Source: an uncultured Erythrobacter sp. (lineage in GTDB: Bacteria > Pseudomonadota > Alphaproteobacteria > Sphingomonadales > Sphingomonadaceae). Taken from it: a DNA stretch of 64,000 nucleotides. Within the stretch, counting starts at the first letter, position 1. Every line of letters begins with the position of its first letter. The translations under genes were made by a program, and so were the position numbers. The DNA is taken from the NCBI GenBank assembly GCA_947495695.1, contig CANLZP010000001.1, positions 269,069 through 333,068 on the forward strand, written 5' to 3'. This document shows positions 1 to 64,000 of this stretch, in pieces. The notes under the pieces were generated by a model. The model worked only from the letters and a program-made list of their open reading frames with translations, did not search any database and had not been told where the DNA came from.

Positions 1-967
1 CCCGGTCTAGCAACCAATAGCTTGCGATGATCCCGATGCCATAGGTGGTGATGCGCAAGGATAGCGCTTCGGCCTTGGGAGCAAAGCGCTGGATGGCAGC
101 CCGCAGGGCCAAAACCGTCGCAATTACGGCGATTTGCCCTGCCTCCACACCCAGATTGAACGCCAGCAGAGCCGCCGGCACCTCCCCTTGGGGAAGCCCG
201 ATATCGCTCAATGCGCCGGCAAAGCCAAAGCCATGCAGCAGGCCAAATCCAAACGCGACCACCCAAGGCCAGCGGCGGGTCCAACTGTCCGTAGCCGCTC
301 GCGCCAGCTCAACCGCCAGAAAGACGATGGACAGCGCAATCAAGGCTTCTACCGGCGCTTGAGGAAGCCCCGCAAAGCCCAGCACGCTGGCGGCAAGTGT
401 GATCGAATGCGACACCGTAAAGGCGGTGGCCGCGCCAACCACGGCCCATCCCCTGCCCACCAACAGAACCAATGCAATCACGAACAGCAGATGGTCCCAG
501 CCCATCAAAATATGCTCTGCGCCAATGACGAAATAGCTGCGCATGACCTGCCAGCGATCGGGCGAGGCAATGATCGTAACGCTGGGATTGCTCGCGGTCA
601 GACGCAGGCTTTGCACCGGCTGATCGATTGCTTGCACCCGCAGCAATGCATCCGAATTACCCGCCATATCCGGCAGGCTGACGCTTTGCCCGCCCAATCC
701 GCCATCGCAGTCCAAATTGACAGAGCCCAGCAGCGCCGCATCGCCGCGGCGGATCACAGGCTCGGCCGTCATGCTGCAATTTTTCGGAGGCACTGGAACC
801 ACAATTGCGGCAGCACCGGTGGCCAAGGGCTGCTTCCAACTGAGCGACCAATTGCCTGGGCTTTGCTCGATCAGATCGAGCGCCATCGGCCTGATTTCAT
901 CGGCGCTGGCCTGCGGTGCCCACAATGCTGCCAGCACCAACAGCCACGCGCGAGCAAAAATTCTCAC
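1..967 (-). CDS. HupE/UreJ-like membrane protein (GTG start at 967; 3' end runs off the window)
   Basis: Reading the minus strand from GTG at 967 gives an open frame starting VRIFARAWLLVLAALWAPQASADEIRP with ...HILMGWDHLLFVIALVLLVG... and ...FGFGLLHGFGFAGAL..., ending ...YGIGIIASYWLLDR; overlaps the upstream PPIase stop (GTGA). Not in the ORF track. Confidence 0.75.
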   Translation of the reverse strand, partial: MRIFARAWLLVLAALWAPQASADEIRPMALDLIEQSPGNWSLSWKQPLATGAAAIVVPVPPKNCSMTAEPVIRRGDAALLGSVNLDCDGGLGGQSVSLPDMAGNSDALLRVQAIDQPVQSLRLTASNPSVTIIASPDRWQVMRSYFVIGAEHILMGWDHLLFVIALVLLVGRGWAVVGAATAFTVSHSITLAASVLGFAGLPQAPVEALIALSIVFLAVELARAATDSWTRRWPWVVAFGFGLLHGFGFAGALSDIGLPQGEVPAALLAFNLGVEAGQIAVIATVLALRAAIQRFAPKAEALSLRITTYGIGIIASYWLLDR

Positions 968-1773
968 CGCTCGATCTCTACCGAATAGGCATCGCGCAAC
1001 AATTGATAGGCTTCCTGCTTGCGCAGCTCAGCCGTGCCCAGCCGCCAATCATCTTCGACCTTTTGCCGAACTTCAGCCAGCTCAGGCAGCTTTCCACCGG
1101 ACACTTCGCGCAATCGCACAACATGCCAGCCAAGCCCTGAAGGAATTGGACCTTGCCATTCATCGCCAGCTTCCAACTGATCCAATTCGCGCGCAAATTG
1201 TTGCCCGAAACGCGAAAGAATTTCCTGCCGAGGCATGTCCGAAACACCTTGCGGCAGATCGATTTTCTTGGCCTCGGTCTCAAGTTTGGAAGCGAGGTCT
1301 CCCGATTTCAAGGCTAGGTCTGCGGTAGATCTCTCAACGAAGAAGATCTGGTCAAAACTGTATCGTATGTCTTGCGCAAAGCGCGCCGGGTGGTCTGCCA
1401 GCCAACTCTCCAAATCCTCGTCCGACGGCGCTGCGACCTCCGCTTGCGATCCTGCGATCAAGTCCATCTTTTGTGCCATTCTGCGGCGAACAACGGCATC
1501 GTCTTGGTCCAGCCCCAGCCGCAAAGCCTCGCGATATAGCACCTCTTCGCGAACATAGCGCTCGATCAGAGCGTCCAATTCCGTATCGCTGGGAGCGCGA
1601 CCCATTTGTTGCTGGTAGCCACTGGAGATATTGCCCACGACATCGCGGTCGATTGCAATGGTCCGACTGGCCGGATCAACCGGAGTGCCGGTCCATGCAA
1701 ACCAGCCGAACAAAATGGCTCCACCGATCAGGAAATGGACCAGCGGCTGTCGCGCCCATTGGGGAAGTCTCAC
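964..1773 (-). CDS. PpiC-type (parvulin-like) peptidylprolyl isomerase with N-terminal TM anchor
   Basis: Translation has an N-terminal TM segment, ...EEVLYREALRLGLDQDDAVVRRRMAQKM..., and C-terminal ...PIPSGLGWHVVRLREVSGGKLPELAEVRQKVEDDW.... Likely GTG start at 1773 overlapping the upstream stop. Confidence 0.8.
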   Translation of the reverse strand: MRLPQWARQPLVHFLIGGAILFGWFAWTGTPVDPASRTIAIDRDVVGNISSGYQQQMGRAPSDTELDALIERYVREEVLYREALRLGLDQDDAVVRRRMAQKMDLIAGSQAEVAAPSDEDLESWLADHPARFAQDIRYSFDQIFFVERSTADLALKSGDLASKLETEAKKIDLPQGVSDMPRQEILSRFGQQFARELDQLEAGDEWQGPIPSGLGWHVVRLREVSGGKLPELAEVRQKVEDDWRLGTAELRKQEAYQLLRDAYSVEIER

Positions 1774-3701
1774 TGCGCCTCCAGTGCCTTGGCAACCGCC
1801 GGCTTCAGCCAAATCGGAGAGGAATAGGCCCGTTCTTGAGCCACCGCATCGGCCTTGGCGTCGTCGGACAGTTCAATTCCAAATCGGACCGCATCAAACA
1901 AGGTCCAGCGCGGAGTCGGAATTTCCAACACGCGCACATAATAGAATGCGCGTTGCCCTTCGACATAGTCAGGGTCTGACCAAACCGCCCGCAATTGTGC
2001 CGCGCCTATGTCATTGGTGTAGGTCGCTTTTTCACGATCAACCGTATCGCCCACGGCCGGCACTTTGCCGCCCAGTTTGGTGCGTTTTTCCATGTCAGAC
2101 CACACCACGTCATAGATTCTTTCGCGAGCATTGCCCTCAGTATCAACCCAGCCTTTGACAATCTGCACGCGATCAAGATTGGCCCCGTCGGGATCTTTTT
2201 GGGCCGAGATCATGAAGCTGGGCGCTGTGCCGCTATCGGCCAATTCGCCGCCCATCGGGACGCCGCTTTCATACCCCTTGCGGACCCAATCATTGTCCCA
2301 ATCGCTATCGGCAAAACCAAACCCGCCGAACATCCGGACCACCATGCGAGGGCCGGTTGTCGCGTAAACTTCGCGTCGCTTAAACGCGTCGAAAATTTCC
2401 GCCCGAGTGTTACCCCGCGCCCATGCGGCGGCATAGCCACCAGCCAGATAATTCCAGCCGAACCGGCCCAGTCGGGTACCCAAATTTTGAGGCAGCAAGG
2501 CACGCTGCTGATTGGCCGGCTCATTGCCCGAATGTTTGCCCCAAAAATTGTCTTCATCGCCAGTCGCCAGCGAGGTATGACTGTCGGTCGAACCGATCAT
2601 GCCAAAGGCATAGGGGTTCACGCCGATTTGCTCTTCCAGGGTCAGTCCACGCTTCAACGCATCGCGGACATAGCTGCCCGCGCGCATATCATCGGTGGCT
2701 GCTTGGGTGAGGGGCAGATTGCCCAATTCCCAACCTGTATCACCAAAGCCGGCATATTCGTCATTGGGTGACAGGAAGCTGTGTGTTTCGCTGTCGCCCT
2801 TGATCTGGGTTACCTCCACCACCGGTTCCGCCGCTGCGCGTTTGCGCGCATATTCTGCGGTCATCGGACTGCCATCGGGCATGGTCAATTCGAACATCAA
2901 GCCATTGGAAAGATTAGAATTGTGCGGAATGGCTAGCGCTTGCCCGCCGGTCGCCTCGGCATAGGCGCTCATATAATCCCATAGACCTTCGGCGGTGGTG
3001 GTAAGACCGGGATAAGGCACCGTTTGCGAGGTCCGATCGCTTCCGTCGCGGAACATCACCACCCGGTGCAAATTGTTGCCACCAGGCATCAATGAATATT
3101 CGAAACCAGCAATGGCGGTGAAGACGCCTGGCTCGTTAAAACGGTCAAGGGTTTCAAGATGGGTGTTCCAAACATCACGGGTCCGTTCAACCTGTTGCTC
3201 TGGATCGCTCAACGATTCAGGAGCAGTGCCGTTGCCCGCAGCCGTAATCAGTTCTGCGATGGCTAGCTGAGATTGCTCGGGGCTTTCATGCATCATGTCG
3301 TACCAACGCAAAACCGTCTCATCGCCCATGGCGACGATGGCGAGGCGCGGTGCATCAAAAAGGGCACGGGTGGCACCAAGCGCGTCCGAGTGATCCGAGA
3401 TGACCAGAAAATCGAGCGGCCTTGCGAGCTGAGCTGACCCACCTGTGGTCGCCGTTACCTCTTCCCCACGAGCAAAGCGCAAAGCGGCCTCTGGGCCCAA
3501 GCGTACCCCAAAGCCAAAGGCATCAACAGAATTGTCGGTGTGAAGATGGGTGTCCCCCCAATAAGGGCGGTCAGGAAATTCAGCGAGTTCAATTGTCCGC
3601 TCACCATCTCCGCTCCGCCTGTCAGCGTCCTCTCCGCCACATGCGGACAAGGCCAGGGCGGCCACACCAATCCATGCCGATTTCACAAAACTCTTAGCCA
3701 T
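1770..3701 (-). CDS. DUF3604 domain-containing protein (PHP-like; exported lipoprotein-like N-terminus)
   Basis: Long ORF with signal/lipobox-like start (ALSACGG), PYWGDTHLHTDNSVDAFGFG and LDFLVISDHSDALG motifs, and GSTDSHT. Confidence 0.85.
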   Translation of the reverse strand: MAKSFVKSAWIGVAALALSACGGEDADRRSGDGERTIELAEFPDRPYWGDTHLHTDNSVDAFGFGVRLGPEAALRFARGEEVTATTGGSAQLARPLDFLVISDHSDALGATRALFDAPRLAIVAMGDETVLRWYDMMHESPEQSQLAIAELITAAGNGTAPESLSDPEQQVERTRDVWNTHLETLDRFNEPGVFTAIAGFEYSLMPGGNNLHRVVMFRDGSDRTSQTVPYPGLTTTAEGLWDYMSAYAEATGGQALAIPHNSNLSNGLMFELTMPDGSPMTAEYARKRAAAEPVVEVTQIKGDSETHSFLSPNDEYAGFGDTGWELGNLPLTQAATDDMRAGSYVRDALKRGLTLEEQIGVNPYAFGMIGSTDSHTSLATGDEDNFWGKHSGNEPANQQRALLPQNLGTRLGRFGWNYLAGGYAAAWARGNTRAEIFDAFKRREVYATTGPRMVVRMFGGFGFADSDWDNDWVRKGYESGVPMGGELADSGTAPSFMISAQKDPDGANLDRVQIVKGWVDTEGNARERIYDVVWSDMEKRTKLGGKVPAVGDTVDREKATYTNDIGAAQLRAVWSDPDYVEGQRAFYYVRVLEIPTPRWTLFDAVRFGIELSDDAKADAVAQERAYSSPIWLKPAVAKALEAQ

Positions 3702-3808
3702 TGCGATCCCCTCAAAACTATTTGTATTTCTTTGTATTTACCTGTGCGCCGATAGAGCAAGTTTGATCAAGCCGGAGCCTCTGAGCAAACGACTTTTTGT
3801 CAGTCCAG

Positions 3809-4261
3809 CTATTCAGGCCGCTTATTCAGCAGGGCAGACCGTTCGCAAACGCAAACAACCTCGTCACGCTGATTGAGCATCTCATGCGTAAAGGTAACAA
3901 TCCCTGCCTGTGGACGCGATTTGCTCTCCCGCAATTCCTTGACCGTACTGCGCGCGCGCAAGGTGTCCCCGATAAAGACGGGATTGGGCGTTTTCACCTT
4001 ATCGAACCCCAAATTGGCAACCAACGTCCCCAAAGTGGTGTCCCCCACCGACAGCCCGACCAGCAAGGAGAAGGTGAAGGTCGAGTTCACCAATATCTGA
4101 CCAAAGCCGCTTGCCTTGGCAGCCTCCACATCGATATGCAGGGGCTGCGGATTGTGGGTCATGGTGGAGAACAATAGGTTGTCTGTCTCGGTCACCGTAC
4201 GGCGGATCTCATGCTTGATCTGATCGCCCAACTGCCACTCGTCGAAAAATTTTCCTGCCAT
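3809..4261 (-). CDS. MaoC family dehydratase
   Basis: 150 aa; hot-dog/MaoC features ...MTHNPQPLHIDVEAAKASGFGQILVNSTFTFSLLVGLSVGDTTLGTLVANLGFDKVKTPNPVFIGDTLRARSTV... Confidence 0.85.
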   Translation of the reverse strand: MAGKFFDEWQLGDQIKHEIRRTVTETDNLLFSTMTHNPQPLHIDVEAAKASGFGQILVNSTFTFSLLVGLSVGDTTLGTLVANLGFDKVKTPNPVFIGDTLRARSTVKELRESKSRPQAGIVTFTHEMLNQRDEVVCVCERSALLNKRPE

Positions 4262-4271
4262 TTTTCTGTCC

Positions 4272-5360
4272 CTAACCTTCGCTCATCCAGCGCTCGACCA
4301 CGCTTTCACCGGTCATATCGCTATCGCGGATTGCCCCAGGGGTGCGGCTGAACCGCGGCGCAGGGGCTGTATGCCATGTGCCATCGCGTTCCACATAGGA
4401 GCCGCGCGCTTTGAGATGCGGATGCTCACGCGCTTCGTTCAACGGTAGAACAGGCGCAAAGCAAGCATCGGTCCCTTCCAATAGTTCGGTCCATTCCGCT
4501 GCCGTCTTTGTCGCAAACAACGCAGCCAGTTTCTCGGTGTAATCAGCAATATTGCGCGGGTCTTGCTGGCCTTGCGCAAGTTCAGCGGGCGCACCTGATT
4601 TCTCCAACAGCTCGGCATAGAATTGCGGCTCGATTGCGCCAACCGAAACCTCGCGTCCATCAGCGCATTTATAGCAGCGATAGAAATGCGCCGCGCCGCC
4701 CAGAATGCCCTTGCCGCGATCGGTCGAGAGATGCGGCAGATGGCGCGCTCCGAAGAAAAAGCTCATCAGGCTGGTAGCGCCATCAACAATCGCTGCATCC
4801 ACCACCTGACCCTTGCCGCTGCGCTCACGCTCATACAGCGCCGCCAAAATTCCAAACGCACAATACATTGATCCTCCGCCAAAATCACCGACCAGATTTT
4901 GCGGTGGTGTGGCGGTTTCACCGGGCTTTCCGATCGCGTCCAGAGCGCCAGTGATGGCGATATAATTGATGTCATGCCCGGCGGCCTTGGCCAGCGGACC
5001 TTCCTGCCCCCAGCCGGTCATGCGGGCATAAACCAACCGGTCATTGTGCTCGCACAAAACCTCCGGACCCAGACCCAATCGCTCCATCACACCGGGCCGG
5101 AATCCTTCGATTAATACATCGGCCTTGCGGGCCGCTTGAATACAAAATTCACGGCCTTCGTCGCTGCGAATATCAACTGCCACACGGTGCCTGGCGCGCT
5201 CCACCACAGGGTTGAGAGTGCTCGCGCCTTGCCGCTCAATCCGAACAATCTCGGCCCCCATATCTGCCAACAGCATGGTCGCGTGCGGTCCCGGGCCAAT
5301 CCCGACGAACTCCATCACTTTCAATCCTGTCAGCGGACCGTTCGATTGCGTCATACTCAT
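4272..5360 (-). CDS. CaiB/BaiF CoA-transferase family protein
   Basis: 362 aa; ...PLTGLKVMEFVGIGPGPHATMLLADMGAEIVRIER..., ...DVLIEGFRPGVMERLGLGPEVL... characteristic motifs. Confidence 0.9.
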   Translation of the reverse strand: MSMTQSNGPLTGLKVMEFVGIGPGPHATMLLADMGAEIVRIERQGASTLNPVVERARHRVAVDIRSDEGREFCIQAARKADVLIEGFRPGVMERLGLGPEVLCEHNDRLVYARMTGWGQEGPLAKAAGHDINYIAITGALDAIGKPGETATPPQNLVGDFGGGSMYCAFGILAALYERERSGKGQVVDAAIVDGATSLMSFFFGARHLPHLSTDRGKGILGGAAHFYRCYKCADGREVSVGAIEPQFYAELLEKSGAPAELAQGQQDPRNIADYTEKLAALFATKTAAEWTELLEGTDACFAPVLPLNEAREHPHLKARGSYVERDGTWHTAPAPRFSRTPGAIRDSDMTGESVVERWMSEG

Positions 5361-5567
5361 TCTCTCCCAAGAGCCCGCCCATCCCTGAGGTGGCTATGTC
5401 GGTGCCTGCATGGCGCGGCTGCGCTGTCATGACAAGCTGTTGCTCAGATCGGCGTGTTTTTGCACCGGTTACAGCATGTTCATCTTGTCCAAGGCTCGCA
5501 ATTGTCAAAAATCCGAATATGGCAGTTTTCAGACGCAGGACTGCGGCACGGAATTCAGGAGCGTTTG

Positions 5568-6845
5568 GTGAAGATCGCCATTTTTGGCCTCGGATATGTT
5601 GGCAGCACTGCTGCGGGTTGTTTGGCCAGCCAAGGGCACACCATTGTGGGCGTGGATATTGCTCAGTCGAAGATTGACGCTTTCAACGCTGGCCAGTCTC
5701 CGGTGCACGAGGCAGGGTTGGATGATCTGCTGGCAAGCGGGCATCAAGGCTCTCTCATTAAAGCCACTCAGGATGTCGCGTCCGCGCTGGCCGATGCCGA
5801 TATTGCAATGGTGTGCGTTGGCACGCCCAGCGGCCCCGATGGCGCCCACGACATGAGCCACATCGTCAATGTGACCCGATCAATCGCCAAGAATTTGCCC
5901 GCGGACAGAAAAGCCGCGCTGACCTTGGTCTATCGCTCGACCATGCGGCCCGGCAGTTGCGAGAACATCATCTGGCCGCTGTTGAAAGACGAGTTGGGCG
6001 AGGCTGCCTCGGCCCAGATCGAATTGGTCTATAATCCGGAATTCTTGCGCGAAGCATCGGCAATCGAAGACTATTTCAACCCGCCAAAGATCGTCATCGG
6101 CACCGGCGGCGCGGCGGGGTCAGAGACAATGAATCGCCTTTATGCCGGGATTGAGGCACCGCGTTTTGATGTCGGCCTGCACGAAGCGGAAATGACCAAA
6201 TTTGTCGACAACAGCTGGCACGCGACAAAAGTTGCTTTTGCCAATGAGATCGGCCGCATTTGCGAGCAATTGGGGGTTAGCGCGCAGCAGGTCAATGAGG
6301 TGTTTCTGGCCGACACAAAGCTCAATATCTCGACCCATTATCTAAGGCCGGGCGGTGCATTTGGTGGGTCGTGCCTGCCCAAAGATGTGCGCGCATTGCA
6401 GAACATCGCCAGCGATATTGGCGCGCAAACCCATCTGGTGGACGCTTTGATCCGCAGCAATGAAGCGCACAAACATCACCAGTTCACTCAGGCGACCAAG
6501 GGGCTGCAACGCGGCGCAAAATTGCTGGTGGTAGGGTTGGCGTTCAAGCAGGGCACCGATGATTTGCGCGAAAGTCCGGCGCTGGATCTGGTGCGCAAAT
6601 TGCTGGACGCAGGAATGAGGGTGGAAATTTACGATCCTCAGATCGAACCGGAAAACCTGATCGGTCAGAATTTGGGTTACGCACGCGCTTTGCTGCCCGG
6701 AATCGGGGACATGCTGGTTAATGCAGCCACCGCCCAAACGGCCAATTATGACCGGATCATTGCAACCAACCGGCTGATCGATACGCTTGACCAGGTTGAA
6801 GGCACGGATGCGGACCTAATCGTGGATTTGAGCACAATAGTGTGA
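5568..6845 (+). CDS. Nucleotide-sugar dehydrogenase, GDP-mannose 6-dehydrogenase (AlgD)-like (probable GTG start at 5568)
   Basis: KIAIFGLGYVGSTAAGCLASQGH Rossmann start; HYLRPGGAFGGSCLPKDVRAL active site; GLAFKQGTDDLRESPALDL. Confidence 0.9.
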   Translation: MKIAIFGLGYVGSTAAGCLASQGHTIVGVDIAQSKIDAFNAGQSPVHEAGLDDLLASGHQGSLIKATQDVASALADADIAMVCVGTPSGPDGAHDMSHIVNVTRSIAKNLPADRKAALTLVYRSTMRPGSCENIIWPLLKDELGEAASAQIELVYNPEFLREASAIEDYFNPPKIVIGTGGAAGSETMNRLYAGIEAPRFDVGLHEAEMTKFVDNSWHATKVAFANEIGRICEQLGVSAQQVNEVFLADTKLNISTHYLRPGGAFGGSCLPKDVRALQNIASDIGAQTHLVDALIRSNEAHKHHQFTQATKGLQRGAKLLVVGLAFKQGTDDLRESPALDLVRKLLDAGMRVEIYDPQIEPENLIGQNLGYARALLPGIGDMLVNAATAQTANYDRIIATNRLIDTLDQVEGTDADLIVDLSTIV

Positions 6846-8089
6846 GCGCTTTGACCCAGACCGCCTCCCCCGCAATCTCAGACTCGATAGCAGGCACTCC
6901 ATTGGCCGGTCGCCACGTGCTGATGATTGTCGAGAATCTGCCGCTGCCGTTCGATCGCCGCGTGTGGCAAGAAGCCCGAACGCTGGTTGCGGCGGGCTCG
7001 AGGGTTTCTATCATCTGTCCCAAGGGCAAAGGATTTGAAGCCTCCTTCGAACATATCGAGGGCGTGGATATTTATCGCCACCCGCTCCCGCTGGAGGCGA
7101 GCGGTGCGCTGGGGTTTGCGCTGGAATATGGGGCCGCCCTGCTGTGGGAGACCTGGCTTGCTTGGCGGATATTCTTGAAGCGACGGTTTGATGTCATCCA
7201 TGGCTGCAATCCGCCCGATCTGATTTTTCTGGTTGCGCTGCCGTTCAAATTGTTCGGTGTGAAATTCCTGTTCGACCATCACGATATCAATCCCGAATTA
7301 TATGAGGCAAAATTCGGCAAGCGTGGCCCATTCTGGAAACTGATGGTTTGGCTGGAACGGCTGACCTTCCGATCAGCTGACGTCTCCATCGCCACCAACG
7401 AAAGCTATCGCGCGATCGCGGTTGAGCGCGGCAAGATGGACCCGGCCAAGGTCCATGTGGTGCGTTCTGGTCCTGACCTCAGCCGATTGACGCAGGTGCC
7501 GCCAGCCCCGCGCTGGAAAAACGGCCGTGCGCATATGGTTGGCTATGTTGGAGTGATGGGCACGCAGGAAGGGATTGATCTGCTGATCGAGGCGATTGAC
7601 CTGATCGTGCACCAGCTTGGCCGCACGGATATTCAATTTGTGCTGGTAGGCGGTGGCCCTTCGCTCGCAGCTCTGAAACAGCTTGCCGAGGACAAGCAGG
7701 TGAGCCCCTTTGTCACCTTTACCGGACGGGCCCCTGATGCGGTTCTGTTCGAAGTGCTCTCGACGATGGATTTGGGCGTCAATCCTGACCGTGTAAACGC
7801 GATGAATGACAAATCCACCATGAATAAAGTTATGGAATATATGGTTTTTTCCAAACCCATGGTTCAGTTTGATGTGACTGAGGGGCGCTATTCAGCGCAA
7901 GGTGCCTCTTTGTATGCGGCCCCCAATGATCCCGCCGATATGGCCAACAAGATCTTACAATTGCTGGACAAGCCCGAGCAAGCAGAGGCGATGGGCAAGA
8001 TGGGCGCCGAACGGCTGCGCAACCAGTTGGATTGGTCACATCAAATCACACCATTGCTGGATGCCTATCAACAGATCTTGAGCGATTGA
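6842..8089 (+). CDS. Glycosyltransferase family 4 protein
   Basis: 415 aa; ...ENLPLPFDRRVWQEARTLVAAGSRVSIICPKG..., C-terminal GT4 features (MVGYVGVMGTQEGIDLLIEAI, NKVMEYMVFSKPMVQFD). Confidence 0.88.
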   Translation: MSALTQTASPAISDSIAGTPLAGRHVLMIVENLPLPFDRRVWQEARTLVAAGSRVSIICPKGKGFEASFEHIEGVDIYRHPLPLEASGALGFALEYGAALLWETWLAWRIFLKRRFDVIHGCNPPDLIFLVALPFKLFGVKFLFDHHDINPELYEAKFGKRGPFWKLMVWLERLTFRSADVSIATNESYRAIAVERGKMDPAKVHVVRSGPDLSRLTQVPPAPRWKNGRAHMVGYVGVMGTQEGIDLLIEAIDLIVHQLGRTDIQFVLVGGGPSLAALKQLAEDKQVSPFVTFTGRAPDAVLFEVLSTMDLGVNPDRVNAMNDKSTMNKVMEYMVFSKPMVQFDVTEGRYSAQGASLYAAPNDPADMANKILQLLDKPEQAEAMGKMGAERLRNQLDWSHQITPLLDAYQQILSD

Positions 8090-9222
8090 TGGCGGGCGAT
8101 GCTCGCACGAAAATTCTCGTCAGCTTCGGCACCAGACCCGAAGCCATCAAGATGTTTCCCGTTATAAAGGCTTTGACCAAATTTTCTCAGTTTGACGTCA
8201 AGGTCGCGGTCACCGCACAGCACCGAGAAATGCTCGACCAAGTGCTGGAAGTGGCAAAGATTACGCCCGACATTGACCTTGATCTGATGCTGCACGGCCA
8301 AAGTCTGGACGCTTTGGCAGCAAGGATCCTAACCGAGTTTGGTCAAGTGCTCGACGCGCAGCGCCCCGACCGCGTGCTGGTCCATGGTGACACTCTGACG
8401 ACATCGATGGTCGCCCAAGCCTGCTATTTCCGGCAGATTTCGGTGGGTCATGTCGAAGCAGGTCTGCGCAGCGGCGACAATTACGCCCCTTGGCCCGAAG
8501 AGGTAAATCGCAAGATTGTCAGCACCATTGCCGATCTGCACTTTGCCCCGACCAAGGCCGCCGCCGAAGCCTTACAGCAAGAGAATGTGCCGGACGACCG
8601 CATCCATGTGACTGGCAACACGGTCGTGGATGCCTTGCTAGCCACGCGCAAAGCGCTCCACTCCACACCCAGCCTCGCCCCGCAAATCGCGCAATTGGCA
8701 AAGCTCCACCAGAACAAGCGGATCATTGCAGTGACCGCGCATAGACGAGAGAACCTTGGCCAAGGCATGCGCAATATCGCGGCAGCATTGAAACTAATCA
8801 GCGCCCGCGACGATGTAGCGATCATCTATCCGCTGCATCCCAATCCGCAGGTCTCCGAAATTATGCGCCACGGTTTAGCCGATGCATTTAACGTCAGCTT
8901 GATTGAGCCGCTCGACTACCCTGCCTTTGTCGCTCTTCTGGAGCTGGCCTATATCGTGCTGACTGATAGCGGCGGCGTTCAGGAAGAGGCGCCGAGTCTG
9001 GGCAAGCCAGTGCTGGTGATGCGCGATACGACCGAGCGGCCCGAGGGTATTGATGCTGGCACCGCCCGGCTGGTCGGAACCGATCCTGCAGACATTGTGC
9101 AAGCGACGACCCGATTGCTGGATGATCGCGCTGCCTACGCCGCCATGTCAAAGGCGCATAATCCTTATGGTGATGGCAATGCGGCGATGCGTATCGCGCA
9201 AATTATTGCCGATATTGGCTGA
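8089..9222 (+). CDS. wecB: Non-hydrolysing UDP-N-acetylglucosamine 2-epimerase
   Basis: ILVSFGTRPEAIKMFPVIKAL, VLVHGDTLTTSMVAQACYFRQISVGHVEAGLRSGDNYAPWPEEVNR, LTDSGGVQEEAPSLGKPVLVMRDTTERPEG; ATG overlaps upstream TGA. Confidence 0.92.
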   Translation: MAGDARTKILVSFGTRPEAIKMFPVIKALTKFSQFDVKVAVTAQHREMLDQVLEVAKITPDIDLDLMLHGQSLDALAARILTEFGQVLDAQRPDRVLVHGDTLTTSMVAQACYFRQISVGHVEAGLRSGDNYAPWPEEVNRKIVSTIADLHFAPTKAAAEALQQENVPDDRIHVTGNTVVDALLATRKALHSTPSLAPQIAQLAKLHQNKRIIAVTAHRRENLGQGMRNIAAALKLISARDDVAIIYPLHPNPQVSEIMRHGLADAFNVSLIEPLDYPAFVALLELAYIVLTDSGGVQEEAPSLGKPVLVMRDTTERPEGIDAGTARLVGTDPADIVQATTRLLDDRAAYAAMSKAHNPYGDGNAAMRIAQIIADIG

Positions 9223-9787
9223 CGGAACGATTGTTCGCTGATCCAGCAGTCGAACTGTGCCTTCGATGCAAGATTGCACACAAAAACACTGTCGCGCTGG
9301 CGCCCAGATCAATGATCCAGTTGAGACGAATTGGACCAATCAGTCCGCTGAAAAGCAGCCAGTCGGTAAAGTGCAAAGACACAATCCTAAGCGCCATCAA
9401 CCCGGCCATCGCCACCAATGCCATGCCTGCGATCAAGCGCAATCTCGATCTGGGCCTATCGCGTAGATGACGCAATTGCCTTGCCATCCAGACAATCAGT
9501 CCGATTGCAATCATGCCTGACAATGCCGCCAAGGGCATCTGTATCGCACGGCGCCATTCTCGCGCGTTTTCCTGATCCAGAAATTCACGCAATTGATCTC
9601 TGGCGATTTCCTCTGCAGCCAAGGCCCGCAACACTGCCAATACGATAAAGATGGCTGCGACCAGTAACCAAAAACGCGCAGCATTGCGGGCCGAGCACCC
9701 TCGACTTGCCCATAAGCAAGCCAGCGCAACGCCAACATAAAGGGCCGCTGCCATCAGGCTGAGTATGGAGGGGGTCGCGCTTTCCAA
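9203..9787 (-). CDS. Hypothetical multi-TM membrane protein
   Basis: 194-aa ORF with about five hydrophobic segments; overlaps the 3' end of the wecB-like gene. Confidence 0.6.
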   Translation of the reverse strand: MESATPSILSLMAAALYVGVALACLWASRGCSARNAARFWLLVAAIFIVLAVLRALAAEEIARDQLREFLDQENAREWRRAIQMPLAALSGMIAIGLIVWMARQLRHLRDRPRSRLRLIAGMALVAMAGLMALRIVSLHFTDWLLFSGLIGPIRLNWIIDLGASATVFLCAILHRRHSSTAGSANNRSVSQYRQ

Positions 9788-10035
9788 GATTTGCCCGTTC
9801 TTTCATCCGACACGCGCACATGCAACGAAGAATCGCTTCATCCTGGCCGGTCGACGCGCCCTTCGCCCCGCTAGAAATTGACCTATGCGTTGCCGATCGC
9901 GGGCCTCAGGTTAACCTAGCGAGGATCCTGCTGGACAATTATCGAAAATTAACTGGTGATCGCTTCGCGGTTGAATTGCATGCTGCGTCGGCACAGGCTA
10001 GTTTCTAAGGCCATCGTCTTAGGAGTATTGGCTAA

Positions 10036-10752
10036 GTGCTGATCAGCAGCCATGTGCATTCCATAAAATTTTCAGCAGCTATGCCTTTGGTGCTGCTGGT
10101 GGCTGCTTGTGCGTCCACTCCCGAGCCATTGATTGGGCCTGTTACAGCAACAGCCAATGCCGATCTGGGACAGGCCGATTATCATTCCGCAACAGCCGAA
10201 GCCTATGCATTGAATGCAGGCGACCGGTTGAGCGTTCTGGTGTTCAGAGAGCCAGATTTGTCGGCCGAAGCGATCGCCATCGGGCCGGAAGGCACCATCG
10301 CATTGCCCTTGATTGGCAATGTTCAGGCAGCCAGCCTGACCACCGACCAGCTAGCACAGGAAATAAGAGGCCGTTTGGATAGTGCAGGATTGCGCCAGCC
10401 CGATGTCAGCGTGAATGTGGTCGAGTTTGCCTCGCATTTAGTGACCGTCGAAGGCGGTGTCGAAGAACCGGGTGTCTATCAATTCACTCCGGGCGCCAAA
10501 TTGTCCTCAGCCATTGCCTTGGCAAAGGGCCCAAACCGGGTGGCAAAACTGCGCGACGTCGTCGTCTTTAGAGAGGTCAACGAGCAAGTCTCCATCGCGA
10601 AGTTTGATTATCAAGCCGTCCGGCGCGGCACGATGATTGACCCCGTCATGCAACCTGGCGACCGCGTAGTAGTGGGCATTTCTGGTCTATCGCAGCTATG
10701 GCAGGACACTATCCGTGCCTTGCCCGCCTTTGGCTTGTTTACGCAGATTTAG
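10036..10752 (+). CDS. Polysaccharide export protein, Wza-like (outer-membrane lipoprotein)
   Basis: Lipobox-like VLLVAACAS, YALNAGDRLSVLVFREPDLSAEAIAIGPEGTIALPLIGNVQAASLTTDQLAQEI, SLBB-like ...VTVEGGVEEPGVYQFTPGAKLSSAIALAKG. Confidence 0.9.
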   Translation: MLISSHVHSIKFSAAMPLVLLVAACASTPEPLIGPVTATANADLGQADYHSATAEAYALNAGDRLSVLVFREPDLSAEAIAIGPEGTIALPLIGNVQAASLTTDQLAQEIRGRLDSAGLRQPDVSVNVVEFASHLVTVEGGVEEPGVYQFTPGAKLSSAIALAKGPNRVAKLRDVVVFREVNEQVSIAKFDYQAVRRGTMIDPVMQPGDRVVVGISGLSQLWQDTIRALPAFGLFTQI

Positions 10753-10761
10753 GGGCGGGAA

Positions 10762-12993
10762 ATGAACACACCTTCAACCACCAGCCCTTCGTCGGGGGAT
10801 CAACGCGAATGGGATGACCAATCCGACTGGGTGACCATGTCAGATGAACACGGCACCAGATCGGGTGGAGGCGGTTTGTCTACTCTATTTGACCTGCCCA
10901 CCATGCGCGGATTTTTGTTCCGGCAACGCTACATTCTGATCGCTACAATTATTCTGTCATTGCTGGCCGCGCTCATTCTTACCCTGCTCGCTACGCCAGT
11001 TTACGAAGCGCGCTCGTCCGTCAGGGTTGAACCGCAAGGCAATTATATTGTCGAAGGCCAAGATCTGGCACCGGCAATCACATCGGGCCAAGTCTCGCAA
11101 TATCTGCAGACCTTGGGAGAGGTGATCGAAAGCCGGAAGATGGCTGAATTGGTCGTCGGAACACTCAACCTGCAGAACCGCAGCGATTTTCTTGGCGACG
11201 ATGTAGATAGTAATCGCCCCGAGAAAATCAGTGATGAACAATGGGCTGAGCTGAAGAAGGAAATGGCGATTGCGATTACGCAGGGCGGCGTCGCAGCAGA
11301 AATTCCCTATGACAGCCGAATTCTGAAGATCCGCTTTTCCAGCAGCAATCCAGCCATCGCAGCCCAACTTGCCAATGCTTATGCAGAAAATTTCGCGGCT
11401 GACGACAGCCGTCAAACCTTGGCCAACAATGCGTATGCTCTGGAATATCTCGACGGCCAGATTACCGAAACGCGGCAGCGCCTTCAGGATGCCGAGCTGG
11501 CCGCAAACGCCTATGCCCGGCGCAACAGTATTGTCGGGCCTACGTCGATCAATGCCGACAACAGTTATGGCGGCGAAGGTGGCCAGACAATCACCGCGCT
11601 GAATCTGGCACAGATCAACGCCAGCTATACCGAGGCCCGCGCCAAGAGGATCGAGCTTGAGCAAAAATGGCTGGCGATTGCCGGCACGCCCGCGCGCCAA
11701 ATATCAGCTGTGCAAAACAGCGAAGTGCTAAGGGATTTGATTGGCGAGAGTTCTACGCTGTCCGCCAATCTTGCGGATCTGAGGCAGCGGTACGACGATA
11801 ATTATCCGCAGGTTCAGGAGCTGAACGCGAGACTGGCGGAATTGAACCGGCAAATCGACCAGACGGGAGCCGACATCAAGGCTGGTATCCGCAGCGATTT
11901 TGAAGTTGCCAAGCGTCAGGAACAAGCATTGTCAGCCGAAGTTGGCCGTGTTTCGCGCAACACTTTAGACGAGCAGGACCGGCGCGTGCGTTATGGCCTT
12001 CTTGATCGTGAGGCCAGCGCCATCCGAGTCCAGTTGGCGACCTTGCTTGATCGCTACAACCAGATTTCCTCTGCTGAAAATGTACAGACCGGGTCAATCA
12101 CTTTGCTCGACCCTGCTTTGAAGCCCACCACTCCCGTGTCCCCCAATCTTACCCGAAATTTGTTCATTGCATTGATCTTGGGCTCCGGATTGGCACTGAC
12201 CATCGCAATCTTGCGCGAAGTATTCGATGATCGTCTTCGGTCACTGGCAGAAGTGGAAGATCGCTTTGGCGTGCCCCTGTTGGGCCACACCCCATATCTG
12301 GTGGCTGATGATCTGGATGATGAGGGGTCCGCCGCGCATATCGCCTTGATGGAATCCTATTCCTCCATTGCGTTGGCGATCCATTATGCCTTGCCCAAAC
12401 GGCATCGAGTATTGCAATTCACTAGCAGCCAGGCGTCTGAAGGCAAAACCACCTCGGCCATCGCATTGGCAGAGAAATACGCCAAACTGGGTCATAAAAC
12501 CTTGTTGGTGGATGCCGATTTGCGGCGTCCTGCCATGGCAGGGGCCTATGGATTGGACAAACCGCAGCAAGGTTTCGCCGAAGTTCTGAAGGGTCAGGCA
12601 GACATTCAATCGGTGCTGCTTCCCGAGGTGCATGAAAACCTGGATGTCCTACCGCTAGGAACCTTACCGGCGGATCCTGTCGAGCTGATGGCTTCGGGCT
12701 ATATCCGCACCTTCATTGCCCAATATCGCGAGCAATATGACTATGTGATCTTCGATTCATCACCAGTGGTTGGCATTGCAGACGCGCCGATCCTGTCACG
12801 TCTGGTGGATTCGACAATATTCATCGTTGAGGCCAACCGGGTTCACTTTGGACAAGCCAAGGCTGCTTTGCGCAGGCTGAAGGCAGCAGGCGCAAATGTT
12901 CCCGGACTGATCTTGACCAAATATCGCCCGCAAGAAGCCGGGCAGTCCTATGGCTATGAATATCAATATTATTCCTATTCCAAGGATGCTTGA
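10762..12993 (+). CDS. Polysaccharide co-polymerase/tyrosine autokinase, Wzc/GumC-like
   Basis: 743 aa; Wzz domain, long coiled coil, Walker motifs (SSQASEGKTTSAIALAEKYAKLGHKTLLVDADLRRP), Tyr-rich C-terminus YGYEYQYYSYSKDA. Confidence 0.92.
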   Translation: MNTPSTTSPSSGDQREWDDQSDWVTMSDEHGTRSGGGGLSTLFDLPTMRGFLFRQRYILIATIILSLLAALILTLLATPVYEARSSVRVEPQGNYIVEGQDLAPAITSGQVSQYLQTLGEVIESRKMAELVVGTLNLQNRSDFLGDDVDSNRPEKISDEQWAELKKEMAIAITQGGVAAEIPYDSRILKIRFSSSNPAIAAQLANAYAENFAADDSRQTLANNAYALEYLDGQITETRQRLQDAELAANAYARRNSIVGPTSINADNSYGGEGGQTITALNLAQINASYTEARAKRIELEQKWLAIAGTPARQISAVQNSEVLRDLIGESSTLSANLADLRQRYDDNYPQVQELNARLAELNRQIDQTGADIKAGIRSDFEVAKRQEQALSAEVGRVSRNTLDEQDRRVRYGLLDREASAIRVQLATLLDRYNQISSAENVQTGSITLLDPALKPTTPVSPNLTRNLFIALILGSGLALTIAILREVFDDRLRSLAEVEDRFGVPLLGHTPYLVADDLDDEGSAAHIALMESYSSIALAIHYALPKRHRVLQFTSSQASEGKTTSAIALAEKYAKLGHKTLLVDADLRRPAMAGAYGLDKPQQGFAEVLKGQADIQSVLLPEVHENLDVLPLGTLPADPVELMASGYIRTFIAQYREQYDYVIFDSSPVVGIADAPILSRLVDSTIFIVEANRVHFGQAKAALRRLKAAGANVPGLILTKYRPQEAGQSYGYEYQYYSYSKDA

Positions 12994-13907
12994 TGGCAAG
13001 CGGGCCATCAAGCCAGTCTGAAGGGCCAAGCTTGACCGGAGATGGGGCGAGCTTTTCAGTAATTATTCCTGCCCATAATGAAGAGGCCGTGATCGAACGG
13101 TGTCTGCGGTCAATCTACTCTGGTGCAATTACAGACAACAATCCCGAAGTGATCGTGGCCGCAAATGGGTGCACCGATCAGACTGTTGCTAAAGCTCGCG
13201 CAGCGGCGCCGAATGCTCTGATTCTTGATATTCAGCAGCCATCAAAAGCCGGGGCAATCAATCAGGCCAGCAGCGTTGCCAGCCACTTTCCGCGGTTGAT
13301 CATGGATGCCGATATCGAAGCTTCGTTCGACACATTGGCAGCAACCGCAGACGTTCTGCGGCAGGGTCGCGCGCTTGCAGCATCACCGCTCATGAAACTC
13401 AATCTGGCACAATCCAGCCGCGCCGTCCGGTCCTATTACAAGGTCTGGCTGACCCTGCCCTATGCTGCCAACGGATTGATTGGTGGAGGCGTCTATGGCC
13501 TGTCACAAGAAGGTTGGGGGCGCGTTGCCCCCTTGCCCGACATCATCGGCGATGATCTTTATGTGCGGACCCGCTTTGCACAATCTGAACGGGCCAATGT
13601 CTCCCACACTTCAGACGGTCATGCCATTGGCGTTATCATGACACCGCCAACAACCTTGAGTGAACTCATCAAGATAGAGGCAAGGCGCAGGATGGGTAAG
13701 CACGAGGTCGACCGCCACTATCCCACACTGCAAAGCGGCAACATTAACAGATGGCGTGATCTTTTTGGAAGCCTTTCCAAAGGGGCAAACCTGCTCGACC
13801 TCGCGATCTATATAGCCGTCAAGCTGGCAGCCTATGCGCGCTTCAAATTCAACCTGATCAGAGGCAAGCGCGAATGGGCGCGCGATGCATCTTCGCGGAT
13901 AGCATGA
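12993..13907 (+). CDS. Glycosyltransferase family 2 protein
   Basis: SVIIPAHNEEAVIERCLRSIY, IVAANGCTDQTVAKAR, LIMDADIEASFDTLAAT; ATG overlaps upstream TGA. Confidence 0.85.
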   Translation: MASGPSSQSEGPSLTGDGASFSVIIPAHNEEAVIERCLRSIYSGAITDNNPEVIVAANGCTDQTVAKARAAAPNALILDIQQPSKAGAINQASSVASHFPRLIMDADIEASFDTLAATADVLRQGRALAASPLMKLNLAQSSRAVRSYYKVWLTLPYAANGLIGGGVYGLSQEGWGRVAPLPDIIGDDLYVRTRFAQSERANVSHTSDGHAIGVIMTPPTTLSELIKIEARRRMGKHEVDRHYPTLQSGNINRWRDLFGSLSKGANLLDLAIYIAVKLAAYARFKFNLIRGKREWARDASSRIA

Positions 13908-15235
13908 TGGCCAGCAGAGCAATCAACCTTGGCGGCGGGCAGACAGGGAGCACGCGCGGTCTCGGCCGACTCGGCATCCCTGCCCATGTGTGGCCTGCGA
14001 TCATCATCACCTATGCGGCAGTTCTGCCGCAAGAACTGGCCATCAGCCTGGGCGGCGCCATGCTGTTTCCGTACCGTTTGGTGTTATTGGTCAGCATTCC
14101 CTGGCTGCTGCACAGCTTCTTTTCAGGCGGTCTGCGCGCCCATGGCATCGACGCATTGGCGGGACTCGTAACCGTATGGATGACCATCGCCATGCTAATC
14201 AACGAGCCGGCATTGCGTGCATTGGAATTTGGGACAGCCCATTCGATAGACTTTGGCATCGCCTATTTCGCTGGCCGAGTGTCCTTGCGCAATACACGCG
14301 ATTTCAAGGTCTACTTTGCAGCGCTGATGCCTTTATTGGCGGGTTTGGCCTTTGTGATGATGGTCGAATCTCTAACCCACAGGCATTGGGTGCGCCCCTT
14401 CATCGCGCAATTCTTGGGGGAACCTCCCCCTTCGCTTCACCAACAAGTGCGTTTGGGGCTCTACCGCGCTGCCGGGCCATTCCCGCACCCAATTCTGGGC
14501 GGGGTCTTCATGGCATCTCTGCTGCCGCTTGCCATGTTCGCGACTGACCGAAAGGCATGGATGACGATAGGCCTTGTGGCTGCTTGCAGCATGATTTTCA
14601 CGGTTAGCAGCACGGCGATATTGTGCTTCTTGTTCGCCCTAATTTTGATTGTCATCCTATGGTTTCAAAAGGCCTCGCGCGGTCCGGTCTTACTCCTTTC
14701 AGCGATTGGTGCGCTGACCCTATTCAGCTTTGTCACCGTCGCCTCGGACAGCGGGCCACTGACATTTGCGATCTATCGGCTAACGCTTGATCCCGCGTCG
14801 GGTTATTGGCGATTGCTCATTTGGGAATATGCTGGTGCCGAAGCACTCAACAATCCATTGTTCGGCATTGGATTGCGTGATTGGTTCCGGCCGTCCTTTA
14901 TGGTGACATCCTCCATCGACGCGCATTTTCTCCTATGGTCAATGCGATTCGGATTTGTCGCTGGCGTGGGTTGCGTCTTGGTATTTGCTGGATCCGCATT
15001 GCATTTGTTGTGGAACATGCAGCTACAAAATGAAGCGGCCCGAAAGGTTTCGATGGGCTTGGCGATTTGTCTGCTGGCGCTCGTCTTTAGTGGCTTTACA
15101 GTGGCATTTTGGGGCGGATTGGCCGCTTGGTCTTATATGCTGTGCGGCGCTGCGATTACGATCGGCACTCCAAAATTTGGTTTTGAGCCTGCGGCGGTAG
15201 CCACCGATCCAAAGAACGACCGGGTCGAGCGCTGA
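13907..15235 (+). CDS. O-antigen ligase/polymerase-like multi-TM protein (start approximate)
   Basis: ~440 aa, many TM segments, ...SGYWRLLIWEYAGAEALNNPLFGIGLRDWFRP... with conserved late-loop arrangement of Wzy/O-antigen ligases. Confidence 0.72.
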   Translation: MASRAINLGGGQTGSTRGLGRLGIPAHVWPAIIITYAAVLPQELAISLGGAMLFPYRLVLLVSIPWLLHSFFSGGLRAHGIDALAGLVTVWMTIAMLINEPALRALEFGTAHSIDFGIAYFAGRVSLRNTRDFKVYFAALMPLLAGLAFVMMVESLTHRHWVRPFIAQFLGEPPPSLHQQVRLGLYRAAGPFPHPILGGVFMASLLPLAMFATDRKAWMTIGLVAACSMIFTVSSTAILCFLFALILIVILWFQKASRGPVLLLSAIGALTLFSFVTVASDSGPLTFAIYRLTLDPASGYWRLLIWEYAGAEALNNPLFGIGLRDWFRPSFMVTSSIDAHFLLWSMRFGFVAGVGCVLVFAGSALHLLWNMQLQNEAARKVSMGLAICLLALVFSGFTVAFWGGLAAWSYMLCGAAITIGTPKFGFEPAAVATDPKNDRVER

Positions 15236-16116
15236 TGTCCAGCTTTGCCTTGGTAACAAAGACATATCTCGGCGACATCAAGCCCTTTACCGATCTTTGC
15301 AAAAGCATCGACCGGCTGATGCCCGACACTCAGCATTATGTCCTGATCGATCACGCAGATGCAGCAGCCTTTGCGCCATTCGAAGGGCCAAAGCGAACCA
15401 TCATCGATTGTTCGCAGTTGCTTCCTCAATTGCGCGAGACACACCTGCTGCGCCGCCGGTTTTGGCGGATCGGCTTCACACGGATGGTACGAGGCTGGAT
15501 CTATCAGCAGATCGCCAAGATCGCCTTTGTCGCTACTATGGAGGAGGATGCAGCGGTCCATCTGGACAGCGATGTTGCCTTGCTTCAGCCGATCAAGACC
15601 GAGCATGTTTTTCCAGATGGTGCTGTCAGACTTTACCATCAGCCTGGCAGCGGCAAAGGGCCACACCATTTGAAATGGCATAAGGTGGCGCAAAGAGTGC
15701 TTGGCCTGCCGCAAACCGGTTATAGCGGATCTGACTATATCGGCCCATTGGTGTCGTGGTCTCCAGTTGTGATCAGCGCCATAATTGACCGGATTGAAGC
15801 CACCAACCGAGCCGACTGGATAAAGGTGCTGGCGAGGCACTTTCGCTTCTCAGAGTATATTATCTACGGTATTTTCTGCGATCATATCGCTGGCAGGCAT
15901 CAGCAACTCATCACTCCATCAAGCGATCAATCTTGTCACAATTGCTGGGGCTACGATTTGTTTTCGTCCAGCGAGGTCGATCGCTTCGTCAGTGACTTGC
16001 ACGAGGATCATCTAGCCGTTCTGATCCAATCCAACCTGCATTTGCCAGAGCAAGAACGACGATCGATCTTGAACCGAATGAAGGAAAGATTCCGGACTCT
16101 GGATGCTGGCTCATGA
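15235..16116 (+). CDS. DUF6492-like putative glycosyltransferase
   Basis: FALVTKTYLGDIKPFTDLCKSIDRLMPDTQHYVLIDHADAAAF..., HLDSDVALLQPI DXD-like motif; start overlaps upstream stop. Confidence 0.6.
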   Translation: MSSFALVTKTYLGDIKPFTDLCKSIDRLMPDTQHYVLIDHADAAAFAPFEGPKRTIIDCSQLLPQLRETHLLRRRFWRIGFTRMVRGWIYQQIAKIAFVATMEEDAAVHLDSDVALLQPIKTEHVFPDGAVRLYHQPGSGKGPHHLKWHKVAQRVLGLPQTGYSGSDYIGPLVSWSPVVISAIIDRIEATNRADWIKVLARHFRFSEYIIYGIFCDHIAGRHQQLITPSSDQSCHNCWGYDLFSSSEVDRFVSDLHEDHLAVLIQSNLHLPEQERRSILNRMKERFRTLDAGS

Positions 16117-17060
16117 CCCTGGCACCCCAGGCTGACACAGCGCACTCTGCCGCTCTGAGCATCTTGATCGTTGGCTACAATTCTGCTGGTTTTCTGGAAA
16201 GCTGCATTGGGTCGATCAAGCCCTTACTGGATCAGCCAGAATTCGAGGTTCTTTTCATCAATAATGGCGATGACGGATCGGAGGAGTTGCTCGCCAATGC
16301 CTTTCCGCAAGTCCGCATCGTGCCAAGCCAAGGCAACATCGGGTTTGGTCGGGCGAACAATTGCCTCGCCAAGCATGCGAACGGCCAGCATTTATTGCTG
16401 CTCAATCCCGATACGGAGGCATCGCCGGGCGCGATCAGAGCTCTGCTGCTCGCCGCCGCCGATCATCCAGACCATCCGATATTGGGCGCTGTCACAAGTA
16501 CCGAACGCGATGGATCGCAGACTCTGCCGCAAATGGAGTTGCCCGGCATCCGAACGCTGGCCCGAGGTTTGATCGGTCGAGCGGCAAGGCCACTATCCGT
16601 GACGCAATCTGGCGGCCTCATCCCGGCGAACTGCGTCAGCGGAGGCTGCATGATGGTCCGCCGCGAAGTCTGGGAACGCTTGGGGGGTTTTGACGAAGAC
16701 TTCTTTCTCTATGGAGAGGATATCGATCTGTGCAAGCGAGCGAGCGCCATGGGATACAAGTTGGCGCTCGTGCCCAATGCGCGGATCTATCACGATGTCG
16801 GCAGCGGGAGTTACTTCGCGCCCAACCGTTTGCTTTTGCAGATGCGGGGCAACGCGCATTACTTTCGCAAGCATAGCAATCCCGCGCATGCGGCCGCTTG
16901 CATCGCTGTGCTGTGGGTCTCTGCTTGGGTGCGCTTTGCCGCGGGCGGTTTGATGGGTCTGCGCAGCGAAAAATACCGCCAGATGTCAGCGGGATTTGCC
17001 TCGATAGCTCTGCGACCGTGGACATGGTGGAATGGTTATCGCAAGCTCAGCAATCACTAA
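16113..17060 (+). CDS. Glycosyltransferase family 2 protein (rhamnosyltransferase-like)
   Basis: LSILIVGYNSAGFLESCIGSIKP, FINNGDDGSEELL, IGFGRANNCLAKHANGQHLLLLNPDTE, GGFDEDFFLYGEDIDLCKRASAMGYKLALVPNARIYHDVGSG. Confidence 0.9.
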   Translation: MTLAPQADTAHSAALSILIVGYNSAGFLESCIGSIKPLLDQPEFEVLFINNGDDGSEELLANAFPQVRIVPSQGNIGFGRANNCLAKHANGQHLLLLNPDTEASPGAIRALLLAAADHPDHPILGAVTSTERDGSQTLPQMELPGIRTLARGLIGRAARPLSVTQSGGLIPANCVSGGCMMVRREVWERLGGFDEDFFLYGEDIDLCKRASAMGYKLALVPNARIYHDVGSGSYFAPNRLLLQMRGNAHYFRKHSNPAHAAACIAVLWVSAWVRFAAGGLMGLRSEKYRQMSAGFASIALRPWTWWNGYRKLSNH

Positions 17061-17182
17061 CGAAACATCGAAGTTTTGCAATCACTCGCTAAGATAATTA
17101 TCCTATTTGGTACATTTTTCATTTTCCTACATGAGAATATGGCATTAGCTGTCCGCCCGTTTTCACCCAAACGGAGAATGCC

Positions 17183-17452
17183 ATGCCCATCGATAACTTC
17201 AGCACAACATCAGACAGTCCGATCGCACCTGCTCAGGATTGCTTCCCAATCGCACCTGACGACATCGCGGAATTGTCCAAGATCACCAAGGCAATCTATG
17301 TTGGTTCAGGCGGAGATGTGGTTGTCCGGGCTTTGCGTGCAGACACCGATGTGGTGTTTCGCAATGTCCCCGATGGCTACATTCTCGACATCCGGGCCAG
17401 CGCTGTCCGCGCCAATGGAACGACCGCCACAGACCTGATCGGCCTTGCCTGA
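17183..17452 (+). CDS. Spike base protein-like (RCAP_Rcc01079/GhsA-like, GTA/phage head-spike family)
   Basis: 89 aa: ...CFPIAPDDIAELSKITKAIYVGSGGDVVVRALRADTDVVFRNVPDGYILDIRASAVRANGTTATDLIGLA, the recognisable 'P.D...L...T+A+YVG.GGD+.V......V.F..VP.G..L.+R...V.A.GTTAT.+..L' pattern. Confidence 0.75.
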   Translation: MPIDNFSTTSDSPIAPAQDCFPIAPDDIAELSKITKAIYVGSGGDVVVRALRADTDVVFRNVPDGYILDIRASAVRANGTTATDLIGLA

Positions 17453-19524
17453 TGCCTGGCTTTGGCTACGGCACCCTGCCGCATCACCACCGGTTAGCGG
17501 CATCGCATAGAGGGTCTGACACGACTGGCTTTGCGATGATCCAACCTTCTGCCCAATGGGACGGAACCGCAGCATCGGGTTTTGGCTCCACGCCGGTAAA
17601 TCGGACCCGCGTGACGGCTCAGCCAGCGATGCAATTGATGGTTCCGCCTAATCAGCATTTTACCGACAAATTGGTGATTGGTGTGTTTGCCGGAGCCAAT
17701 GCTCAAGGTTCACTTTACAACGCCATGGGCCTGTCTCGGGTGGATGTGCATTGTGAAGGCAATGTTCATTCGATTGTCGAGCCCAGCCTCTATCAATTCA
17801 TCGATGTGAACGGCACCGCCCGGTCCTATCTTGGTTGGTGGGTTGAACTGGAGCACAACGGGACCAATGGCGAGGCCTTGATCTATTTCGAGGCCGTGCC
17901 GCAGGATCCCGCCATGCAAAGCCGGGTGCTTGGCCCGGTCAGTTTCTTCCCGCAGCGATATGATGATGGACAAGGCGGCTGGACACCGCACGATCTGTTT
18001 CTTGAAGTTGCTCCATCGCAGCCAAAGATCACCAACCAACGCTATCAAAGCCTGAAGGATGCAGGAAACATCTGCCGAAACCTGGCAGCACAGAACCCTT
18101 TGATCACGGTCACAGAGCCGGGCAATTACACTCTTGATCCCGTCAATGGCAGCTACCAAGGCAATGGCTATGCTACGATCGAGGCCAGTGTTGCTATAAC
18201 AATCGACAAGCCAGCCTATGTTCCTGGCGCATCAACCTCCTTGCGTTGGCGCTATGACGGGATGTGGCTGCGCGGAGGCAACATAACGGTCGACTTTGCC
18301 GAGATTGGGAACATCTATCACGAGAACGCAGCCAATCGGCAGCACGTTTTTGAAGGCGTCAATTTCACCGATAGCAAGGGTCGAGGTGCGTTGTGGCTGA
18401 AAGGTCAAAAGCCAACCCCGTATATCGCCCGCGACAACCCCTATTTCCTCGAATGCGATGTGGAGATTGTGCAAAATCCGTGTCTCAACGCCTCGCTCGT
18501 GCGGGGCTGCAGCTTTGAAAATCTTGCCTATGATGTGATGTCCTATGCCCGCTGCATGGTGGGCAATGTTGTCACCGGTTCGCACAATATTGACTGGCGC
18601 ACACCTGTGCCAGCGATGACCGTGCAATATGTAGGCAGCGCCGCCACGGCGACGATCGAACTGGCCGGATCAAGCGATGCAAACAACCGTCAAATCACTG
18701 TTAAAGTGGACGGCCAGCCTGACCAAAGTTTTGATCTGCGCAATCAAGTGGCCGATTATCAGGCCGACACCAACTATTCGGTCTCAGACGTTGTGGCATG
18801 GATCAACTCGCTGACAGAATGGAGCGCCACGCTGCTCGATGACACGCGCCGGGCAACGGCATTGTCGCATGATAGCGCGTCCAGCTTGGGCAGTGGGTTT
18901 GCGGCAATTGACGCAAACACGGCGCCAGTATCGCTCCATACAGTGTTCGATATTCATGGCGATATCTGGGCGCTGAACCTGCAATCATCGCGCAACAGCA
19001 TCATGTTCGGCAACACATTCTACGGCAATGCCCTGCCAGTGATTACATTGGGTTACAGCTCGATTGAGGACTTGTTGGTGGTGAACAACGCCGCTGATTC
19101 CGACGAGGTGCTCAATCCCAATTTCCTCGATCAGTTCAGCCAATGGTCGAAACCCAGCAGCCATGTGGTGGTGGCCCACAACAGCCTGTCCAATCAGATC
19201 CAGCTTGTTCGGCCCTCGCAGGGCTTCACCGCCGATAGCTATTGCATGCTGGCCAATAATGCGATGCGCGGGATCGAGTGGACTGGCACTCCCGATGCTG
19301 GGTTTTCGATTACCGACAACCATCTGTTTGGTGCAGCGGTCAATCCGGTGGGCGCGAAGCGAACGACCATTTCTGGTACCAAGCAAGACATCTTTGTCGA
19401 TGCGTCTCAGGGCAATTTCTCACCCATCGGCGCTCTTCAAAGCAGTCCAAAAGCCTCTATCGCTCGGTTTGATAAGGGCGGCAACATTCGGGGCGCCAGC
19501 GCACCGGCGGGCGCAGTTCGATAG
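17452..19524 (+). CDS. Putative spike/fibre protein with beta-helix-like central region (GhsB-like by position; distant)
   Basis: 690 aa, no signal peptide, start overlaps spike-base stop; central repeats of short beta/turn segments (GNITVDFAEIGNIYHENAANRQHVFEGVNFTDSKGRGALWLKG..., RGCSFENLAYDVMSYARCMVGNVVTGSHN, QSSRNSIMFGNTFYGNALPVITLG). Confidence 0.55.
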   Translation: MPGFGYGTLPHHHRLAASHRGSDTTGFAMIQPSAQWDGTAASGFGSTPVNRTRVTAQPAMQLMVPPNQHFTDKLVIGVFAGANAQGSLYNAMGLSRVDVHCEGNVHSIVEPSLYQFIDVNGTARSYLGWWVELEHNGTNGEALIYFEAVPQDPAMQSRVLGPVSFFPQRYDDGQGGWTPHDLFLEVAPSQPKITNQRYQSLKDAGNICRNLAAQNPLITVTEPGNYTLDPVNGSYQGNGYATIEASVAITIDKPAYVPGASTSLRWRYDGMWLRGGNITVDFAEIGNIYHENAANRQHVFEGVNFTDSKGRGALWLKGQKPTPYIARDNPYFLECDVEIVQNPCLNASLVRGCSFENLAYDVMSYARCMVGNVVTGSHNIDWRTPVPAMTVQYVGSAATATIELAGSSDANNRQITVKVDGQPDQSFDLRNQVADYQADTNYSVSDVVAWINSLTEWSATLLDDTRRATALSHDSASSLGSGFAAIDANTAPVSLHTVFDIHGDIWALNLQSSRNSIMFGNTFYGNALPVITLGYSSIEDLLVVNNAADSDEVLNPNFLDQFSQWSKPSSHVVVAHNSLSNQIQLVRPSQGFTADSYCMLANNAMRGIEWTGTPDAGFSITDNHLFGAAVNPVGAKRTTISGTKQDIFVDASQGNFSPIGALQSSPKASIARFDKGGNIRGASAPAGAVR

Positions 19525-19530
19525 GCTATC

Positions 19531-19563
19531 GAGGCACGGTAATATCTCCCATTGCCGTGCCTC
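19531..19563 (+). terminator. Strong hairpin downstream of the spike/fibre pair; terminator-like, without a clear T-tract
   Basis: GAGGCACGGTAAT-ATCTCCC-ATTGCCGTGCCTC: 13-bp stem (one G-U), 7-nt loop, 6 nt after the stop codon. Confidence 0.6.
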
Positions 19564-19658
19564 GCGTTCTCATATGAGCGCTTCTCAACAGCATTTAACT
19601 TGCGTCGTGCATTCATTCCGACCTAACCCGCAATTGCAAGATCCAGTCGCGGGAAAAT

Positions 19659-20591
19659 ATGATCCAGGACAATAGATCGGTCGAGGTTTCGATCGCCGCG
19701 CATTATGTGCCGCAGCGGGTTCAATTTCTGGCGCGAGCGCTGGACGCGATCAATCAATGGCAGCAAAGCGATGTCACAATCTCTATTGTAACGAATGACC
19801 TCGCCTTGGCTGAAGACCCTGGTCTAGCTGACATTTTGGGCGCGCTGCGCCATAACGATCGAACAGTAATTTTCGACAAGGCGCACGGACTGGAGCACCC
19901 ATGGCATCTGACCTGGTGGCACAAGCAGCGCTTGCGCCAATGGACCAAGCAGGCCGGTGATGGGGACCTGTTTTGCTACATCGAAGATGATATCACGGTT
20001 CCGCCAGCAGCCCTCGACTACTTTGTGCAATATCTGGACGCCGCTAAGCAATTAGGCGTGATCCCCGGATTCCTGCGGTATGAAATAGATGCCAATGATC
20101 GCACAATCTCGACCGATTTTCGCGCCCACCAGATCGTCGAAGACAGCCAGATCATCAACCTGTCCGGCACCTCATTTGTCGCATCCGAATATCCCTATTG
20201 GGCCGGATTTGTGTTGGATAAGGCTCTGGCTGAGGAATATTTGCGCTCGCCATGGGCCGATATCGATAGCGCGGATGCACAGCCCCAATCATCGGGGCAC
20301 ACGTGCCGGGTGCAATCGGCCTGGGCTCTGACTTACCACTCTGTCCCGCCCAGCATGCCGTCTCGAATTGTGGTACCGGTTGATGCCAGCTTGCAGCCCT
20401 TGGAAGCATGCCGTGTTTGGCACACACCCAACAATTACTCCGCCACTCGGCTGCACGGGTTTGGCACAATTGCTCTGGACCGGGTTTTCATGCGCCCGGG
20501 CCTCTCTGCAAACTACGCCAATCTACGACGAACCGCTGCTCAGCTTGGTCAGAGGCTAATGCAAAAATTGGCTAAGGTTTTCTCGTCATGA
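19659..20591 (+). CDS. Hypothetical glycosyltransferase-like protein
   Basis: 310 aa; ...LFCYIEDDITVPPAALDYFVQYL... DXD-like acidic motif; located in the EPS locus. Confidence 0.55.
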   Translation: MIQDNRSVEVSIAAHYVPQRVQFLARALDAINQWQQSDVTISIVTNDLALAEDPGLADILGALRHNDRTVIFDKAHGLEHPWHLTWWHKQRLRQWTKQAGDGDLFCYIEDDITVPPAALDYFVQYLDAAKQLGVIPGFLRYEIDANDRTISTDFRAHQIVEDSQIINLSGTSFVASEYPYWAGFVLDKALAEEYLRSPWADIDSADAQPQSSGHTCRVQSAWALTYHSVPPSMPSRIVVPVDASLQPLEACRVWHTPNNYSATRLHGFGTIALDRVFMRPGLSANYANLRRTAAQLGQRLMQKLAKVFSS

Positions 20592-21238
20592 ACCTTGAGC
20601 GAATGCTGGATCTGGTCGGCTTCTTTTTTCAACAGAGGATCAGGGGATTTGATGTTCCCACGCAGCCATGGCTGGACCCGCAAGCCTTGGAATGGTTCGC
20701 AGAGAAATTGGGCAAGGCTCAGTCCTATCTCGAGTTTGGTTCGGGCGGATCCACCGTTTGGGCGGCGGAACTGGGCATCAAAACCGTCAGCATTGAATGC
20801 GACCGCTTCTTCGCTCGCAGTGTGCGCAAGTCCTTGCCCAATCCGCATAAAGTATCTCTGATCGACGTTGATATCGGCCTTACCGGTCCATGGGGCGTGC
20901 CCTTACCCGGCAGCCCGAAACCCCGGCGCGTGGCCAAGTGGAGAAACTATGTCGAGGCCCCGTTCTCTAAGTTAGATCATTTACCCGATCTGATCTTAGT
21001 CGATGGGCGGTTCCGCCGAGCGTGCGCGTTGCGCTGCGCCATCGCGGCACAAGAGACAGGGTCATCGGCCGAGCTATTGTTCGACGATTATTTCATGGAT
21101 GGACGCCAGACCTATCAACAGCTGGAGCAGCAATTGGGCGCTCCCAAACAGATTGGAGAGGCCGCACATTTCACGCTTCTGCCAGACAATCGTGTGACCC
21201 AAGAAGACGTAGGCCTCGCCCTGCAAGACTATCGCTGA
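20588..21238 (+). CDS. Class I SAM-dependent methyltransferase-like protein
   Basis: LEFGSGGSTVWAAELGIKTVSIECDRFFARSVRKSL..., ...LILVDGRFRRACALRCAIA..., LLFDDYF. Confidence 0.6.
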   Translation: MNLERMLDLVGFFFQQRIRGFDVPTQPWLDPQALEWFAEKLGKAQSYLEFGSGGSTVWAAELGIKTVSIECDRFFARSVRKSLPNPHKVSLIDVDIGLTGPWGVPLPGSPKPRRVAKWRNYVEAPFSKLDHLPDLILVDGRFRRACALRCAIAAQETGSSAELLFDDYFMDGRQTYQQLEQQLGAPKQIGEAAHFTLLPDNRVTQEDVGLALQDYR

Positions 21239-21246
21239 GGTTCGCC

Positions 21247-22680
21247 TCAGCCGCGCAGCTTGCGCACAATCACGGCGATTTCTTCAGACAAGACATGCCG
21301 CACCAGCCCGATTAGCACCAGCCATGCCGTCGCTGCGGCCAATCCGCACAGCAGCAACTGCTGCCAAACAGCCAGACCAGATGGCAATATGTTGAGGCTC
21401 AACATCGCCACTCCTGCACAGGTCAAACCGACCAAACCGCTTTTCCAAACAGAGCCGCTCATCTCGGCAAAGCTCAACCCGACCGACCGCCGCAAGAGAT
21501 GTAGGTGCACGATCTGAGAAATAGCGATGACGGCCACCAAGCCCCACGCAACCGCCGAAGTGCTGATGAATACTGTGCCGACAAGCACTGCTATCCTGAA
21601 AATGGCCAGAACCGCATCACGCTTCATCAAGATGGCTGTTTCGCCCAAGGCTGCGTGAACCTGTTGGCTTAATGCAGAGGCGGCATAGATAATCGCTCCG
21701 ACCGCCAAAATTTGCCCGAGCCCAACAGCCTCGCCCCATTGATCGCCAAACAATGTCAGCACCACCTGCTCGGCAAGCACGATAAACACCGCCAGCACCG
21801 GCCATGAAATGCCAGTTAGCAGGCTGACGGCCCGCAGATAGGCCGATTTGATCGCCAACCTATCCCCTTCTGCTCGGGCAAAATGGCTCAGCGCAATGGG
21901 TAGGGTCGCCTGCTCGATACCTGAGCGAAAAACGCGCACCACACGATTGCCGCGGTTGTAAAAGGCGGTCATCGCCAAGCCTTGCACGGCACCAATCAGC
22001 AATGGTTCCAAGGCGGCAGCAGCTCGCGTTGAAAGCTGCGCTCCGGTCATCTGAAGGCAGAACGTCCAGACCTTCTTCGCCCCCTTGGCTCCGGGTAAAC
22101 CGATACGATACTTCCGGTCCACCAGTGCCAGGCACAGCAATTCACTTGCGGCCTCGGCAACCACCCCCCAGGCCAAGGCCTCAGCCCCCCAGCCCTGCCC
22201 AATCAACGCCAAGGTAACCGCCGTGCGTACCAATGCTCCAGTGATCTTGATGCCAGCAATTGCGCCATAGCGAAGGTCACGGGCAAGGACCGCCTCGGCT
22301 GGTTGGGAAAACGGCCGGGTTGCGTAAATCAGGCACATGATCAGCAAGCAATTGCCCGGAGACGGGGAGGAATAGCTGGCCGACAAAATCCAGCTGCCAG
22401 CCAAGCACAATATTAGCGCCACCGCTGCCGTTGATAGAGCGATCAAGCGCACCGCTCGCATCGTGCCATGGTCGAGCTTGTCGGTAACGATGATAAAGGA
22501 TTTGAGCTCGAATTCGCGCAACGGCTCGATCAGCATAATCACCGCATAGGCGATCAGAAATGCGCCGATCTCTGCCGGGTTCAGGAGGCGCGACACGACC
22601 ACGACCAGCGCCAGTGATATGAACAAATTGGCGAAAGTCGCAAAGTTGGACAAGAATAAGGATTTGCGGATCGATGCCAT
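21247..22680 (-). CDS. Oligosaccharide flippase (Wzx-like, polysaccharide transporter superfamily)
   Basis: 477 aa, ~12 TM; ...RLLNPAEIGAFLIAYAVIMLIEPLREFELKSFIIV..., LARDLRYGAIAGIKITGALV. Confidence 0.88.
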   Translation of the reverse strand: MASIRKSLFLSNFATFANLFISLALVVVVSRLLNPAEIGAFLIAYAVIMLIEPLREFELKSFIIVTDKLDHGTMRAVRLIALSTAAVALILCLAGSWILSASYSSPSPGNCLLIMCLIYATRPFSQPAEAVLARDLRYGAIAGIKITGALVRTAVTLALIGQGWGAEALAWGVVAEAASELLCLALVDRKYRIGLPGAKGAKKVWTFCLQMTGAQLSTRAAAALEPLLIGAVQGLAMTAFYNRGNRVVRVFRSGIEQATLPIALSHFARAEGDRLAIKSAYLRAVSLLTGISWPVLAVFIVLAEQVVLTLFGDQWGEAVGLGQILAVGAIIYAASALSQQVHAALGETAILMKRDAVLAIFRIAVLVGTVFISTSAVAWGLVAVIAISQIVHLHLLRRSVGLSFAEMSGSVWKSGLVGLTCAGVAMLSLNILPSGLAVWQQLLLCGLAAATAWLVLIGLVRHVLSEEIAVIVRKLRG

Positions 22681-22684
22681 CAGA

Positions 22685-23917
22685 TCAGCCAGCCTTCAGC
22701 CATTGCGACAATTCTTCACGCGCACGGCTTTGACCCGCTAGTTTCGGGGCCTTCTTCGCGGAGAAATAGCGCAGCCCCTTCTCCAACAACCACGCTGGAT
22801 ACCCCAACCAACGCAATGGGCTGTCCGACGGCTGTCCCGACAATCGCGACAATTGATTGGCGCTGGGGAGCAGCACTTTCATGAATGCATCGGCCGCACG
22901 GGCATCGCCATCACCACGTTCGGACAATCGTCGAAGCATAGCAATCTGCTCGGTCTCTTCGCGCGGCTCCAGCATCGCAGCGCATGCATGCTCGAGCATA
23001 GAAGGCGCAATATCCGCGTTCCCCAGCCAATCTTTCGGCACCCAGTGGGCGCCCAAACTGTCCGCCAGATGTGCCAGAAACACCCAGGACCGCCCCAACC
23101 CCAAGCCTTCAGCATCGCGGCGCAATCGCTCCATATCCGAACTGCTTTGATCGAAAAGATAATGCAAATCGGACAATATCAGCGGCCCATTGGCGAACAT
23201 ATGATGCAGCGTTGCATGCTCTATCAGGTGGAGTGCATTGTCGTGGCGAGATGGCACGAGAACCTGCCGGCCCAACAGCTCGAGCACTTCAGCATTGGCA
23301 AAGAGCCTCTCGACCAGTTGCGGCTCTTGTTTCCACCCGCGTGCATTGATGCGGTGATGCAATTCGATCACCAACCCGCTTTCGATGTTTTCGATCTCAG
23401 GCAATTGGTGGCCATATTCCAGACCATAGCTTGCCACACCCACGCGCTGCTTGAACCCGGGATCTTTCAGAAGCACGCAATTGACCGCCACAGCATCATC
23501 GGGCCGCAGCAGCAGATCAAGATCGCGCAGCGGCCGCAAGGCGGGGTCGGGATAATAGCGAAAAGCGAGCGACAGCCCCTTTAATGCAATCGGGGCAAAG
23601 CCATCTTGCTGCAATTGCTCGATTACTTGCGCGCTTACTTGCCCTTGCGCCAAAGCGGTCAAAGCGTCGAGCTGTGCCTGCTCCCCAATGGTGTTGATGG
23701 CGTTGCTATCAGCGTCATCCAGACCAGTGCACCGATCAATCGATCGGGCGACAAGCCCGGATGTGCGGGTCTGCCCAGACAGCAGCGCCAGTTCGTCCCA
23801 CCCCTGTTGGTCGAGTGCGGAAAGATGTGCCTCATGGTCATTCTCAGGCGCAGCGCAAATGGCCAGCAAGGCTCTGCCGGCATTGGTTAGGCTTTGCTGC
23901 GTACTCGCCACGGTCAT
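22685..23917 (-). CDS. Nucleotidyltransferase family protein (NTP_transf_5-like)
   Basis: 410 aa; GFAPIALKGLSLAFRYYPDPALRPLRDLDLLLRPDDA; ELHHRINARGWKQEPQLVERLF...; adjacent to the lasso-like operon. Confidence 0.8.
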   Translation of the reverse strand: MTVASTQQSLTNAGRALLAICAAPENDHEAHLSALDQQGWDELALLSGQTRTSGLVARSIDRCTGLDDADSNAINTIGEQAQLDALTALAQGQVSAQVIEQLQQDGFAPIALKGLSLAFRYYPDPALRPLRDLDLLLRPDDAVAVNCVLLKDPGFKQRVGVASYGLEYGHQLPEIENIESGLVIELHHRINARGWKQEPQLVERLFANAEVLELLGRQVLVPSRHDNALHLIEHATLHHMFANGPLILSDLHYLFDQSSSDMERLRRDAEGLGLGRSWVFLAHLADSLGAHWVPKDWLGNADIAPSMLEHACAAMLEPREETEQIAMLRRLSERGDGDARAADAFMKVLLPSANQLSRLSGQPSDSPLRWLGYPAWLLEKGLRYFSAKKAPKLAGQSRAREELSQWLKAG

Positions 23918-25614
23918 GGCAAATCCAAGTCCAGCACGCTATCGGCAATGTCGATCATATCTTGGTCATGACTGAGAAGCACGATGGTACGATCACCTTT
24001 CAGGTTGGCAACCGACTGCCGGACAAAGGCCTTGTTCGGCGCGTCCAATCCGGCGCTTACTTCGTCCAGGATCAGCAAATCAGGTTGTCTGATCAAAGCC
24101 CGCGCAAATGCGATCCGCTGCAATTCTCCGCCCGAAAACAACCGTCCGCCCTCGCCCATCCGGGTGCTCAGCCCATCGGGCATATCGAGCACAAATGTGG
24201 CTGAAGCCAACTTTAGCGCAGCGATCATTGCGGCATCATCGGCGTCTTCCATCCCCCAGCGCAAATTGTCCGCAATGCTGCCGTCGAAGAAATAGGCGGC
24301 CTGTTCGACATAGGCGATCTGGCTGCGCCATCGCATCCTTTGTGCGTCGGTCATCACGGCACCATCCACCATGACCTTGCCCCGATCAGGCTTTAATAAT
24401 CCGCTGAGCAGATCAGCGAAAGTGCTCTTGCCCGCGCCTGAAGCGCCGCGAATTGCCACAAGTGAGCCAGCCGCCAGGGTGCCATTGAACCCTGCCAATA
24501 TGTCGCGCGCTCCCTCACCATAGGCAAAGTGGATATCGCGCAGCTCAATCGCGTCTTTGAAGGCGATGCTGGTAGGGCTGACCTCTTGCGGTTCTCGATT
24601 GGCCCGCGCCTGTGCGATCAATTCGAGCAATTGTTCAAGCGCCGGCAAATTATAGCGCCAGCTGTGCAAAGCCTGTTGGATCCTGATCAACATGGAGGAT
24701 GATCGGGCGGCGATGGCCAACAAAGGAACAAAGATCACAATCGAAATTCCGGCCACAATGATGCCGAGATAGATCGCCAGCGCCAATGCGACGGCCACGG
24801 CGATCTGAAAGGTGGCTTGGGCACGATAGCTGTCGCGAAAATAGACACGCTCATGCTGTTCAAGCAGGTCCGAGGCCTGCCTGAAGTCATCCGCCAATCG
24901 ATCAGCTGCACTGGCAATCCGGGCTGCCCGCAAATGATCGAGACCATTGGAAACCAGACCCTGTAAATCGGCATAGACCGATGAATAATCCTGCGCGCGG
25001 GCCGCGGTTTTCCGGCGAAGCACCAGCAAAGGAAAGCCAAGGATAATCCCGGCGGCAATGATGATCAGCGTCAGTTGCGGCGCGATCAAAGCAGCGGCGG
25101 CTATCATGGCCAACAGTGTGACCACGGAAGTTGCCAGGCTCAACGCATGATCAACCAGATTGCCCGCTCGCACGGTCTCTCCCATGATCAATGCGGCGTG
25201 ATCCGCGCTGTTTTGCTTGCTCAGCCAGCGCCAGTCCGCCTCGAGCAAAGCAGTATGCGATTGCGCCCTCAACCGATTGGTCAAAGACAGGCCGAGCCTG
25301 CGCCTGCGTTCGTTGGTGATATAGACGATGACAGCGCGCAGGCAGACCAGCATCACCGCGATCACCAGCAACGCGACGGCAGAGAGAGATTGCGCGAAGG
25401 GCAGCCAATCCAGCGGAACGGTGTCGGGCAATTGACCGGCCAGCGCCTGTGTAATCGGTACCAGCAGCAGCAGCCCGAACCCTTCGGATAAACTGGTCAG
25501 TAGAAGCAAGAGGCCCAGTGCAAATATCTGCCCAGCACCTGCTTGTTGGACGAGAAACCTCAACCCTCCAAAGTTGGGGCCTGCTTCATTGGGATGAGCA
25601 CTATCCTGCTGCAT
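23914..25614 (-). CDS. ABC transporter, fused TM/ATP-binding (RiPP exporter-like)
   Basis: Walker A GASGAGKSTFADLLSGL, signature FSGGELQRIAFARALIRQPDLLILDEVSAGLD; six-TM N-terminal domain. Start (MQQDSAHP, 25614) overlaps the cyclase stop. Confidence 0.88.
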   Translation of the reverse strand: MQQDSAHPNEAGPNFGGLRFLVQQAGAGQIFALGLLLLLTSLSEGFGLLLLVPITQALAGQLPDTVPLDWLPFAQSLSAVALLVIAVMLVCLRAVIVYITNERRRRLGLSLTNRLRAQSHTALLEADWRWLSKQNSADHAALIMGETVRAGNLVDHALSLATSVVTLLAMIAAAALIAPQLTLIIIAAGIILGFPLLVLRRKTAARAQDYSSVYADLQGLVSNGLDHLRAARIASAADRLADDFRQASDLLEQHERVYFRDSYRAQATFQIAVAVALALAIYLGIIVAGISIVIFVPLLAIAARSSSMLIRIQQALHSWRYNLPALEQLLELIAQARANREPQEVSPTSIAFKDAIELRDIHFAYGEGARDILAGFNGTLAAGSLVAIRGASGAGKSTFADLLSGLLKPDRGKVMVDGAVMTDAQRMRWRSQIAYVEQAAYFFDGSIADNLRWGMEDADDAAMIAALKLASATFVLDMPDGLSTRMGEGGRLFSGGELQRIAFARALIRQPDLLILDEVSAGLDAPNKAFVRQSVANLKGDRTIVLLSHDQDMIDIADSVLDLDLP

Positions 25615-27559
25615 TGCGCCCTTGGACATAGCGGATGAAGCGCGCCGTCGACACTGCCCGGCCAATTGCTGCGTTGATTTTCAGCTTATTGTCCCCCGCG
25701 CTGTCTTCCTCGCCCGACCAATCGGCCAAATTTTGGCTCAAACGCTCGGTATCGAACACGCGAGAGAGAGTTGGGTCGGCCTGGATAGACTGCAATTCAG
25801 CCTGCAACATCGTCCTGTCGCGTTGAAAACGCATGGCCCAATCGGGCGATTGCCTGCCGAAACGGCGTTCGGTCCGCACATTTTCGGGAATCCGCCCATT
25901 TAGTAGGCGGCGGGCCAGCCAACGATCAGTCCCGTTGCGCAGGTATTGGTCGTCACCAATGCCTATGCACAGCTCCAGCAAGGGGCGATACAGCGTGGGA
26001 TCGCGCGACGGAATCCCGTGGTGCAATTGCATCGCCAGATCGATCTCTGCCCCTTGTGACAGAGTGTCCGCCAGCACGGCTGCCCGCCAATCACGTGCCG
26101 AATATGCGGTATAGAAATCACGATCAAACCCGGCCGCTTTAGCCCGGTCAAACGCTCCGTTGCGGTTGGCAAATTCGTGCCGCATCGGGCACCATGTTTC
26201 AAAGGCCGAAGCGAACTTTCCGCGAAATTGATCGATGGTTTTTCTCAAGGCAGCGGGCAGATTGGGCATCACCGCAAGAGACACCGCCTTGCGCCAGAAT
26301 GGGCGCGGATCGTCCGCCATGGACAGCTCGCGAGCCAGCAAGCCCCAGCGTCCCTTGCGCAGCCACTCGCCATAGCCTGTCATGCCATCATAGCTGAATC
26401 CGCTATTCCCCGCTGCGCCGAACAATATGGCGCCCGAACCGGCCTTCGCTGCCCGAGAATACATCTCGTGGATCCAATGCATGTTGCTCTCGTTGCGCAT
26501 TGGCCATGATCCCAGCATATGCATCGCATCCAGATCAGCGCCGAATATCCGGCTTTCTCCTGAGGCAAAGCGTGGCTCAATTTGCGGATACATTGCTGCC
26601 AACGCGCGAACATGATCGCTTTCGTCGCCAAAGGAATAGGGCTTGTCGGGCGAAACCCATCCACTCTGAGGCACCGCCGTATAGCTGGTGACCACCTCTC
26701 CATCGCCCAAATGGTCGCATAGATAGGCAGCCACAGCTTGCGAATCCAAGCCGCCCGACAGCGCAATCGCGGGTTTCGTGATGCCGTCCATGGCATTGCG
26801 CGTAGCCTTGGCAAACAGGTCGTCCACAGCGTCGACATAGTCTTGGTCACGAGCCAATCGAACCTCTGGCACTGAGGCTGGCGACCAATGGGTGACGCAT
26901 TTGACCCCATTCCGATCATGCCTTTGCCAAGTCCCGCAGGCGACCCGGCTGGCATCGCAGTACCAGCTGCTGGTGCCATCTTGAAAGTTGAGCAGCAGAG
27001 CATCGCTCATTGTCTGTGAGTCCACTTCGGCACGCATGCCTGCTGCGAACAAGGCGCGCGGGATGGAGGAGACCACCAAGCGCCTACCTGCCCGCCATAT
27101 ATGCAAGGGGTGCATGCTGGTGGCAGAGCGCGACAACCAGACAGTCCGCCGATCAGGAAACCAGCGCACAGCCGCGTAATCGCCATTGATTCTACTGTCG
27201 CAATCGTCGTCAAAGCGTGCGTGGGCCAAGCCATAGAGTGCCGCATCGTCCATCGAGGGGTTTACCCCCAATGCAGCGCACAATTGCGCACGATCTTCCA
27301 GCCGACCAGCAAACAGAGTGTAGCCGCCATCATCGCCCGGTGTTGGCTCAAATAATGCCGGGCGCGGCGGCCCGCGAGTATCAGAGGGCGACATCAATTC
27401 GCGGCGAGCGGCCAAGAAACCACCGTCGACCTTGCCAAATCGAACCGGGCCCGCCGTCCCCAATCCGAGCGAGGCTACCATCCGGTCGACCGTTGGTTCA
27501 TCAATCGGCGCATCGCCGGTCAGGTCCAGACAGGCGGCAATGAGCAGATCGGCGGCCAT
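25601..27559 (-). CDS. Asparagine synthetase-like protein (lasso cyclase/LasC-like)
   Basis: 652 aa; PP-loop KPAIALSGGLDSQAVAAYLCDHLGDGEV; N-terminal Ntn-like domain lacking the catalytic Cys2. Confidence 0.85.
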   Translation of the reverse strand: MAADLLIAACLDLTGDAPIDEPTVDRMVASLGLGTAGPVRFGKVDGGFLAARRELMSPSDTRGPPRPALFEPTPGDDGGYTLFAGRLEDRAQLCAALGVNPSMDDAALYGLAHARFDDDCDSRINGDYAAVRWFPDRRTVWLSRSATSMHPLHIWRAGRRLVVSSIPRALFAAGMRAEVDSQTMSDALLLNFQDGTSSWYCDASRVACGTWQRHDRNGVKCVTHWSPASVPEVRLARDQDYVDAVDDLFAKATRNAMDGITKPAIALSGGLDSQAVAAYLCDHLGDGEVVTSYTAVPQSGWVSPDKPYSFGDESDHVRALAAMYPQIEPRFASGESRIFGADLDAMHMLGSWPMRNESNMHWIHEMYSRAAKAGSGAILFGAAGNSGFSYDGMTGYGEWLRKGRWGLLARELSMADDPRPFWRKAVSLAVMPNLPAALRKTIDQFRGKFASAFETWCPMRHEFANRNGAFDRAKAAGFDRDFYTAYSARDWRAAVLADTLSQGAEIDLAMQLHHGIPSRDPTLYRPLLELCIGIGDDQYLRNGTDRWLARRLLNGRIPENVRTERRFGRQSPDWAMRFQRDRTMLQAELQSIQADPTLSRVFDTERLSQNLADWSGEEDSAGDNKLKINAAIGRAVSTARFIRYVQGRNAAG

Positions 27560-27560
27560 T

Positions 27561-28049
27561 CTATTCGCCGCCTTTTGGTATGTGCTGGAAGCTTAGCACG
27601 ATGCGATATTGCGACCGGTCACAATGCCCGATCAGCATCTGATTGCCCCACTCAACCCAAGCGTGGAAGGCATGCTCCGCCGCGTCATTGCCGCTCTCAG
27701 CCCCGCGCAGCATGGCAATGACCAACCGCGAACCCGCGTCCATTTCGCGCAACAGCCACTGCAATGCCATGGCTTGCGACAGGCATTTAGGTTCGGTGGG
27801 AAAACGAGCCGCAGCGCGTTCTACCCGGCGCGCCAATCCGGCCGCCGCACGCAATCGTTCATCTGTTATGGGTTGGTTATGCTCGGCTGGATTGTCTTCG
27901 ACCAGTTGCCCCAGCGAGCCGCGCCAACTCGACATCGCAGAGCGCCGGATCAGCCATTGCGCTCTCAGTATCAGGAACATGGCTTTCAAAGTGCCGGCTC
28001 GGAGCGACCAGATCGAAACTGATGGGTTCTGGTCTTTCGAAGCCATCAC
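27561..28049 (-). CDS. Lasso peptide biosynthesis B2 protein (transglutaminase-like leader peptidase)
   Basis: 162 aa; PTEPKCLSQAMALQWLLREMDAGSRLVIAMLRG...AFHAWVEWGNQMLIG: Cys/His catalytic arrangement of B2 proteins. Confidence 0.82.
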   Translation of the reverse strand: MMASKDQNPSVSIWSLRAGTLKAMFLILRAQWLIRRSAMSSWRGSLGQLVEDNPAEHNQPITDERLRAAAGLARRVERAAARFPTEPKCLSQAMALQWLLREMDAGSRLVIAMLRGAESGNDAAEHAFHAWVEWGNQMLIGHCDRSQYRIVLSFQHIPKGGE

Positions 28050-28115
28050 GGTGCTGGATTCATCGGAATGGGATGGCTGGCTGCCAGGAATAGGTCCGGT
28101 GCTGCCCGGCGGCGT

Positions 28116-28391
28116 TCAAGCGAAGTCGGCAAAGCCCGCGTCAACCAATTGGTTGGCAAATGAGGAGACCGAAGTTTCGCAGACCTCGCGAGATACATGA
28201 TAGACCCCCAGCAGATGGTTGCAGATCTGGTCCAGTTCTGCCTCATCCTCGAACGATTTCCATATCTCCAGGCCGATGTCCTTGAGCGCAAAAAAGCTGC
28301 CAGTATCGCCATGCACCAAAATCAGCTCGCCATCGACTTCGCTGGCCAGAAAATTGTCTGGCAATTTCCGTAATCTTTGCAAGTCAGCCAT
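28116..28391 (-). CDS. PqqD family protein (RRE/B1-like)
   Basis: 91 aa; ASEVDGELILVHGDTGSFFALKDIGLEIWKSFEDEAELDQICNHLLGVYHVSREVCETSVSSFANQLVDAGF. Confidence 0.85.
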   Translation of the reverse strand: MADLQRLRKLPDNFLASEVDGELILVHGDTGSFFALKDIGLEIWKSFEDEAELDQICNHLLGVYHVSREVCETSVSSFANQLVDAGFADFA

Positions 28392-28420
28392 GGTTTACTT
28401 TCAAATCCGGGCGATAGAAA

Positions 28421-28558
28421 TTAGCTTACTGCGCCGTTCCCCTTGGCATCCGTATTGCCACTTCGCTTCTGCCGAATAGCTTCCAGATCAATCGTCAATC
28501 GATGAAGCACGGGCGCAACCCACGCCTTTCGATTATCGCCGCCATTCATACTATTCAT
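28421..28558 (-). CDS. Putative RiPP (lasso-like) precursor peptide, 45 aa
   Basis: MNSMNGGDNRKAWVAPVLHRLTIDLEAIRQKRSGNTDAKGNGAVS; GGAG 8 nt upstream of ATG at 28558; sits between the HprK-like and PqqD genes; KAWVAPVLHRL resembles the (Y/W)xxPxL leader motif. A longer form from ATG 28669 is also possible. Confidence 0.6.
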   Translation of the reverse strand: MNSMNGGDNRKAWVAPVLHRLTIDLEAIRQKRSGNTDAKGNGAVS

Positions 28559-28670
28559 CGGAATTGCTCCAGCATCAAATTTGCCCGAGGACACCTTCTG
28601 AACCTCTGTATGAATTGACAGTGAAGATGGCAAGAATGGGTGCGCTGAAATCCGATGGTTTTTCGCCATG

Positions 28671-29582
28671 CTAGCGCTCCTCTGCATCGCGTAGCATTTG
28701 CGCAACAGCATCCATCACGCCTGCAAAATTGGGGGCATCAAGCGGTCTGCGCAAACACCAGAAGCGCACAGAGGTCGCAGCCATCACCATGAGCTGAGCG
28801 TGATAGTCTGCATCATCGCGCGCCGTGTGAAGGAAATTGCGGTACATCGCTTGGGGAAATAGCTGCAATTTCTCGCTGCCTTTGATCGGAGTAAGCGACA
28901 CTGCATCCCCTTCCTCCAGAAACACCAAATCGCGCAGCAAAGCTGGCTGGGTGCAGATATTGCCCACTGTTGCGTAATTCTTGCCAGGGACCGTCGCGAT
29001 AGAGGACGTCTTGCTTGCCGAGACGAATGACAAGGAGTCGTCCCAAAGTTTCAGAGGCTTACCGTCTGGCAGACCTACCAATCCGGCGCTGCTGGGCGCC
29101 AAAACCAGCGTATCATCACAAACATGGCGGAACCCCCTCTCAGCTAGACCAGCAGCCAAGGTGGATTTTCCCGCACCCGAATCCGCAGTGAATGCAATGA
29201 TGCGCCCGCCTGCCTCCACGGCGCTGGCATGTAGTGGCAGCAGATCATTGAGCCATGACACCGCACCAAACACCGTACCCCACAAGAACAGCTCGGCTTC
29301 GTCCTCCAAACCCGCAGGCACATGGTAATAAACTTGATCACTAAGGTGGTATCGGAAGTGCACCCCACCCGGAGACCGGAAGAGGAATCCATCGCGTCGC
29401 AGCTGCACAAAATCGTCTTCGAACAACAATTCGCCGTCGGATGTTTGCTCGGCATTGGCCCGATCAGTCAGCTGCGCATCCATCGCATAACGCAAAACCG
29501 ATAGCGCCTCTGGGCCGGCGATTTCTATGCTAGGAAAGCTCGGTCTGGTCGAGGCAGGCGGGGGATCAAAGTCATCCATCAT
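28671..29582 (-). CDS. HPr kinase-like protein (lasso-cluster HprK type)
   Basis: PLHASAVEAGGRIIAFTADSGAGKSTLAAGLAERGFRHVCDDTLVL: Walker A and DD motif typical of HprK-like kinases in RiPP clusters. Confidence 0.8.
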   Translation of the reverse strand: MMDDFDPPPASTRPSFPSIEIAGPEALSVLRYAMDAQLTDRANAEQTSDGELLFEDDFVQLRRDGFLFRSPGGVHFRYHLSDQVYYHVPAGLEDEAELFLWGTVFGAVSWLNDLLPLHASAVEAGGRIIAFTADSGAGKSTLAAGLAERGFRHVCDDTLVLAPSSAGLVGLPDGKPLKLWDDSLSFVSASKTSSIATVPGKNYATVGNICTQPALLRDLVFLEEGDAVSLTPIKGSEKLQLFPQAMYRNFLHTARDDADYHAQLMVMAATSVRFWCLRRPLDAPNFAGVMDAVAQMLRDAEER

Positions 29583-29776
29583 GGAACAATCGTTCCTAGA
29601 CGCTCCCCGCGTATGAGCAAACACATCTGCGCTGGTTCTTTCCATTCGGCCAGTCTGCGTTGCAACGGTGGCAGCGCAAGTGAAGATCTGTTAATGAGTG
29701 TTGCGATATATCGGTTTGAACGATAGGATTAACAATCGGTATCAGGCCCATCGCATTGATGAAAAGAGAGCGATCT

Positions 29777-30052
29777 ATGGCATTTGCAGCGAAACAATTT
29801 TTGACCAGCCTAACTGCGTTCTCTCTGGTCGCTGCCCCTATTGCCGCGCAAGCCAACACGCGGGCCGGTGACAATGCCACTGCTTATGCTGTGCCGATTG
29901 TCGACAATGATGATGACGATGAAGGCGTCGCTGTATGGGTGTATCTTTTTGGCGCCGCCGCCCTGTGGGCACTTTTGGCAGCTGGGATCAAAGGCGGTGC
30001 TAATGACGAGCGGCCCACCGTCCCCAACAATCAATCAAATGGCGCAAGTTAA
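29777..30052 (+). CDS. Small exported/single-TM hypothetical protein with acidic stretch
   Basis: MAFAAKQFLTSLTAFSLVAAPIAAQANTRAGDNATAYAVPIVDNDDDDEGVAVWVYLFGAAALWALLAAGIKGG: signal peptide, DNDDDDEG, TM segment. Confidence 0.6.
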   Translation: MAFAAKQFLTSLTAFSLVAAPIAAQANTRAGDNATAYAVPIVDNDDDDEGVAVWVYLFGAAALWALLAAGIKGGANDERPTVPNNQSNGAS

Positions 30053-30088
30053 GCCTGATTGAGCCAAACTGAGTTGGGGTCCAATGTT

Positions 30089-31417
30089 ATGCCATCGCAC
30101 AAACTGTGGCATGGATTAAACCTGCAATTCCTTCTGCTGATATTTGTCGCCATCGCACTGGGCGGTGGAGGCGTCGCCTACGGACTGTTAAACCTTGCGG
30201 TGCAACTGGCAGCAATTGGCGTGCTGGCATTGAATCGCGCAGCGGTGGTGGAATTCTGGCAAAACTCACCAGTCTTTTTGCGCATATTGATGGCCTGCAC
30301 TCTGGCCTTGCCCGCGCTCCATTTGGTCCCGCTACCGCCTGCCATATGGGCCGATCTTCCGGGTCGAGAGCTGGCCGTGGACGCGCGAGCAGCCGTGGGA
30401 CCATTGGGTTGGCACCCACTTTCACTCGATAGCGGCCGCACCCTGGTCGCACTGGTTGGCCTGGTCGCACCACTCACCCTTATTGTGATCGGATTAAGAG
30501 CCGATGCCCGCGCACTTGCGGCGGCAGGATGGGCCATTGTGACACTGGGTTTGGCGAATTTCGCCTTGGGAATTCCGCAACTTCTGGGACCCCAAGGAGC
30601 TTGGCTAATCTATCCGGAGAACCCCATGTCCGGCGTGTTGTTTGGCATATTTGCCAATCGAAACTCGACCGGTTTGTTTCTGGTGATTTGCCTGACGTTG
30701 CTGGTGCACTTGCCCGCTTTGGGCCGACTGACCCACAGCCGTTTGTTCCGAACAGTTGTGGCAATTGTGCTGCTGCTGGCCATTGTTCTAACTCAGTCAC
30801 GCAGCGCAATGGCACTGGCAATCTTACCCTTGGCCAGCATCGGACTGCGGCATCGATCCTATCTATGGCCTTTTTTGACCGGCAACAAAGCCAGACTTGT
30901 CGTGCTGGGTGGCGCATTGGCTGTCGCCTTGGCCGCATTATTCGCATTCGGCTCACAATCGCGGTTGGACGATAGTTTGAACCGGTTCAGCCAAGGCAAT
31001 GAGGCGCGCGCATACATCTGGGATGATGCGACGTTTTCGGTACAGAAGTACTGGCCTGTGGGCGCCGGCATGGGAACATTTGATGAAGTTTTTCAAGTCG
31101 ATGAATCGCTGGAAAATCTGCCTGGCAAGACCGCGGGCCGCGCGCATAATGACTATCTGGAGATCGCGATAGAGGCCGGTCTGGCTGGCATCCTTTTGAT
31201 GTCAGCATGGCTGGTGCTGATCGGATGGAAAATTGCGCGCAATGAGGGGAGGCTGCCGCCTTGGTCCTCCTGGTCAGGCAGCGTGATTATTGCGGCTATA
31301 GCATGCCAATCAGCAATTGATTACCCGTTGCGCAGTCAAGCCATGCTGGCGGTCGCTGCCTATGCGCTGGTGGTCGTGTTCCATCAGCACAAGATTGCTG
31401 GAAAGGCCGCAGCATGA
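30089..31417 (+). CDS. O-antigen ligase family protein (second polymerase/ligase-like protein in the locus; start approximate)
   Basis: ~440 aa multi-TM; FGIFANRNSTGLFLVICLTLLVH, AIVLTQSRSAMALAILPL, YWPVGAGMGTFDEVFQ...GRAHNDYLEIAIEAGLAGILLM. Confidence 0.88.
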   Translation: MPSHKLWHGLNLQFLLLIFVAIALGGGGVAYGLLNLAVQLAAIGVLALNRAAVVEFWQNSPVFLRILMACTLALPALHLVPLPPAIWADLPGRELAVDARAAVGPLGWHPLSLDSGRTLVALVGLVAPLTLIVIGLRADARALAAAGWAIVTLGLANFALGIPQLLGPQGAWLIYPENPMSGVLFGIFANRNSTGLFLVICLTLLVHLPALGRLTHSRLFRTVVAIVLLLAIVLTQSRSAMALAILPLASIGLRHRSYLWPFLTGNKARLVVLGGALAVALAALFAFGSQSRLDDSLNRFSQGNEARAYIWDDATFSVQKYWPVGAGMGTFDEVFQVDESLENLPGKTAGRAHNDYLEIAIEAGLAGILLMSAWLVLIGWKIARNEGRLPPWSSWSGSVIIAAIACQSAIDYPLRSQAMLAVAAYALVVVFHQHKIAGKAAA

Positions 31418-32109
31418 CGCGGATATTGTGGCTGTTGGCACTATTGGCTCTCGCCATAGTCGCGACGTTTTCCCAGCTAGATCGTCAGGCGCGATATGCA
31501 CCACAGATAAGCCGCTGGGTCCCAGCCCCATTTGCCAGTTTTAGCCAGGCTCATGCGCTTGAGCGCAGTCTTGGCGAAGACCAGACAGTTGAAGCGGAGC
31601 GGGAAGCGAGCGCATTGGTTGCCAAGCGCCCTATTCCGGCAAAACATCAGCGTTGGTTGGCACAGGCCATGTTGGCCAATGGCGACAAGAAGGGTGCTGC
31701 CCTGGCAATCCAACGCGCAGCGCAGCATGGGTGGCGCGATCTGGGCGTTCAGCAATCCATGCTGGTGTTGGCGATGCAAGCTGAGGATCACGAACAAGCT
31801 GCGCTGCATCTGGCCGCGCTGTGGGCGCTGGCCGGCGAGCGTGATGTGCTGCGGCAATATTCACCCGCAGTTTTGGAGCAACCAGCAGCGCGACTTCAAT
31901 TTGCTGAAATTTTGGCCAGCGCGCGTTGGCGCAGAAACTTTCTGACCCATGGGCCCTTGGTGCTGCCAGCGGATCTGTTTGCCGAGACGCTGACAGACAG
32001 CCTGAGAGCCGGCGCCACATTCGATTGCCAAAGACTGGACAATGCCTTGCAACGCTTGCCTGCAACTAACCGGAATGATGCCCAATGGGCAGGCAATCTT
32101 GGTTGTTGA
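31414..32109 (+). CDS. Hypothetical protein with N-terminal TM; possible TPR-like helices
   Basis: 231 aa; start overlaps stop of the O-antigen ligase gene; helical, Ala-rich sequence. Confidence 0.55.
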   Translation: MTRILWLLALLALAIVATFSQLDRQARYAPQISRWVPAPFASFSQAHALERSLGEDQTVEAEREASALVAKRPIPAKHQRWLAQAMLANGDKKGAALAIQRAAQHGWRDLGVQQSMLVLAMQAEDHEQAALHLAALWALAGERDVLRQYSPAVLEQPAARLQFAEILASARWRRNFLTHGPLVLPADLFAETLTDSLRAGATFDCQRLDNALQRLPATNRNDAQWAGNLGC

Positions 32110-32161
32110 GAAGTGTGTGATCTAGCGTGTGAAAGGGTGGCAGGAAACGTAATATTGGTCC

Positions 32162-32308
32162 GATAGAATCCATTGCCGAAAGGCCGGCTACGACATGTTT
32201 CGTGTCGGGATCAGATTGGAGAATATGCTCGCCCTGGATGTAGATCGCGCGGAAGCTGCCCATGTCGCAGGCACCCCGCACGTTGTTCCGGCCCCGAAGC
32301 TGACGCAT
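32162..32308 (-). pseudogene. Formate dehydrogenase alpha/molybdopterin oxidoreductase fragment
   Basis: MRQLRGRNNVRGACDMGS...AIYIQGEHILQSDPDTKHVVAGLSAMD resembles LRGQNNVQGACDMG...LYIMGENP..SDPD...H. of FdhA; no full-length frame. Confidence 0.55.
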
Positions 32309-32486
32309 TCGCTGGAAAGAAAATCAACTCCCGCTGCCCCGGCGCTGATCTTGGAAGCAAAGCCTCGACCGTCCATTGTCAGGGCAAACAGGTGATGCAT
32401 TTTGACGGATCAAAGTCGAAATACGGATTCGACTTATCAGTCCCCTCACTCAGGGCGTTTTCACCCTCATACCCATAGCGCACATT

Positions 32487-32658
32487 CGCCTGCGGCATGT
32501 TGATAGAACGCTGGACATCTTCGCCAAGGCAGAGATGTTCAACCTGTCAGGCAGCATCAAGGACCGCATGGCGCTCAATATACTGCGCAAGGCCTATGAG
32601 CGTGGCACGCTCCGGCCGGGCCAGCCTATTGCGGAGGCGACCAGCGGCCACACAGGCC
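32487..32658 (+). pseudogene. Cysteine synthase/PLP-dependent beta-replacing enzyme fragment
   Basis: RLRHVDRTLDIFAKAEMFNLSGSIKDRMALNILRKAYERGTLRPGQPIAEATSGHTG matches the CysK N-terminal pattern (N.GGSIKDR...EATSGNTG), then homology stops. Confidence 0.7.
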
Positions 32659-32797
32659 AGCCAATCGAGCATGTGCAGACGTGCGCGCTGCCTCTCGCTT
32701 TTTCCAATGGGCCGCGTTAATGTCTGGACAAATTTTGGGAGGAGCGGGTTATTCATGACACCGCTACTCGCGACTGCGTAAACGGGCGGGATGCATT

Positions 32798-33556
32798 TTG
32801 CCTACCAAGCAAACCAGCAAGAAATCGAGAATTCCCCGTTACCTCCAGCTCGCCGGTGAGTTGCGCGAAGCAATTCTTGCCGGGGAACATTCGACGGGTG
32901 CGCAATTCCCCACCGAAACGGTGCTATGCAAGCAGTTTAGTGTCAGCCGGTTTACCGTGCGCGAAGCGCTTCGCCTGCTTGAGGCAGAGGGCCTTATCCA
33001 GCGCAAACGCGGTTCGGGCACCACAGTTCAACCTGCTGCGGCGCGTGGCGGTGCCCTGCACCAGCCGCTTTCCAACCTCGGCGAACTGCTGCAATATGCG
33101 CGGGGCAGCGCGGTCGTCTACAAACCGAATGGCGTGGGATTGCTTCCCGCCAAAATCGCGGAACAAATCGCCTCCGATACGGCAGGCAATTGGAGCCGGT
33201 TCAGCGGCGTTCGGCGGCAGGGTTATGAAGAGCGCCCAATTGCTTTGACCGATGCCTATCTGCATGAGCAGCTGGGTGACGCAGTAGAGGCGCTTGACCT
33301 CAAGGCCAGCTGGAAGACGCTTTTCAGTCAGATCGAACAGCTTACCGGTATTAGCGCAGCTACGGTTACGCAAGATATTCAGGCGCTCGCAGCCAAAAAG
33401 GAAATCGCCGAGATCCTCGAGGTCGAGGAAGGAGCACCCGTTCTCCAGATCTTACGCTGTTATATCGATGGCAAGGGCAAGGTGTTCGAGATTTCGATCA
33501 GCCATCATCCCGGCGACCGGTTCGCCTATTCGATGCACATCGACGTCGAGAAGTAG
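32798..33556 (+). CDS. GntR family transcriptional regulator with UTRA domain
   Basis: FPTETVLCKQFSVSRFTVREALRLLEAEGLIQRKRGSGTTV wHTH; C-terminal UTRA-like ...GAPVLQILRCYIDGKGKVFEISISHHPGDRFAYSM. Confidence 0.9.
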   Translation: MPTKQTSKKSRIPRYLQLAGELREAILAGEHSTGAQFPTETVLCKQFSVSRFTVREALRLLEAEGLIQRKRGSGTTVQPAAARGGALHQPLSNLGELLQYARGSAVVYKPNGVGLLPAKIAEQIASDTAGNWSRFSGVRRQGYEERPIALTDAYLHEQLGDAVEALDLKASWKTLFSQIEQLTGISAATVTQDIQALAAKKEIAEILEVEEGAPVLQILRCYIDGKGKVFEISISHHPGDRFAYSMHIDVEK

Positions 33557-33561
33557 TCTGC

Positions 33562-34656
33562 TCACCCTTCATCCAGCCCGGGTACTCTACCCGGCTGCCA
33601 GACTTTGCCGGCAAACCGGATCGGGGGGGCGATATGCTTACCGCCATTACCAGATTCGACCAACAGGCGACGCTCGGCGATATGCGGCTGGTCCAGCGCC
33701 TCGCGGAAATCGAGCACGGGCGAAAAGGCGACATCCTTGTCGGCAAACCAGCTGACCCAATCGTCGCGGGTCTTCGCGGCGAAGGTCTCGCTCAGGAAGG
33801 TGATGAGCTCACCCTGTTCGCCCGCATCACGCTCTGCATGGGCCACCAAATCCTCTCGCCCCAGCGCAGTTAGTAAATTGCGCGCAAACTTGATCTCGCG
33901 ACCACCTAGAGCAACATGCTTGCCGTCGAACGTCTTGTAGACCTGGTAAAAACCCGCCCCGCCCAGCGAGCGCTGGCGCGAAGAGACGGGGCTGTTCCCG
34001 CCCGCAATCGCGCTGCCCGCAGTATGGACGCACCACGGCAGCAGGCTGTCGAACATTGCACAGTCGATATAGGCACCCTCACCTGTGCGGTCGCGCGCGA
34101 CTAGCGCCATCAGCGTGGCCGACAGAGCGGTAAGACCTGCCGCCATGTCTGCACTGGGCGCGCCGGGGACGACCGGCATTCCGTCCGGCCCGTCATTGAC
34201 CGAGAGGAAACCCGCCATGGCTTGCACAGCCATGTCATGCGCAGGGTGATGCGCCAACTCGCCTTCCTGTCCGAAGGCCGAAATCGAGCAGTAGACAATG
34301 TCAGGCTTGATCGCCTTGACTGCTTCATAGTCAAACCCAAGCCGCTTCATCGCGCCAGGCCGGAAGCCTTCGACGAAAACATCTGCACCTTCGATCAACG
34401 CAGTCAGCGCGGAGCGGCCATCGTCGCTCTTGAGGTCAAGCGCCACGCTTTCTTTGCCGCGGTTGAGATTGGCGAACCACACTGAATGCTGCGCCCCGTC
34501 ATAAGAGTCGAATGGGGCCTGCTCGCGCGCCGGATCGCCCGCCGGAGCCTCCACCTTGATCACCCGCGCACCCTGATCGGCCATCATGACCGTCATCATC
34601 GGGCCGGGAAGGAAGACCGATAAATCGACGACTGTTATGCCTGAAAGCTTATCCAT
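33562..34656 (-). CDS. CaiB/BaiF CoA-transferase family protein
   Basis: LSGITVVDLSVFLPGPMMTVMMADQGARVIKVEAPAGDPAR..., ADVFVEGFRPGAMKRLGFDYEAVKAIKPDIVYCSISAFGQEG. Confidence 0.9.
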   Translation of the reverse strand: MDKLSGITVVDLSVFLPGPMMTVMMADQGARVIKVEAPAGDPAREQAPFDSYDGAQHSVWFANLNRGKESVALDLKSDDGRSALTALIEGADVFVEGFRPGAMKRLGFDYEAVKAIKPDIVYCSISAFGQEGELAHHPAHDMAVQAMAGFLSVNDGPDGMPVVPGAPSADMAAGLTALSATLMALVARDRTGEGAYIDCAMFDSLLPWCVHTAGSAIAGGNSPVSSRQRSLGGAGFYQVYKTFDGKHVALGGREIKFARNLLTALGREDLVAHAERDAGEQGELITFLSETFAAKTRDDWVSWFADKDVAFSPVLDFREALDQPHIAERRLLVESGNGGKHIAPPIRFAGKVWQPGRVPGLDEG

Positions 34657-34664
34657 GGATATGC

Positions 34665-35147
34665 TTATACCACTACGGCGGAGCGCATGTCTGCAATCTC
34701 GCCTTCGTCATAACCCAATTCATCCAGAAGATCGTCTACATCCTCGCCCAACAAAGGCGCAGCGCGGTTGGGTAGGCGCTGCCCGTCGAGCTTGAGCGGG
34801 CTGGCGAGAATTTGCGTGTCAGCCAGATTGGGATAGTCAATGCTCTGCCGGATGCCGATGGTTTCGAGCCATGGATTGTCGAGCGCATCGCCCAATTCAT
34901 AAACCGGGGCGACTGGCACGCCGCCGGCCAGCAGGGCTTGCCAATACGCCATCGGTACTTGCGAGAAATGCGCATCGAGCACTTCGGTCGGCGCGGAAAG
35001 AGCATCGTAGCCGTCATCGATCAATTGCTTCAGCCGGTTTTCGGAAATATTGTCATCCGCCTGCGCGAAAGCCGTGACCGGGATTGGGGCTACCAATGCC
35101 ACTGCGGCAAAATATTCAAACCGTTTGGGCCACATCCTAAACTCCAA
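34665..35147 (-). pseudogene. C-terminal fragment of a second CaiB/BaiF CoA-transferase fused to unrelated 5' sequence
   Basis: ALLAGGVPVAPVYELGDALDNPWLETIGIRQSIDYPNLADTQILASPLKLDGQRLPNRAAPLLGEDVDDLLDELGYDEGEIADM is a CaiB C-terminus; the catalytic N-terminal region is absent. Confidence 0.65.
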
Positions 35148-35389
35148 TTCACTACTTGTCCGGACAATTTATCTTAGCCACGTAGCTGGCCTTCCAGACC
35201 AAATCTGTCAACTGAGGAGGTGTCGTGCTGCCAAAGCAAATTGGCCGAGGGACTGGGGCGATGGTAGTCGGGCAGGACGAATGAGATCGATAATCCGTTC
35301 CGTTATTTCAACTTATAGCCGTAGGTCACTCGACTTTTGATAGAACTGCTTCGTCCCTATGTTTGCCGCTTTCATCAAGCGACAGCGGC

Positions 35390-35835
35390 TTGGGTCATTG
35401 GTATTGGCACCTCGATGAGTTGTTTGTGAAGATCAATGGTGAAACACACTACCTTGTGGCATATTGTTGATCACGACGGCGAGGTCCTCGACAGCCAGAG
35501 CACATCACGCTCAGGTTGAGGCGATCGTGGCCGACGTCCTCAAATCCTATCCTTCGGCAATTCACGAACTTGGTGGTGAAGTACGTCCCGAGATTGGCAG
35601 GCAGACGGACAATCGGGCTGTGAATTCACACTCACCGTTCCGACGAAGTGCGCTCGTCATGATCAAGTTTCGGCAGATAAAGGCGCTTCAGAAATTCGCC
35701 TGCGTCCACGCCAAGGCACGCGATCACTTCGCGGCCCTTCTGGTCAGCTTAGACCGCCACCTCATCGACCCCTTGACTTACAAGGCCGATCGCTCAGCAG
35801 GTTTGGCTGAGTGGCAAAATTTTATGGCTCGAGGC
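35390..35835 (+). mobile_element. IS6-family transposase remnant (frameshifted)
   Basis: HWYWHLDELFVKINGETHYL, VDHDGEVLDSQ, (L)KSYPSAIHELG, GRQTDNRAVNSHSPFRR, IKFRQIKALQKFACVHA...ADRSAGLAEWQNF across several frames, matching the IS6 DDE transposase order. Confidence 0.75.
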
Positions 35836-35991
35836 AATGTGAGGAGAGGGGAGCATTCTGCCAAGTTGAAACGAGTTAGCATTAGGCTGACAGCAACTAG
35901 CTGGTGGCCGAGTTGAAAATTGCCCCAAAATATATGCCCAACCCCTGCATCTCGATTTCTTCAGAATGCTCGCAGCAGGAAAGGCTCCGGG

Positions 35992-38211
35992 CTAGATTTT
36001 CTCATTCCGCAATCTCAGCGAATTCATCACAACAGATATCGACGAAGCGCTCATCGCAAAGGCTGCAAACATGGGGCTGATCAGCATGCCAAAGAAGGGG
36101 TACAGCGCTCCGGCCGCGATCGGTACGCCCACGCCATTGTAGACGAGCGCGAAGAAGAGATTCTGGCGGATGTTCCGCATAGTAGCGCGCGCCAGCCGAC
36201 GCGCACGCACGATCCCTTCGAGATTGCCCTCGACGAGAGTGATTCCCGCACTTTCGATGGCCACGTCGGCACCTGTACCCATAGCGATACCGACATCGGC
36301 CTGGGCCAGCGCGGGAGCGTCGTTGATACCATCCCCCGCCATCGCGACCTTGCAGCCCGACTGTTGGAGTTCGCGAATAATCCTTGCCTTGTCCTCGGGA
36401 AGAACGTCGGCGCGAATCTCATCGATCCCCAGCTCTGCCGCAACAGCCCTCGCGGTGCGTTCATTGTCGCCGGTCGCCATGATGATGCGAAAGCCAAGCC
36501 GGTGTAGTTCGTCGAGCGCGGCGGGCGTGGTCGCCTTAACCGGATCAACCACGCTGACGAAACCTGCGACTCCACCATCGACCACCACGAACATCACAGT
36601 CTCACCTTGGCCGCGGCGGGCATCGGCGTTTTCTGCAAGCTCGCGCGCATCCAGGCCAAGATCTTCGACTAGCCTCAAATTCCCCAGCGCGACAACACTC
36701 GCATCAACAATGCCTTTCACACCCTTTCCGGTGACAGCCTCAAAACCATCGGTCTTGCCCGGTTGGATGCCGCGCTGCTGCGCACCTTCGACGATGGCTT
36801 GGGCAAGAGGATGTTCCGAGCCGCGCTCGAGTGTGGCGGCAATACGCAGGATATCCATCTCGGCAAAGCCCTCCTCCGGGCTCACCGCGATCAGCTTCGG
36901 CCTGCCCTCGGTCAGCGTACCGGTTTTGTCCACGATAAGCGTATCGACCGTTTCGAACCGTTCAAGGGCTTCGGCGTTCTTGATCAGGACACCCGCCTGA
37001 GCGCCGCGCCCCGTTGCGGTCATCACCGACATCGGCGTCGCCAGCCCGAGTGCGCAGGGACAGGCGATGATCAGCACCGAAACCGCCGCGATCAGCGCAT
37101 AGGACAGCGAAGGTGGGGGTCCCCAGATTGCCCAGGCGACAAGAGCGACCAAAGCGACAAGGATAACTCCAGGGACAAACCATCCAGCTACCGTGTCCGC
37201 ATATTTCTGGATCGGTGCGCGCGAACGCTGGGCTATCGCAACCATTTCCACGATCTGGCTCAACATCGTGTCCGCGCCCACCCTCCGCGCCTCGATGACA
37301 AGCGTTCCAGTGCCGTTGATGGTCGCACCGGTGACGTCCTCGCCTGCACTTTTCTCGACCGGAAGGGGCTCGCCAGTGATCATGCTTTCATCGATCGAGG
37401 AATGTCCTTCGATTACATGGCCGTCCACCGGGACCTTCTCGCCCGGCCGGACACGGACACGGTCGCCGACCAGAACATCTTCGAGCGGGATTTCCTCTTC
37501 GCGGCCATCGCTCCGCAACACCCTTGCGGTTTTGGCCGCAAGGTCGAGCAGCGCTCGGATCGCCTTACCGGTGCCCTCGCGCGCCCGCAATTCCATCACT
37601 TGCCCCAAAAGCACCAGCACGACGATTACAGCCGCCGCCTCGAAATAGACTGGGACTTTCCCATGTGTATCCCTGAACCCGGCGGGAAAGGTCTCGGGCG
37701 CTATTACCGCGACCACGCTGAACAGCCACGCAGCCATCACGCCCATCGCGATCAACGAAAACATGTTGAGGTTCCACGAACGGAAAGAATTCCACCCACG
37801 CTCCATGAACGGCCAGCCGCAATACCATACGACGGGCATCGCCAAGACAAGCTCAACCCATTGCGCAAGGTCGTGTCCCAAAACGTCGCGGATCGCTCCT
37901 AAGCCGAGCATCGGTCCCATGGCGAGCAGCAGCACGGGAACGGTCAGGACTGCGCCGATCCAGAAACGGCGGGCAAAATCGGTCAGTTCGGGATTGGGGC
38001 CCTGTTCGGCGGCGTGGGTAACGGACTGGACTTCAAGCGCCATCCCGCAGATCGGGCAGGACCCCGGCCCGAGCTGGTGCACCTGAGGATGCATCGGGCA
38101 GGTATAGACCGGCCCCGAGCGGTCTGGCGGAATAATGTCGAAGCGTGTCTCATGCGAAGTTTCGGCACCGCCGGGTCTTGGCTTATGGCTGTGGCAACCG
38201 TGATCATTCAT
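35992..38211 (-). CDS. Copper-translocating P1B-type ATPase with N-terminal heavy-metal-binding domain
   Basis: [94 protein letters not shown]. Confidence 0.93.
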
Positions 38212-38237
38212 AATCGATTATTACAACCCTCTCACTG

Positions 38238-38673
38238 TTACTGCGATCGCAGCCCGGCACGATAGACCTTCATGCCCACGATTGTCGCTAACGGGGCTTC
38301 GACAATGCCCCATGCGATCGACGTTGCTGCAATGGCGAAAGTCACGAATCCGCTCGCCCAGACGGAAAGAAGGAACAGTAGGTAGGCGATCGACCAGAAG
38401 GTGTATCCGGTGACGATCGCCGTTTGAAAATCGGTTGCGAACGATGCGCGCATGCTCGCAAACATCCACATGAGCACCACGCCGTATGACAGGGTGAGAA
38501 ACCCGCCAGCGGCAACTTGTGTCGTCCCTGGCACCGCTATCCCGTAGTCCTGACGCAATTCCGCCCATTGATCTGCCAACAGTATCGCATTGAGGACGTA
38601 TTCTCCGACAATGATGATCACACCTGCCACAAGGCCTGCCAACAGGATTCGGACAGGATGTATAGCGAGCATG
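38238..38673 (-). CDS. Hypothetical multi-TM membrane protein
   Basis: MLAIHPVRILLAGLVAGVIIIVGEYVLNAILLADQWAEL..., four TM segments; directly after the slipin gene. Confidence 0.65.
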
Positions 38674-39480
38674 TCATTTCTCCGGTTTGATCTGGGATTG
38701 GCGCGATCCAGCATCATCGCCCGTCTGCTTCAACCAATCGCCCAACTCCATCGGGAAGGGAAAGATAATCGTCGAGCTGTTCTGCTCGTTCGCGAGAACG
38801 TTGAGTGTCGACAGGTATCGCAATTGCATCGCTTCGGGCGCCTCCGACAGGATGCGCGCGGCATCAAGCAGCTTGGTGGCCGCCTGGTGCTCGCCCTCGG
38901 CGTTGATCACCTTGGCGCGGCGTTCGCGTTCAGCCTCGGCCTGGCGGGCGATCGCACGCACCATCGATTCATCGATATCGACATGTTTGATCTCGACTGT
39001 GGCAACCTTGATGCCCCACGCATCGGTGTTCTTGTCGAGGATCTCTTGCAGGTCTTCGTTGAGCTTGTCGCGCTCGGACAGCATCTCGTCGAGCTCGTGT
39101 TTTCCCAGCACCGAGCGCAAGGTCGTCTGCGCCAATTCGCTCGTGGCAAGCGCAAAGTCCTCGACCTGAATGATCGCACTTTCGGGATCCACGATGCGGA
39201 AATAGACCACCGCATTGACCTTAACGGATACATTGTCCTTCGAGATTACGTCCTGCGTCGGGACATCAAGCACGATGGTCCGCAGATCGGTGCGCACGAT
39301 CTGCTGAACGAAAGGAATCAGGATGATGAGTCCCGGCCCTCGCACGCCAGTGAAGCGGCCCAGAGTGAAGACGACCGCGCGTTCATACTCGCGCAGGATC
39401 TTGATCGCAGCCCACAGGAAGGCGACGACAAGGATCAGCAGTGGAGCGAAAAAGCTATAATCGATGAGTTCCATCCTCAT
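38674..39480 (-). CDS. Slipin (SPFH/stomatin-like) protein
   Basis: [69 protein letters not shown]. Confidence 0.93.
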
Positions 39481-40856
39481 TTCCTTTCGGTGTCTTCTTG
39501 CGCCCGGCCAGTGGGCGAAACGGACAGTTCCAGCCCGGTCATACCGTCGATCACGACGCAGTCATCGGGCTTTAGCTGGTTCGGGCCTTTCGCATTCCAG
39601 CGTTCAGAGTGGACGAAGACATGGCCTTCACCGTCTCGCCAATCGAGGACCGTGGCGCTGGCGCCGACGAGTTCTTCGGAACCAGTGACGATGCGGCGCC
39701 TGAAAGAGCGAATACCGACACGCGAGATGAGGATGATAAGCCCAGCACTGAACACACCGAGCGCGGCGATCAGCGATGGATCGACGCGAAAGTCTGGCAC
39801 ATCGGTATCGAACAGCACGGTCGCGCCCAGAATGAAGGAAACGACCCCGCCAATGCCGAGTATGCCGAAAGATGGCGCGAAAGCTTCCGCCACCATCAAC
39901 CCGACACCGAGTACGATCAGCGCTATGCCGACAAAGTCCACAGGCATAACCGCAAGAGCATAAAGGCCGATCAGCAGTGAAATCGCGCCGACCGTCCCCG
40001 GTACCAGCGCCCCTGGATTGAGGAATTCGAAGAACAGTCCGTAAAGCCCGATCATCATCAGGATAAGCGCGATGTTCGGATCGGTGATTGCGGCAAGGAT
40101 TTGGGTGACCCAGTCAGGCTCGATTTCCCTTATGGTCATGCCGACGGTATCGAGTGCGCGGGTCTCGCCGTCGACCGAAAATTCGCGCCCGTCGAGCTGT
40201 CCAATGAGCGAGGCGATAGTAGGCGCGACCACATCGATAACGTCTTGATTAAGAGCGCTTTGCGCTGAGAGGCTTTCCGCGCCGCGGACTGCCTCTTCGG
40301 CCCAATCTGCGTTGCGCCCGCGCATCTCCGCGAGCGAGCGGATATAGGCTGCTGCGTCGTTCACCGCCTTGCGGTCTAGCGTGCTGCCCGGAACCGGTTG
40401 GCCATCGCCGTCTTCCGCACCCTTATTGGGTGTCGGAACGTCGCCAATCTGGACCGGAGTGGCCGCGCCGAGATTGGTGCCCGGCGTCATCGCCGCGAAG
40501 TGGCTGGCATACAAGATGAAGGTCCCCGCGCTCGCCGCCCGTGCGCCGCTGGGGTGGACAAAGGTTGCGATGGGGATCGGCGATGCGAGAATTTCTCGGA
40601 TGATCTCACGCATCGACGTGTCGAGGCCACCCGGCGTGTCGAGTGTGATGATTACCAAGGCTGCCTCAGCCTGCTGCGCCTGTTGGAGTCCGTCGGCGAG
40701 ATAGGCAACGGTAGCCGGCCCGATCGCTCCCTCCACCCGCATTACAATCACTTCATCGGAAGCAGCCCGAGTTGGAAATGCGAAAACGGCGATCACCATT
40801 GCGGCCAGCAAGACGATCCAATGCAGAGCCCTCACAAGGCGCTCCCTATCAGTCAC
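39477..40856 (-). CDS. NfeD family membrane-bound serine protease (ClpP-class)
   Basis: [69 protein letters not shown]-terminal OB-fold NfeD domain; overlaps the slipin start. Confidence 0.92.
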
Positions 40857-41406
40857 TTTCGCACTCCTTCTCCTCTATCGAAATCCTGCTGCTTGCGGCA
40901 TTGGACTTGGCTCAAATAGCCGTGGATGGAGAGCTATTGCGACATACTGAGGCGGATGAGCTATACGCAATTTCGCGGATAGGCGTCGTTACGCCGCATG
41001 GGCGACATCGCTACAGTGTTTCGGTCAAGAATGCCCAGAAAGGCGTACGACTGCATCTTCGCTCAACTGCCGGGCAGCGGACTGGTCCTTGGCAATAGCC
41101 ACAAAGTCGGCGCCGCCACGATTGAGTCTGCCCGGCGCGAGCAGGACAATACCCGATGGCCGATCCTGCCGGAACAGCAGGGCGTCGCAGCGTTCGAGCA
41201 ATCGTGGAACCGAGAGCCGCTCGAAATGGAGCTCGTTTGAAGTGTAGTCTGGTCGGGCGAGCATGGTCTATCGGTAGGGCAGATGGCGACGCACTCGCGC
41301 GGATATCGCAAAATGGCCTCGCTTCATCGTGCCTAAAGCCCGCCTCACCTTGCGCAGACAAAAAATTGGACCCATGTCGAAGAAACAGCAAAATCAGGTG
41401 AAACAT

Positions 41407-42042
41407 ATGAGTATCGACAGACGCCAATTTATCGGCGCCTCTGTTGTCGCGGCTGCCGGGCTTGTCACGCCGAGCGCGCTCGCGACACAAGCCACGCGCC
41501 ACGAATCCAAAGTACCTGCGGTGCCCAGTCCGGACGGCCCACCGGACATCATTGCACAAGCGCTTTCTGCCCTCGACCGCCATTCGGGACAGATCACCCA
41601 TCGCGACGTTATCGCAGTAGCTGACTACTCGCTCCATTCGAGGGAGCATCGCTTCCATTTGGTCGATGTCGCCGGTGGCCGCATTAGGAAATCCTACCTG
41701 GTTTCCCACGGCAAGGGGTCGGACAGGTCGAACAGTGGCTTGGTGCAGCGCTTCTCGAATCGGCCGGGTTCCAATGCATCTTCGCGCGGCAGTTACATGA
41801 CGGGCGAGACTTATTACGGCAAGCATGGTCGCTCTCGCCGCCTGCACGGACTGGAGCCGGAAAACGACCGTGCATATGATCGGGCGATAGTTATTCATGG
41901 TGCGGGCTATGTCGATAGGGCAATGGCAGAGCGACAAGGCCGGGTCGGTCGCAGTCTTGGTTGCTTTGCCTTCGAAAGACGCGAAATTTATGAAGTGCTT
42001 GACTTACTGGGGTCAGGCCGCCTGCTCTATTCGGCCAAGTGA
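41407..42042 (+). CDS. Murein L,D-transpeptidase catalytic domain family protein
   Basis: MSIDRRQFIGASVVAAAGLVTPSALA Tat-like signal; YSLHSREHRFHLVDVAGGRIRKSYLVSHGKGSD...RAIVIHGAGYVD...GRVGRSLGCFAFERRE. Confidence 0.8.
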   Translation: MSIDRRQFIGASVVAAAGLVTPSALATQATRHESKVPAVPSPDGPPDIIAQALSALDRHSGQITHRDVIAVADYSLHSREHRFHLVDVAGGRIRKSYLVSHGKGSDRSNSGLVQRFSNRPGSNASSRGSYMTGETYYGKHGRSRRLHGLEPENDRAYDRAIVIHGAGYVDRAMAERQGRVGRSLGCFAFERREIYEVLDLLGSGRLLYSAK

Positions 42043-42110
42043 CGCCGTTGGAAGGGTCGCTCCCCTCTAAACCTCGCTCATGCCGCATCGAACGAAGCAA
42101 CTGGCGATCG

Positions 42111-42756
42111 CTACTGGCTCACTTGTTTGGCGAAATCTCGGGCCCGCTCGAGATAGTCCAACACTTCCGCATCGTTCGTCTGTCCGAAGTCATTGTAATG
42201 CGCGCCAACCGCATGGAAATGTTTTGGAGCCATGAGGCAAATAATTTCGTCGCACAAAGGTACCAGCTCCGAGAGCGTATCGGGCGGCGCTACAGGAACG
42301 GCGAGCACAATGCTGCGCGGCCCCGCTTTACGGACCGCTTTCAAGGCGACCTTGACAGTGCTGCCAGTGGCAACTCCATCATCTACTAGAACTGCTGTGC
42401 GGTCCCGAAGATCAAGCGGCAAGTCGAGCCCATAGGCTGCGCGGCGACGCCGGATTTTCTCTAACGAAACGGCGATCAGTCGCTTGATGTAACCATCTTC
42501 GGCACCGACTGCAGCAGCCACCTGATAATCGATTACCACTTCGGGATCCTGGCCATCTACGATCGCTCCAATCGCATATTCTGGGCGGCCCTGCGCTCCC
42601 AGCTTCTGCACCATGACGAGATCAAGAGGCGCGCTAAGCTCTTGCGCAACCTCGAAACCAACCGGCACTCCGCCGCGTGGAAGAGCGAGAACAACTGGAT
42701 TCGACAGATCGCGCTGCGCCAGTTCAACTGCGAGGGCGCGCCCAGCAGCCTTTCAG
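42111..42756 (-). CDS. Phosphoribosyltransferase; 5' end disrupted or using a non-ATG start
   Basis: TAVLVDDGVATGSTVKVALKAV PRPP motif; upstream same-frame residues ...AAGRALAVELAQRDLSNPVVLALPRGGVPVGFEVAQEL run into an in-frame TGA. Confidence 0.7.
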
Positions 42757-43045
42757 CTGGCAAACGTGAATGAGAATTCGGTCATACTGGGCTCCATCGA
42801 ACGTAACGATGCAAGGACCGCCCTCTCTACATCGGCGCAAAATACGTAAGTTCCCGCGCCGTGCCGCTCTGCCGAAGAACACAGTTGAGGGTTCATCGTT
42901 TCCATACGGAGCGTTCGATGAACTGGCGGCGCGCGTATCTACCGAGGCCGATCGGGACTCCGTATGTTTCCCAATATGGCCGTAGGGAACGGCTGTATAG
43001 GCAAGTGCATCCAAACGTTGTTAGAGAGTAGAAGCAAGGTGCACC

Positions 43046-44032
43046 GTGCAACAGGATCCGATCATATTCGCTATCGATACCAGCCGGGAATTCGGTCGAA
43101 AGGTATCGCTCGATCTGGGTGTTGCTCTGTCTGAGCATGAAGAACGTGAATTTGAAGGCGGCGAACACAAGGCACGTCCTTTGGTCGAGATCGGTAGGCG
43201 CGATGTCTATGTGATCCAAAGTCTACACGGAGAGCCGGGCGTAAGCGCAAATGACAAACTTATCCGGCTGCTATTCTTCATCGGAGCGCTCAAAGATGCG
43301 GGCGCGGCCAGTGTCACAGCGATTGCGCCATACTTAGCATATAGCCGCAAGGATCGCCGCACAAAGCCGCGCGACCCGGTCAGCTCTCGCTACATTGCTG
43401 CGCTTTTCGAAGCGGTAGGTGCGGACCGGATCGTCACCCTAGAAGTGCACAATATAAGTGCGTTCGAGAATGCATTCCACGCGTGCCGACCTGAGCATAT
43501 CTCATTGGCGGGCTTGTTTACGCGACACCTTTCCCCGGGACTGAGTGCGGGACCGGTTGCAGTTGTCTCGCCCGATGCCGGCGGCAATAAGCGCGCTGAA
43601 CTGCTGCGCCACGAACTGGAAGCTCGGCTTGGTCGCACGGTAGGCAAGGCGATCATGGACAAGCATCGCAGCGAAGGCGTTGTGTCAGGCTATCTGTTTG
43701 CAGGCGAGCTCTCTGGTGCAACAGCGATCATCGTCGACGACCTGATCAGCAGCGGCACGACTATACTGCGCGCTTGCAAGGCGGCGCGCGAAGCTGGAGC
43801 CGAGCGCGTGATCGCACTCGCAACGCATGCCATGTTCGCGCCAGACGCGCCGTTGTTCGGAAAAGGCGCGCCCGACGATATCTTCGTGACCGATACGATT
43901 CCTTTGCCTGACGGGTTGCCGAGCAGTGCTCGCTCGCAGATCCAGATGATCGAAACTTCATCGCTTGTGGCAGATGTCATTTCGCGTCTGCAATCGGGCG
44001 AGCCTGTCAGTGAATTACTGCCCTACGATTAG
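43046..44032 (+). CDS. Ribose-phosphate diphosphokinase (PRPP synthetase family)
   Basis: KDAGAASVTAIAPYLAYSRKDRRTKPRDPVSSRYIAALFEAVGADRIVTLEVH, GATAIIVDDLISSGTTILRACKAAREAGA; possibly TTG/GTG start. Confidence 0.88.
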   Translation: MQQDPIIFAIDTSREFGRKVSLDLGVALSEHEEREFEGGEHKARPLVEIGRRDVYVIQSLHGEPGVSANDKLIRLLFFIGALKDAGAASVTAIAPYLAYSRKDRRTKPRDPVSSRYIAALFEAVGADRIVTLEVHNISAFENAFHACRPEHISLAGLFTRHLSPGLSAGPVAVVSPDAGGNKRAELLRHELEARLGRTVGKAIMDKHRSEGVVSGYLFAGELSGATAIIVDDLISSGTTILRACKAAREAGAERVIALATHAMFAPDAPLFGKGAPDDIFVTDTIPLPDGLPSSARSQIQMIETSSLVADVISRLQSGEPVSELLPYD

Positions 44033-45120
44033 TCGGTCAGGGGTAGCGCTTCAGCCGCAAGACGTAGATAGGCGCGCGTCTGGCGCGGCCATTTTTCAGG
44101 CGTCTGCGGCGCTTCATCGCGCAGATGCTCGATTGAGAGCCTGGCACGGAGGCAGGCTCGGTAGCAGCTGTAGAATCGCAGAAGGGTTTCCGGCGGCCGG
44201 TCGTCGAGCCGATCGGCCAGTTGATCGACGAGATAAGGCAAGAAGTCGGGCGCACCCAACCGGCTGCACTCTATTCCGAGAAAGCAGATCTCATCGAATG
44301 GGTCACACCATCGCAGGCGTTCGTCGAATTCGAGCCGATCAATCAGCAGCACTTTAGGCCGGAGATAGACATGCTCGGGCTTGAGATCACCGTGTCCATC
44401 TACGATCCGGCCTGCCGTCAGCCGCGCTTCGAACAGCTCGGCATTCCGCTCAACGAAGCGTCGTAGCGCTGTAATCGGCGGTTCCACCAGCTCTGCAGGC
44501 AGAGCGAATAGCGGGTCTGTCAGGCTTGCGGCATCAAGTTCCACCCGTTCGCGCCAATGCTCCATCATCCAATCGAGCGACAGGTCGAGCGGCGGCTGGC
44601 CGCGATAGAAGTCCGCTAGCCTGTCACACAGGCGATCAAGATCGCCTGACGTTACGGCCCCCTCTTCAACCAGCCTGTCGAGTGCCAAGTTGTTGTCGAG
44701 CCGCTGCATCACAACCAGCCATTCGCGGGTATCGCCAGCACCGTCCAGTGCGAGCCCGCCGCCTGCCGTGCGCACCACCGGGATGCTGTGCAGGTATATT
44801 CCTGATGCGAGCGCTTGATTGATGGCGACCTCGGATTCGCAACTTTTTCGTCGCGCTTCGAGCGTGCGAAAGTCGAGAAAACCGAGCTTTATCGGTCGCT
44901 TGAGTTTGTAGACGCGTTCCCCGGCGAGAAAGACCATCGACATATGGGTTTCGAGCACCTCGACCATTTCCGGTGTCGGCTCATAGGTTTCCCGGTTGGA
45001 GAGGAACGCCAGGATTTCGTCATAGTCATCGGCAGGCGCGTAATCCGTGGTCGCGCGCCTGATGGCAATCCCCTCGTAGCTTGGCGGATGTCGCTCCTCT
45101 GCAGCCAAAGACCTATCCAA
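44029..45120 (-). CDS. Aminoglycoside phosphotransferase-fold protein (COG2187-like)
   Basis: HMSMVFLAGERVYKLKRPIKLGFLDFRTLEARRKSCESEVAINQALASGIYLHSIPV, RIVDGHGDLKPEHVYL, LIDRLEFDERLRWCDPFDEICFLGIEC. Confidence 0.85.
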   Translation of the reverse strand: MDRSLAAEERHPPSYEGIAIRRATTDYAPADDYDEILAFLSNRETYEPTPEMVEVLETHMSMVFLAGERVYKLKRPIKLGFLDFRTLEARRKSCESEVAINQALASGIYLHSIPVVRTAGGGLALDGAGDTREWLVVMQRLDNNLALDRLVEEGAVTSGDLDRLCDRLADFYRGQPPLDLSLDWMMEHWRERVELDAASLTDPLFALPAELVEPPITALRRFVERNAELFEARLTAGRIVDGHGDLKPEHVYLRPKVLLIDRLEFDERLRWCDPFDEICFLGIECSRLGAPDFLPYLVDQLADRLDDRPPETLLRFYSCYRACLRARLSIEHLRDEAPQTPEKWPRQTRAYLRLAAEALPLTD

Positions 45121-46016
45121 TCGCTCGAGACCTGTTTGGAATGATACAGGCTAGGGATCTGTAGAAAGGCAAGCATTACGCATTGTTCCTTGTTTGCGCG
45201 TCCGTTTCTTGGCCGGTTCCCATAGGGCACAAGCCTCGGACCATCGCGTAATTACGCGTTTCGCCTGAGCGCGCCTCACCATCCGGACAAACGAACACCG
45301 CAATCGGGGGTTGCTCTCGCCCTACGAGTCCATCCGCAAATCCGACTAGGCCAAGCGCTCCGCGGTCTTGCACGACTATGCCACGGCTAATCAACAGCTA
45401 GACTGGGACACCTTCCGCTCCTGGCTGGATGCCGAGCCGGGCCGCTGGCTTAACATCGCCGCGCTGGGCACGCTCAATGCCGGCAGCGTTTTCTGCCCGC
45501 CTAGTCGGCGTTCGGCCCAGAGCCCGTACGCTCGCGCTTCGAATTCGGCGAGGCCAATGTCTTGCTCGCTACACCGCTTGACTACAATAAGAAGGTCGCT
45601 GCGGCGCGCGGCAGCTTGCCGCATCTGACCCATGTCCTCCTGACACCAAGAGCCAACTTCTTTTCGTTACCACAGGTTCGATATCGAAACCTCCACAGTT
45701 TGCCGCCAGCGGTTGTGACCTCGGTGTACAGGTCACGCTCGTCAGCGACCAGTTTGGCTTAGCTTTTGGTTTGAGGGCTCGGAGTCCGGTATCCGGCAGA
45801 GGCATGTGGGGGCCTTTTTATGGTTTCGCGGGAGCTCGCAGAAGGGACCGCAAAATCTAAGACCCTGATTATCCGGGACGAATCAAGCTTCGAGCGCGTT
45901 GGACCGAAAGTCACTGACAGAGAAGGAAAAGGGCAAATAGAGGCAATGATTTGCAGAACCAATGTGAGTCCTCCAAATCCAAAATTTTCCCGATATATTT
46001 CAATGCTTTAATTTAA

Positions 46017-46039
46017 TGGTGCCCAGAAGAGGACTCGAA
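46017..46039 (-). tRNA. 3' end fragment of a tRNA (tRNA-Leu-like); candidate att remnant, not a full tRNA
   Basis: Minus strand reads TTCGAGTCCTCTTCTGGGCACCA: T-loop TTCGAGTCC, 3' stems and CCA. No D/anticodon arms follow. Confidence 0.6.
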
Positions 46040-46177
46040 GAGCCTCTCCAGTGTTTTGTTTTAGGGTGATAAACCATGCAGATAATGTTTGGGTGCCCCC
46101 AAAAATGCCCCTATTTTGGTTATCCAAGCCTTAGATAAGAGCCCTTAGGTTCAACTGACTCAATCCCATACCCATAC

Positions 46178-46738
46178 TCACTCAACGGTTTCTCTCTCAT
46201 CAGATTCTTCGAAAAAGCGGAGTTCCGGTGGGATTGTCTCTTCCAAATAGACTGTTTCCCCGTCAACGCATATCGAAGCCCAGTCACCCTCGAACTGCAC
46301 CGCGATCAGCTTCTCTTCCGCCGACTCTTTGGCTTGCTCGCATTTCATCATTGCAATTTCATACTGTGCAGAAAAACGCTTACGCTCGTTTGCAGATGAG
46401 GTGCACTCGCGCTTATGCCTTTCTCTATCTGCCTCCGAATACATCAGAGTTGGCTGCAGGCTCACTGCGCCGAACTCAGGTGACGCAATAAATCGGGTGT
46501 AGCCGACATAAGCACCGTTGCGGTTTTTACCGTTTATTTCGCCACAAACAGCGCGCTTGCTTGAACCGCTTTCATGTTCATACTTGAAACTCTTCGATTT
46601 TCGAAACATCGCTGATGTTGGATCAATCAAGGACTCTGCAGCAAGGTCCTCTGCTTCTGCGACAAAATGCTCATCAGTGCCTGGAATCCATTGGCAGCCG
46701 CTCAAAGCCACTACTGAAATTGCTAGAATAGCCCGCAT
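46178..46738 (-). CDS. Hypothetical lipoprotein
   Basis: MRAILAISVVALSGCQWIPGTDEHF: lipobox LSGC; 186 aa from this start. Confidence 0.6.
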   Translation of the reverse strand: MRAILAISVVALSGCQWIPGTDEHFVAEAEDLAAESLIDPTSAMFRKSKSFKYEHESGSSKRAVCGEINGKNRNGAYVGYTRFIASPEFGAVSLQPTLMYSEADRERHKRECTSSANERKRFSAQYEIAMMKCEQAKESAEEKLIAVQFEGDWASICVDGETVYLEETIPPELRFFEESDERETVE

Positions 46739-47041
46739 ACCAACTCCCGAGAATTGGATCACTAGCAAGTTAGGCAAAATTGGTCCAACTTGCAAAAGTC
46801 GCTGATCCCCAATGTAGTGAGAACTAGGCTACCGATAAGCGGGTATTATCGATGTTTGGACATCCGAACCTAGGCCATTTCACGAATGTCCGCATTTCAA
46901 TATCTCGACACTAAAGTCAGACCGGTATCAAATACCAGCCATCAATCGGTCGTAAACTTTGGTAATCGTCCCATTCTTGCCGTCTGCTGTTCGTATCGAA
47001 CGATTCAAAAAGTCCCAGCAAGAAGTTCCGATGCCACGAAT

Positions 47042-49099
47042 TCATCCTTTGAATCCGAGGCTCCTCGCTTCAGCGAGAATGCGCTCCCCATGGTCTGCCT
47101 GCTTCCGCGAGGGCTTTTTCTCGTTACTGGCTAGTCTTCCCAAGCTGAAGGACAGACCTCGCTGCCATGACTGCAGGTTGTTCGTATCCTTTGCCCATGC
47201 GGCAAGCCCGAACCAGGTTTCCGCTGGTACCGCCGAAACTCTTGTTATTGACTCTTCTTCTTCCGGCGTCAGCCTGCCTCCGAGCGGCTCGGGTTTCTTC
47301 CGAGCATTTCCCTTGTCCCTAGTCAGCAGGCCAGCTTCCACTGCCGCGGGAATGGGAATCGCGGTTTCGCGAAAGATTTCCCAGCACTTTTCCTTCTTGC
47401 ACCATTCGGTGACATTCTGCCCGCCGGGAGGGTTGGTGACATGAGCGTGTGCATGGACAACGACCGATTCGAGAAAGGTAGCCAGCGGATCTGGCATGGT
47501 TTGCGCGGCCCAGATCGCTTCGAGGTCCACCCTCATTGCGGTATGGTGTGAGAGCCATGCCAGTGAATAGGTCACGATCTCGGCTCGGTGGCCGCCGAAC
47601 TTCTGGCGTGAGACTATCCGCTCCGTCTGCTTGAACATTATCGCTCGTGCCATAGCATGGCGGAAGTATTCCTCATCAGGAACGAATGTCCCACGGCGAT
47701 CTAGCCGATCCATGAAATCGAGGTAGCATTTCTGGGCATAGCGACTGACGATATGAGGAAGTTGAGACCATGAATGTTCAAACTTGGCCAGATCTGTCTT
47801 GCTGATCATCTGCCGGCGCGGGTGAATGGCTTCCCAAGCCTTGCGCTTAGCCGGAGTTGGATTCTGTGCTAACGCGTCATGGTACTGGCCTCTCGCTCGC
47901 TCGAAGAACCACCTCGTCTGTTTCTGGTGCCCATCTGCAGGCGGAGCCCAAATAGACCGCGAGAGCTCCTCAAGCGCAATATGAAACGGATGGTTGGACG
48001 AGAAGTCGGCGATGTTGACCTTGTTCTGGTTGTTCGCGGATTGGGATATTCTTGGTGCGATCTTCTCGACATCGCCGTCGGATAGTATTTCGGTGATCTT
48101 GACAGGGACCAGCAGTTCCACCGGATCGACCTTGTCCTTTCTCGATGCGCGAAAGATGGAGCCCGTGGTCTGGCCACCGTTGACGATCTGCAGATCCTGG
48201 GCGGAGACGAGGCTGACCGTCCCATCGCCGCAGTCTTCAAGCTCGAGCCCGGAGGCCGTGATGGACAGGCCGTTGTTGAAGGCAAGGAACATCTCAGGCT
48301 CTTCTATGATCGTCTTGCGGATGCTTTGATTAACCTTGCCTCGAAGCTGAAGAAAGCTCCTGACATTGCGTTCCAGAAGCCTTGGACCGAACTCCCTGTA
48401 CATGCCGACGATCAACGATCCGGGAAGCATTGCCATAAGGCATCGATATCCACCGCCTTTCGGGGAGGCGGAGAGGCAGCGGATCGGGCTTCCGTTCAGT
48501 CTCGCGAAATCAACCCTAATTGGTTCTCTAACGGACCCGGATGAAACCGTTCGATGGAGGCGCTGAAGATCCCAGAGGTGGCTGGAGACTTCCATGTTAC
48601 CGATCATCTCGTTTTCGATGCGATCGACCTTGGCGAGGCCGTCCGTGACGACGAAGAGTCGCACGCTACTGAGCTCCGAGCGGCACTCCCAAACTGATCG
48701 AGCCATGTCGTAGCGCTCGAGCGCGGATTCGAGATTGTCGTGCAGTCCATCCAGAGCCTTTTCGAGAAAGGTCCTCAACCGTTTAAAGGCCTGTTCTATT
48801 TCGGATTTCGGAACGGATGACGCAGCACCGTCCAGCTTCGGCAAGACAAGGAAGAGGTCCAGTCTCTCATTGGCTTCCGAAATGAAGTAACCGCTGCACC
48901 GCATACCGCGGCCTTCGAAGGGGCAGGCGATGCCGTCCTCAATCTCCTCTGCCTCGCGCAGGTATTCGAACATGATCTCCGCGAACGCCTCTGCGCGCAT
49001 GGCTCCGTCTTCCGCGGCATCCGCGCGCGAATAGACATCCTGCCGAACGTTTTCGGCAAAGACCTTGAGATCATCAATCTCCATCTGGCTTCTCTTCAA
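47042..49099 (-). CDS. AIPR (abortive phage infection) family protein
   Basis: 685 aa; EPEMFLAFNNGLSITASGLELEDCGDGTVSLVSAQDLQIVNGGQTTGSIFRASRKDKVDPVELLVPVKITEI: AIPR core motif (FNNG...NGGQT). Confidence 0.9.
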   Translation of the reverse strand: MKRSQMEIDDLKVFAENVRQDVYSRADAAEDGAMRAEAFAEIMFEYLREAEEIEDGIACPFEGRGMRCSGYFISEANERLDLFLVLPKLDGAASSVPKSEIEQAFKRLRTFLEKALDGLHDNLESALERYDMARSVWECRSELSSVRLFVVTDGLAKVDRIENEMIGNMEVSSHLWDLQRLHRTVSSGSVREPIRVDFARLNGSPIRCLSASPKGGGYRCLMAMLPGSLIVGMYREFGPRLLERNVRSFLQLRGKVNQSIRKTIIEEPEMFLAFNNGLSITASGLELEDCGDGTVSLVSAQDLQIVNGGQTTGSIFRASRKDKVDPVELLVPVKITEILSDGDVEKIAPRISQSANNQNKVNIADFSSNHPFHIALEELSRSIWAPPADGHQKQTRWFFERARGQYHDALAQNPTPAKRKAWEAIHPRRQMISKTDLAKFEHSWSQLPHIVSRYAQKCYLDFMDRLDRRGTFVPDEEYFRHAMARAIMFKQTERIVSRQKFGGHRAEIVTYSLAWLSHHTAMRVDLEAIWAAQTMPDPLATFLESVVVHAHAHVTNPPGGQNVTEWCKKEKCWEIFRETAIPIPAAVEAGLLTRDKGNARKKPEPLGGRLTPEEEESITRVSAVPAETWFGLAAWAKDTNNLQSWQRGLSFSLGRLASNEKKPSRKQADHGERILAEARSLGFKG

Positions 49100-50093
49100 G
49101 CGATGCTACCACATCCTCCCGCTCATATTCGTACTGAGCGAGATCATCAGCGATTATAGTATATCTGATATCCCCGACCCCGGGGGGCAGATTGGTTTCA
49201 GTCAGTCGCGGAAATTCGCCGACAACCTTGAAGAAACGCAGGCTTGATACCAGCCAGCTCCTGTCGGCATAGAGCTGCGCATGCACGTCGAGATAGCCAG
49301 CTTCAAGCAGGCTATTGTCGAACTTTCTTGCCGCGTAGGGATCGTGATCAAGGCGATCACGGCAGGACCTCACGAGGCCCGGAAGGGTCTCTCCCTGCGC
49401 CGATCCATCGTCCAATCTTACATGTGCAAGAAAGAGCTCTCGAAACGGCGTCTCGTCAAGCTGCTTCTCGTTGGCAATCGAAAGCCGCGAATGCCTTTTT
49501 GCCAGAGAGGATTTGACCTCGACCGCCACGCCGCGATGTACAAAATCCTGGTTTGCCGGATCAGGCCCCACCCAGGCTGATACTGCTTCGAAAGGAGGCA
49601 ACGCAGCGAAGAACAGATCCCTGAGTACCCAGAGTTCACCAAAGAGGCCTCTTTGTGCCTCATCGGAAAGTCCGTCAGCCGGGATGCGCTCGAACAGACC
49701 CTGCCACATTGCAATTCTGTCGATGCATTGGCGCAGCGCTTCAGCTGCAGAGGATTGAGCTTTTGCCACTCCAAGAAGATCGATAGCCAAGACGGCAAAG
49801 ATTTCGAGAAGGCGCTGGTCTTCGAGCAGGATCCTGACGACGGTTCGAACGGGGTCGCCCCTGCGGATTTCATGCGACAGTCGGACGCCTCTACATTTGG
49901 GCAGACGTCCACCACTGGGCCGGACGGCTCCCACTCCCTCCACCAGCAGACCAGGCTGGCCACCCGGCCAGTAGATGCAGGCATATATGCTGACCGGAGC
50001 CTCCACATCGAGCAGTCTGCGATCAAGGCCAGCAGGTCCCGATGCTCCTGATGACATCTGCCCCCAAAGCTCGATCAGCTCAGTGGGCCTCAT
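49074..50093 (-). CDS. PD-(D/E)XK motif protein (DUF4420-like)
   Basis: LFGELWVLRDLFF...AVSAWVGPDPANQDFVHRGVAVEVKSSLAKRHSRLSIANEKQLDE: E...D...EVK nuclease core. ATG at 50093 overlaps the Z1 stop. Confidence 0.82.
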   Translation of the reverse strand: MRPTELIELWGQMSSGASGPAGLDRRLLDVEAPVSIYACIYWPGGQPGLLVEGVGAVRPSGGRLPKCRGVRLSHEIRRGDPVRTVVRILLEDQRLLEIFAVLAIDLLGVAKAQSSAAEALRQCIDRIAMWQGLFERIPADGLSDEAQRGLFGELWVLRDLFFAALPPFEAVSAWVGPDPANQDFVHRGVAVEVKSSLAKRHSRLSIANEKQLDETPFRELFLAHVRLDDGSAQGETLPGLVRSCRDRLDHDPYAARKFDNSLLEAGYLDVHAQLYADRSWLVSSLRFFKVVGEFPRLTETNLPPGVGDIRYTIIADDLAQYEYEREDVVASLEEKPDGD

Positions 50094-52831
50094 GCGAAGA
50101 GGTCCTCGAGCTGCTTCACGCTGTTGGCTGCATAGTCGATCAACGGGGCGTCGTGATCGAAGGGCAGACTCACACCGAAGCCGATCATCGGAGGAACATC
50201 CGGTCTCGAAGGTCCTGGATCGATTGGGTAGACGAGAAGCAGCCCCCTGTTCCGAGACCGCTGCTTTCTGATGAATGGCCCTGATGGTGTCTTTGGCGCA
50301 TCGCGCTTGGGACCCGACTTGGCAGACCACGCCGCCAGGGTTTCCGCCATTGCCTGTTCTCTCTGCTCCATTGTAAAATCGATCATTTCGTCGGGCGGGC
50401 TGACGAGCCGCCCTATGGTGAACTTTTCCTCATCTCCCTCCGACCGATCCTCGCGCGTGTTCAATGGCAGCTCGTAGGGACCTATTGTGCCTCGTCGCGG
50501 CGATTTGCCCCCGGCCAGTAGCACCACGGTCCAGTTTTCGAGTCGACCATGGTCCACACGGTTCCGGATGTATCGGGAAAGCGCCTGTGCATTCGCCTTC
50601 CAAGAATCGCGAGACGTCTCGATGCCGCTCAGAAGTTCGCTGACATCGGCGCCGCCAACGCCATTCCAGACGTATCGCCCACTATCGAGCGACGCCTTGG
50701 GGAGACCTTGGAAGAGCCGAGAAAATGCATCCAGATTGTGCTCGGCGCTCTTGATATCGAACGAGACCGTTTCCGAGATCGTTCCAGCAAATCCGGCGCG
50801 AATGAGAGTACTTGAGCGCATCTTGTTGGCTGCCGTGATCATGAGTCCGTCGGGATGAGTACGCACCCTGTTGCCAAATTCGAGCGGATTCCCTCCCCTG
50901 TCGAAGACGAGGTCGAATTCTTCCCGGAGTTCCGCTGTCGCTGTTGCGATGTGCCGGTACCATTTTACGAGTTCAGGAGATGTATAGAGCCGACAGAGGT
51001 CGGCGTAGCGAGGCCGATAGCCAAACCACCGGCCCATCTGCATAAGTGTGTCGTACATTCTGGAGGTTCTGACGAAATAGCTGACGGTCAGACCCTCCAG
51101 CGTCAGGCCGCGAGACAACTTGTCACCCCCGATCGCAATGACCGAAAGCCCTTGCGGGTGTTCGGCATAGTCGAGGGCGTCCTTTGCTGATCCGTTTATC
51201 TCCCGAACGGTTATCCTTTTAACGGCGTTGTAAAGCTCGGCCTGCACCTCGTCCCATGAGACGGGCTCGAGATCTTCTTCCGGCAGTGCCGCAGAGATCG
51301 TCGGGAACTTCGGGACAAATTCAATATCCCACAACTTCCTGAGCCTTGCTTCGGCATCTCCTCCAGTACCGGGAAATTCCAGCTGACGGCGAATGTCGGT
51401 TAGCGCTTCGGACACGAGCTCTGCTACCTGCGCCTGAACCAGAGTGAACCGGGTCACATGGATCAACATTGAGTTGTCCGCTTCTGAATCACCGCGAACC
51501 CGCCGAGCAGCACAGGCAAGGATAAAGCTCAGAATTGCCTCGTGCATCGATACCGGGAGCGTGTCGACTTCCAGCCACTTCTGGTGTCGAAGTGGAAATA
51601 TATTGGACGCATCGTCGATCCGCCGGATGATCGGCAACCCCTTCGATTCCTTCTCGTCACCGGGTCTATCGAGCCCGAAGACCTTCTCGGCCCCGATGTA
51701 GTTCGACGGTGCGGGTATGTTGATTATGAAACTGCGTGGGAAGAGATCTTCACCGACTTCCTTGCTCGTTGCTTCATGATGCATGAAGACATTGGCGAAC
51801 GGAGTGGCGGTGTAGCCGACGTACGCGCTCTTCTCGAACGTGGTCAGAAGTCTGCGGATGAGCTTATTGGTTCTGGTTGGGTCAGCATCGGGATCGATTT
51901 CGCCGATATCGTCCCTGTACTCCCTGGTATTGGCAGACGCATAGTCGGCCTCGTCGTCGATCACGAAAACCGGCACGTCGCGAATGATCTTGCCGCCTGG
52001 TATGGTGTCATCGTTCACACCTCGTACCGAGGACACCCATTTCAGCAGGTTGTCGAGGATGCTGACACTCTTTTTCACGACAAGGATTATGGGATCCTTG
52101 CCGCCGGGAATCAGTTGGGTGCCGTCGGCTGTTGCGCGCTTGAAATCCCCGCTGTCGTTGCTGCTGGTCAAGGAGTGGGCAATGAGCAGCTTCTGCCCTG
52201 GCATTGCTCCGGCCCCGATCCGAAGATTTTCCTGATCTCCACGTAGGTTGAGGCGAGTATCGAAGCCGAGAAAACCTTCATCCAGCCTGATCTGCGTCTG
52301 GCTTCGCAGACTGTTGTGGACACCGGCAAGAACGATGATGAGTGGGAACCCTGCGTCTACTGCCTTGCAGATCAAACCGGTATAATTCGAAGTCTTGCCT
52401 GACTGGACATCGCCGACCACAAGGCCCCTGCGATCCCAGCTTCCCGGTGTTGATGGATCGCGAAGTCGGTCCAGAATATCGTCTGTCAAACTATCAAGCT
52501 GATCCACGACCGACTTGGCGAACCGTTTCTTCAATCTGAGGAAATGCTTGTAACGATCCCAGAAGTCGAATGGGCGATTGTCTCGCGCTCCGTTGATCCA
52601 CGATTGAAAATCCCTGTCGTCGATGACCGAATATCCGCCAACGCGAATATTGTTGTCTGCCTCAAGTGCCTTGCGCAGCTGATCTAGGTTGACCTGAGAG
52701 AATTTGTCCATTGCGGCGACCAGTGCAATAGTCCTGTCGAGACCTTCTATCGTGATAGGCTTCTCCAGCTGCAGAAGTGAACTGGCAACGCCATACGCGG
52801 CCGAGAAGATTTCATCGTCTGTAGCGGTCAT
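50090..52831 (-). CDS. Z1 domain-containing endonuclease/ATPase-like protein
   Basis: 913 aa; RRGLVVGDVQSGKTSNYTGLICKAVDAGFPLIIVLAGVHNSLRSQTQIRLDEGFLG, VFVIDDEADYAS, SAYVGYTATPFANVF, VIAIGGDKLSRGLTLEGLTVSYFVR, MQMGRWFGYRP. Confidence 0.93.
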   Translation of the reverse strand: MTATDDEIFSAAYGVASSLLQLEKPITIEGLDRTIALVAAMDKFSQVNLDQLRKALEADNNIRVGGYSVIDDRDFQSWINGARDNRPFDFWDRYKHFLRLKKRFAKSVVDQLDSLTDDILDRLRDPSTPGSWDRRGLVVGDVQSGKTSNYTGLICKAVDAGFPLIIVLAGVHNSLRSQTQIRLDEGFLGFDTRLNLRGDQENLRIGAGAMPGQKLLIAHSLTSSNDSGDFKRATADGTQLIPGGKDPIILVVKKSVSILDNLLKWVSSVRGVNDDTIPGGKIIRDVPVFVIDDEADYASANTREYRDDIGEIDPDADPTRTNKLIRRLLTTFEKSAYVGYTATPFANVFMHHEATSKEVGEDLFPRSFIINIPAPSNYIGAEKVFGLDRPGDEKESKGLPIIRRIDDASNIFPLRHQKWLEVDTLPVSMHEAILSFILACAARRVRGDSEADNSMLIHVTRFTLVQAQVAELVSEALTDIRRQLEFPGTGGDAEARLRKLWDIEFVPKFPTISAALPEEDLEPVSWDEVQAELYNAVKRITVREINGSAKDALDYAEHPQGLSVIAIGGDKLSRGLTLEGLTVSYFVRTSRMYDTLMQMGRWFGYRPRYADLCRLYTSPELVKWYRHIATATAELREEFDLVFDRGGNPLEFGNRVRTHPDGLMITAANKMRSSTLIRAGFAGTISETVSFDIKSAEHNLDAFSRLFQGLPKASLDSGRYVWNGVGGADVSELLSGIETSRDSWKANAQALSRYIRNRVDHGRLENWTVVLLAGGKSPRRGTIGPYELPLNTREDRSEGDEEKFTIGRLVSPPDEMIDFTMEQREQAMAETLAAWSAKSGPKRDAPKTPSGPFIRKQRSRNRGLLLVYPIDPGPSRPDVPPMIGFGVSLPFDHDAPLIDYAANSVKQLEDLFA

Positions 52832-54351
52832 TTGTCATCTCCTGAGCCGTCCGTTCTTGCGGGCAGTGCTGCTGTCTCGACGAACGCGGCGAGTATCGCC
52901 GGAAAGGAACTGAAGGGTTCCATCTGCGCCAGGGCTTTAGATGCATCGTCGCGCGATCTCCCGCTCTCGACCAACGCTTCGAACACCTCTTGCATCGCTT
53001 TCTGCAATTCGGCCGTCGCTCCTTCGAAAGGCTGTGCGAGAGAATCGGGTGACTCTGCGTTGTTGATGACAATCAGCGGTGCTGGGACGGTCTGCTCGAT
53101 AAGATTCATGAGCGCTCTGAGAGGCTTGCTGTCCTTACTGTCGGCAAGCACCTTTGATACAAGCGGGTGGTCGCGGTTGATCTTGTAGAATTTCTTGCCG
53201 TGCTTGGTGAGATGCTTCCACAGGAAGACCGAGTCATCGCCGAGACTCCTCTGGATCATCTTGCCCCGATGTCGGTAGATGCTTGAGGCTCGGCTCCTTG
53301 CCGCCGTTGCGATCCGCTTGAGATCCTTGCGAAGTGCTGCTGGAGGGTGAGCCTGCGACTTTTTGACATCGATCTGCCAGCTCAGGTCGGTGGAATTCGG
53401 AAGGTCGATCCGGATCCGCGCAAGTTTGAAATGCTCTTCCTTCTGCATTCCCAGCCCGAGCCAGTCACCAGCCACCAGTAGCCGCTTGTTGCGATAGATG
53501 TAGAAGCCCTGATGAGCGTTCCAGCCTCTGGAACCGGCTGCTCGGGAGTGTTCCTCCGGGCTGATACGACTGTGATGAGGCAGGATGAAGGCCTTGACTT
53601 CGAACGCTTCGAAACCAGTTCCGAGGAATTCGGAAGGCAGGGGCTCGGTGGCACTGGTGTCTTCGAGGAAGGGATCCCACGGCTCAATGGCGCGTCCGTT
53701 CAGATGCAGTTTGACGGAGCCCCTGCCTCTGAGAAAGCGATGGAAGACCATGGCAAGATGGTCCCGAACCGCCTCTGCGCGCTCGCGAAAGTGTCGTTGT
53801 CCGACATCGTCATCCTCGTTGATGTCCCCGACCAGAGCGTCCAGCCGATCCCAGAAGAGAACAGTACCCGATTTCCAATCGTCTAAGAGCTCGATGTCGG
53901 TTGGCTCGAGAAGGGCTGCGCCCTTGAGCAGGCGCCACTCTCCAGTCTCCACGGTGGATAGGTAGTCGAGATCCCACCTTCTGATTGCGACCGGTGTGTC
54001 GGCGGTCTTGGTCATTACCGTTAGGCATCGACATTGTGAGATCGAAGCAGTCTTCATCCCGAGCCCGAAGCGGCCAAGATCAGCGGGGTCGCGTTCCTGA
54101 ACGGGACTCCTGCTACCGGGACGCATTGAGTCGATCAGGCGCTCCTCGCTCATCCCCTTCCCGTCGTCTTTAATGACAATACGGGAGGATCTGCCGGCCC
54201 ATTGCATGTCTATCCAGATATTGCGGGCATCGGCGGTAAGGCTGTTGTCGATTATGTCTGCAAGCGCGGTAGGAAGATCGTATCCGAATGCGCGAAGCGA
54301 TTCGAAGAGCTCAGTTGCTCCCGGGCCTGCCAGATCATAGTCAGCCTGCAT
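52828..54351 (-). CDS. GHKL ATPase (MutL/MORC-like) of a defence cassette
   Basis: LPTALADIIDNSLTADARNIWIDMQW, IVIKDDGKGMSEERLIDSMRPGSRSP, LGRFGLGMKTASISQCRCLTV. ATG 54351 overlaps the MTase stop. Confidence 0.88.
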   Translation of the reverse strand: MQADYDLAGPGATELFESLRAFGYDLPTALADIIDNSLTADARNIWIDMQWAGRSSRIVIKDDGKGMSEERLIDSMRPGSRSPVQERDPADLGRFGLGMKTASISQCRCLTVMTKTADTPVAIRRWDLDYLSTVETGEWRLLKGAALLEPTDIELLDDWKSGTVLFWDRLDALVGDINEDDDVGQRHFRERAEAVRDHLAMVFHRFLRGRGSVKLHLNGRAIEPWDPFLEDTSATEPLPSEFLGTGFEAFEVKAFILPHHSRISPEEHSRAAGSRGWNAHQGFYIYRNKRLLVAGDWLGLGMQKEEHFKLARIRIDLPNSTDLSWQIDVKKSQAHPPAALRKDLKRIATAARSRASSIYRHRGKMIQRSLGDDSVFLWKHLTKHGKKFYKINRDHPLVSKVLADSKDSKPLRALMNLIEQTVPAPLIVINNAESPDSLAQPFEGATAELQKAMQEVFEALVESGRSRDDASKALAQMEPFSSFPAILAAFVETAALPARTDGSGDDK

Positions 54352-55951
54352 CAACGAGACTCTCGACCCGTTGGTCGGCAGATCCGCAAGGTTCCCTCCT
54401 GCCTGAGAGGATGGATATAAGAGCTTCTCCCAGCTTTCTTGCGAGGAGTGGGGGAACAGCATTTCCAACCTGAATGTACTGCGCGGTCCTTCCCCCCTTG
54501 AAATAATAGTTGTCGGGAAAGGTCTGAAGCCTTGCTGCCTCTCTCACAGTGAGGCTTCGGCATTGGAGCGGGTCCGGATGAATGAAATAATGCCCATCCT
54601 TGGATATATGGCATGTGATCGTTGTCGAATGATTGTCCCAGCTCTGCACCCTGAAGCGATCGGCGAATTTCCCGGATGACCAACTCCGATGCGAGGGAGC
54701 AAGTTCGTCCGGAAATTCCGATGAAGTCGGGGATTTGCCGACCAGTTCAGCATGAAGGGCGGCAAAGAAATACCGAGCAAGATCTGCTGGCATGTGCCCG
54801 CGCGTTTCATTGTTGGGTAGGCGCTTGAGGCATGGATCCACCAGCCATTCCTTCAGTTCCTGCGGGCAAGAATCGGAAATTCCGACTCCATCGGCAGTTC
54901 GAGCCGGAATTTCATTCAAAGCCCGAAGGCGGGCCTGGTATCGCCTTGTGGCCTTGACGAAGTTCTCTCGTACTCCGTCGGTCAGCCCGGTCTTGATCCC
55001 AGCGACACTGTCCAACGCCGCCAGGACAGATACCTTCCACTGTTCGGGGCCGTCCGCGGATCGGCTGAGGCCGCTGCGAAGTCGCGGCATCTGATCGAGA
55101 ACATCTCGGACGGCTGCGCGCCCTGCGGCAGGCGCGATACAAGTCGTCATCGTCTCATGGTCGATGTTCGCGGCGATATCCTCGCGAATTCCTACGATGA
55201 TCACCCTGTGCCGCGCCTGAGGGATTCCGAATTCCTCTGCACGCACAATGAAGTCACAAGCTTCCGGTTGATTGACTAGCCGAAAGCCCAGCGCCTCCGT
55301 TCTCGGGGCCAGTGCAACAAGGCGATACCTTCCGCCCTCTGCGCGATCGCCGCGAAGATCAGCAAGTACCTGATCGACTATTCGGACATTGCCATCGACA
55401 GTGGACGAGAGCAGGCCTTTCACGTTTTCCATAACGAAAGCAGCCGGACTGAGTCTGTCGAGGATGCGGATGTATTCCTCATATAGAAAATGTCGGTTGT
55501 CTTCGGAGGCAATATACCCAGTCTTGCCAGCATTTCTTGCCCTGCCGACTAGGGAGTAGGCCTGACAGGGAGGGCCGCCGATAAGGATGACGCGGTCATT
55601 TCCTTCATTGCGGATTCTGTCCAGCCTTGCATCGAGCCTGAGGGTAGGATCCTCGCTTCCCAATTCGAGGCACCACGCTTCATCGCATGCGCGCTGCCAT
55701 TCCTCCGGATAGAGCGATGACCAATCGGGCTCAGGGCCCAGCTGATTCAAGAATTCATAATAGTCCGAAGGCGGACTAGCGAACTGCCTCAGAAAGCTCC
55801 TCAGCAAAAGCGTGGAATGAGCAGTCGGGTCCTTCTCGATTGAAAGTGCAATTTCACAGGCAGGGGATCCGTCGATGTTGCGCACCTTCGAGAATCCCTC
55901 GGCGAGCCCGCCGGGACCTGCAAAAATGTCGACAACAGAATATCTATGCAA
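54341..55951 (-). CDS. DNA (cytosine-5) methyltransferase (Dcm family); probable TTG start, position uncertain (55951 or 55999)
   Basis: YSVVDIFAGPGGLAEGF, ILIGGPPCQAYSLVGRAR, AFVMENVKGLLSS, RSLTVREAARLQTFPDNYYFKG, QVGNAVPPLLARKLGEAL. Confidence 0.92.
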   Translation of the reverse strand: MHRYSVVDIFAGPGGLAEGFSKVRNIDGSPACEIALSIEKDPTAHSTLLLRSFLRQFASPPSDYYEFLNQLGPEPDWSSLYPEEWQRACDEAWCLELGSEDPTLRLDARLDRIRNEGNDRVILIGGPPCQAYSLVGRARNAGKTGYIASEDNRHFLYEEYIRILDRLSPAAFVMENVKGLLSSTVDGNVRIVDQVLADLRGDRAEGGRYRLVALAPRTEALGFRLVNQPEACDFIVRAEEFGIPQARHRVIIVGIREDIAANIDHETMTTCIAPAAGRAAVRDVLDQMPRLRSGLSRSADGPEQWKVSVLAALDSVAGIKTGLTDGVRENFVKATRRYQARLRALNEIPARTADGVGISDSCPQELKEWLVDPCLKRLPNNETRGHMPADLARYFFAALHAELVGKSPTSSEFPDELAPSHRSWSSGKFADRFRVQSWDNHSTTITCHISKDGHYFIHPDPLQCRSLTVREAARLQTFPDNYYFKGGRTAQYIQVGNAVPPLLARKLGEALISILSGRREPCGSADQRVESLVDAG

Positions 55952-56017
55952 GAACGGACCCCGTAAAAGCGAAAGACCTGTGCGAGAACGGGCCCGCAAA
56001 GAAAAACGAGAACCTTA

Positions 56018-56497
56018 ATGCCAGATTCTGTCAATACATCAACCAGATCGCGAATGATGGCTGGGATACGCGGGAAGAACACCCGGCCTGAACTCAAGGT
56101 CAGAAGTGCGCTGCATCGTCGGGGCTTTCGCTTCAGGCTGCACGGAGCAGGTATACCCGGTCGTCCCGATATCGTGTTCTCTTCGCGAAGTGCCGTGATA
56201 TTCGTTCACGGCTGCTTCTGGCATCGCCATCAAGGTTGTCACTGGTGCACCGATCCAGAAGCAAGAGGCGACTTCTGGGAGGCGAAGTTTCGCGCCAATG
56301 TGGAACGCGATCACCGGCAGCAGCTTGCACTTCTGGATCAGGGCTGGCGGGTCGGCATCGTCTGGGAATGTGCCACAAGAACAAAGGGCTTTGAGCAGAT
56401 TGTCGAAGCCCTGTGCAATTGGCTGGATAGCCGGGATCGTTGGCTCGAAACTAATGTTGTCCGGTCGAGACCCGGATGGAAGAATCATTTGCGGTGA
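56018..56497 (+). CDS. vsr: Very short patch repair endonuclease (Vsr)
   Basis: TRSRMMAGIRGKNTRPELKVRSALHRRGFRFRLHGAGIPGRPDIVFSSRSAVIFVHGCFWHRHQGC...WRVGIVWECATR. Confidence 0.92.
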   Translation: MPDSVNTSTRSRMMAGIRGKNTRPELKVRSALHRRGFRFRLHGAGIPGRPDIVFSSRSAVIFVHGCFWHRHQGCHWCTDPEARGDFWEAKFRANVERDHRQQLALLDQGWRVGIVWECATRTKGFEQIVEALCNWLDSRDRWLETNVVRSRPGWKNHLR

Positions 56498-56826
56498 CAA
56501 CAGCCTGAAACGCCGAAGTGATCGCTGATCTGGCAGCCTTCATCGTCGTGATCGAGAATCGAGCGGATCATGTTGGCCGAGAAGGCGAAAGGTTGAGCTC
56601 ATTTTGGGTGGCGATAAGAGGGGATTATCGAAGGTTAGCGGCTAGTTTTTAGGTGCACCAGCTTTGCCCTAAAGCAGACCTTCGCCTTCCGGCTGAGCTT
56701 TGGCTAAGGCTCAATGGCTGGAATTGGGGTGGAAAGCGGACAGTCTGCTTTGCATGGATAGGTTTATGCAAGCAGATGCCTTTACGAACTCAGCCGAATG
56801 ACTGCCAACGACCCAGTTCCGGACAT

Positions 56827-57384
56827 TCAATTCTGATTTGCATGTTTCTCGACCCAAGCCACGAACTTTTCGGTCCAGCCTTTCAAGAAGTCGCGGCTAG
56901 CCGGTCCGATGTTGCCGTCATCATCGAAAAACTCCGGAGCGGCTTGAAGGAATGCCTCGGGTTGAGCGAGCGTGGGCATATCAAGAAAGGCGAGAACATT
57001 ACGCAGATGTTGCTGAGCCATCGCAGTGCCAATTGATCCGACCGAAATTCCGATTACCCCTGCAGGCTTGCCGCCCCAAACGCTTTCGCCATAGGGCCTT
57101 GATGCATGATCAATGGCGTTTTTGAGAACGCCAGGAATGGAACGGTTGTATTCAGGTGTTACGAAAAGCACGCCATCAGCTTCGGCGATTTGCGATTTGA
57201 AGCGTTTCACCGATTCAGCTTGGGCGGCATCGTCATCCTGATTGTAAAGCGGTAGTTCGCTAATTTCGGCGTGGTGAAATGCAACATGTTGAGGGGCAAG
57301 CCGGGTCAAACCCTCAGCAAGCGATGCATTAATTGAGTCTTGGCGCAGGCTGCCGGTGACAATGGCTATTCGAATATTTGGCAT
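56827..57384 (-). CDS. NADPH-dependent FMN reductase family protein
   Basis: IRIAIVTGSLRQDSINASLAEGL...DGVLFVTPEYNRSIPGVLKNAIDHASRPYGESVWGGKPAGVIGIS. Confidence 0.9.
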   Translation of the reverse strand: MPNIRIAIVTGSLRQDSINASLAEGLTRLAPQHVAFHHAEISELPLYNQDDDAAQAESVKRFKSQIAEADGVLFVTPEYNRSIPGVLKNAIDHASRPYGESVWGGKPAGVIGISVGSIGTAMAQQHLRNVLAFLDMPTLAQPEAFLQAAPEFFDDDGNIGPASRDFLKGWTEKFVAWVEKHANQN

Positions 57385-57454
57385 GTTCAGTTTCCTTCTG
57401 ATTCAATTGAGGTTTTGAATTGGCTCTTTGTGTTTGCTCGCTGAGGCTGCAGCG

Positions 57455-58354
57455 TTATTCGCTCACCCGGCCCAAGTGCCCCGCGCGGAAGGCCGCTTCG
57501 ACTTGCGCAATTTCGGCTTTGTTATTCATCACAAAGGGGCCGCGCTGCACAAAGGGTTCAGCGATCGGCTCACCTGTCACGACCACAACATGGCTGTCAG
57601 TATCGGTACGAATACTCAGCGATGCAGTTTCTTGGTCCGCGCCAATTGCGACGGCCTCGCCAGCAGCAATTGCGATATCATATTCACCGGTGGTGACTTC
57701 GATGCGCCCGTCGATGACGCAAAGCCATTGAGAGTGGCCGGGTGCTACATCGTGGTCAAAGTGGCCTCCAGCATCGATCATCGCATCAAGGATGGTCATC
57801 GGCAGAGCGGGAGAGCTGGCACCGCGAAGCCCGTTGCTTTCGCCCAGAACGAGGCGAACTTTCGCGACATGGGTCCTAATAACGGGCATCTCGCTTGCTT
57901 TTACGTGCAGCGTCTGCGGGGCATCATGTTTCATGCGCGCAGGAAGGTTCACAAACATTTGCAGGCCATGGGCCGCAGCACCAGGAACGGGTTTCTCGTC
58001 GTGCACCGCTCCGCTGCCTGCCTTGAGCCAATACAAATCGCCGGGCTGCAGGTCGATGTCGTTGCCAAGAGAGTCGCGATTGTTGAACGATCCGATGCTA
58101 TCCTCGAACAAGACCGTCACCGCAGACATTCCTGCATGTGGATGCGCGCCGAATGTTGGTTCGGTCATGGTGTAATGATCGACCATCACGAGCGGGTCCA
58201 TCAAACCGTCAAACATCGCGTGCTTGAAACTGAGCGCTTTGAAACCGGACCGGATTGAGAACGGTTTACCCGTTACAGGGGCAGAGGCGTTTTTAGGCTC
58301 TTGATGAACGCGAGTGATTGGTGATGTGCGTTGCAATGATGTTTGGGTCTGCAT
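57455..58354 (-). CDS. Pirin family protein
   Basis: DPLVMVDHYTMTEPTFGAHPHAGMSAVTVLFEDSIGSFNNRDSLGNDIDLQPGDLYWLKAGSGAVHDEKPVPG. Confidence 0.9.
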   Translation of the reverse strand: MQTQTSLQRTSPITRVHQEPKNASAPVTGKPFSIRSGFKALSFKHAMFDGLMDPLVMVDHYTMTEPTFGAHPHAGMSAVTVLFEDSIGSFNNRDSLGNDIDLQPGDLYWLKAGSGAVHDEKPVPGAAAHGLQMFVNLPARMKHDAPQTLHVKASEMPVIRTHVAKVRLVLGESNGLRGASSPALPMTILDAMIDAGGHFDHDVAPGHSQWLCVIDGRIEVTTGEYDIAIAAGEAVAIGADQETASLSIRTDTDSHVVVVTGEPIAEPFVQRGPFVMNNKAEIAQVEAAFRAGHLGRVSE

Positions 58355-58506
58355 GTCCAAGGCTCCGTTCGACTTGATGCACAATGACTAGTCGTCCCGG
58401 CACAGGCGCTCTTGCCGGACCGCGTCAGAGTTTTGCCAGATTGCGCCACGCAAGGGTCGCAAGAGCATCTGGTGACCTTCTGACAACGCCGGTCAGGCCA
58501 GCGTAC

Positions 58507-59199
58507 CTAGTCCTCAATGCCGAGAAAACGGAAGGTTTGTCCCAGAGTGTTGAACGCACCGTGGGCCAAAATCAGGGGCATGATATTGCGTCGCCCGAAC
58601 CAGAGGTAGAACACGCCAAAAGCAAACCCGCCTGCTCCGGTCACGAGTGCGCCGTGCCAGCCTTGGTAATAAGCGTGGCGATATCCGAAGAAGATAGATG
58701 AAATGAGCAGCGCCCAAATGTCGGCTCGCACGCCACCGCCGAAGGCCTCACTGGTGTGGTTGATGATAAAGGCGCGGAAGAGAAGTTCCTCAAAGAAGGA
58801 AGCATGCGTCCATACAAGCCCCATAATGACCAGATAAGCGGTTAGATTGCCTTCGATATGGGAGAAACGGTCGCTTGTTCCGATGTCTTCGAAAAACTGG
58901 TCTGCGACGAGGGCCATTAGCTGAGTGCAGACGAGAAAGAAGGCCATAGTGAGCAGGGTGAGACCCAACGTTCTGAACCAACTTTCCGGCCAACGAAGGC
59001 CCAGATCGCTCCACCCGAGGCCTCTACGGTAGAGCAATATACTCGCGACTGTCATTGCGCTGAAAGTAGATGCCGGCCCCGCGTAGAGCTGCGTGATAGG
59101 GAGTAGCGACTGTTTGACGATAACGAGTGTAGCTACGACAAACACCAGATCGCGCATGGCCGTCTTTGGTGTGGATGTAGTTCGGTTTCCTGTCAGCAT
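58507..59199 (-). CDS. CPBP family intramembrane metalloprotease
   Basis: WTHASFFEELLFRAFIINHTSEAFGG (EExxxR), YYQGWHGALVTGAGGFAFGVFYLWFGRRNIMPLILAHGAFNTLG. Confidence 0.9.
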   Translation of the reverse strand: MLTGNRTTSTPKTAMRDLVFVVATLVIVKQSLLPITQLYAGPASTFSAMTVASILLYRRGLGWSDLGLRWPESWFRTLGLTLLTMAFFLVCTQLMALVADQFFEDIGTSDRFSHIEGNLTAYLVIMGLVWTHASFFEELLFRAFIINHTSEAFGGGVRADIWALLISSIFFGYRHAYYQGWHGALVTGAGGFAFGVFYLWFGRRNIMPLILAHGAFNTLGQTFRFLGIED

Positions 59200-59203
59200 C
59201 GCC

Positions 59204-60472
59204 TTAGCAACCCATGACCAGCTGACTACGCTTGCGCCGCCAGCTGAGCAGGCCGCTGGCTACCAAGATGATGACAATACCGCCTGCAAACACCGCCAAA
59301 GCGGTGGGGAGACGTGAGGCGAACGTCAGATTGTCGACATTGCTAGTCTTCCAGAACACCCATTCGCCCGCCAGCTCGGTTGCCAGCATCGGGTTCCCGG
59401 TCGAGAGGATAACAATCCCATTGCCAGTGTTTGGATCAAGCCTTGCAGCGGTGTTGATCGCGGGCTCATTGCTGCCGTCATGGCCGATAATGAAGCCGCC
59501 AGAATTGTTGGGCGCATAAAGCATTGTGCCCAGTCCCCAAATGTCGGCACCCATATCCGAGGCATGAGGTTCACGCATCAGGCTTATTGTCGAGTCTGAC
59601 AGGACTGGGTTTGATCTGCCCGGAGCCTGCGCTGTCACAAATTTCGCCAAGTCGTCCGACGTGGTGAAGAGGGATGTCGCAGCAAGCGCAGCGTACCAGC
59701 GGAATGGTGCTGCACTGCCATCAGGGGTGAAATTCTGTGCGAGCCCAAGCTCCAATGCCGTGGCATGGTCAAAGGTGGTGCGCTCCATGCCTAAGGGTAC
59801 AAAGACCCGCTCGTTCATATAGCCAGAGAACGACTGGCCAGAGACTTCCTCAATCAGAAGCTGGAGCATCGTGTAGCCACCTCCCGAATAATCAAAGCCT
59901 GAACCCGGCGCACTGCCGAGGTATGTTTTTCCATCCTTACCGGGTGATGCATCCTCTGCCTTGGTCAGCGACGCCTCGAGCGTTTGCCGATCCACAGCGG
60001 TTTCAAATCCATCATATCCAAGGCCATCCGTTAGGCCGGCCGTATGGCTCAGCAGTCGACGCACTGTGACGCCCGAGGCGTCGAACTGGGAGGCGGGCAG
60101 TTGCCAGCGTGTCAAATACCGCGAAACCGGGGCATCGAGATCAATCTTGCCATCTTCGACAAGGGTCATCACGCCCCATGCGGTGAGCCACTTTCCCAAA
60201 GATGCGACTTGAAACACAGATTGACCGTTTATGGGCTTACCTTTCGAAAGGTGGAATTCAGTCACCGGAGCGCCACCTTCGATAAGGGCAAAACTAACAT
60301 TGCCTGCATTGCGATCTTCGGCGATTGTATTGGCCGCGAGCTCAAACGCTCGGGCATCGCCAGTTTGGGCAATGGGACTATGCCCCCAACCTCGATCCAA
60401 GGTGACAAAAACGAGGACACCCCAGATCACGCTTGCCGCAATCAGTGCGATAAATATCTTTGCGTAACTCAT
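59204..60472 (-). CDS. Serine hydrolase (beta-lactamase-like)
   Basis: VFQVASLGKWLTAWGVMTLVEDGKIDLDAPVSRYLTRWQLP, VTVRRLLSHTAGLTDG, FDYSGGGYTMLQLLIEEVSG. Confidence 0.9.
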   Translation of the reverse strand: MSYAKIFIALIAASVIWGVLVFVTLDRGWGHSPIAQTGDARAFELAANTIAEDRNAGNVSFALIEGGAPVTEFHLSKGKPINGQSVFQVASLGKWLTAWGVMTLVEDGKIDLDAPVSRYLTRWQLPASQFDASGVTVRRLLSHTAGLTDGLGYDGFETAVDRQTLEASLTKAEDASPGKDGKTYLGSAPGSGFDYSGGGYTMLQLLIEEVSGQSFSGYMNERVFVPLGMERTTFDHATALELGLAQNFTPDGSAAPFRWYAALAATSLFTTSDDLAKFVTAQAPGRSNPVLSDSTISLMREPHASDMGADIWGLGTMLYAPNNSGGFIIGHDGSNEPAINTAARLDPNTGNGIVILSTGNPMLATELAGEWVFWKTSNVDNLTFASRLPTALAVFAGGIVIILVASGLLSWRRKRSQLVMGC

Positions 60473-60978
60473 GATTGCACCTGCCCGCTCGTGATGAGTG
60501 TGATGGCCGCAATGATGTAGAGACCAGCTGTTAGAACGCTGCCAATGGAACGGGCATGATTGAGACGAGTCCATTTCTCGCCATATTCGCGCCAGTAATC
60601 CTTTGCCTCAGCGCTTTTATGATCGAGGCTTTCGAGCTTGTTGTTCATTGGCACATTACCAAGCATCGTCATCAGGAAGACACTCGGTAAGTAAACCAAA
60701 GCTGCAAGGATCAGAGTGACCAGTGCAGCGCCCTCAAACACAGCGATGCTGTACAACGTGAAGAGCACCGAAAAGACCGCGATTGACAGAATGCCTGCAA
60801 CGAACTGAGTACGGATCACATCGCGGTTGATGTGCTGCATCGCTTCAATCGCGCCAGAAGCCTCTGTCTTTAAGAGTGCCGACATGACGAACTCTGAGAA
60901 TGCGGAGAAGACACCTCCCACAATAGCGCTCCAGAGCGCGAGGAATAGGCAAAAATAGAGTGGCCAGTCATAGGTCAT
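60469..60978 (-). CDS. DUF1772 (anthrone oxygenase-like) membrane protein
   Basis: AIEAMQHINRDVIRTQFVAGI...TMLGNVPMNNKLESLD....W...W.RLNHARS. Confidence 0.75.
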   Translation of the reverse strand: MTYDWPLYFCLFLALWSAIVGGVFSAFSEFVMSALLKTEASGAIEAMQHINRDVIRTQFVAGILSIAVFSVLFTLYSIAVFEGAALVTLILAALVYLPSVFLMTMLGNVPMNNKLESLDHKSAEAKDYWREYGEKWTRLNHARSIGSVLTAGLYIIAAITLITSGQVQS

Positions 60979-61424
60979 TGGGGAACCTCCTGGTCGAAGC
61001 CACCCAAGGGTTTGGAGGCCTCTACCGATTGAGTTTTGAAATTGAGCGCGAGCAACAACACTGCGATGGCAAGCTCGAAATACATGACGACGACGAGTGA
61101 TTCTGATGGCGTGCCGTGCAGATAGGTGCTGACGAGACGGCCAAGACCGTAGCTGCCATAGACGACAGCGCCGACAACGAGACCGAGCCTTGCGAACCTC
61201 AATTTGATTGTACTGATCATCATGAATGCGCCTGCTATGAGAAGCAGACCGCTTGGCGCAGTAACTTCGGACATCAGGCCAGCGTCATGCTCAACGATCA
61301 CTTCGCTTGTGGCGAGGAAGATTGTCGGTGCGGCCATGATCCAGCTTCCGATAGTTACCAAGATCGCTCCCGAAACGGCCAAGGCTGTGCGTGTGCCAAC
61401 GTGTGTCACGCCGCAACCCTCCAT
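60975..61424 (-). CDS. DUF4345-like membrane protein
   Basis: 149 aa, four TM; MSEVTAPSGLLLIAGAFMMISTIKLRFARLGLVVGAVVYGSYGLGRLVSTYLHGTPSESLVVVMYFELAIAVLLLAL. Confidence 0.7.
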   Translation of the reverse strand: MEGCGVTHVGTRTALAVSGAILVTIGSWIMAAPTIFLATSEVIVEHDAGLMSEVTAPSGLLLIAGAFMMISTIKLRFARLGLVVGAVVYGSYGLGRLVSTYLHGTPSESLVVVMYFELAIAVLLLALNFKTQSVEASKPLGGFDQEVPQ

Positions 61425-62251
61425 GCACCGGTCGCCGCCACATCGCGGGCATAGTCTGCAAAGTCTTTAGGAGTACGGCCAAGCGCTCGCTCAACACCGT
61501 CAGTCAGGTGTGCATTTCGGCCATCAAGCACGGTCGCGAACAGATAGTCGAGCATCCAGATAACATCTGTGGGCGCGCCGGACTTGGTAAGCTCGTCGAT
61601 AAATGCGTCATGCGGCACATCGACAAATGTGATCTCGCGTCCCGTTGCGGCGGAGAGTTCCGCAGCAATATCGGACATTGTCATCAGTCGCGGGCCTGTG
61701 ACTTCATAGACCTCACCATTGTGTCCATCTTCAATAAGCGCAGCGGCCGCAACTTCGGCAATGTCATCAACATCGACAAACGGCTCGGGGGTGCCTCCTG
61801 CTGGCAAGGTAATCGCTCCGCCGAGCACCATGTCGATAAAGGCACCTTCCGAGAAATTCTGATTGAACCAGCTGGCACGCACTATAGTCCACTCAAGGCC
61901 GCTGTCCTGGACAATTTCTTCGCAAGCCTGAGCTTCCTTCTCGCCGCGTCCTGACAACAGGACCAGGCGTTTGGCACCCCGAAGCCTGGCTCGCGAGACG
62001 AGTGCACTGATGGCGTCGGTCGCACCGGGCATCGCCAGATCAGGTGAGTAGGTGATATAGATGCTCGAGACACCTTCGAGAGCGGCATCCCAGCCCGATT
62101 CCCGATCCCAGTCAAATGCGGGGATGGCTGTTCGCGATCCTATGCGGACTTCATGTCCCTTTTGGATCAGCTGATCGGCAACCCTCTTGCCGGTCTTGCC
62201 GGTTCCACCGATCACCAAGGTGATCTTTTTGTCTTCGGTCTTGTTAGTCAT
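61406..62251 (-). CDS. NmrA/NAD(P)-binding family oxidoreductase
   Basis: ITLVIGGTGKTGKRVADQLIQKGHEVRIGSR, WTIVRASWFNQNFSEG, YEVTGPRLMTMSDIAAELSAATGREITFVDVP. Confidence 0.88.
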   Translation of the reverse strand: MTNKTEDKKITLVIGGTGKTGKRVADQLIQKGHEVRIGSRTAIPAFDWDRESGWDAALEGVSSIYITYSPDLAMPGATDAISALVSRARLRGAKRLVLLSGRGEKEAQACEEIVQDSGLEWTIVRASWFNQNFSEGAFIDMVLGGAITLPAGGTPEPFVDVDDIAEVAAAALIEDGHNGEVYEVTGPRLMTMSDIAAELSAATGREITFVDVPHDAFIDELTKSGAPTDVIWMLDYLFATVLDGRNAHLTDGVERALGRTPKDFADYARDVAATGAWRVAA

Positions 62252-62343
62252 TGGCTTGTTCCCGTTTGTTGGAGACAAGCATGGGATAGATCCGACGCTA
62301 CAGGTTCTCTTGCCTTAGCATGCCAAGCTTTGTGCAGATGGCG

Positions 62344-63357
62344 TCAAGGACGCGATGTGGAACTCAACCGATAAGACCGCGGGGTTTCTCCGGCCCAGCG
62401 CTTGAATGCTCGCGTAAAGCCGCTTTGTTCTGCAAAACCGGTAAGGAAAGCAATCTCAACGAGCGGATACTGCGTTGTGCGCAGCAAGCGCTCGGACAGC
62501 TCCCGGCGAGCATGGTCGACCAGGTCCTGGAACACAGCCCCTTCATCACTCAATTTGCGTTGAAGTGTACGGGCGCTCATACCAAGAGAGCTCGCGACAT
62601 CAGACAGCTTTGGAATGCCGCTGCTCAAATTTTTCCCGATTTCAGATTTGACCTGAAACGCTACTGGAATGCCCGCCCTAGTTTCAGCCAACATCTCCTC
62701 GACCCGCTCGTCAAAAAAGCGAGATATCGCATCGTCGCCAACAGCATTGGGTTGGGCAAGCTCATCATTGGAAATGACTACGGCATTACCCCCGGCGCGA
62801 TCGGCGAGTGGACATCCAAGATAGTCTTCGAGAAATTTCTTGTCACCGATAAACTCATGCCCACAATAAGCCTCAACGGGCTTGAAATGACGGCCAGAAG
62901 CTTCACGGCAAATGGCCGTGAAAGATGCGAAGGTCGCTTCGTTCGACAACTTTGCACCCACTGGAGCCTCGTCGGTCAGGCGCAGAAAACGTATCTCTGT
63001 GGTCTCCTCGCCTCGAACTATCTCGAGCGCTCTTACACCGGCGACAACACGAACATAGCGCTGTGCGCGGTCCCAACCATCCATCAGTGTGGGAGAGCTT
63101 TTCCATGCTAGGCCAACGGCCCCAAGTTCTTCGCAACGCATCGACATACCAAGTCGAATGTGTGCCCTTGGAAGTCCGTCTTCAGCTTGAGCTATCGTCT
63201 CGAGAAGCCCGACATAATCTTCTTCTGAGACCATAGTCGCAAGGTCTGGTGCCGCGTGCATATCGAGCTTGCAAATTGCGAACAACTCGGCTCGATCCAA
63301 ATGCTCTGGAGCGTGTTCAATCGCCTTGCGCGAATAAATGGAAGAAGACTTCGTCAC
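62344..63357 (-). CDS. AraC family transcriptional regulator
   Basis: C-terminal SDVASSLGMSARTLQRKLSDEGAVFQDLVDHARRELSERLLRTTQYPLVEIAFLTGFAEQSGFTRAFKRWAGETPRSYR. Confidence 0.92.
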   Translation of the reverse strand: MTKSSSIYSRKAIEHAPEHLDRAELFAICKLDMHAAPDLATMVSEEDYVGLLETIAQAEDGLPRAHIRLGMSMRCEELGAVGLAWKSSPTLMDGWDRAQRYVRVVAGVRALEIVRGEETTEIRFLRLTDEAPVGAKLSNEATFASFTAICREASGRHFKPVEAYCGHEFIGDKKFLEDYLGCPLADRAGGNAVVISNDELAQPNAVGDDAISRFFDERVEEMLAETRAGIPVAFQVKSEIGKNLSSGIPKLSDVASSLGMSARTLQRKLSDEGAVFQDLVDHARRELSERLLRTTQYPLVEIAFLTGFAEQSGFTRAFKRWAGETPRSYRLSSTSRP

Positions 63358-63624
63358 TAGCTGAAGATAGCTTCATGGTGCGGCTCTTGGAAGAGCGATC
63401 GGAAAGTCCCCTTTCACCCTCAATGTCGGCCATTCTAGCTTGGCAAGAATAACGACCGTTTTTGGCGAGCAAGGTCGTTGACATGAACGTCCGCTATTGG
63501 GTCGTTTTCAGAATGTCGGCTTTTCGCTCATGATCGAACGATAACAGACTGACCGCTTACGACCCAAAAGCAGAAGTTCATCTAAGTCTGCCCAACTGAT
63601 GGCCCGTTCCCTACCAACCAATGC

Positions 63625-63999
63625 CTAATCGATATCAAGGTTATCACGCATCTTTGCTAGGGCTCTACCGAAGCGCTCCAGATCGTTGAAATCCAAACCA
63701 GAGAGCAGCCTTTCATAGGTGGCGTCTGCCTCCTTGCGCAATGCTGGCAGTAACTCAATTGCAGCAGGCAGCAGGTGTACATGCCACACGCGCCGATCAT
63801 TTTGCGCACTTCGTCGTTCGACCAGCTCCATTTTCTCAAGCCTATCGATTGCCTGACCAATACTGGCGCGTTCTAGGTCTAGCCGCTTTGCTAGCTGCGT
63901 CTGAGTCATTCCAGGTGTCCGGTAAACATAGGCCAAAGTGCGCCACTGCGTGCGAGTGAGGCCAAACTGCTCGACTGAAAAATCAAAGTTGCGCCGCAA
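63625..63999 (-). CDS. MarR family transcriptional regulator (5' end outside the window)
   Basis: FGLTRTQWRTLAYVYRTPGMTQTQLAKRLDLERASIGQAIDRLEKMELVERRSAQNDRRVWHVHLLPAA. Confidence 0.9.
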   Translation of the reverse strand: MRRNFDFSVEQFGLTRTQWRTLAYVYRTPGMTQTQLAKRLDLERASIGQAIDRLEKMELVERRSAQNDRRVWHVHLLPAAIELLPALRKEADATYERLLSGLDFNDLERFGRALAKMRDNLDID

Positions 64000-64000
64000 A

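Follow-up and report, generated by a model that had tools for sequence, protein, structure and literature searches.

A gene transfer agent-type head-spike gene pair within an exopolysaccharide locus of an Erythrobacter-type bacterium

In Rhodobacter capsulatus, the head-spike genes of the gene transfer agent RcGTA, rcc01079 and rcc01080 (GhsA/GhsB), lie away from the gene transfer agent (GTA) structural cluster, beside the capsule genes rcc01081-01086 with which they are co-regulated (PMC10218006; PMC7296036). Only residues 2-10 of the RcGTA fibre (IALGLGLGL) are resolved, forming a star in the base pentamer, and the body of Rcc01080 is unresolved (PMC7296036). According to a 2026 preprint, receptor-binding proteins are among the products of ectopic GTA loci, which may evolve faster (PMC13420450). 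The core idea that GTA spike genes sit beside capsule genes is already published for R. capsulatus, and this part of the original prediction, which proposed a spike gene next to the genes of the capsule it recognizes, is less new than it implied. The linkage itself proved to be conserved both within the genus and outside it. The new elements are that the placement in an exopolysaccharide (EPS) locus is conserved among sphingomonads, that the pair has two alternative homes and that it is co-inherited with the locus. The literature that we searched contained no description of the sphingomonad arrangement or of the two homes, although some placements may have been mentioned earlier.

The window analyzed here is a 64,000-nt stretch of DNA from an Erythrobacter-type bacterium (C1:269-333 kb), and gene positions are numbered within it. 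The first gene of the pair (17183..17452, + strand) encodes an 89-aa protein that is, by its sequence, a member of the head-spike base family (GhsA/Rcc01079). In an NCBIfam profile search it matches NF048002, spike_base (RCAP_Rcc01079), at 102.7 bits (cut-off 28, E 1e-29); it also matches PHROG 12296, “tail fiber protein” (E 1e-16), and its sole match in the PDB is 6tb9_E3, “Head spike base Rcc01079” of RcGTA (E 4e-5, residues 6-84). The spike-base pattern that had been noticed in the bare letters is thus borne out, and a lack of profile similarity, which would have spoken against it, does not apply at a score so far above the cut-off. The gene is present in one copy in the source genome. Glu12 of the RcGTA base, which takes part in cation coordination with the capsid, aligns with Ile14, with Asp11 nearby, small shifts of the alignment being possible.

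The second gene (17452..19524, +) encodes a 690-aa protein that we describe as a head-spike fibre, resembling GhsB by its position and its N-terminus, on the basis of an AlphaFold (AF2) model, Foldseek comparisons and its overlap with the base gene. The two reading frames had been described as overlapping and the longer product as beta-rich, and both points hold: the stop codon of the base and the start codon of the fibre have one base in common (TGATG), and the model is rich in beta structure. Of the 31 genus loci, 28 show this one-base overlap; among 312 background neighbours, 70 overlap by 1 or 4 bases. In the model (mean pLDDT 89, pTM 0.89) a disordered N-terminus (residues 1-25, pLDDT <50) is followed by a beta-sandwich and a right-handed beta-helix. 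We counted this disordered stretch before a confident fold in favour of a GTA spike, as RcGTA resolves only fibre residues 2-10. The N-terminal 25 residues (17452..17526, +; MPGFGYGTL...) are our candidate for a plug peptide for the base pentamer, with a linker, given their low pLDDT and their motif: the MPGFGYG start has the same alternating hydrophobic-Gly pattern as RcGTA fibre residues 2-10, and other fibres begin with MAGFGFG, MGRLGYGFG and similar sequences. Defined as hydrophobic-G-hydrophobic within the first 13 residues, the motif occurs in 37/47 EPS-located fibres (79%) versus 174/2740 other genes of those loci (6.4%), and in 30/34 GTA-located fibres from IMG/VR. Among the genus-set fibres 17/29 carry it, the remainder having a degenerate or different N-terminus.

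The pair therefore resembles GhsA/GhsB: the bases belong to one family, the fibre gene comes next and encodes an alternating hydrophobic-Gly N-terminus and a flexible linker, and both pairs lie away from the GTA structural cluster and near surface-polysaccharide genes. The fibre differs from GhsB in its length (690 against 325 aa), in its beta-helix and in its sequence, which shows no recognizable similarity; a PDB sequence search gave no match to Rcc01080, which we counted against its being a GTA spike. A profile check of both proteins, as originally proposed, placed the base in the spike-base family, whereas no Pfam, NCBIfam or PHROG family was assigned to the fibre, which also had no match among phage genomes. 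Attempts to place the fibre, or an alignment of its 24-member family, in Pfam, PHROGs, NCBIfam or the PDB gave weak or single-member matches, bar a weak match to a sheath domain. The latter concerns an insert of ~90 residues (roughly 372-460; 18565..18831, +) that is contractile tail-sheath-like: positions 372-452 weakly match the profile of phage tail sheath 5li2 (E 0.038), and Foldseek reports a local match of the model to phi812 sheath-containing tail entries with probability 1.00, the matched residues not being printed.

By Foldseek, the fold class of the fibre is that of GH28 exopolygalacturonase, lacto-N-biosidase and the HK620 tailspike, all beta-helix proteins, with a weak resemblance to AlgG and RbmB. 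It differs from the beta-helix matches in that whole-protein TM-scores are only 0.2-0.35, in the sheath-like insert and in its proposed carrier, a head base and not a tail. Across the family, residues D361, H502, D504, D540, H571, N577 and Q582 are invariant. These D/H/N/Q residues lie in the predicted beta-helix, a fold by which the fibre may be a polysaccharide depolymerase. Both base and fibre are under purifying selection (omega about 0.07-0.10 for the closest pair, with dS near saturation). Two longer fibres, of 1028 aa (L034) and 1021 aa (L042) in genomes G024 and G049, begin with the Tat-signal-like sequences TRRSFMFGATA and SRRAFLVGAAS; such starts suggest export and not capsid assembly, which would be odd for a capsid part.

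The surroundings of the pair are those of an EPS locus. Upstream on the + strand are genes for a Wza-type polysaccharide export protein (10081..10752; PF02563 and SLBB), a Wzc-type chain-length determinant/tyrosine autokinase (10762..12993; TIGR01005, TIGR01007), a GT2 glycosyltransferase (12990..13907; PF00535), a Wzy-type polymerase/O-antigen ligase (Wzy_C; 13874..15235; PF04932), a DUF6492 protein that is probably glycosyltransferase-like (15235..16116; PF20102) and, directly before the base gene, another GT2 glycosyltransferase (16113..17060; PF00535). Directly downstream of the fibre gene is a weakly GT2-like protein (19659..20591, +; PF00535, E 0.013, below the cut-off), and a Wzx-type flippase is encoded on the opposite strand (21247..22680, -; PF13440). 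The upstream part of the locus also encodes a UDP-sugar dehydrogenase and a UDP-GlcNAc epimerase. The description of the pair as embedded in an EPS locus is confirmed by Wza, Wzc, Wzy_C and Wzx, and that of glycosyltransferases on both sides by the GT2 and DUF6492 proteins upstream and, at below-cut-off strength, by the GT2-like protein downstream.

The sole portal and the sole capsid gene detected in the genome map to C1:445-448 kb, outside the window; for these two genes this agrees with the earlier statement that terminase, portal, capsid and tail genes are absent from it. Both belong to a cluster (L032) about 161 kb from the spike pair, so that the absence of any GTA or prophage, which would have counted against the original prediction, does not apply. 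Its genes follow GTA order: terminase, HK97 portal, protease, HK97 capsid, connector, tail tube, TIGR02217, TIGR02218 and further tail proteins. The best PDB match of the capsid is the RcGTA capsid (6tba/6tb9, E 4e-82). Judged by its genes, L032 is an RcGTA-type gene transfer agent cluster. A single long ORF in it (14973-17423 of L032) ends in the TIGR02217 distal tail protein and has a long N-terminal extension with an uncertain choice of start, possibly part of the tape-measure region.

We consider it probable that the RcGTA-type GTA of this genome takes its head spike from the pair, which is housed in the locus of the presumed polysaccharide receptor. Five copies of the 89-aa base would sit on each capsid pentamer, and the hydrophobic-Gly N-terminal peptide of one fibre would thread into the base pentamer, with the geometry of RcGTA. 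The beta-helix body would reach outward and bind the surface polysaccharide of sister cells, which it might also cleave, and this binding would be the first step of particle attachment. We infer that the spike is assembled on GTA particles and that it binds exactly this polysaccharide. With the spike genes within the EPS locus, ligand and presumed receptor would be inherited, and lost, as one unit. GTA biology has yet to explain how a suicidal gene-donating particle is aimed at kin, and a spike gene inside the locus of the presumed receptor would offer a plain genetic solution: one locus, inherited together. Tens of species are available to test this idea, and natural controls exist in relatives that have the spike in the capsid operon, in relatives that kept the spike after losing the GTA and in a close relative that lacks EPS locus, spike and GTA.

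The spike base is present in 31 of 61 genomes of the genus, nearly always among Wza, Wzc, GT2 and Wzy genes, and the pair lies among EPS genes in ~50 sphingomonad loci. Among the named genomes scanned, members of Erythrobacter, Qipengyuania, Aurantiacibacter, Alteraurantiacibacter, Altererythrobacter, Novosphingobium, Sphingobium and some Sphingomonas have it in an EPS locus. Context labels, some of them set by hand from gene order, were EPS for 51 spike loci, GTA for 16, phage or other for 10, nth/dapB-like for 5 and near EPS for 4. The second home is the GTA cluster itself: in Sphingomonas and dozens of IMG/VR loci the pair lies between the capsid and connector genes. All 21 Erythrobacter GTA clusters checked have this slot vacant, with 113-203 bp between the two genes. 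When listed positions were compared by eye in an order-wide sample, base and capsid were adjacent in 6 genomes and far apart in about 43. The spike is single-copy in 76 of the 83 sphingomonad genomes that carry it. This distribution sets the present pair, among Wza/Wzc/Wzy genes and with a second home in the GTA clusters of relatives, apart from that of R. capsulatus. Downstream of dapB-like and nth-like genes there is a third home, in Sphingobium and relatives (L158, L160, L164, L173, L175); the L158 fibre has a SASA acetylesterase domain.

The Sphingomonas-type GTA pair (e.g. L172, L190, L200) shares with the Erythrobacter pair the base family, a coupled start of the next ORF, a GFG/GLG-type N-terminus and related capsid and tail genes. 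It differs in its place between capsid and connector and, in some cases, in a ~45-aa adaptor ORF followed by a 406-aa protein. In five Sphingomonas-type GTA clusters (L172, L188, L199, L177, L239) the ORF that overlaps the base stop has only 43-46 aa (MDGLSLSIPAVARRR...) and is followed by a separate protein, which in L172 has 406 aa. In these clusters the fibre appears to be divided, its plug adaptor being encoded on its own.

In a tree of the base, locations are clustered and, on the starred branches, the EPS label must change three times or more, which suggests repeated relocation of the pair. The R. capsulatus base groups with that of L287, where the base lies beside a sugar transferase, apart from the sphingomonads. 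Because the tree (89 columns) is weakly resolved and unrooted, it does not settle whether moves went from capsid operon to EPS locus or back. More tentatively, it is conceivable that in alphaproteobacterial GTAs the receptor-binding spike moved repeatedly between capsid operon and polysaccharide locus, with the fibre exchanged in place and a role in the EPS locus that outlives the GTA. If so, a spike in an EPS locus would be a component of that locus, with ligand and receptor genes inherited and lost together.

The original prediction also expected spike and EPS genes to co-vary, and here the evidence is divided. The more alike two fibres are, the more alike are the neighbouring Wzy proteins (r 0.28, permutation p 0.0016, relatedness left uncorrected), and the 8 locus pairs whose fibres are similar and whose rpoB distance could be used all have similar EPS genes. 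Conversely, many locus pairs with similar EPS genes carry unrelated fibres, and with control for rpoB neither a partial Mantel test (p 0.12) nor a rank test of fibre-EPS co-variation was significant. The fibre is therefore exchanged faster than the EPS genes, and strict lock-and-key co-evolution of fibre and EPS is not shown.

Within the genus, the spike is tied more tightly to the EPS locus than to the GTA. A Wza orthologue (over 50% identity to the Wza of the window) is present in 27/27 good genomes with the spike versus 1/25 good genomes without it (Fisher p 6e-14). Spike and GTA also co-occur above expectation (19/11/5/26, Fisher p 2e-4). We counted this for a GTA role, together with the place of the pair beside the capsid gene in Sphingomonas, the vacant slot in Erythrobacter and the purifying selection, but a phylogenetically paired test on the rpoB tree was no more than suggestive (median p 0.06). 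The pair persists in eleven genomes that are at least 90% complete and lack a GTA, in one of which (G048) it is a relic with a truncated base; a role in the GTA only does not explain them. We counted these genomes and the stronger tie to EPS against a GTA spike, as we did the Tat-like starts and the lack of Glu12 at the aligned position. The pair could instead serve the EPS locus, its pentameric base carrying a beta-helix glycosidase or lyase that would trim or release polysaccharide independently of GTA particles; the Wza distribution, the GTA-less carriers, the two Tat-like N-termini, the resemblance to GH28 and lacto-N-biosidase (weakly to AlgG and RbmB) and the invariant residues in the beta-helix are all consistent with this. 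However, spike-EPS co-occurrence is expected from physical linkage alone, the plug motif and the coupling to a capsid-binding base have been retained, and the Sphingomonas pair sits within the GTA cluster. Moreover, all good genomes with both EPS locus and GTA retain an intact spike, whereas the sole genome with the EPS locus and no spike (G003) and the sole relic both lack a GTA, which we counted for a GTA role. On this evidence, service to the EPS locus instead of the GTA seems unlikely. A genome very close by rpoB (G044) has neither EPS locus, spike nor GTA, and five GTA-positive genomes of the genus (G001, G010, G030, G031, G034) lack both this EPS locus and a detectable spike base.

Relatives of the pair in Rhodobacter RcapNL, Rhizobium and Flavobacterium phages and in prophage-like loci (L182, L187, L193) could point to leftover cargo of a phage or prophage with the same EPS receptor that landed in the locus and is unused by the GTA. 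We regard this as quite improbable, given that the pair is intact, under purifying selection and associated with GTA presence, and that its EPS position is constant in tens of species; a prophage remnant was dropped from consideration in view of the lack of phage genes nearby and the single-copy conservation. A chance neighbourhood without functional meaning would agree with the loose coupling of fibre type and EPS gene content after control for relatedness, but is very improbable: EPS placement recurs in many genera, a sugar transferase adjoins the base in L287, the locus that groups with Rcc01079, and the base tree needs several location changes.

Beyond the flippase gene, the window contains a lasso-peptide-like cluster (22685-29645, -) with a nucleotidyltransferase (PF14907), an ABC transporter, Transglut_core3, PqqD, a weak HPr-kinase-like protein and an asparagine-synthase-like cyclase whose match to NF033535 is below the cut-off. 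A 96-aa ORF in it (28421-28711, -) contains WVAPVL and may hold a lasso-peptide precursor. Parts of this cluster adjoin the spike again in four other loci (L122, L124, L125, L145).
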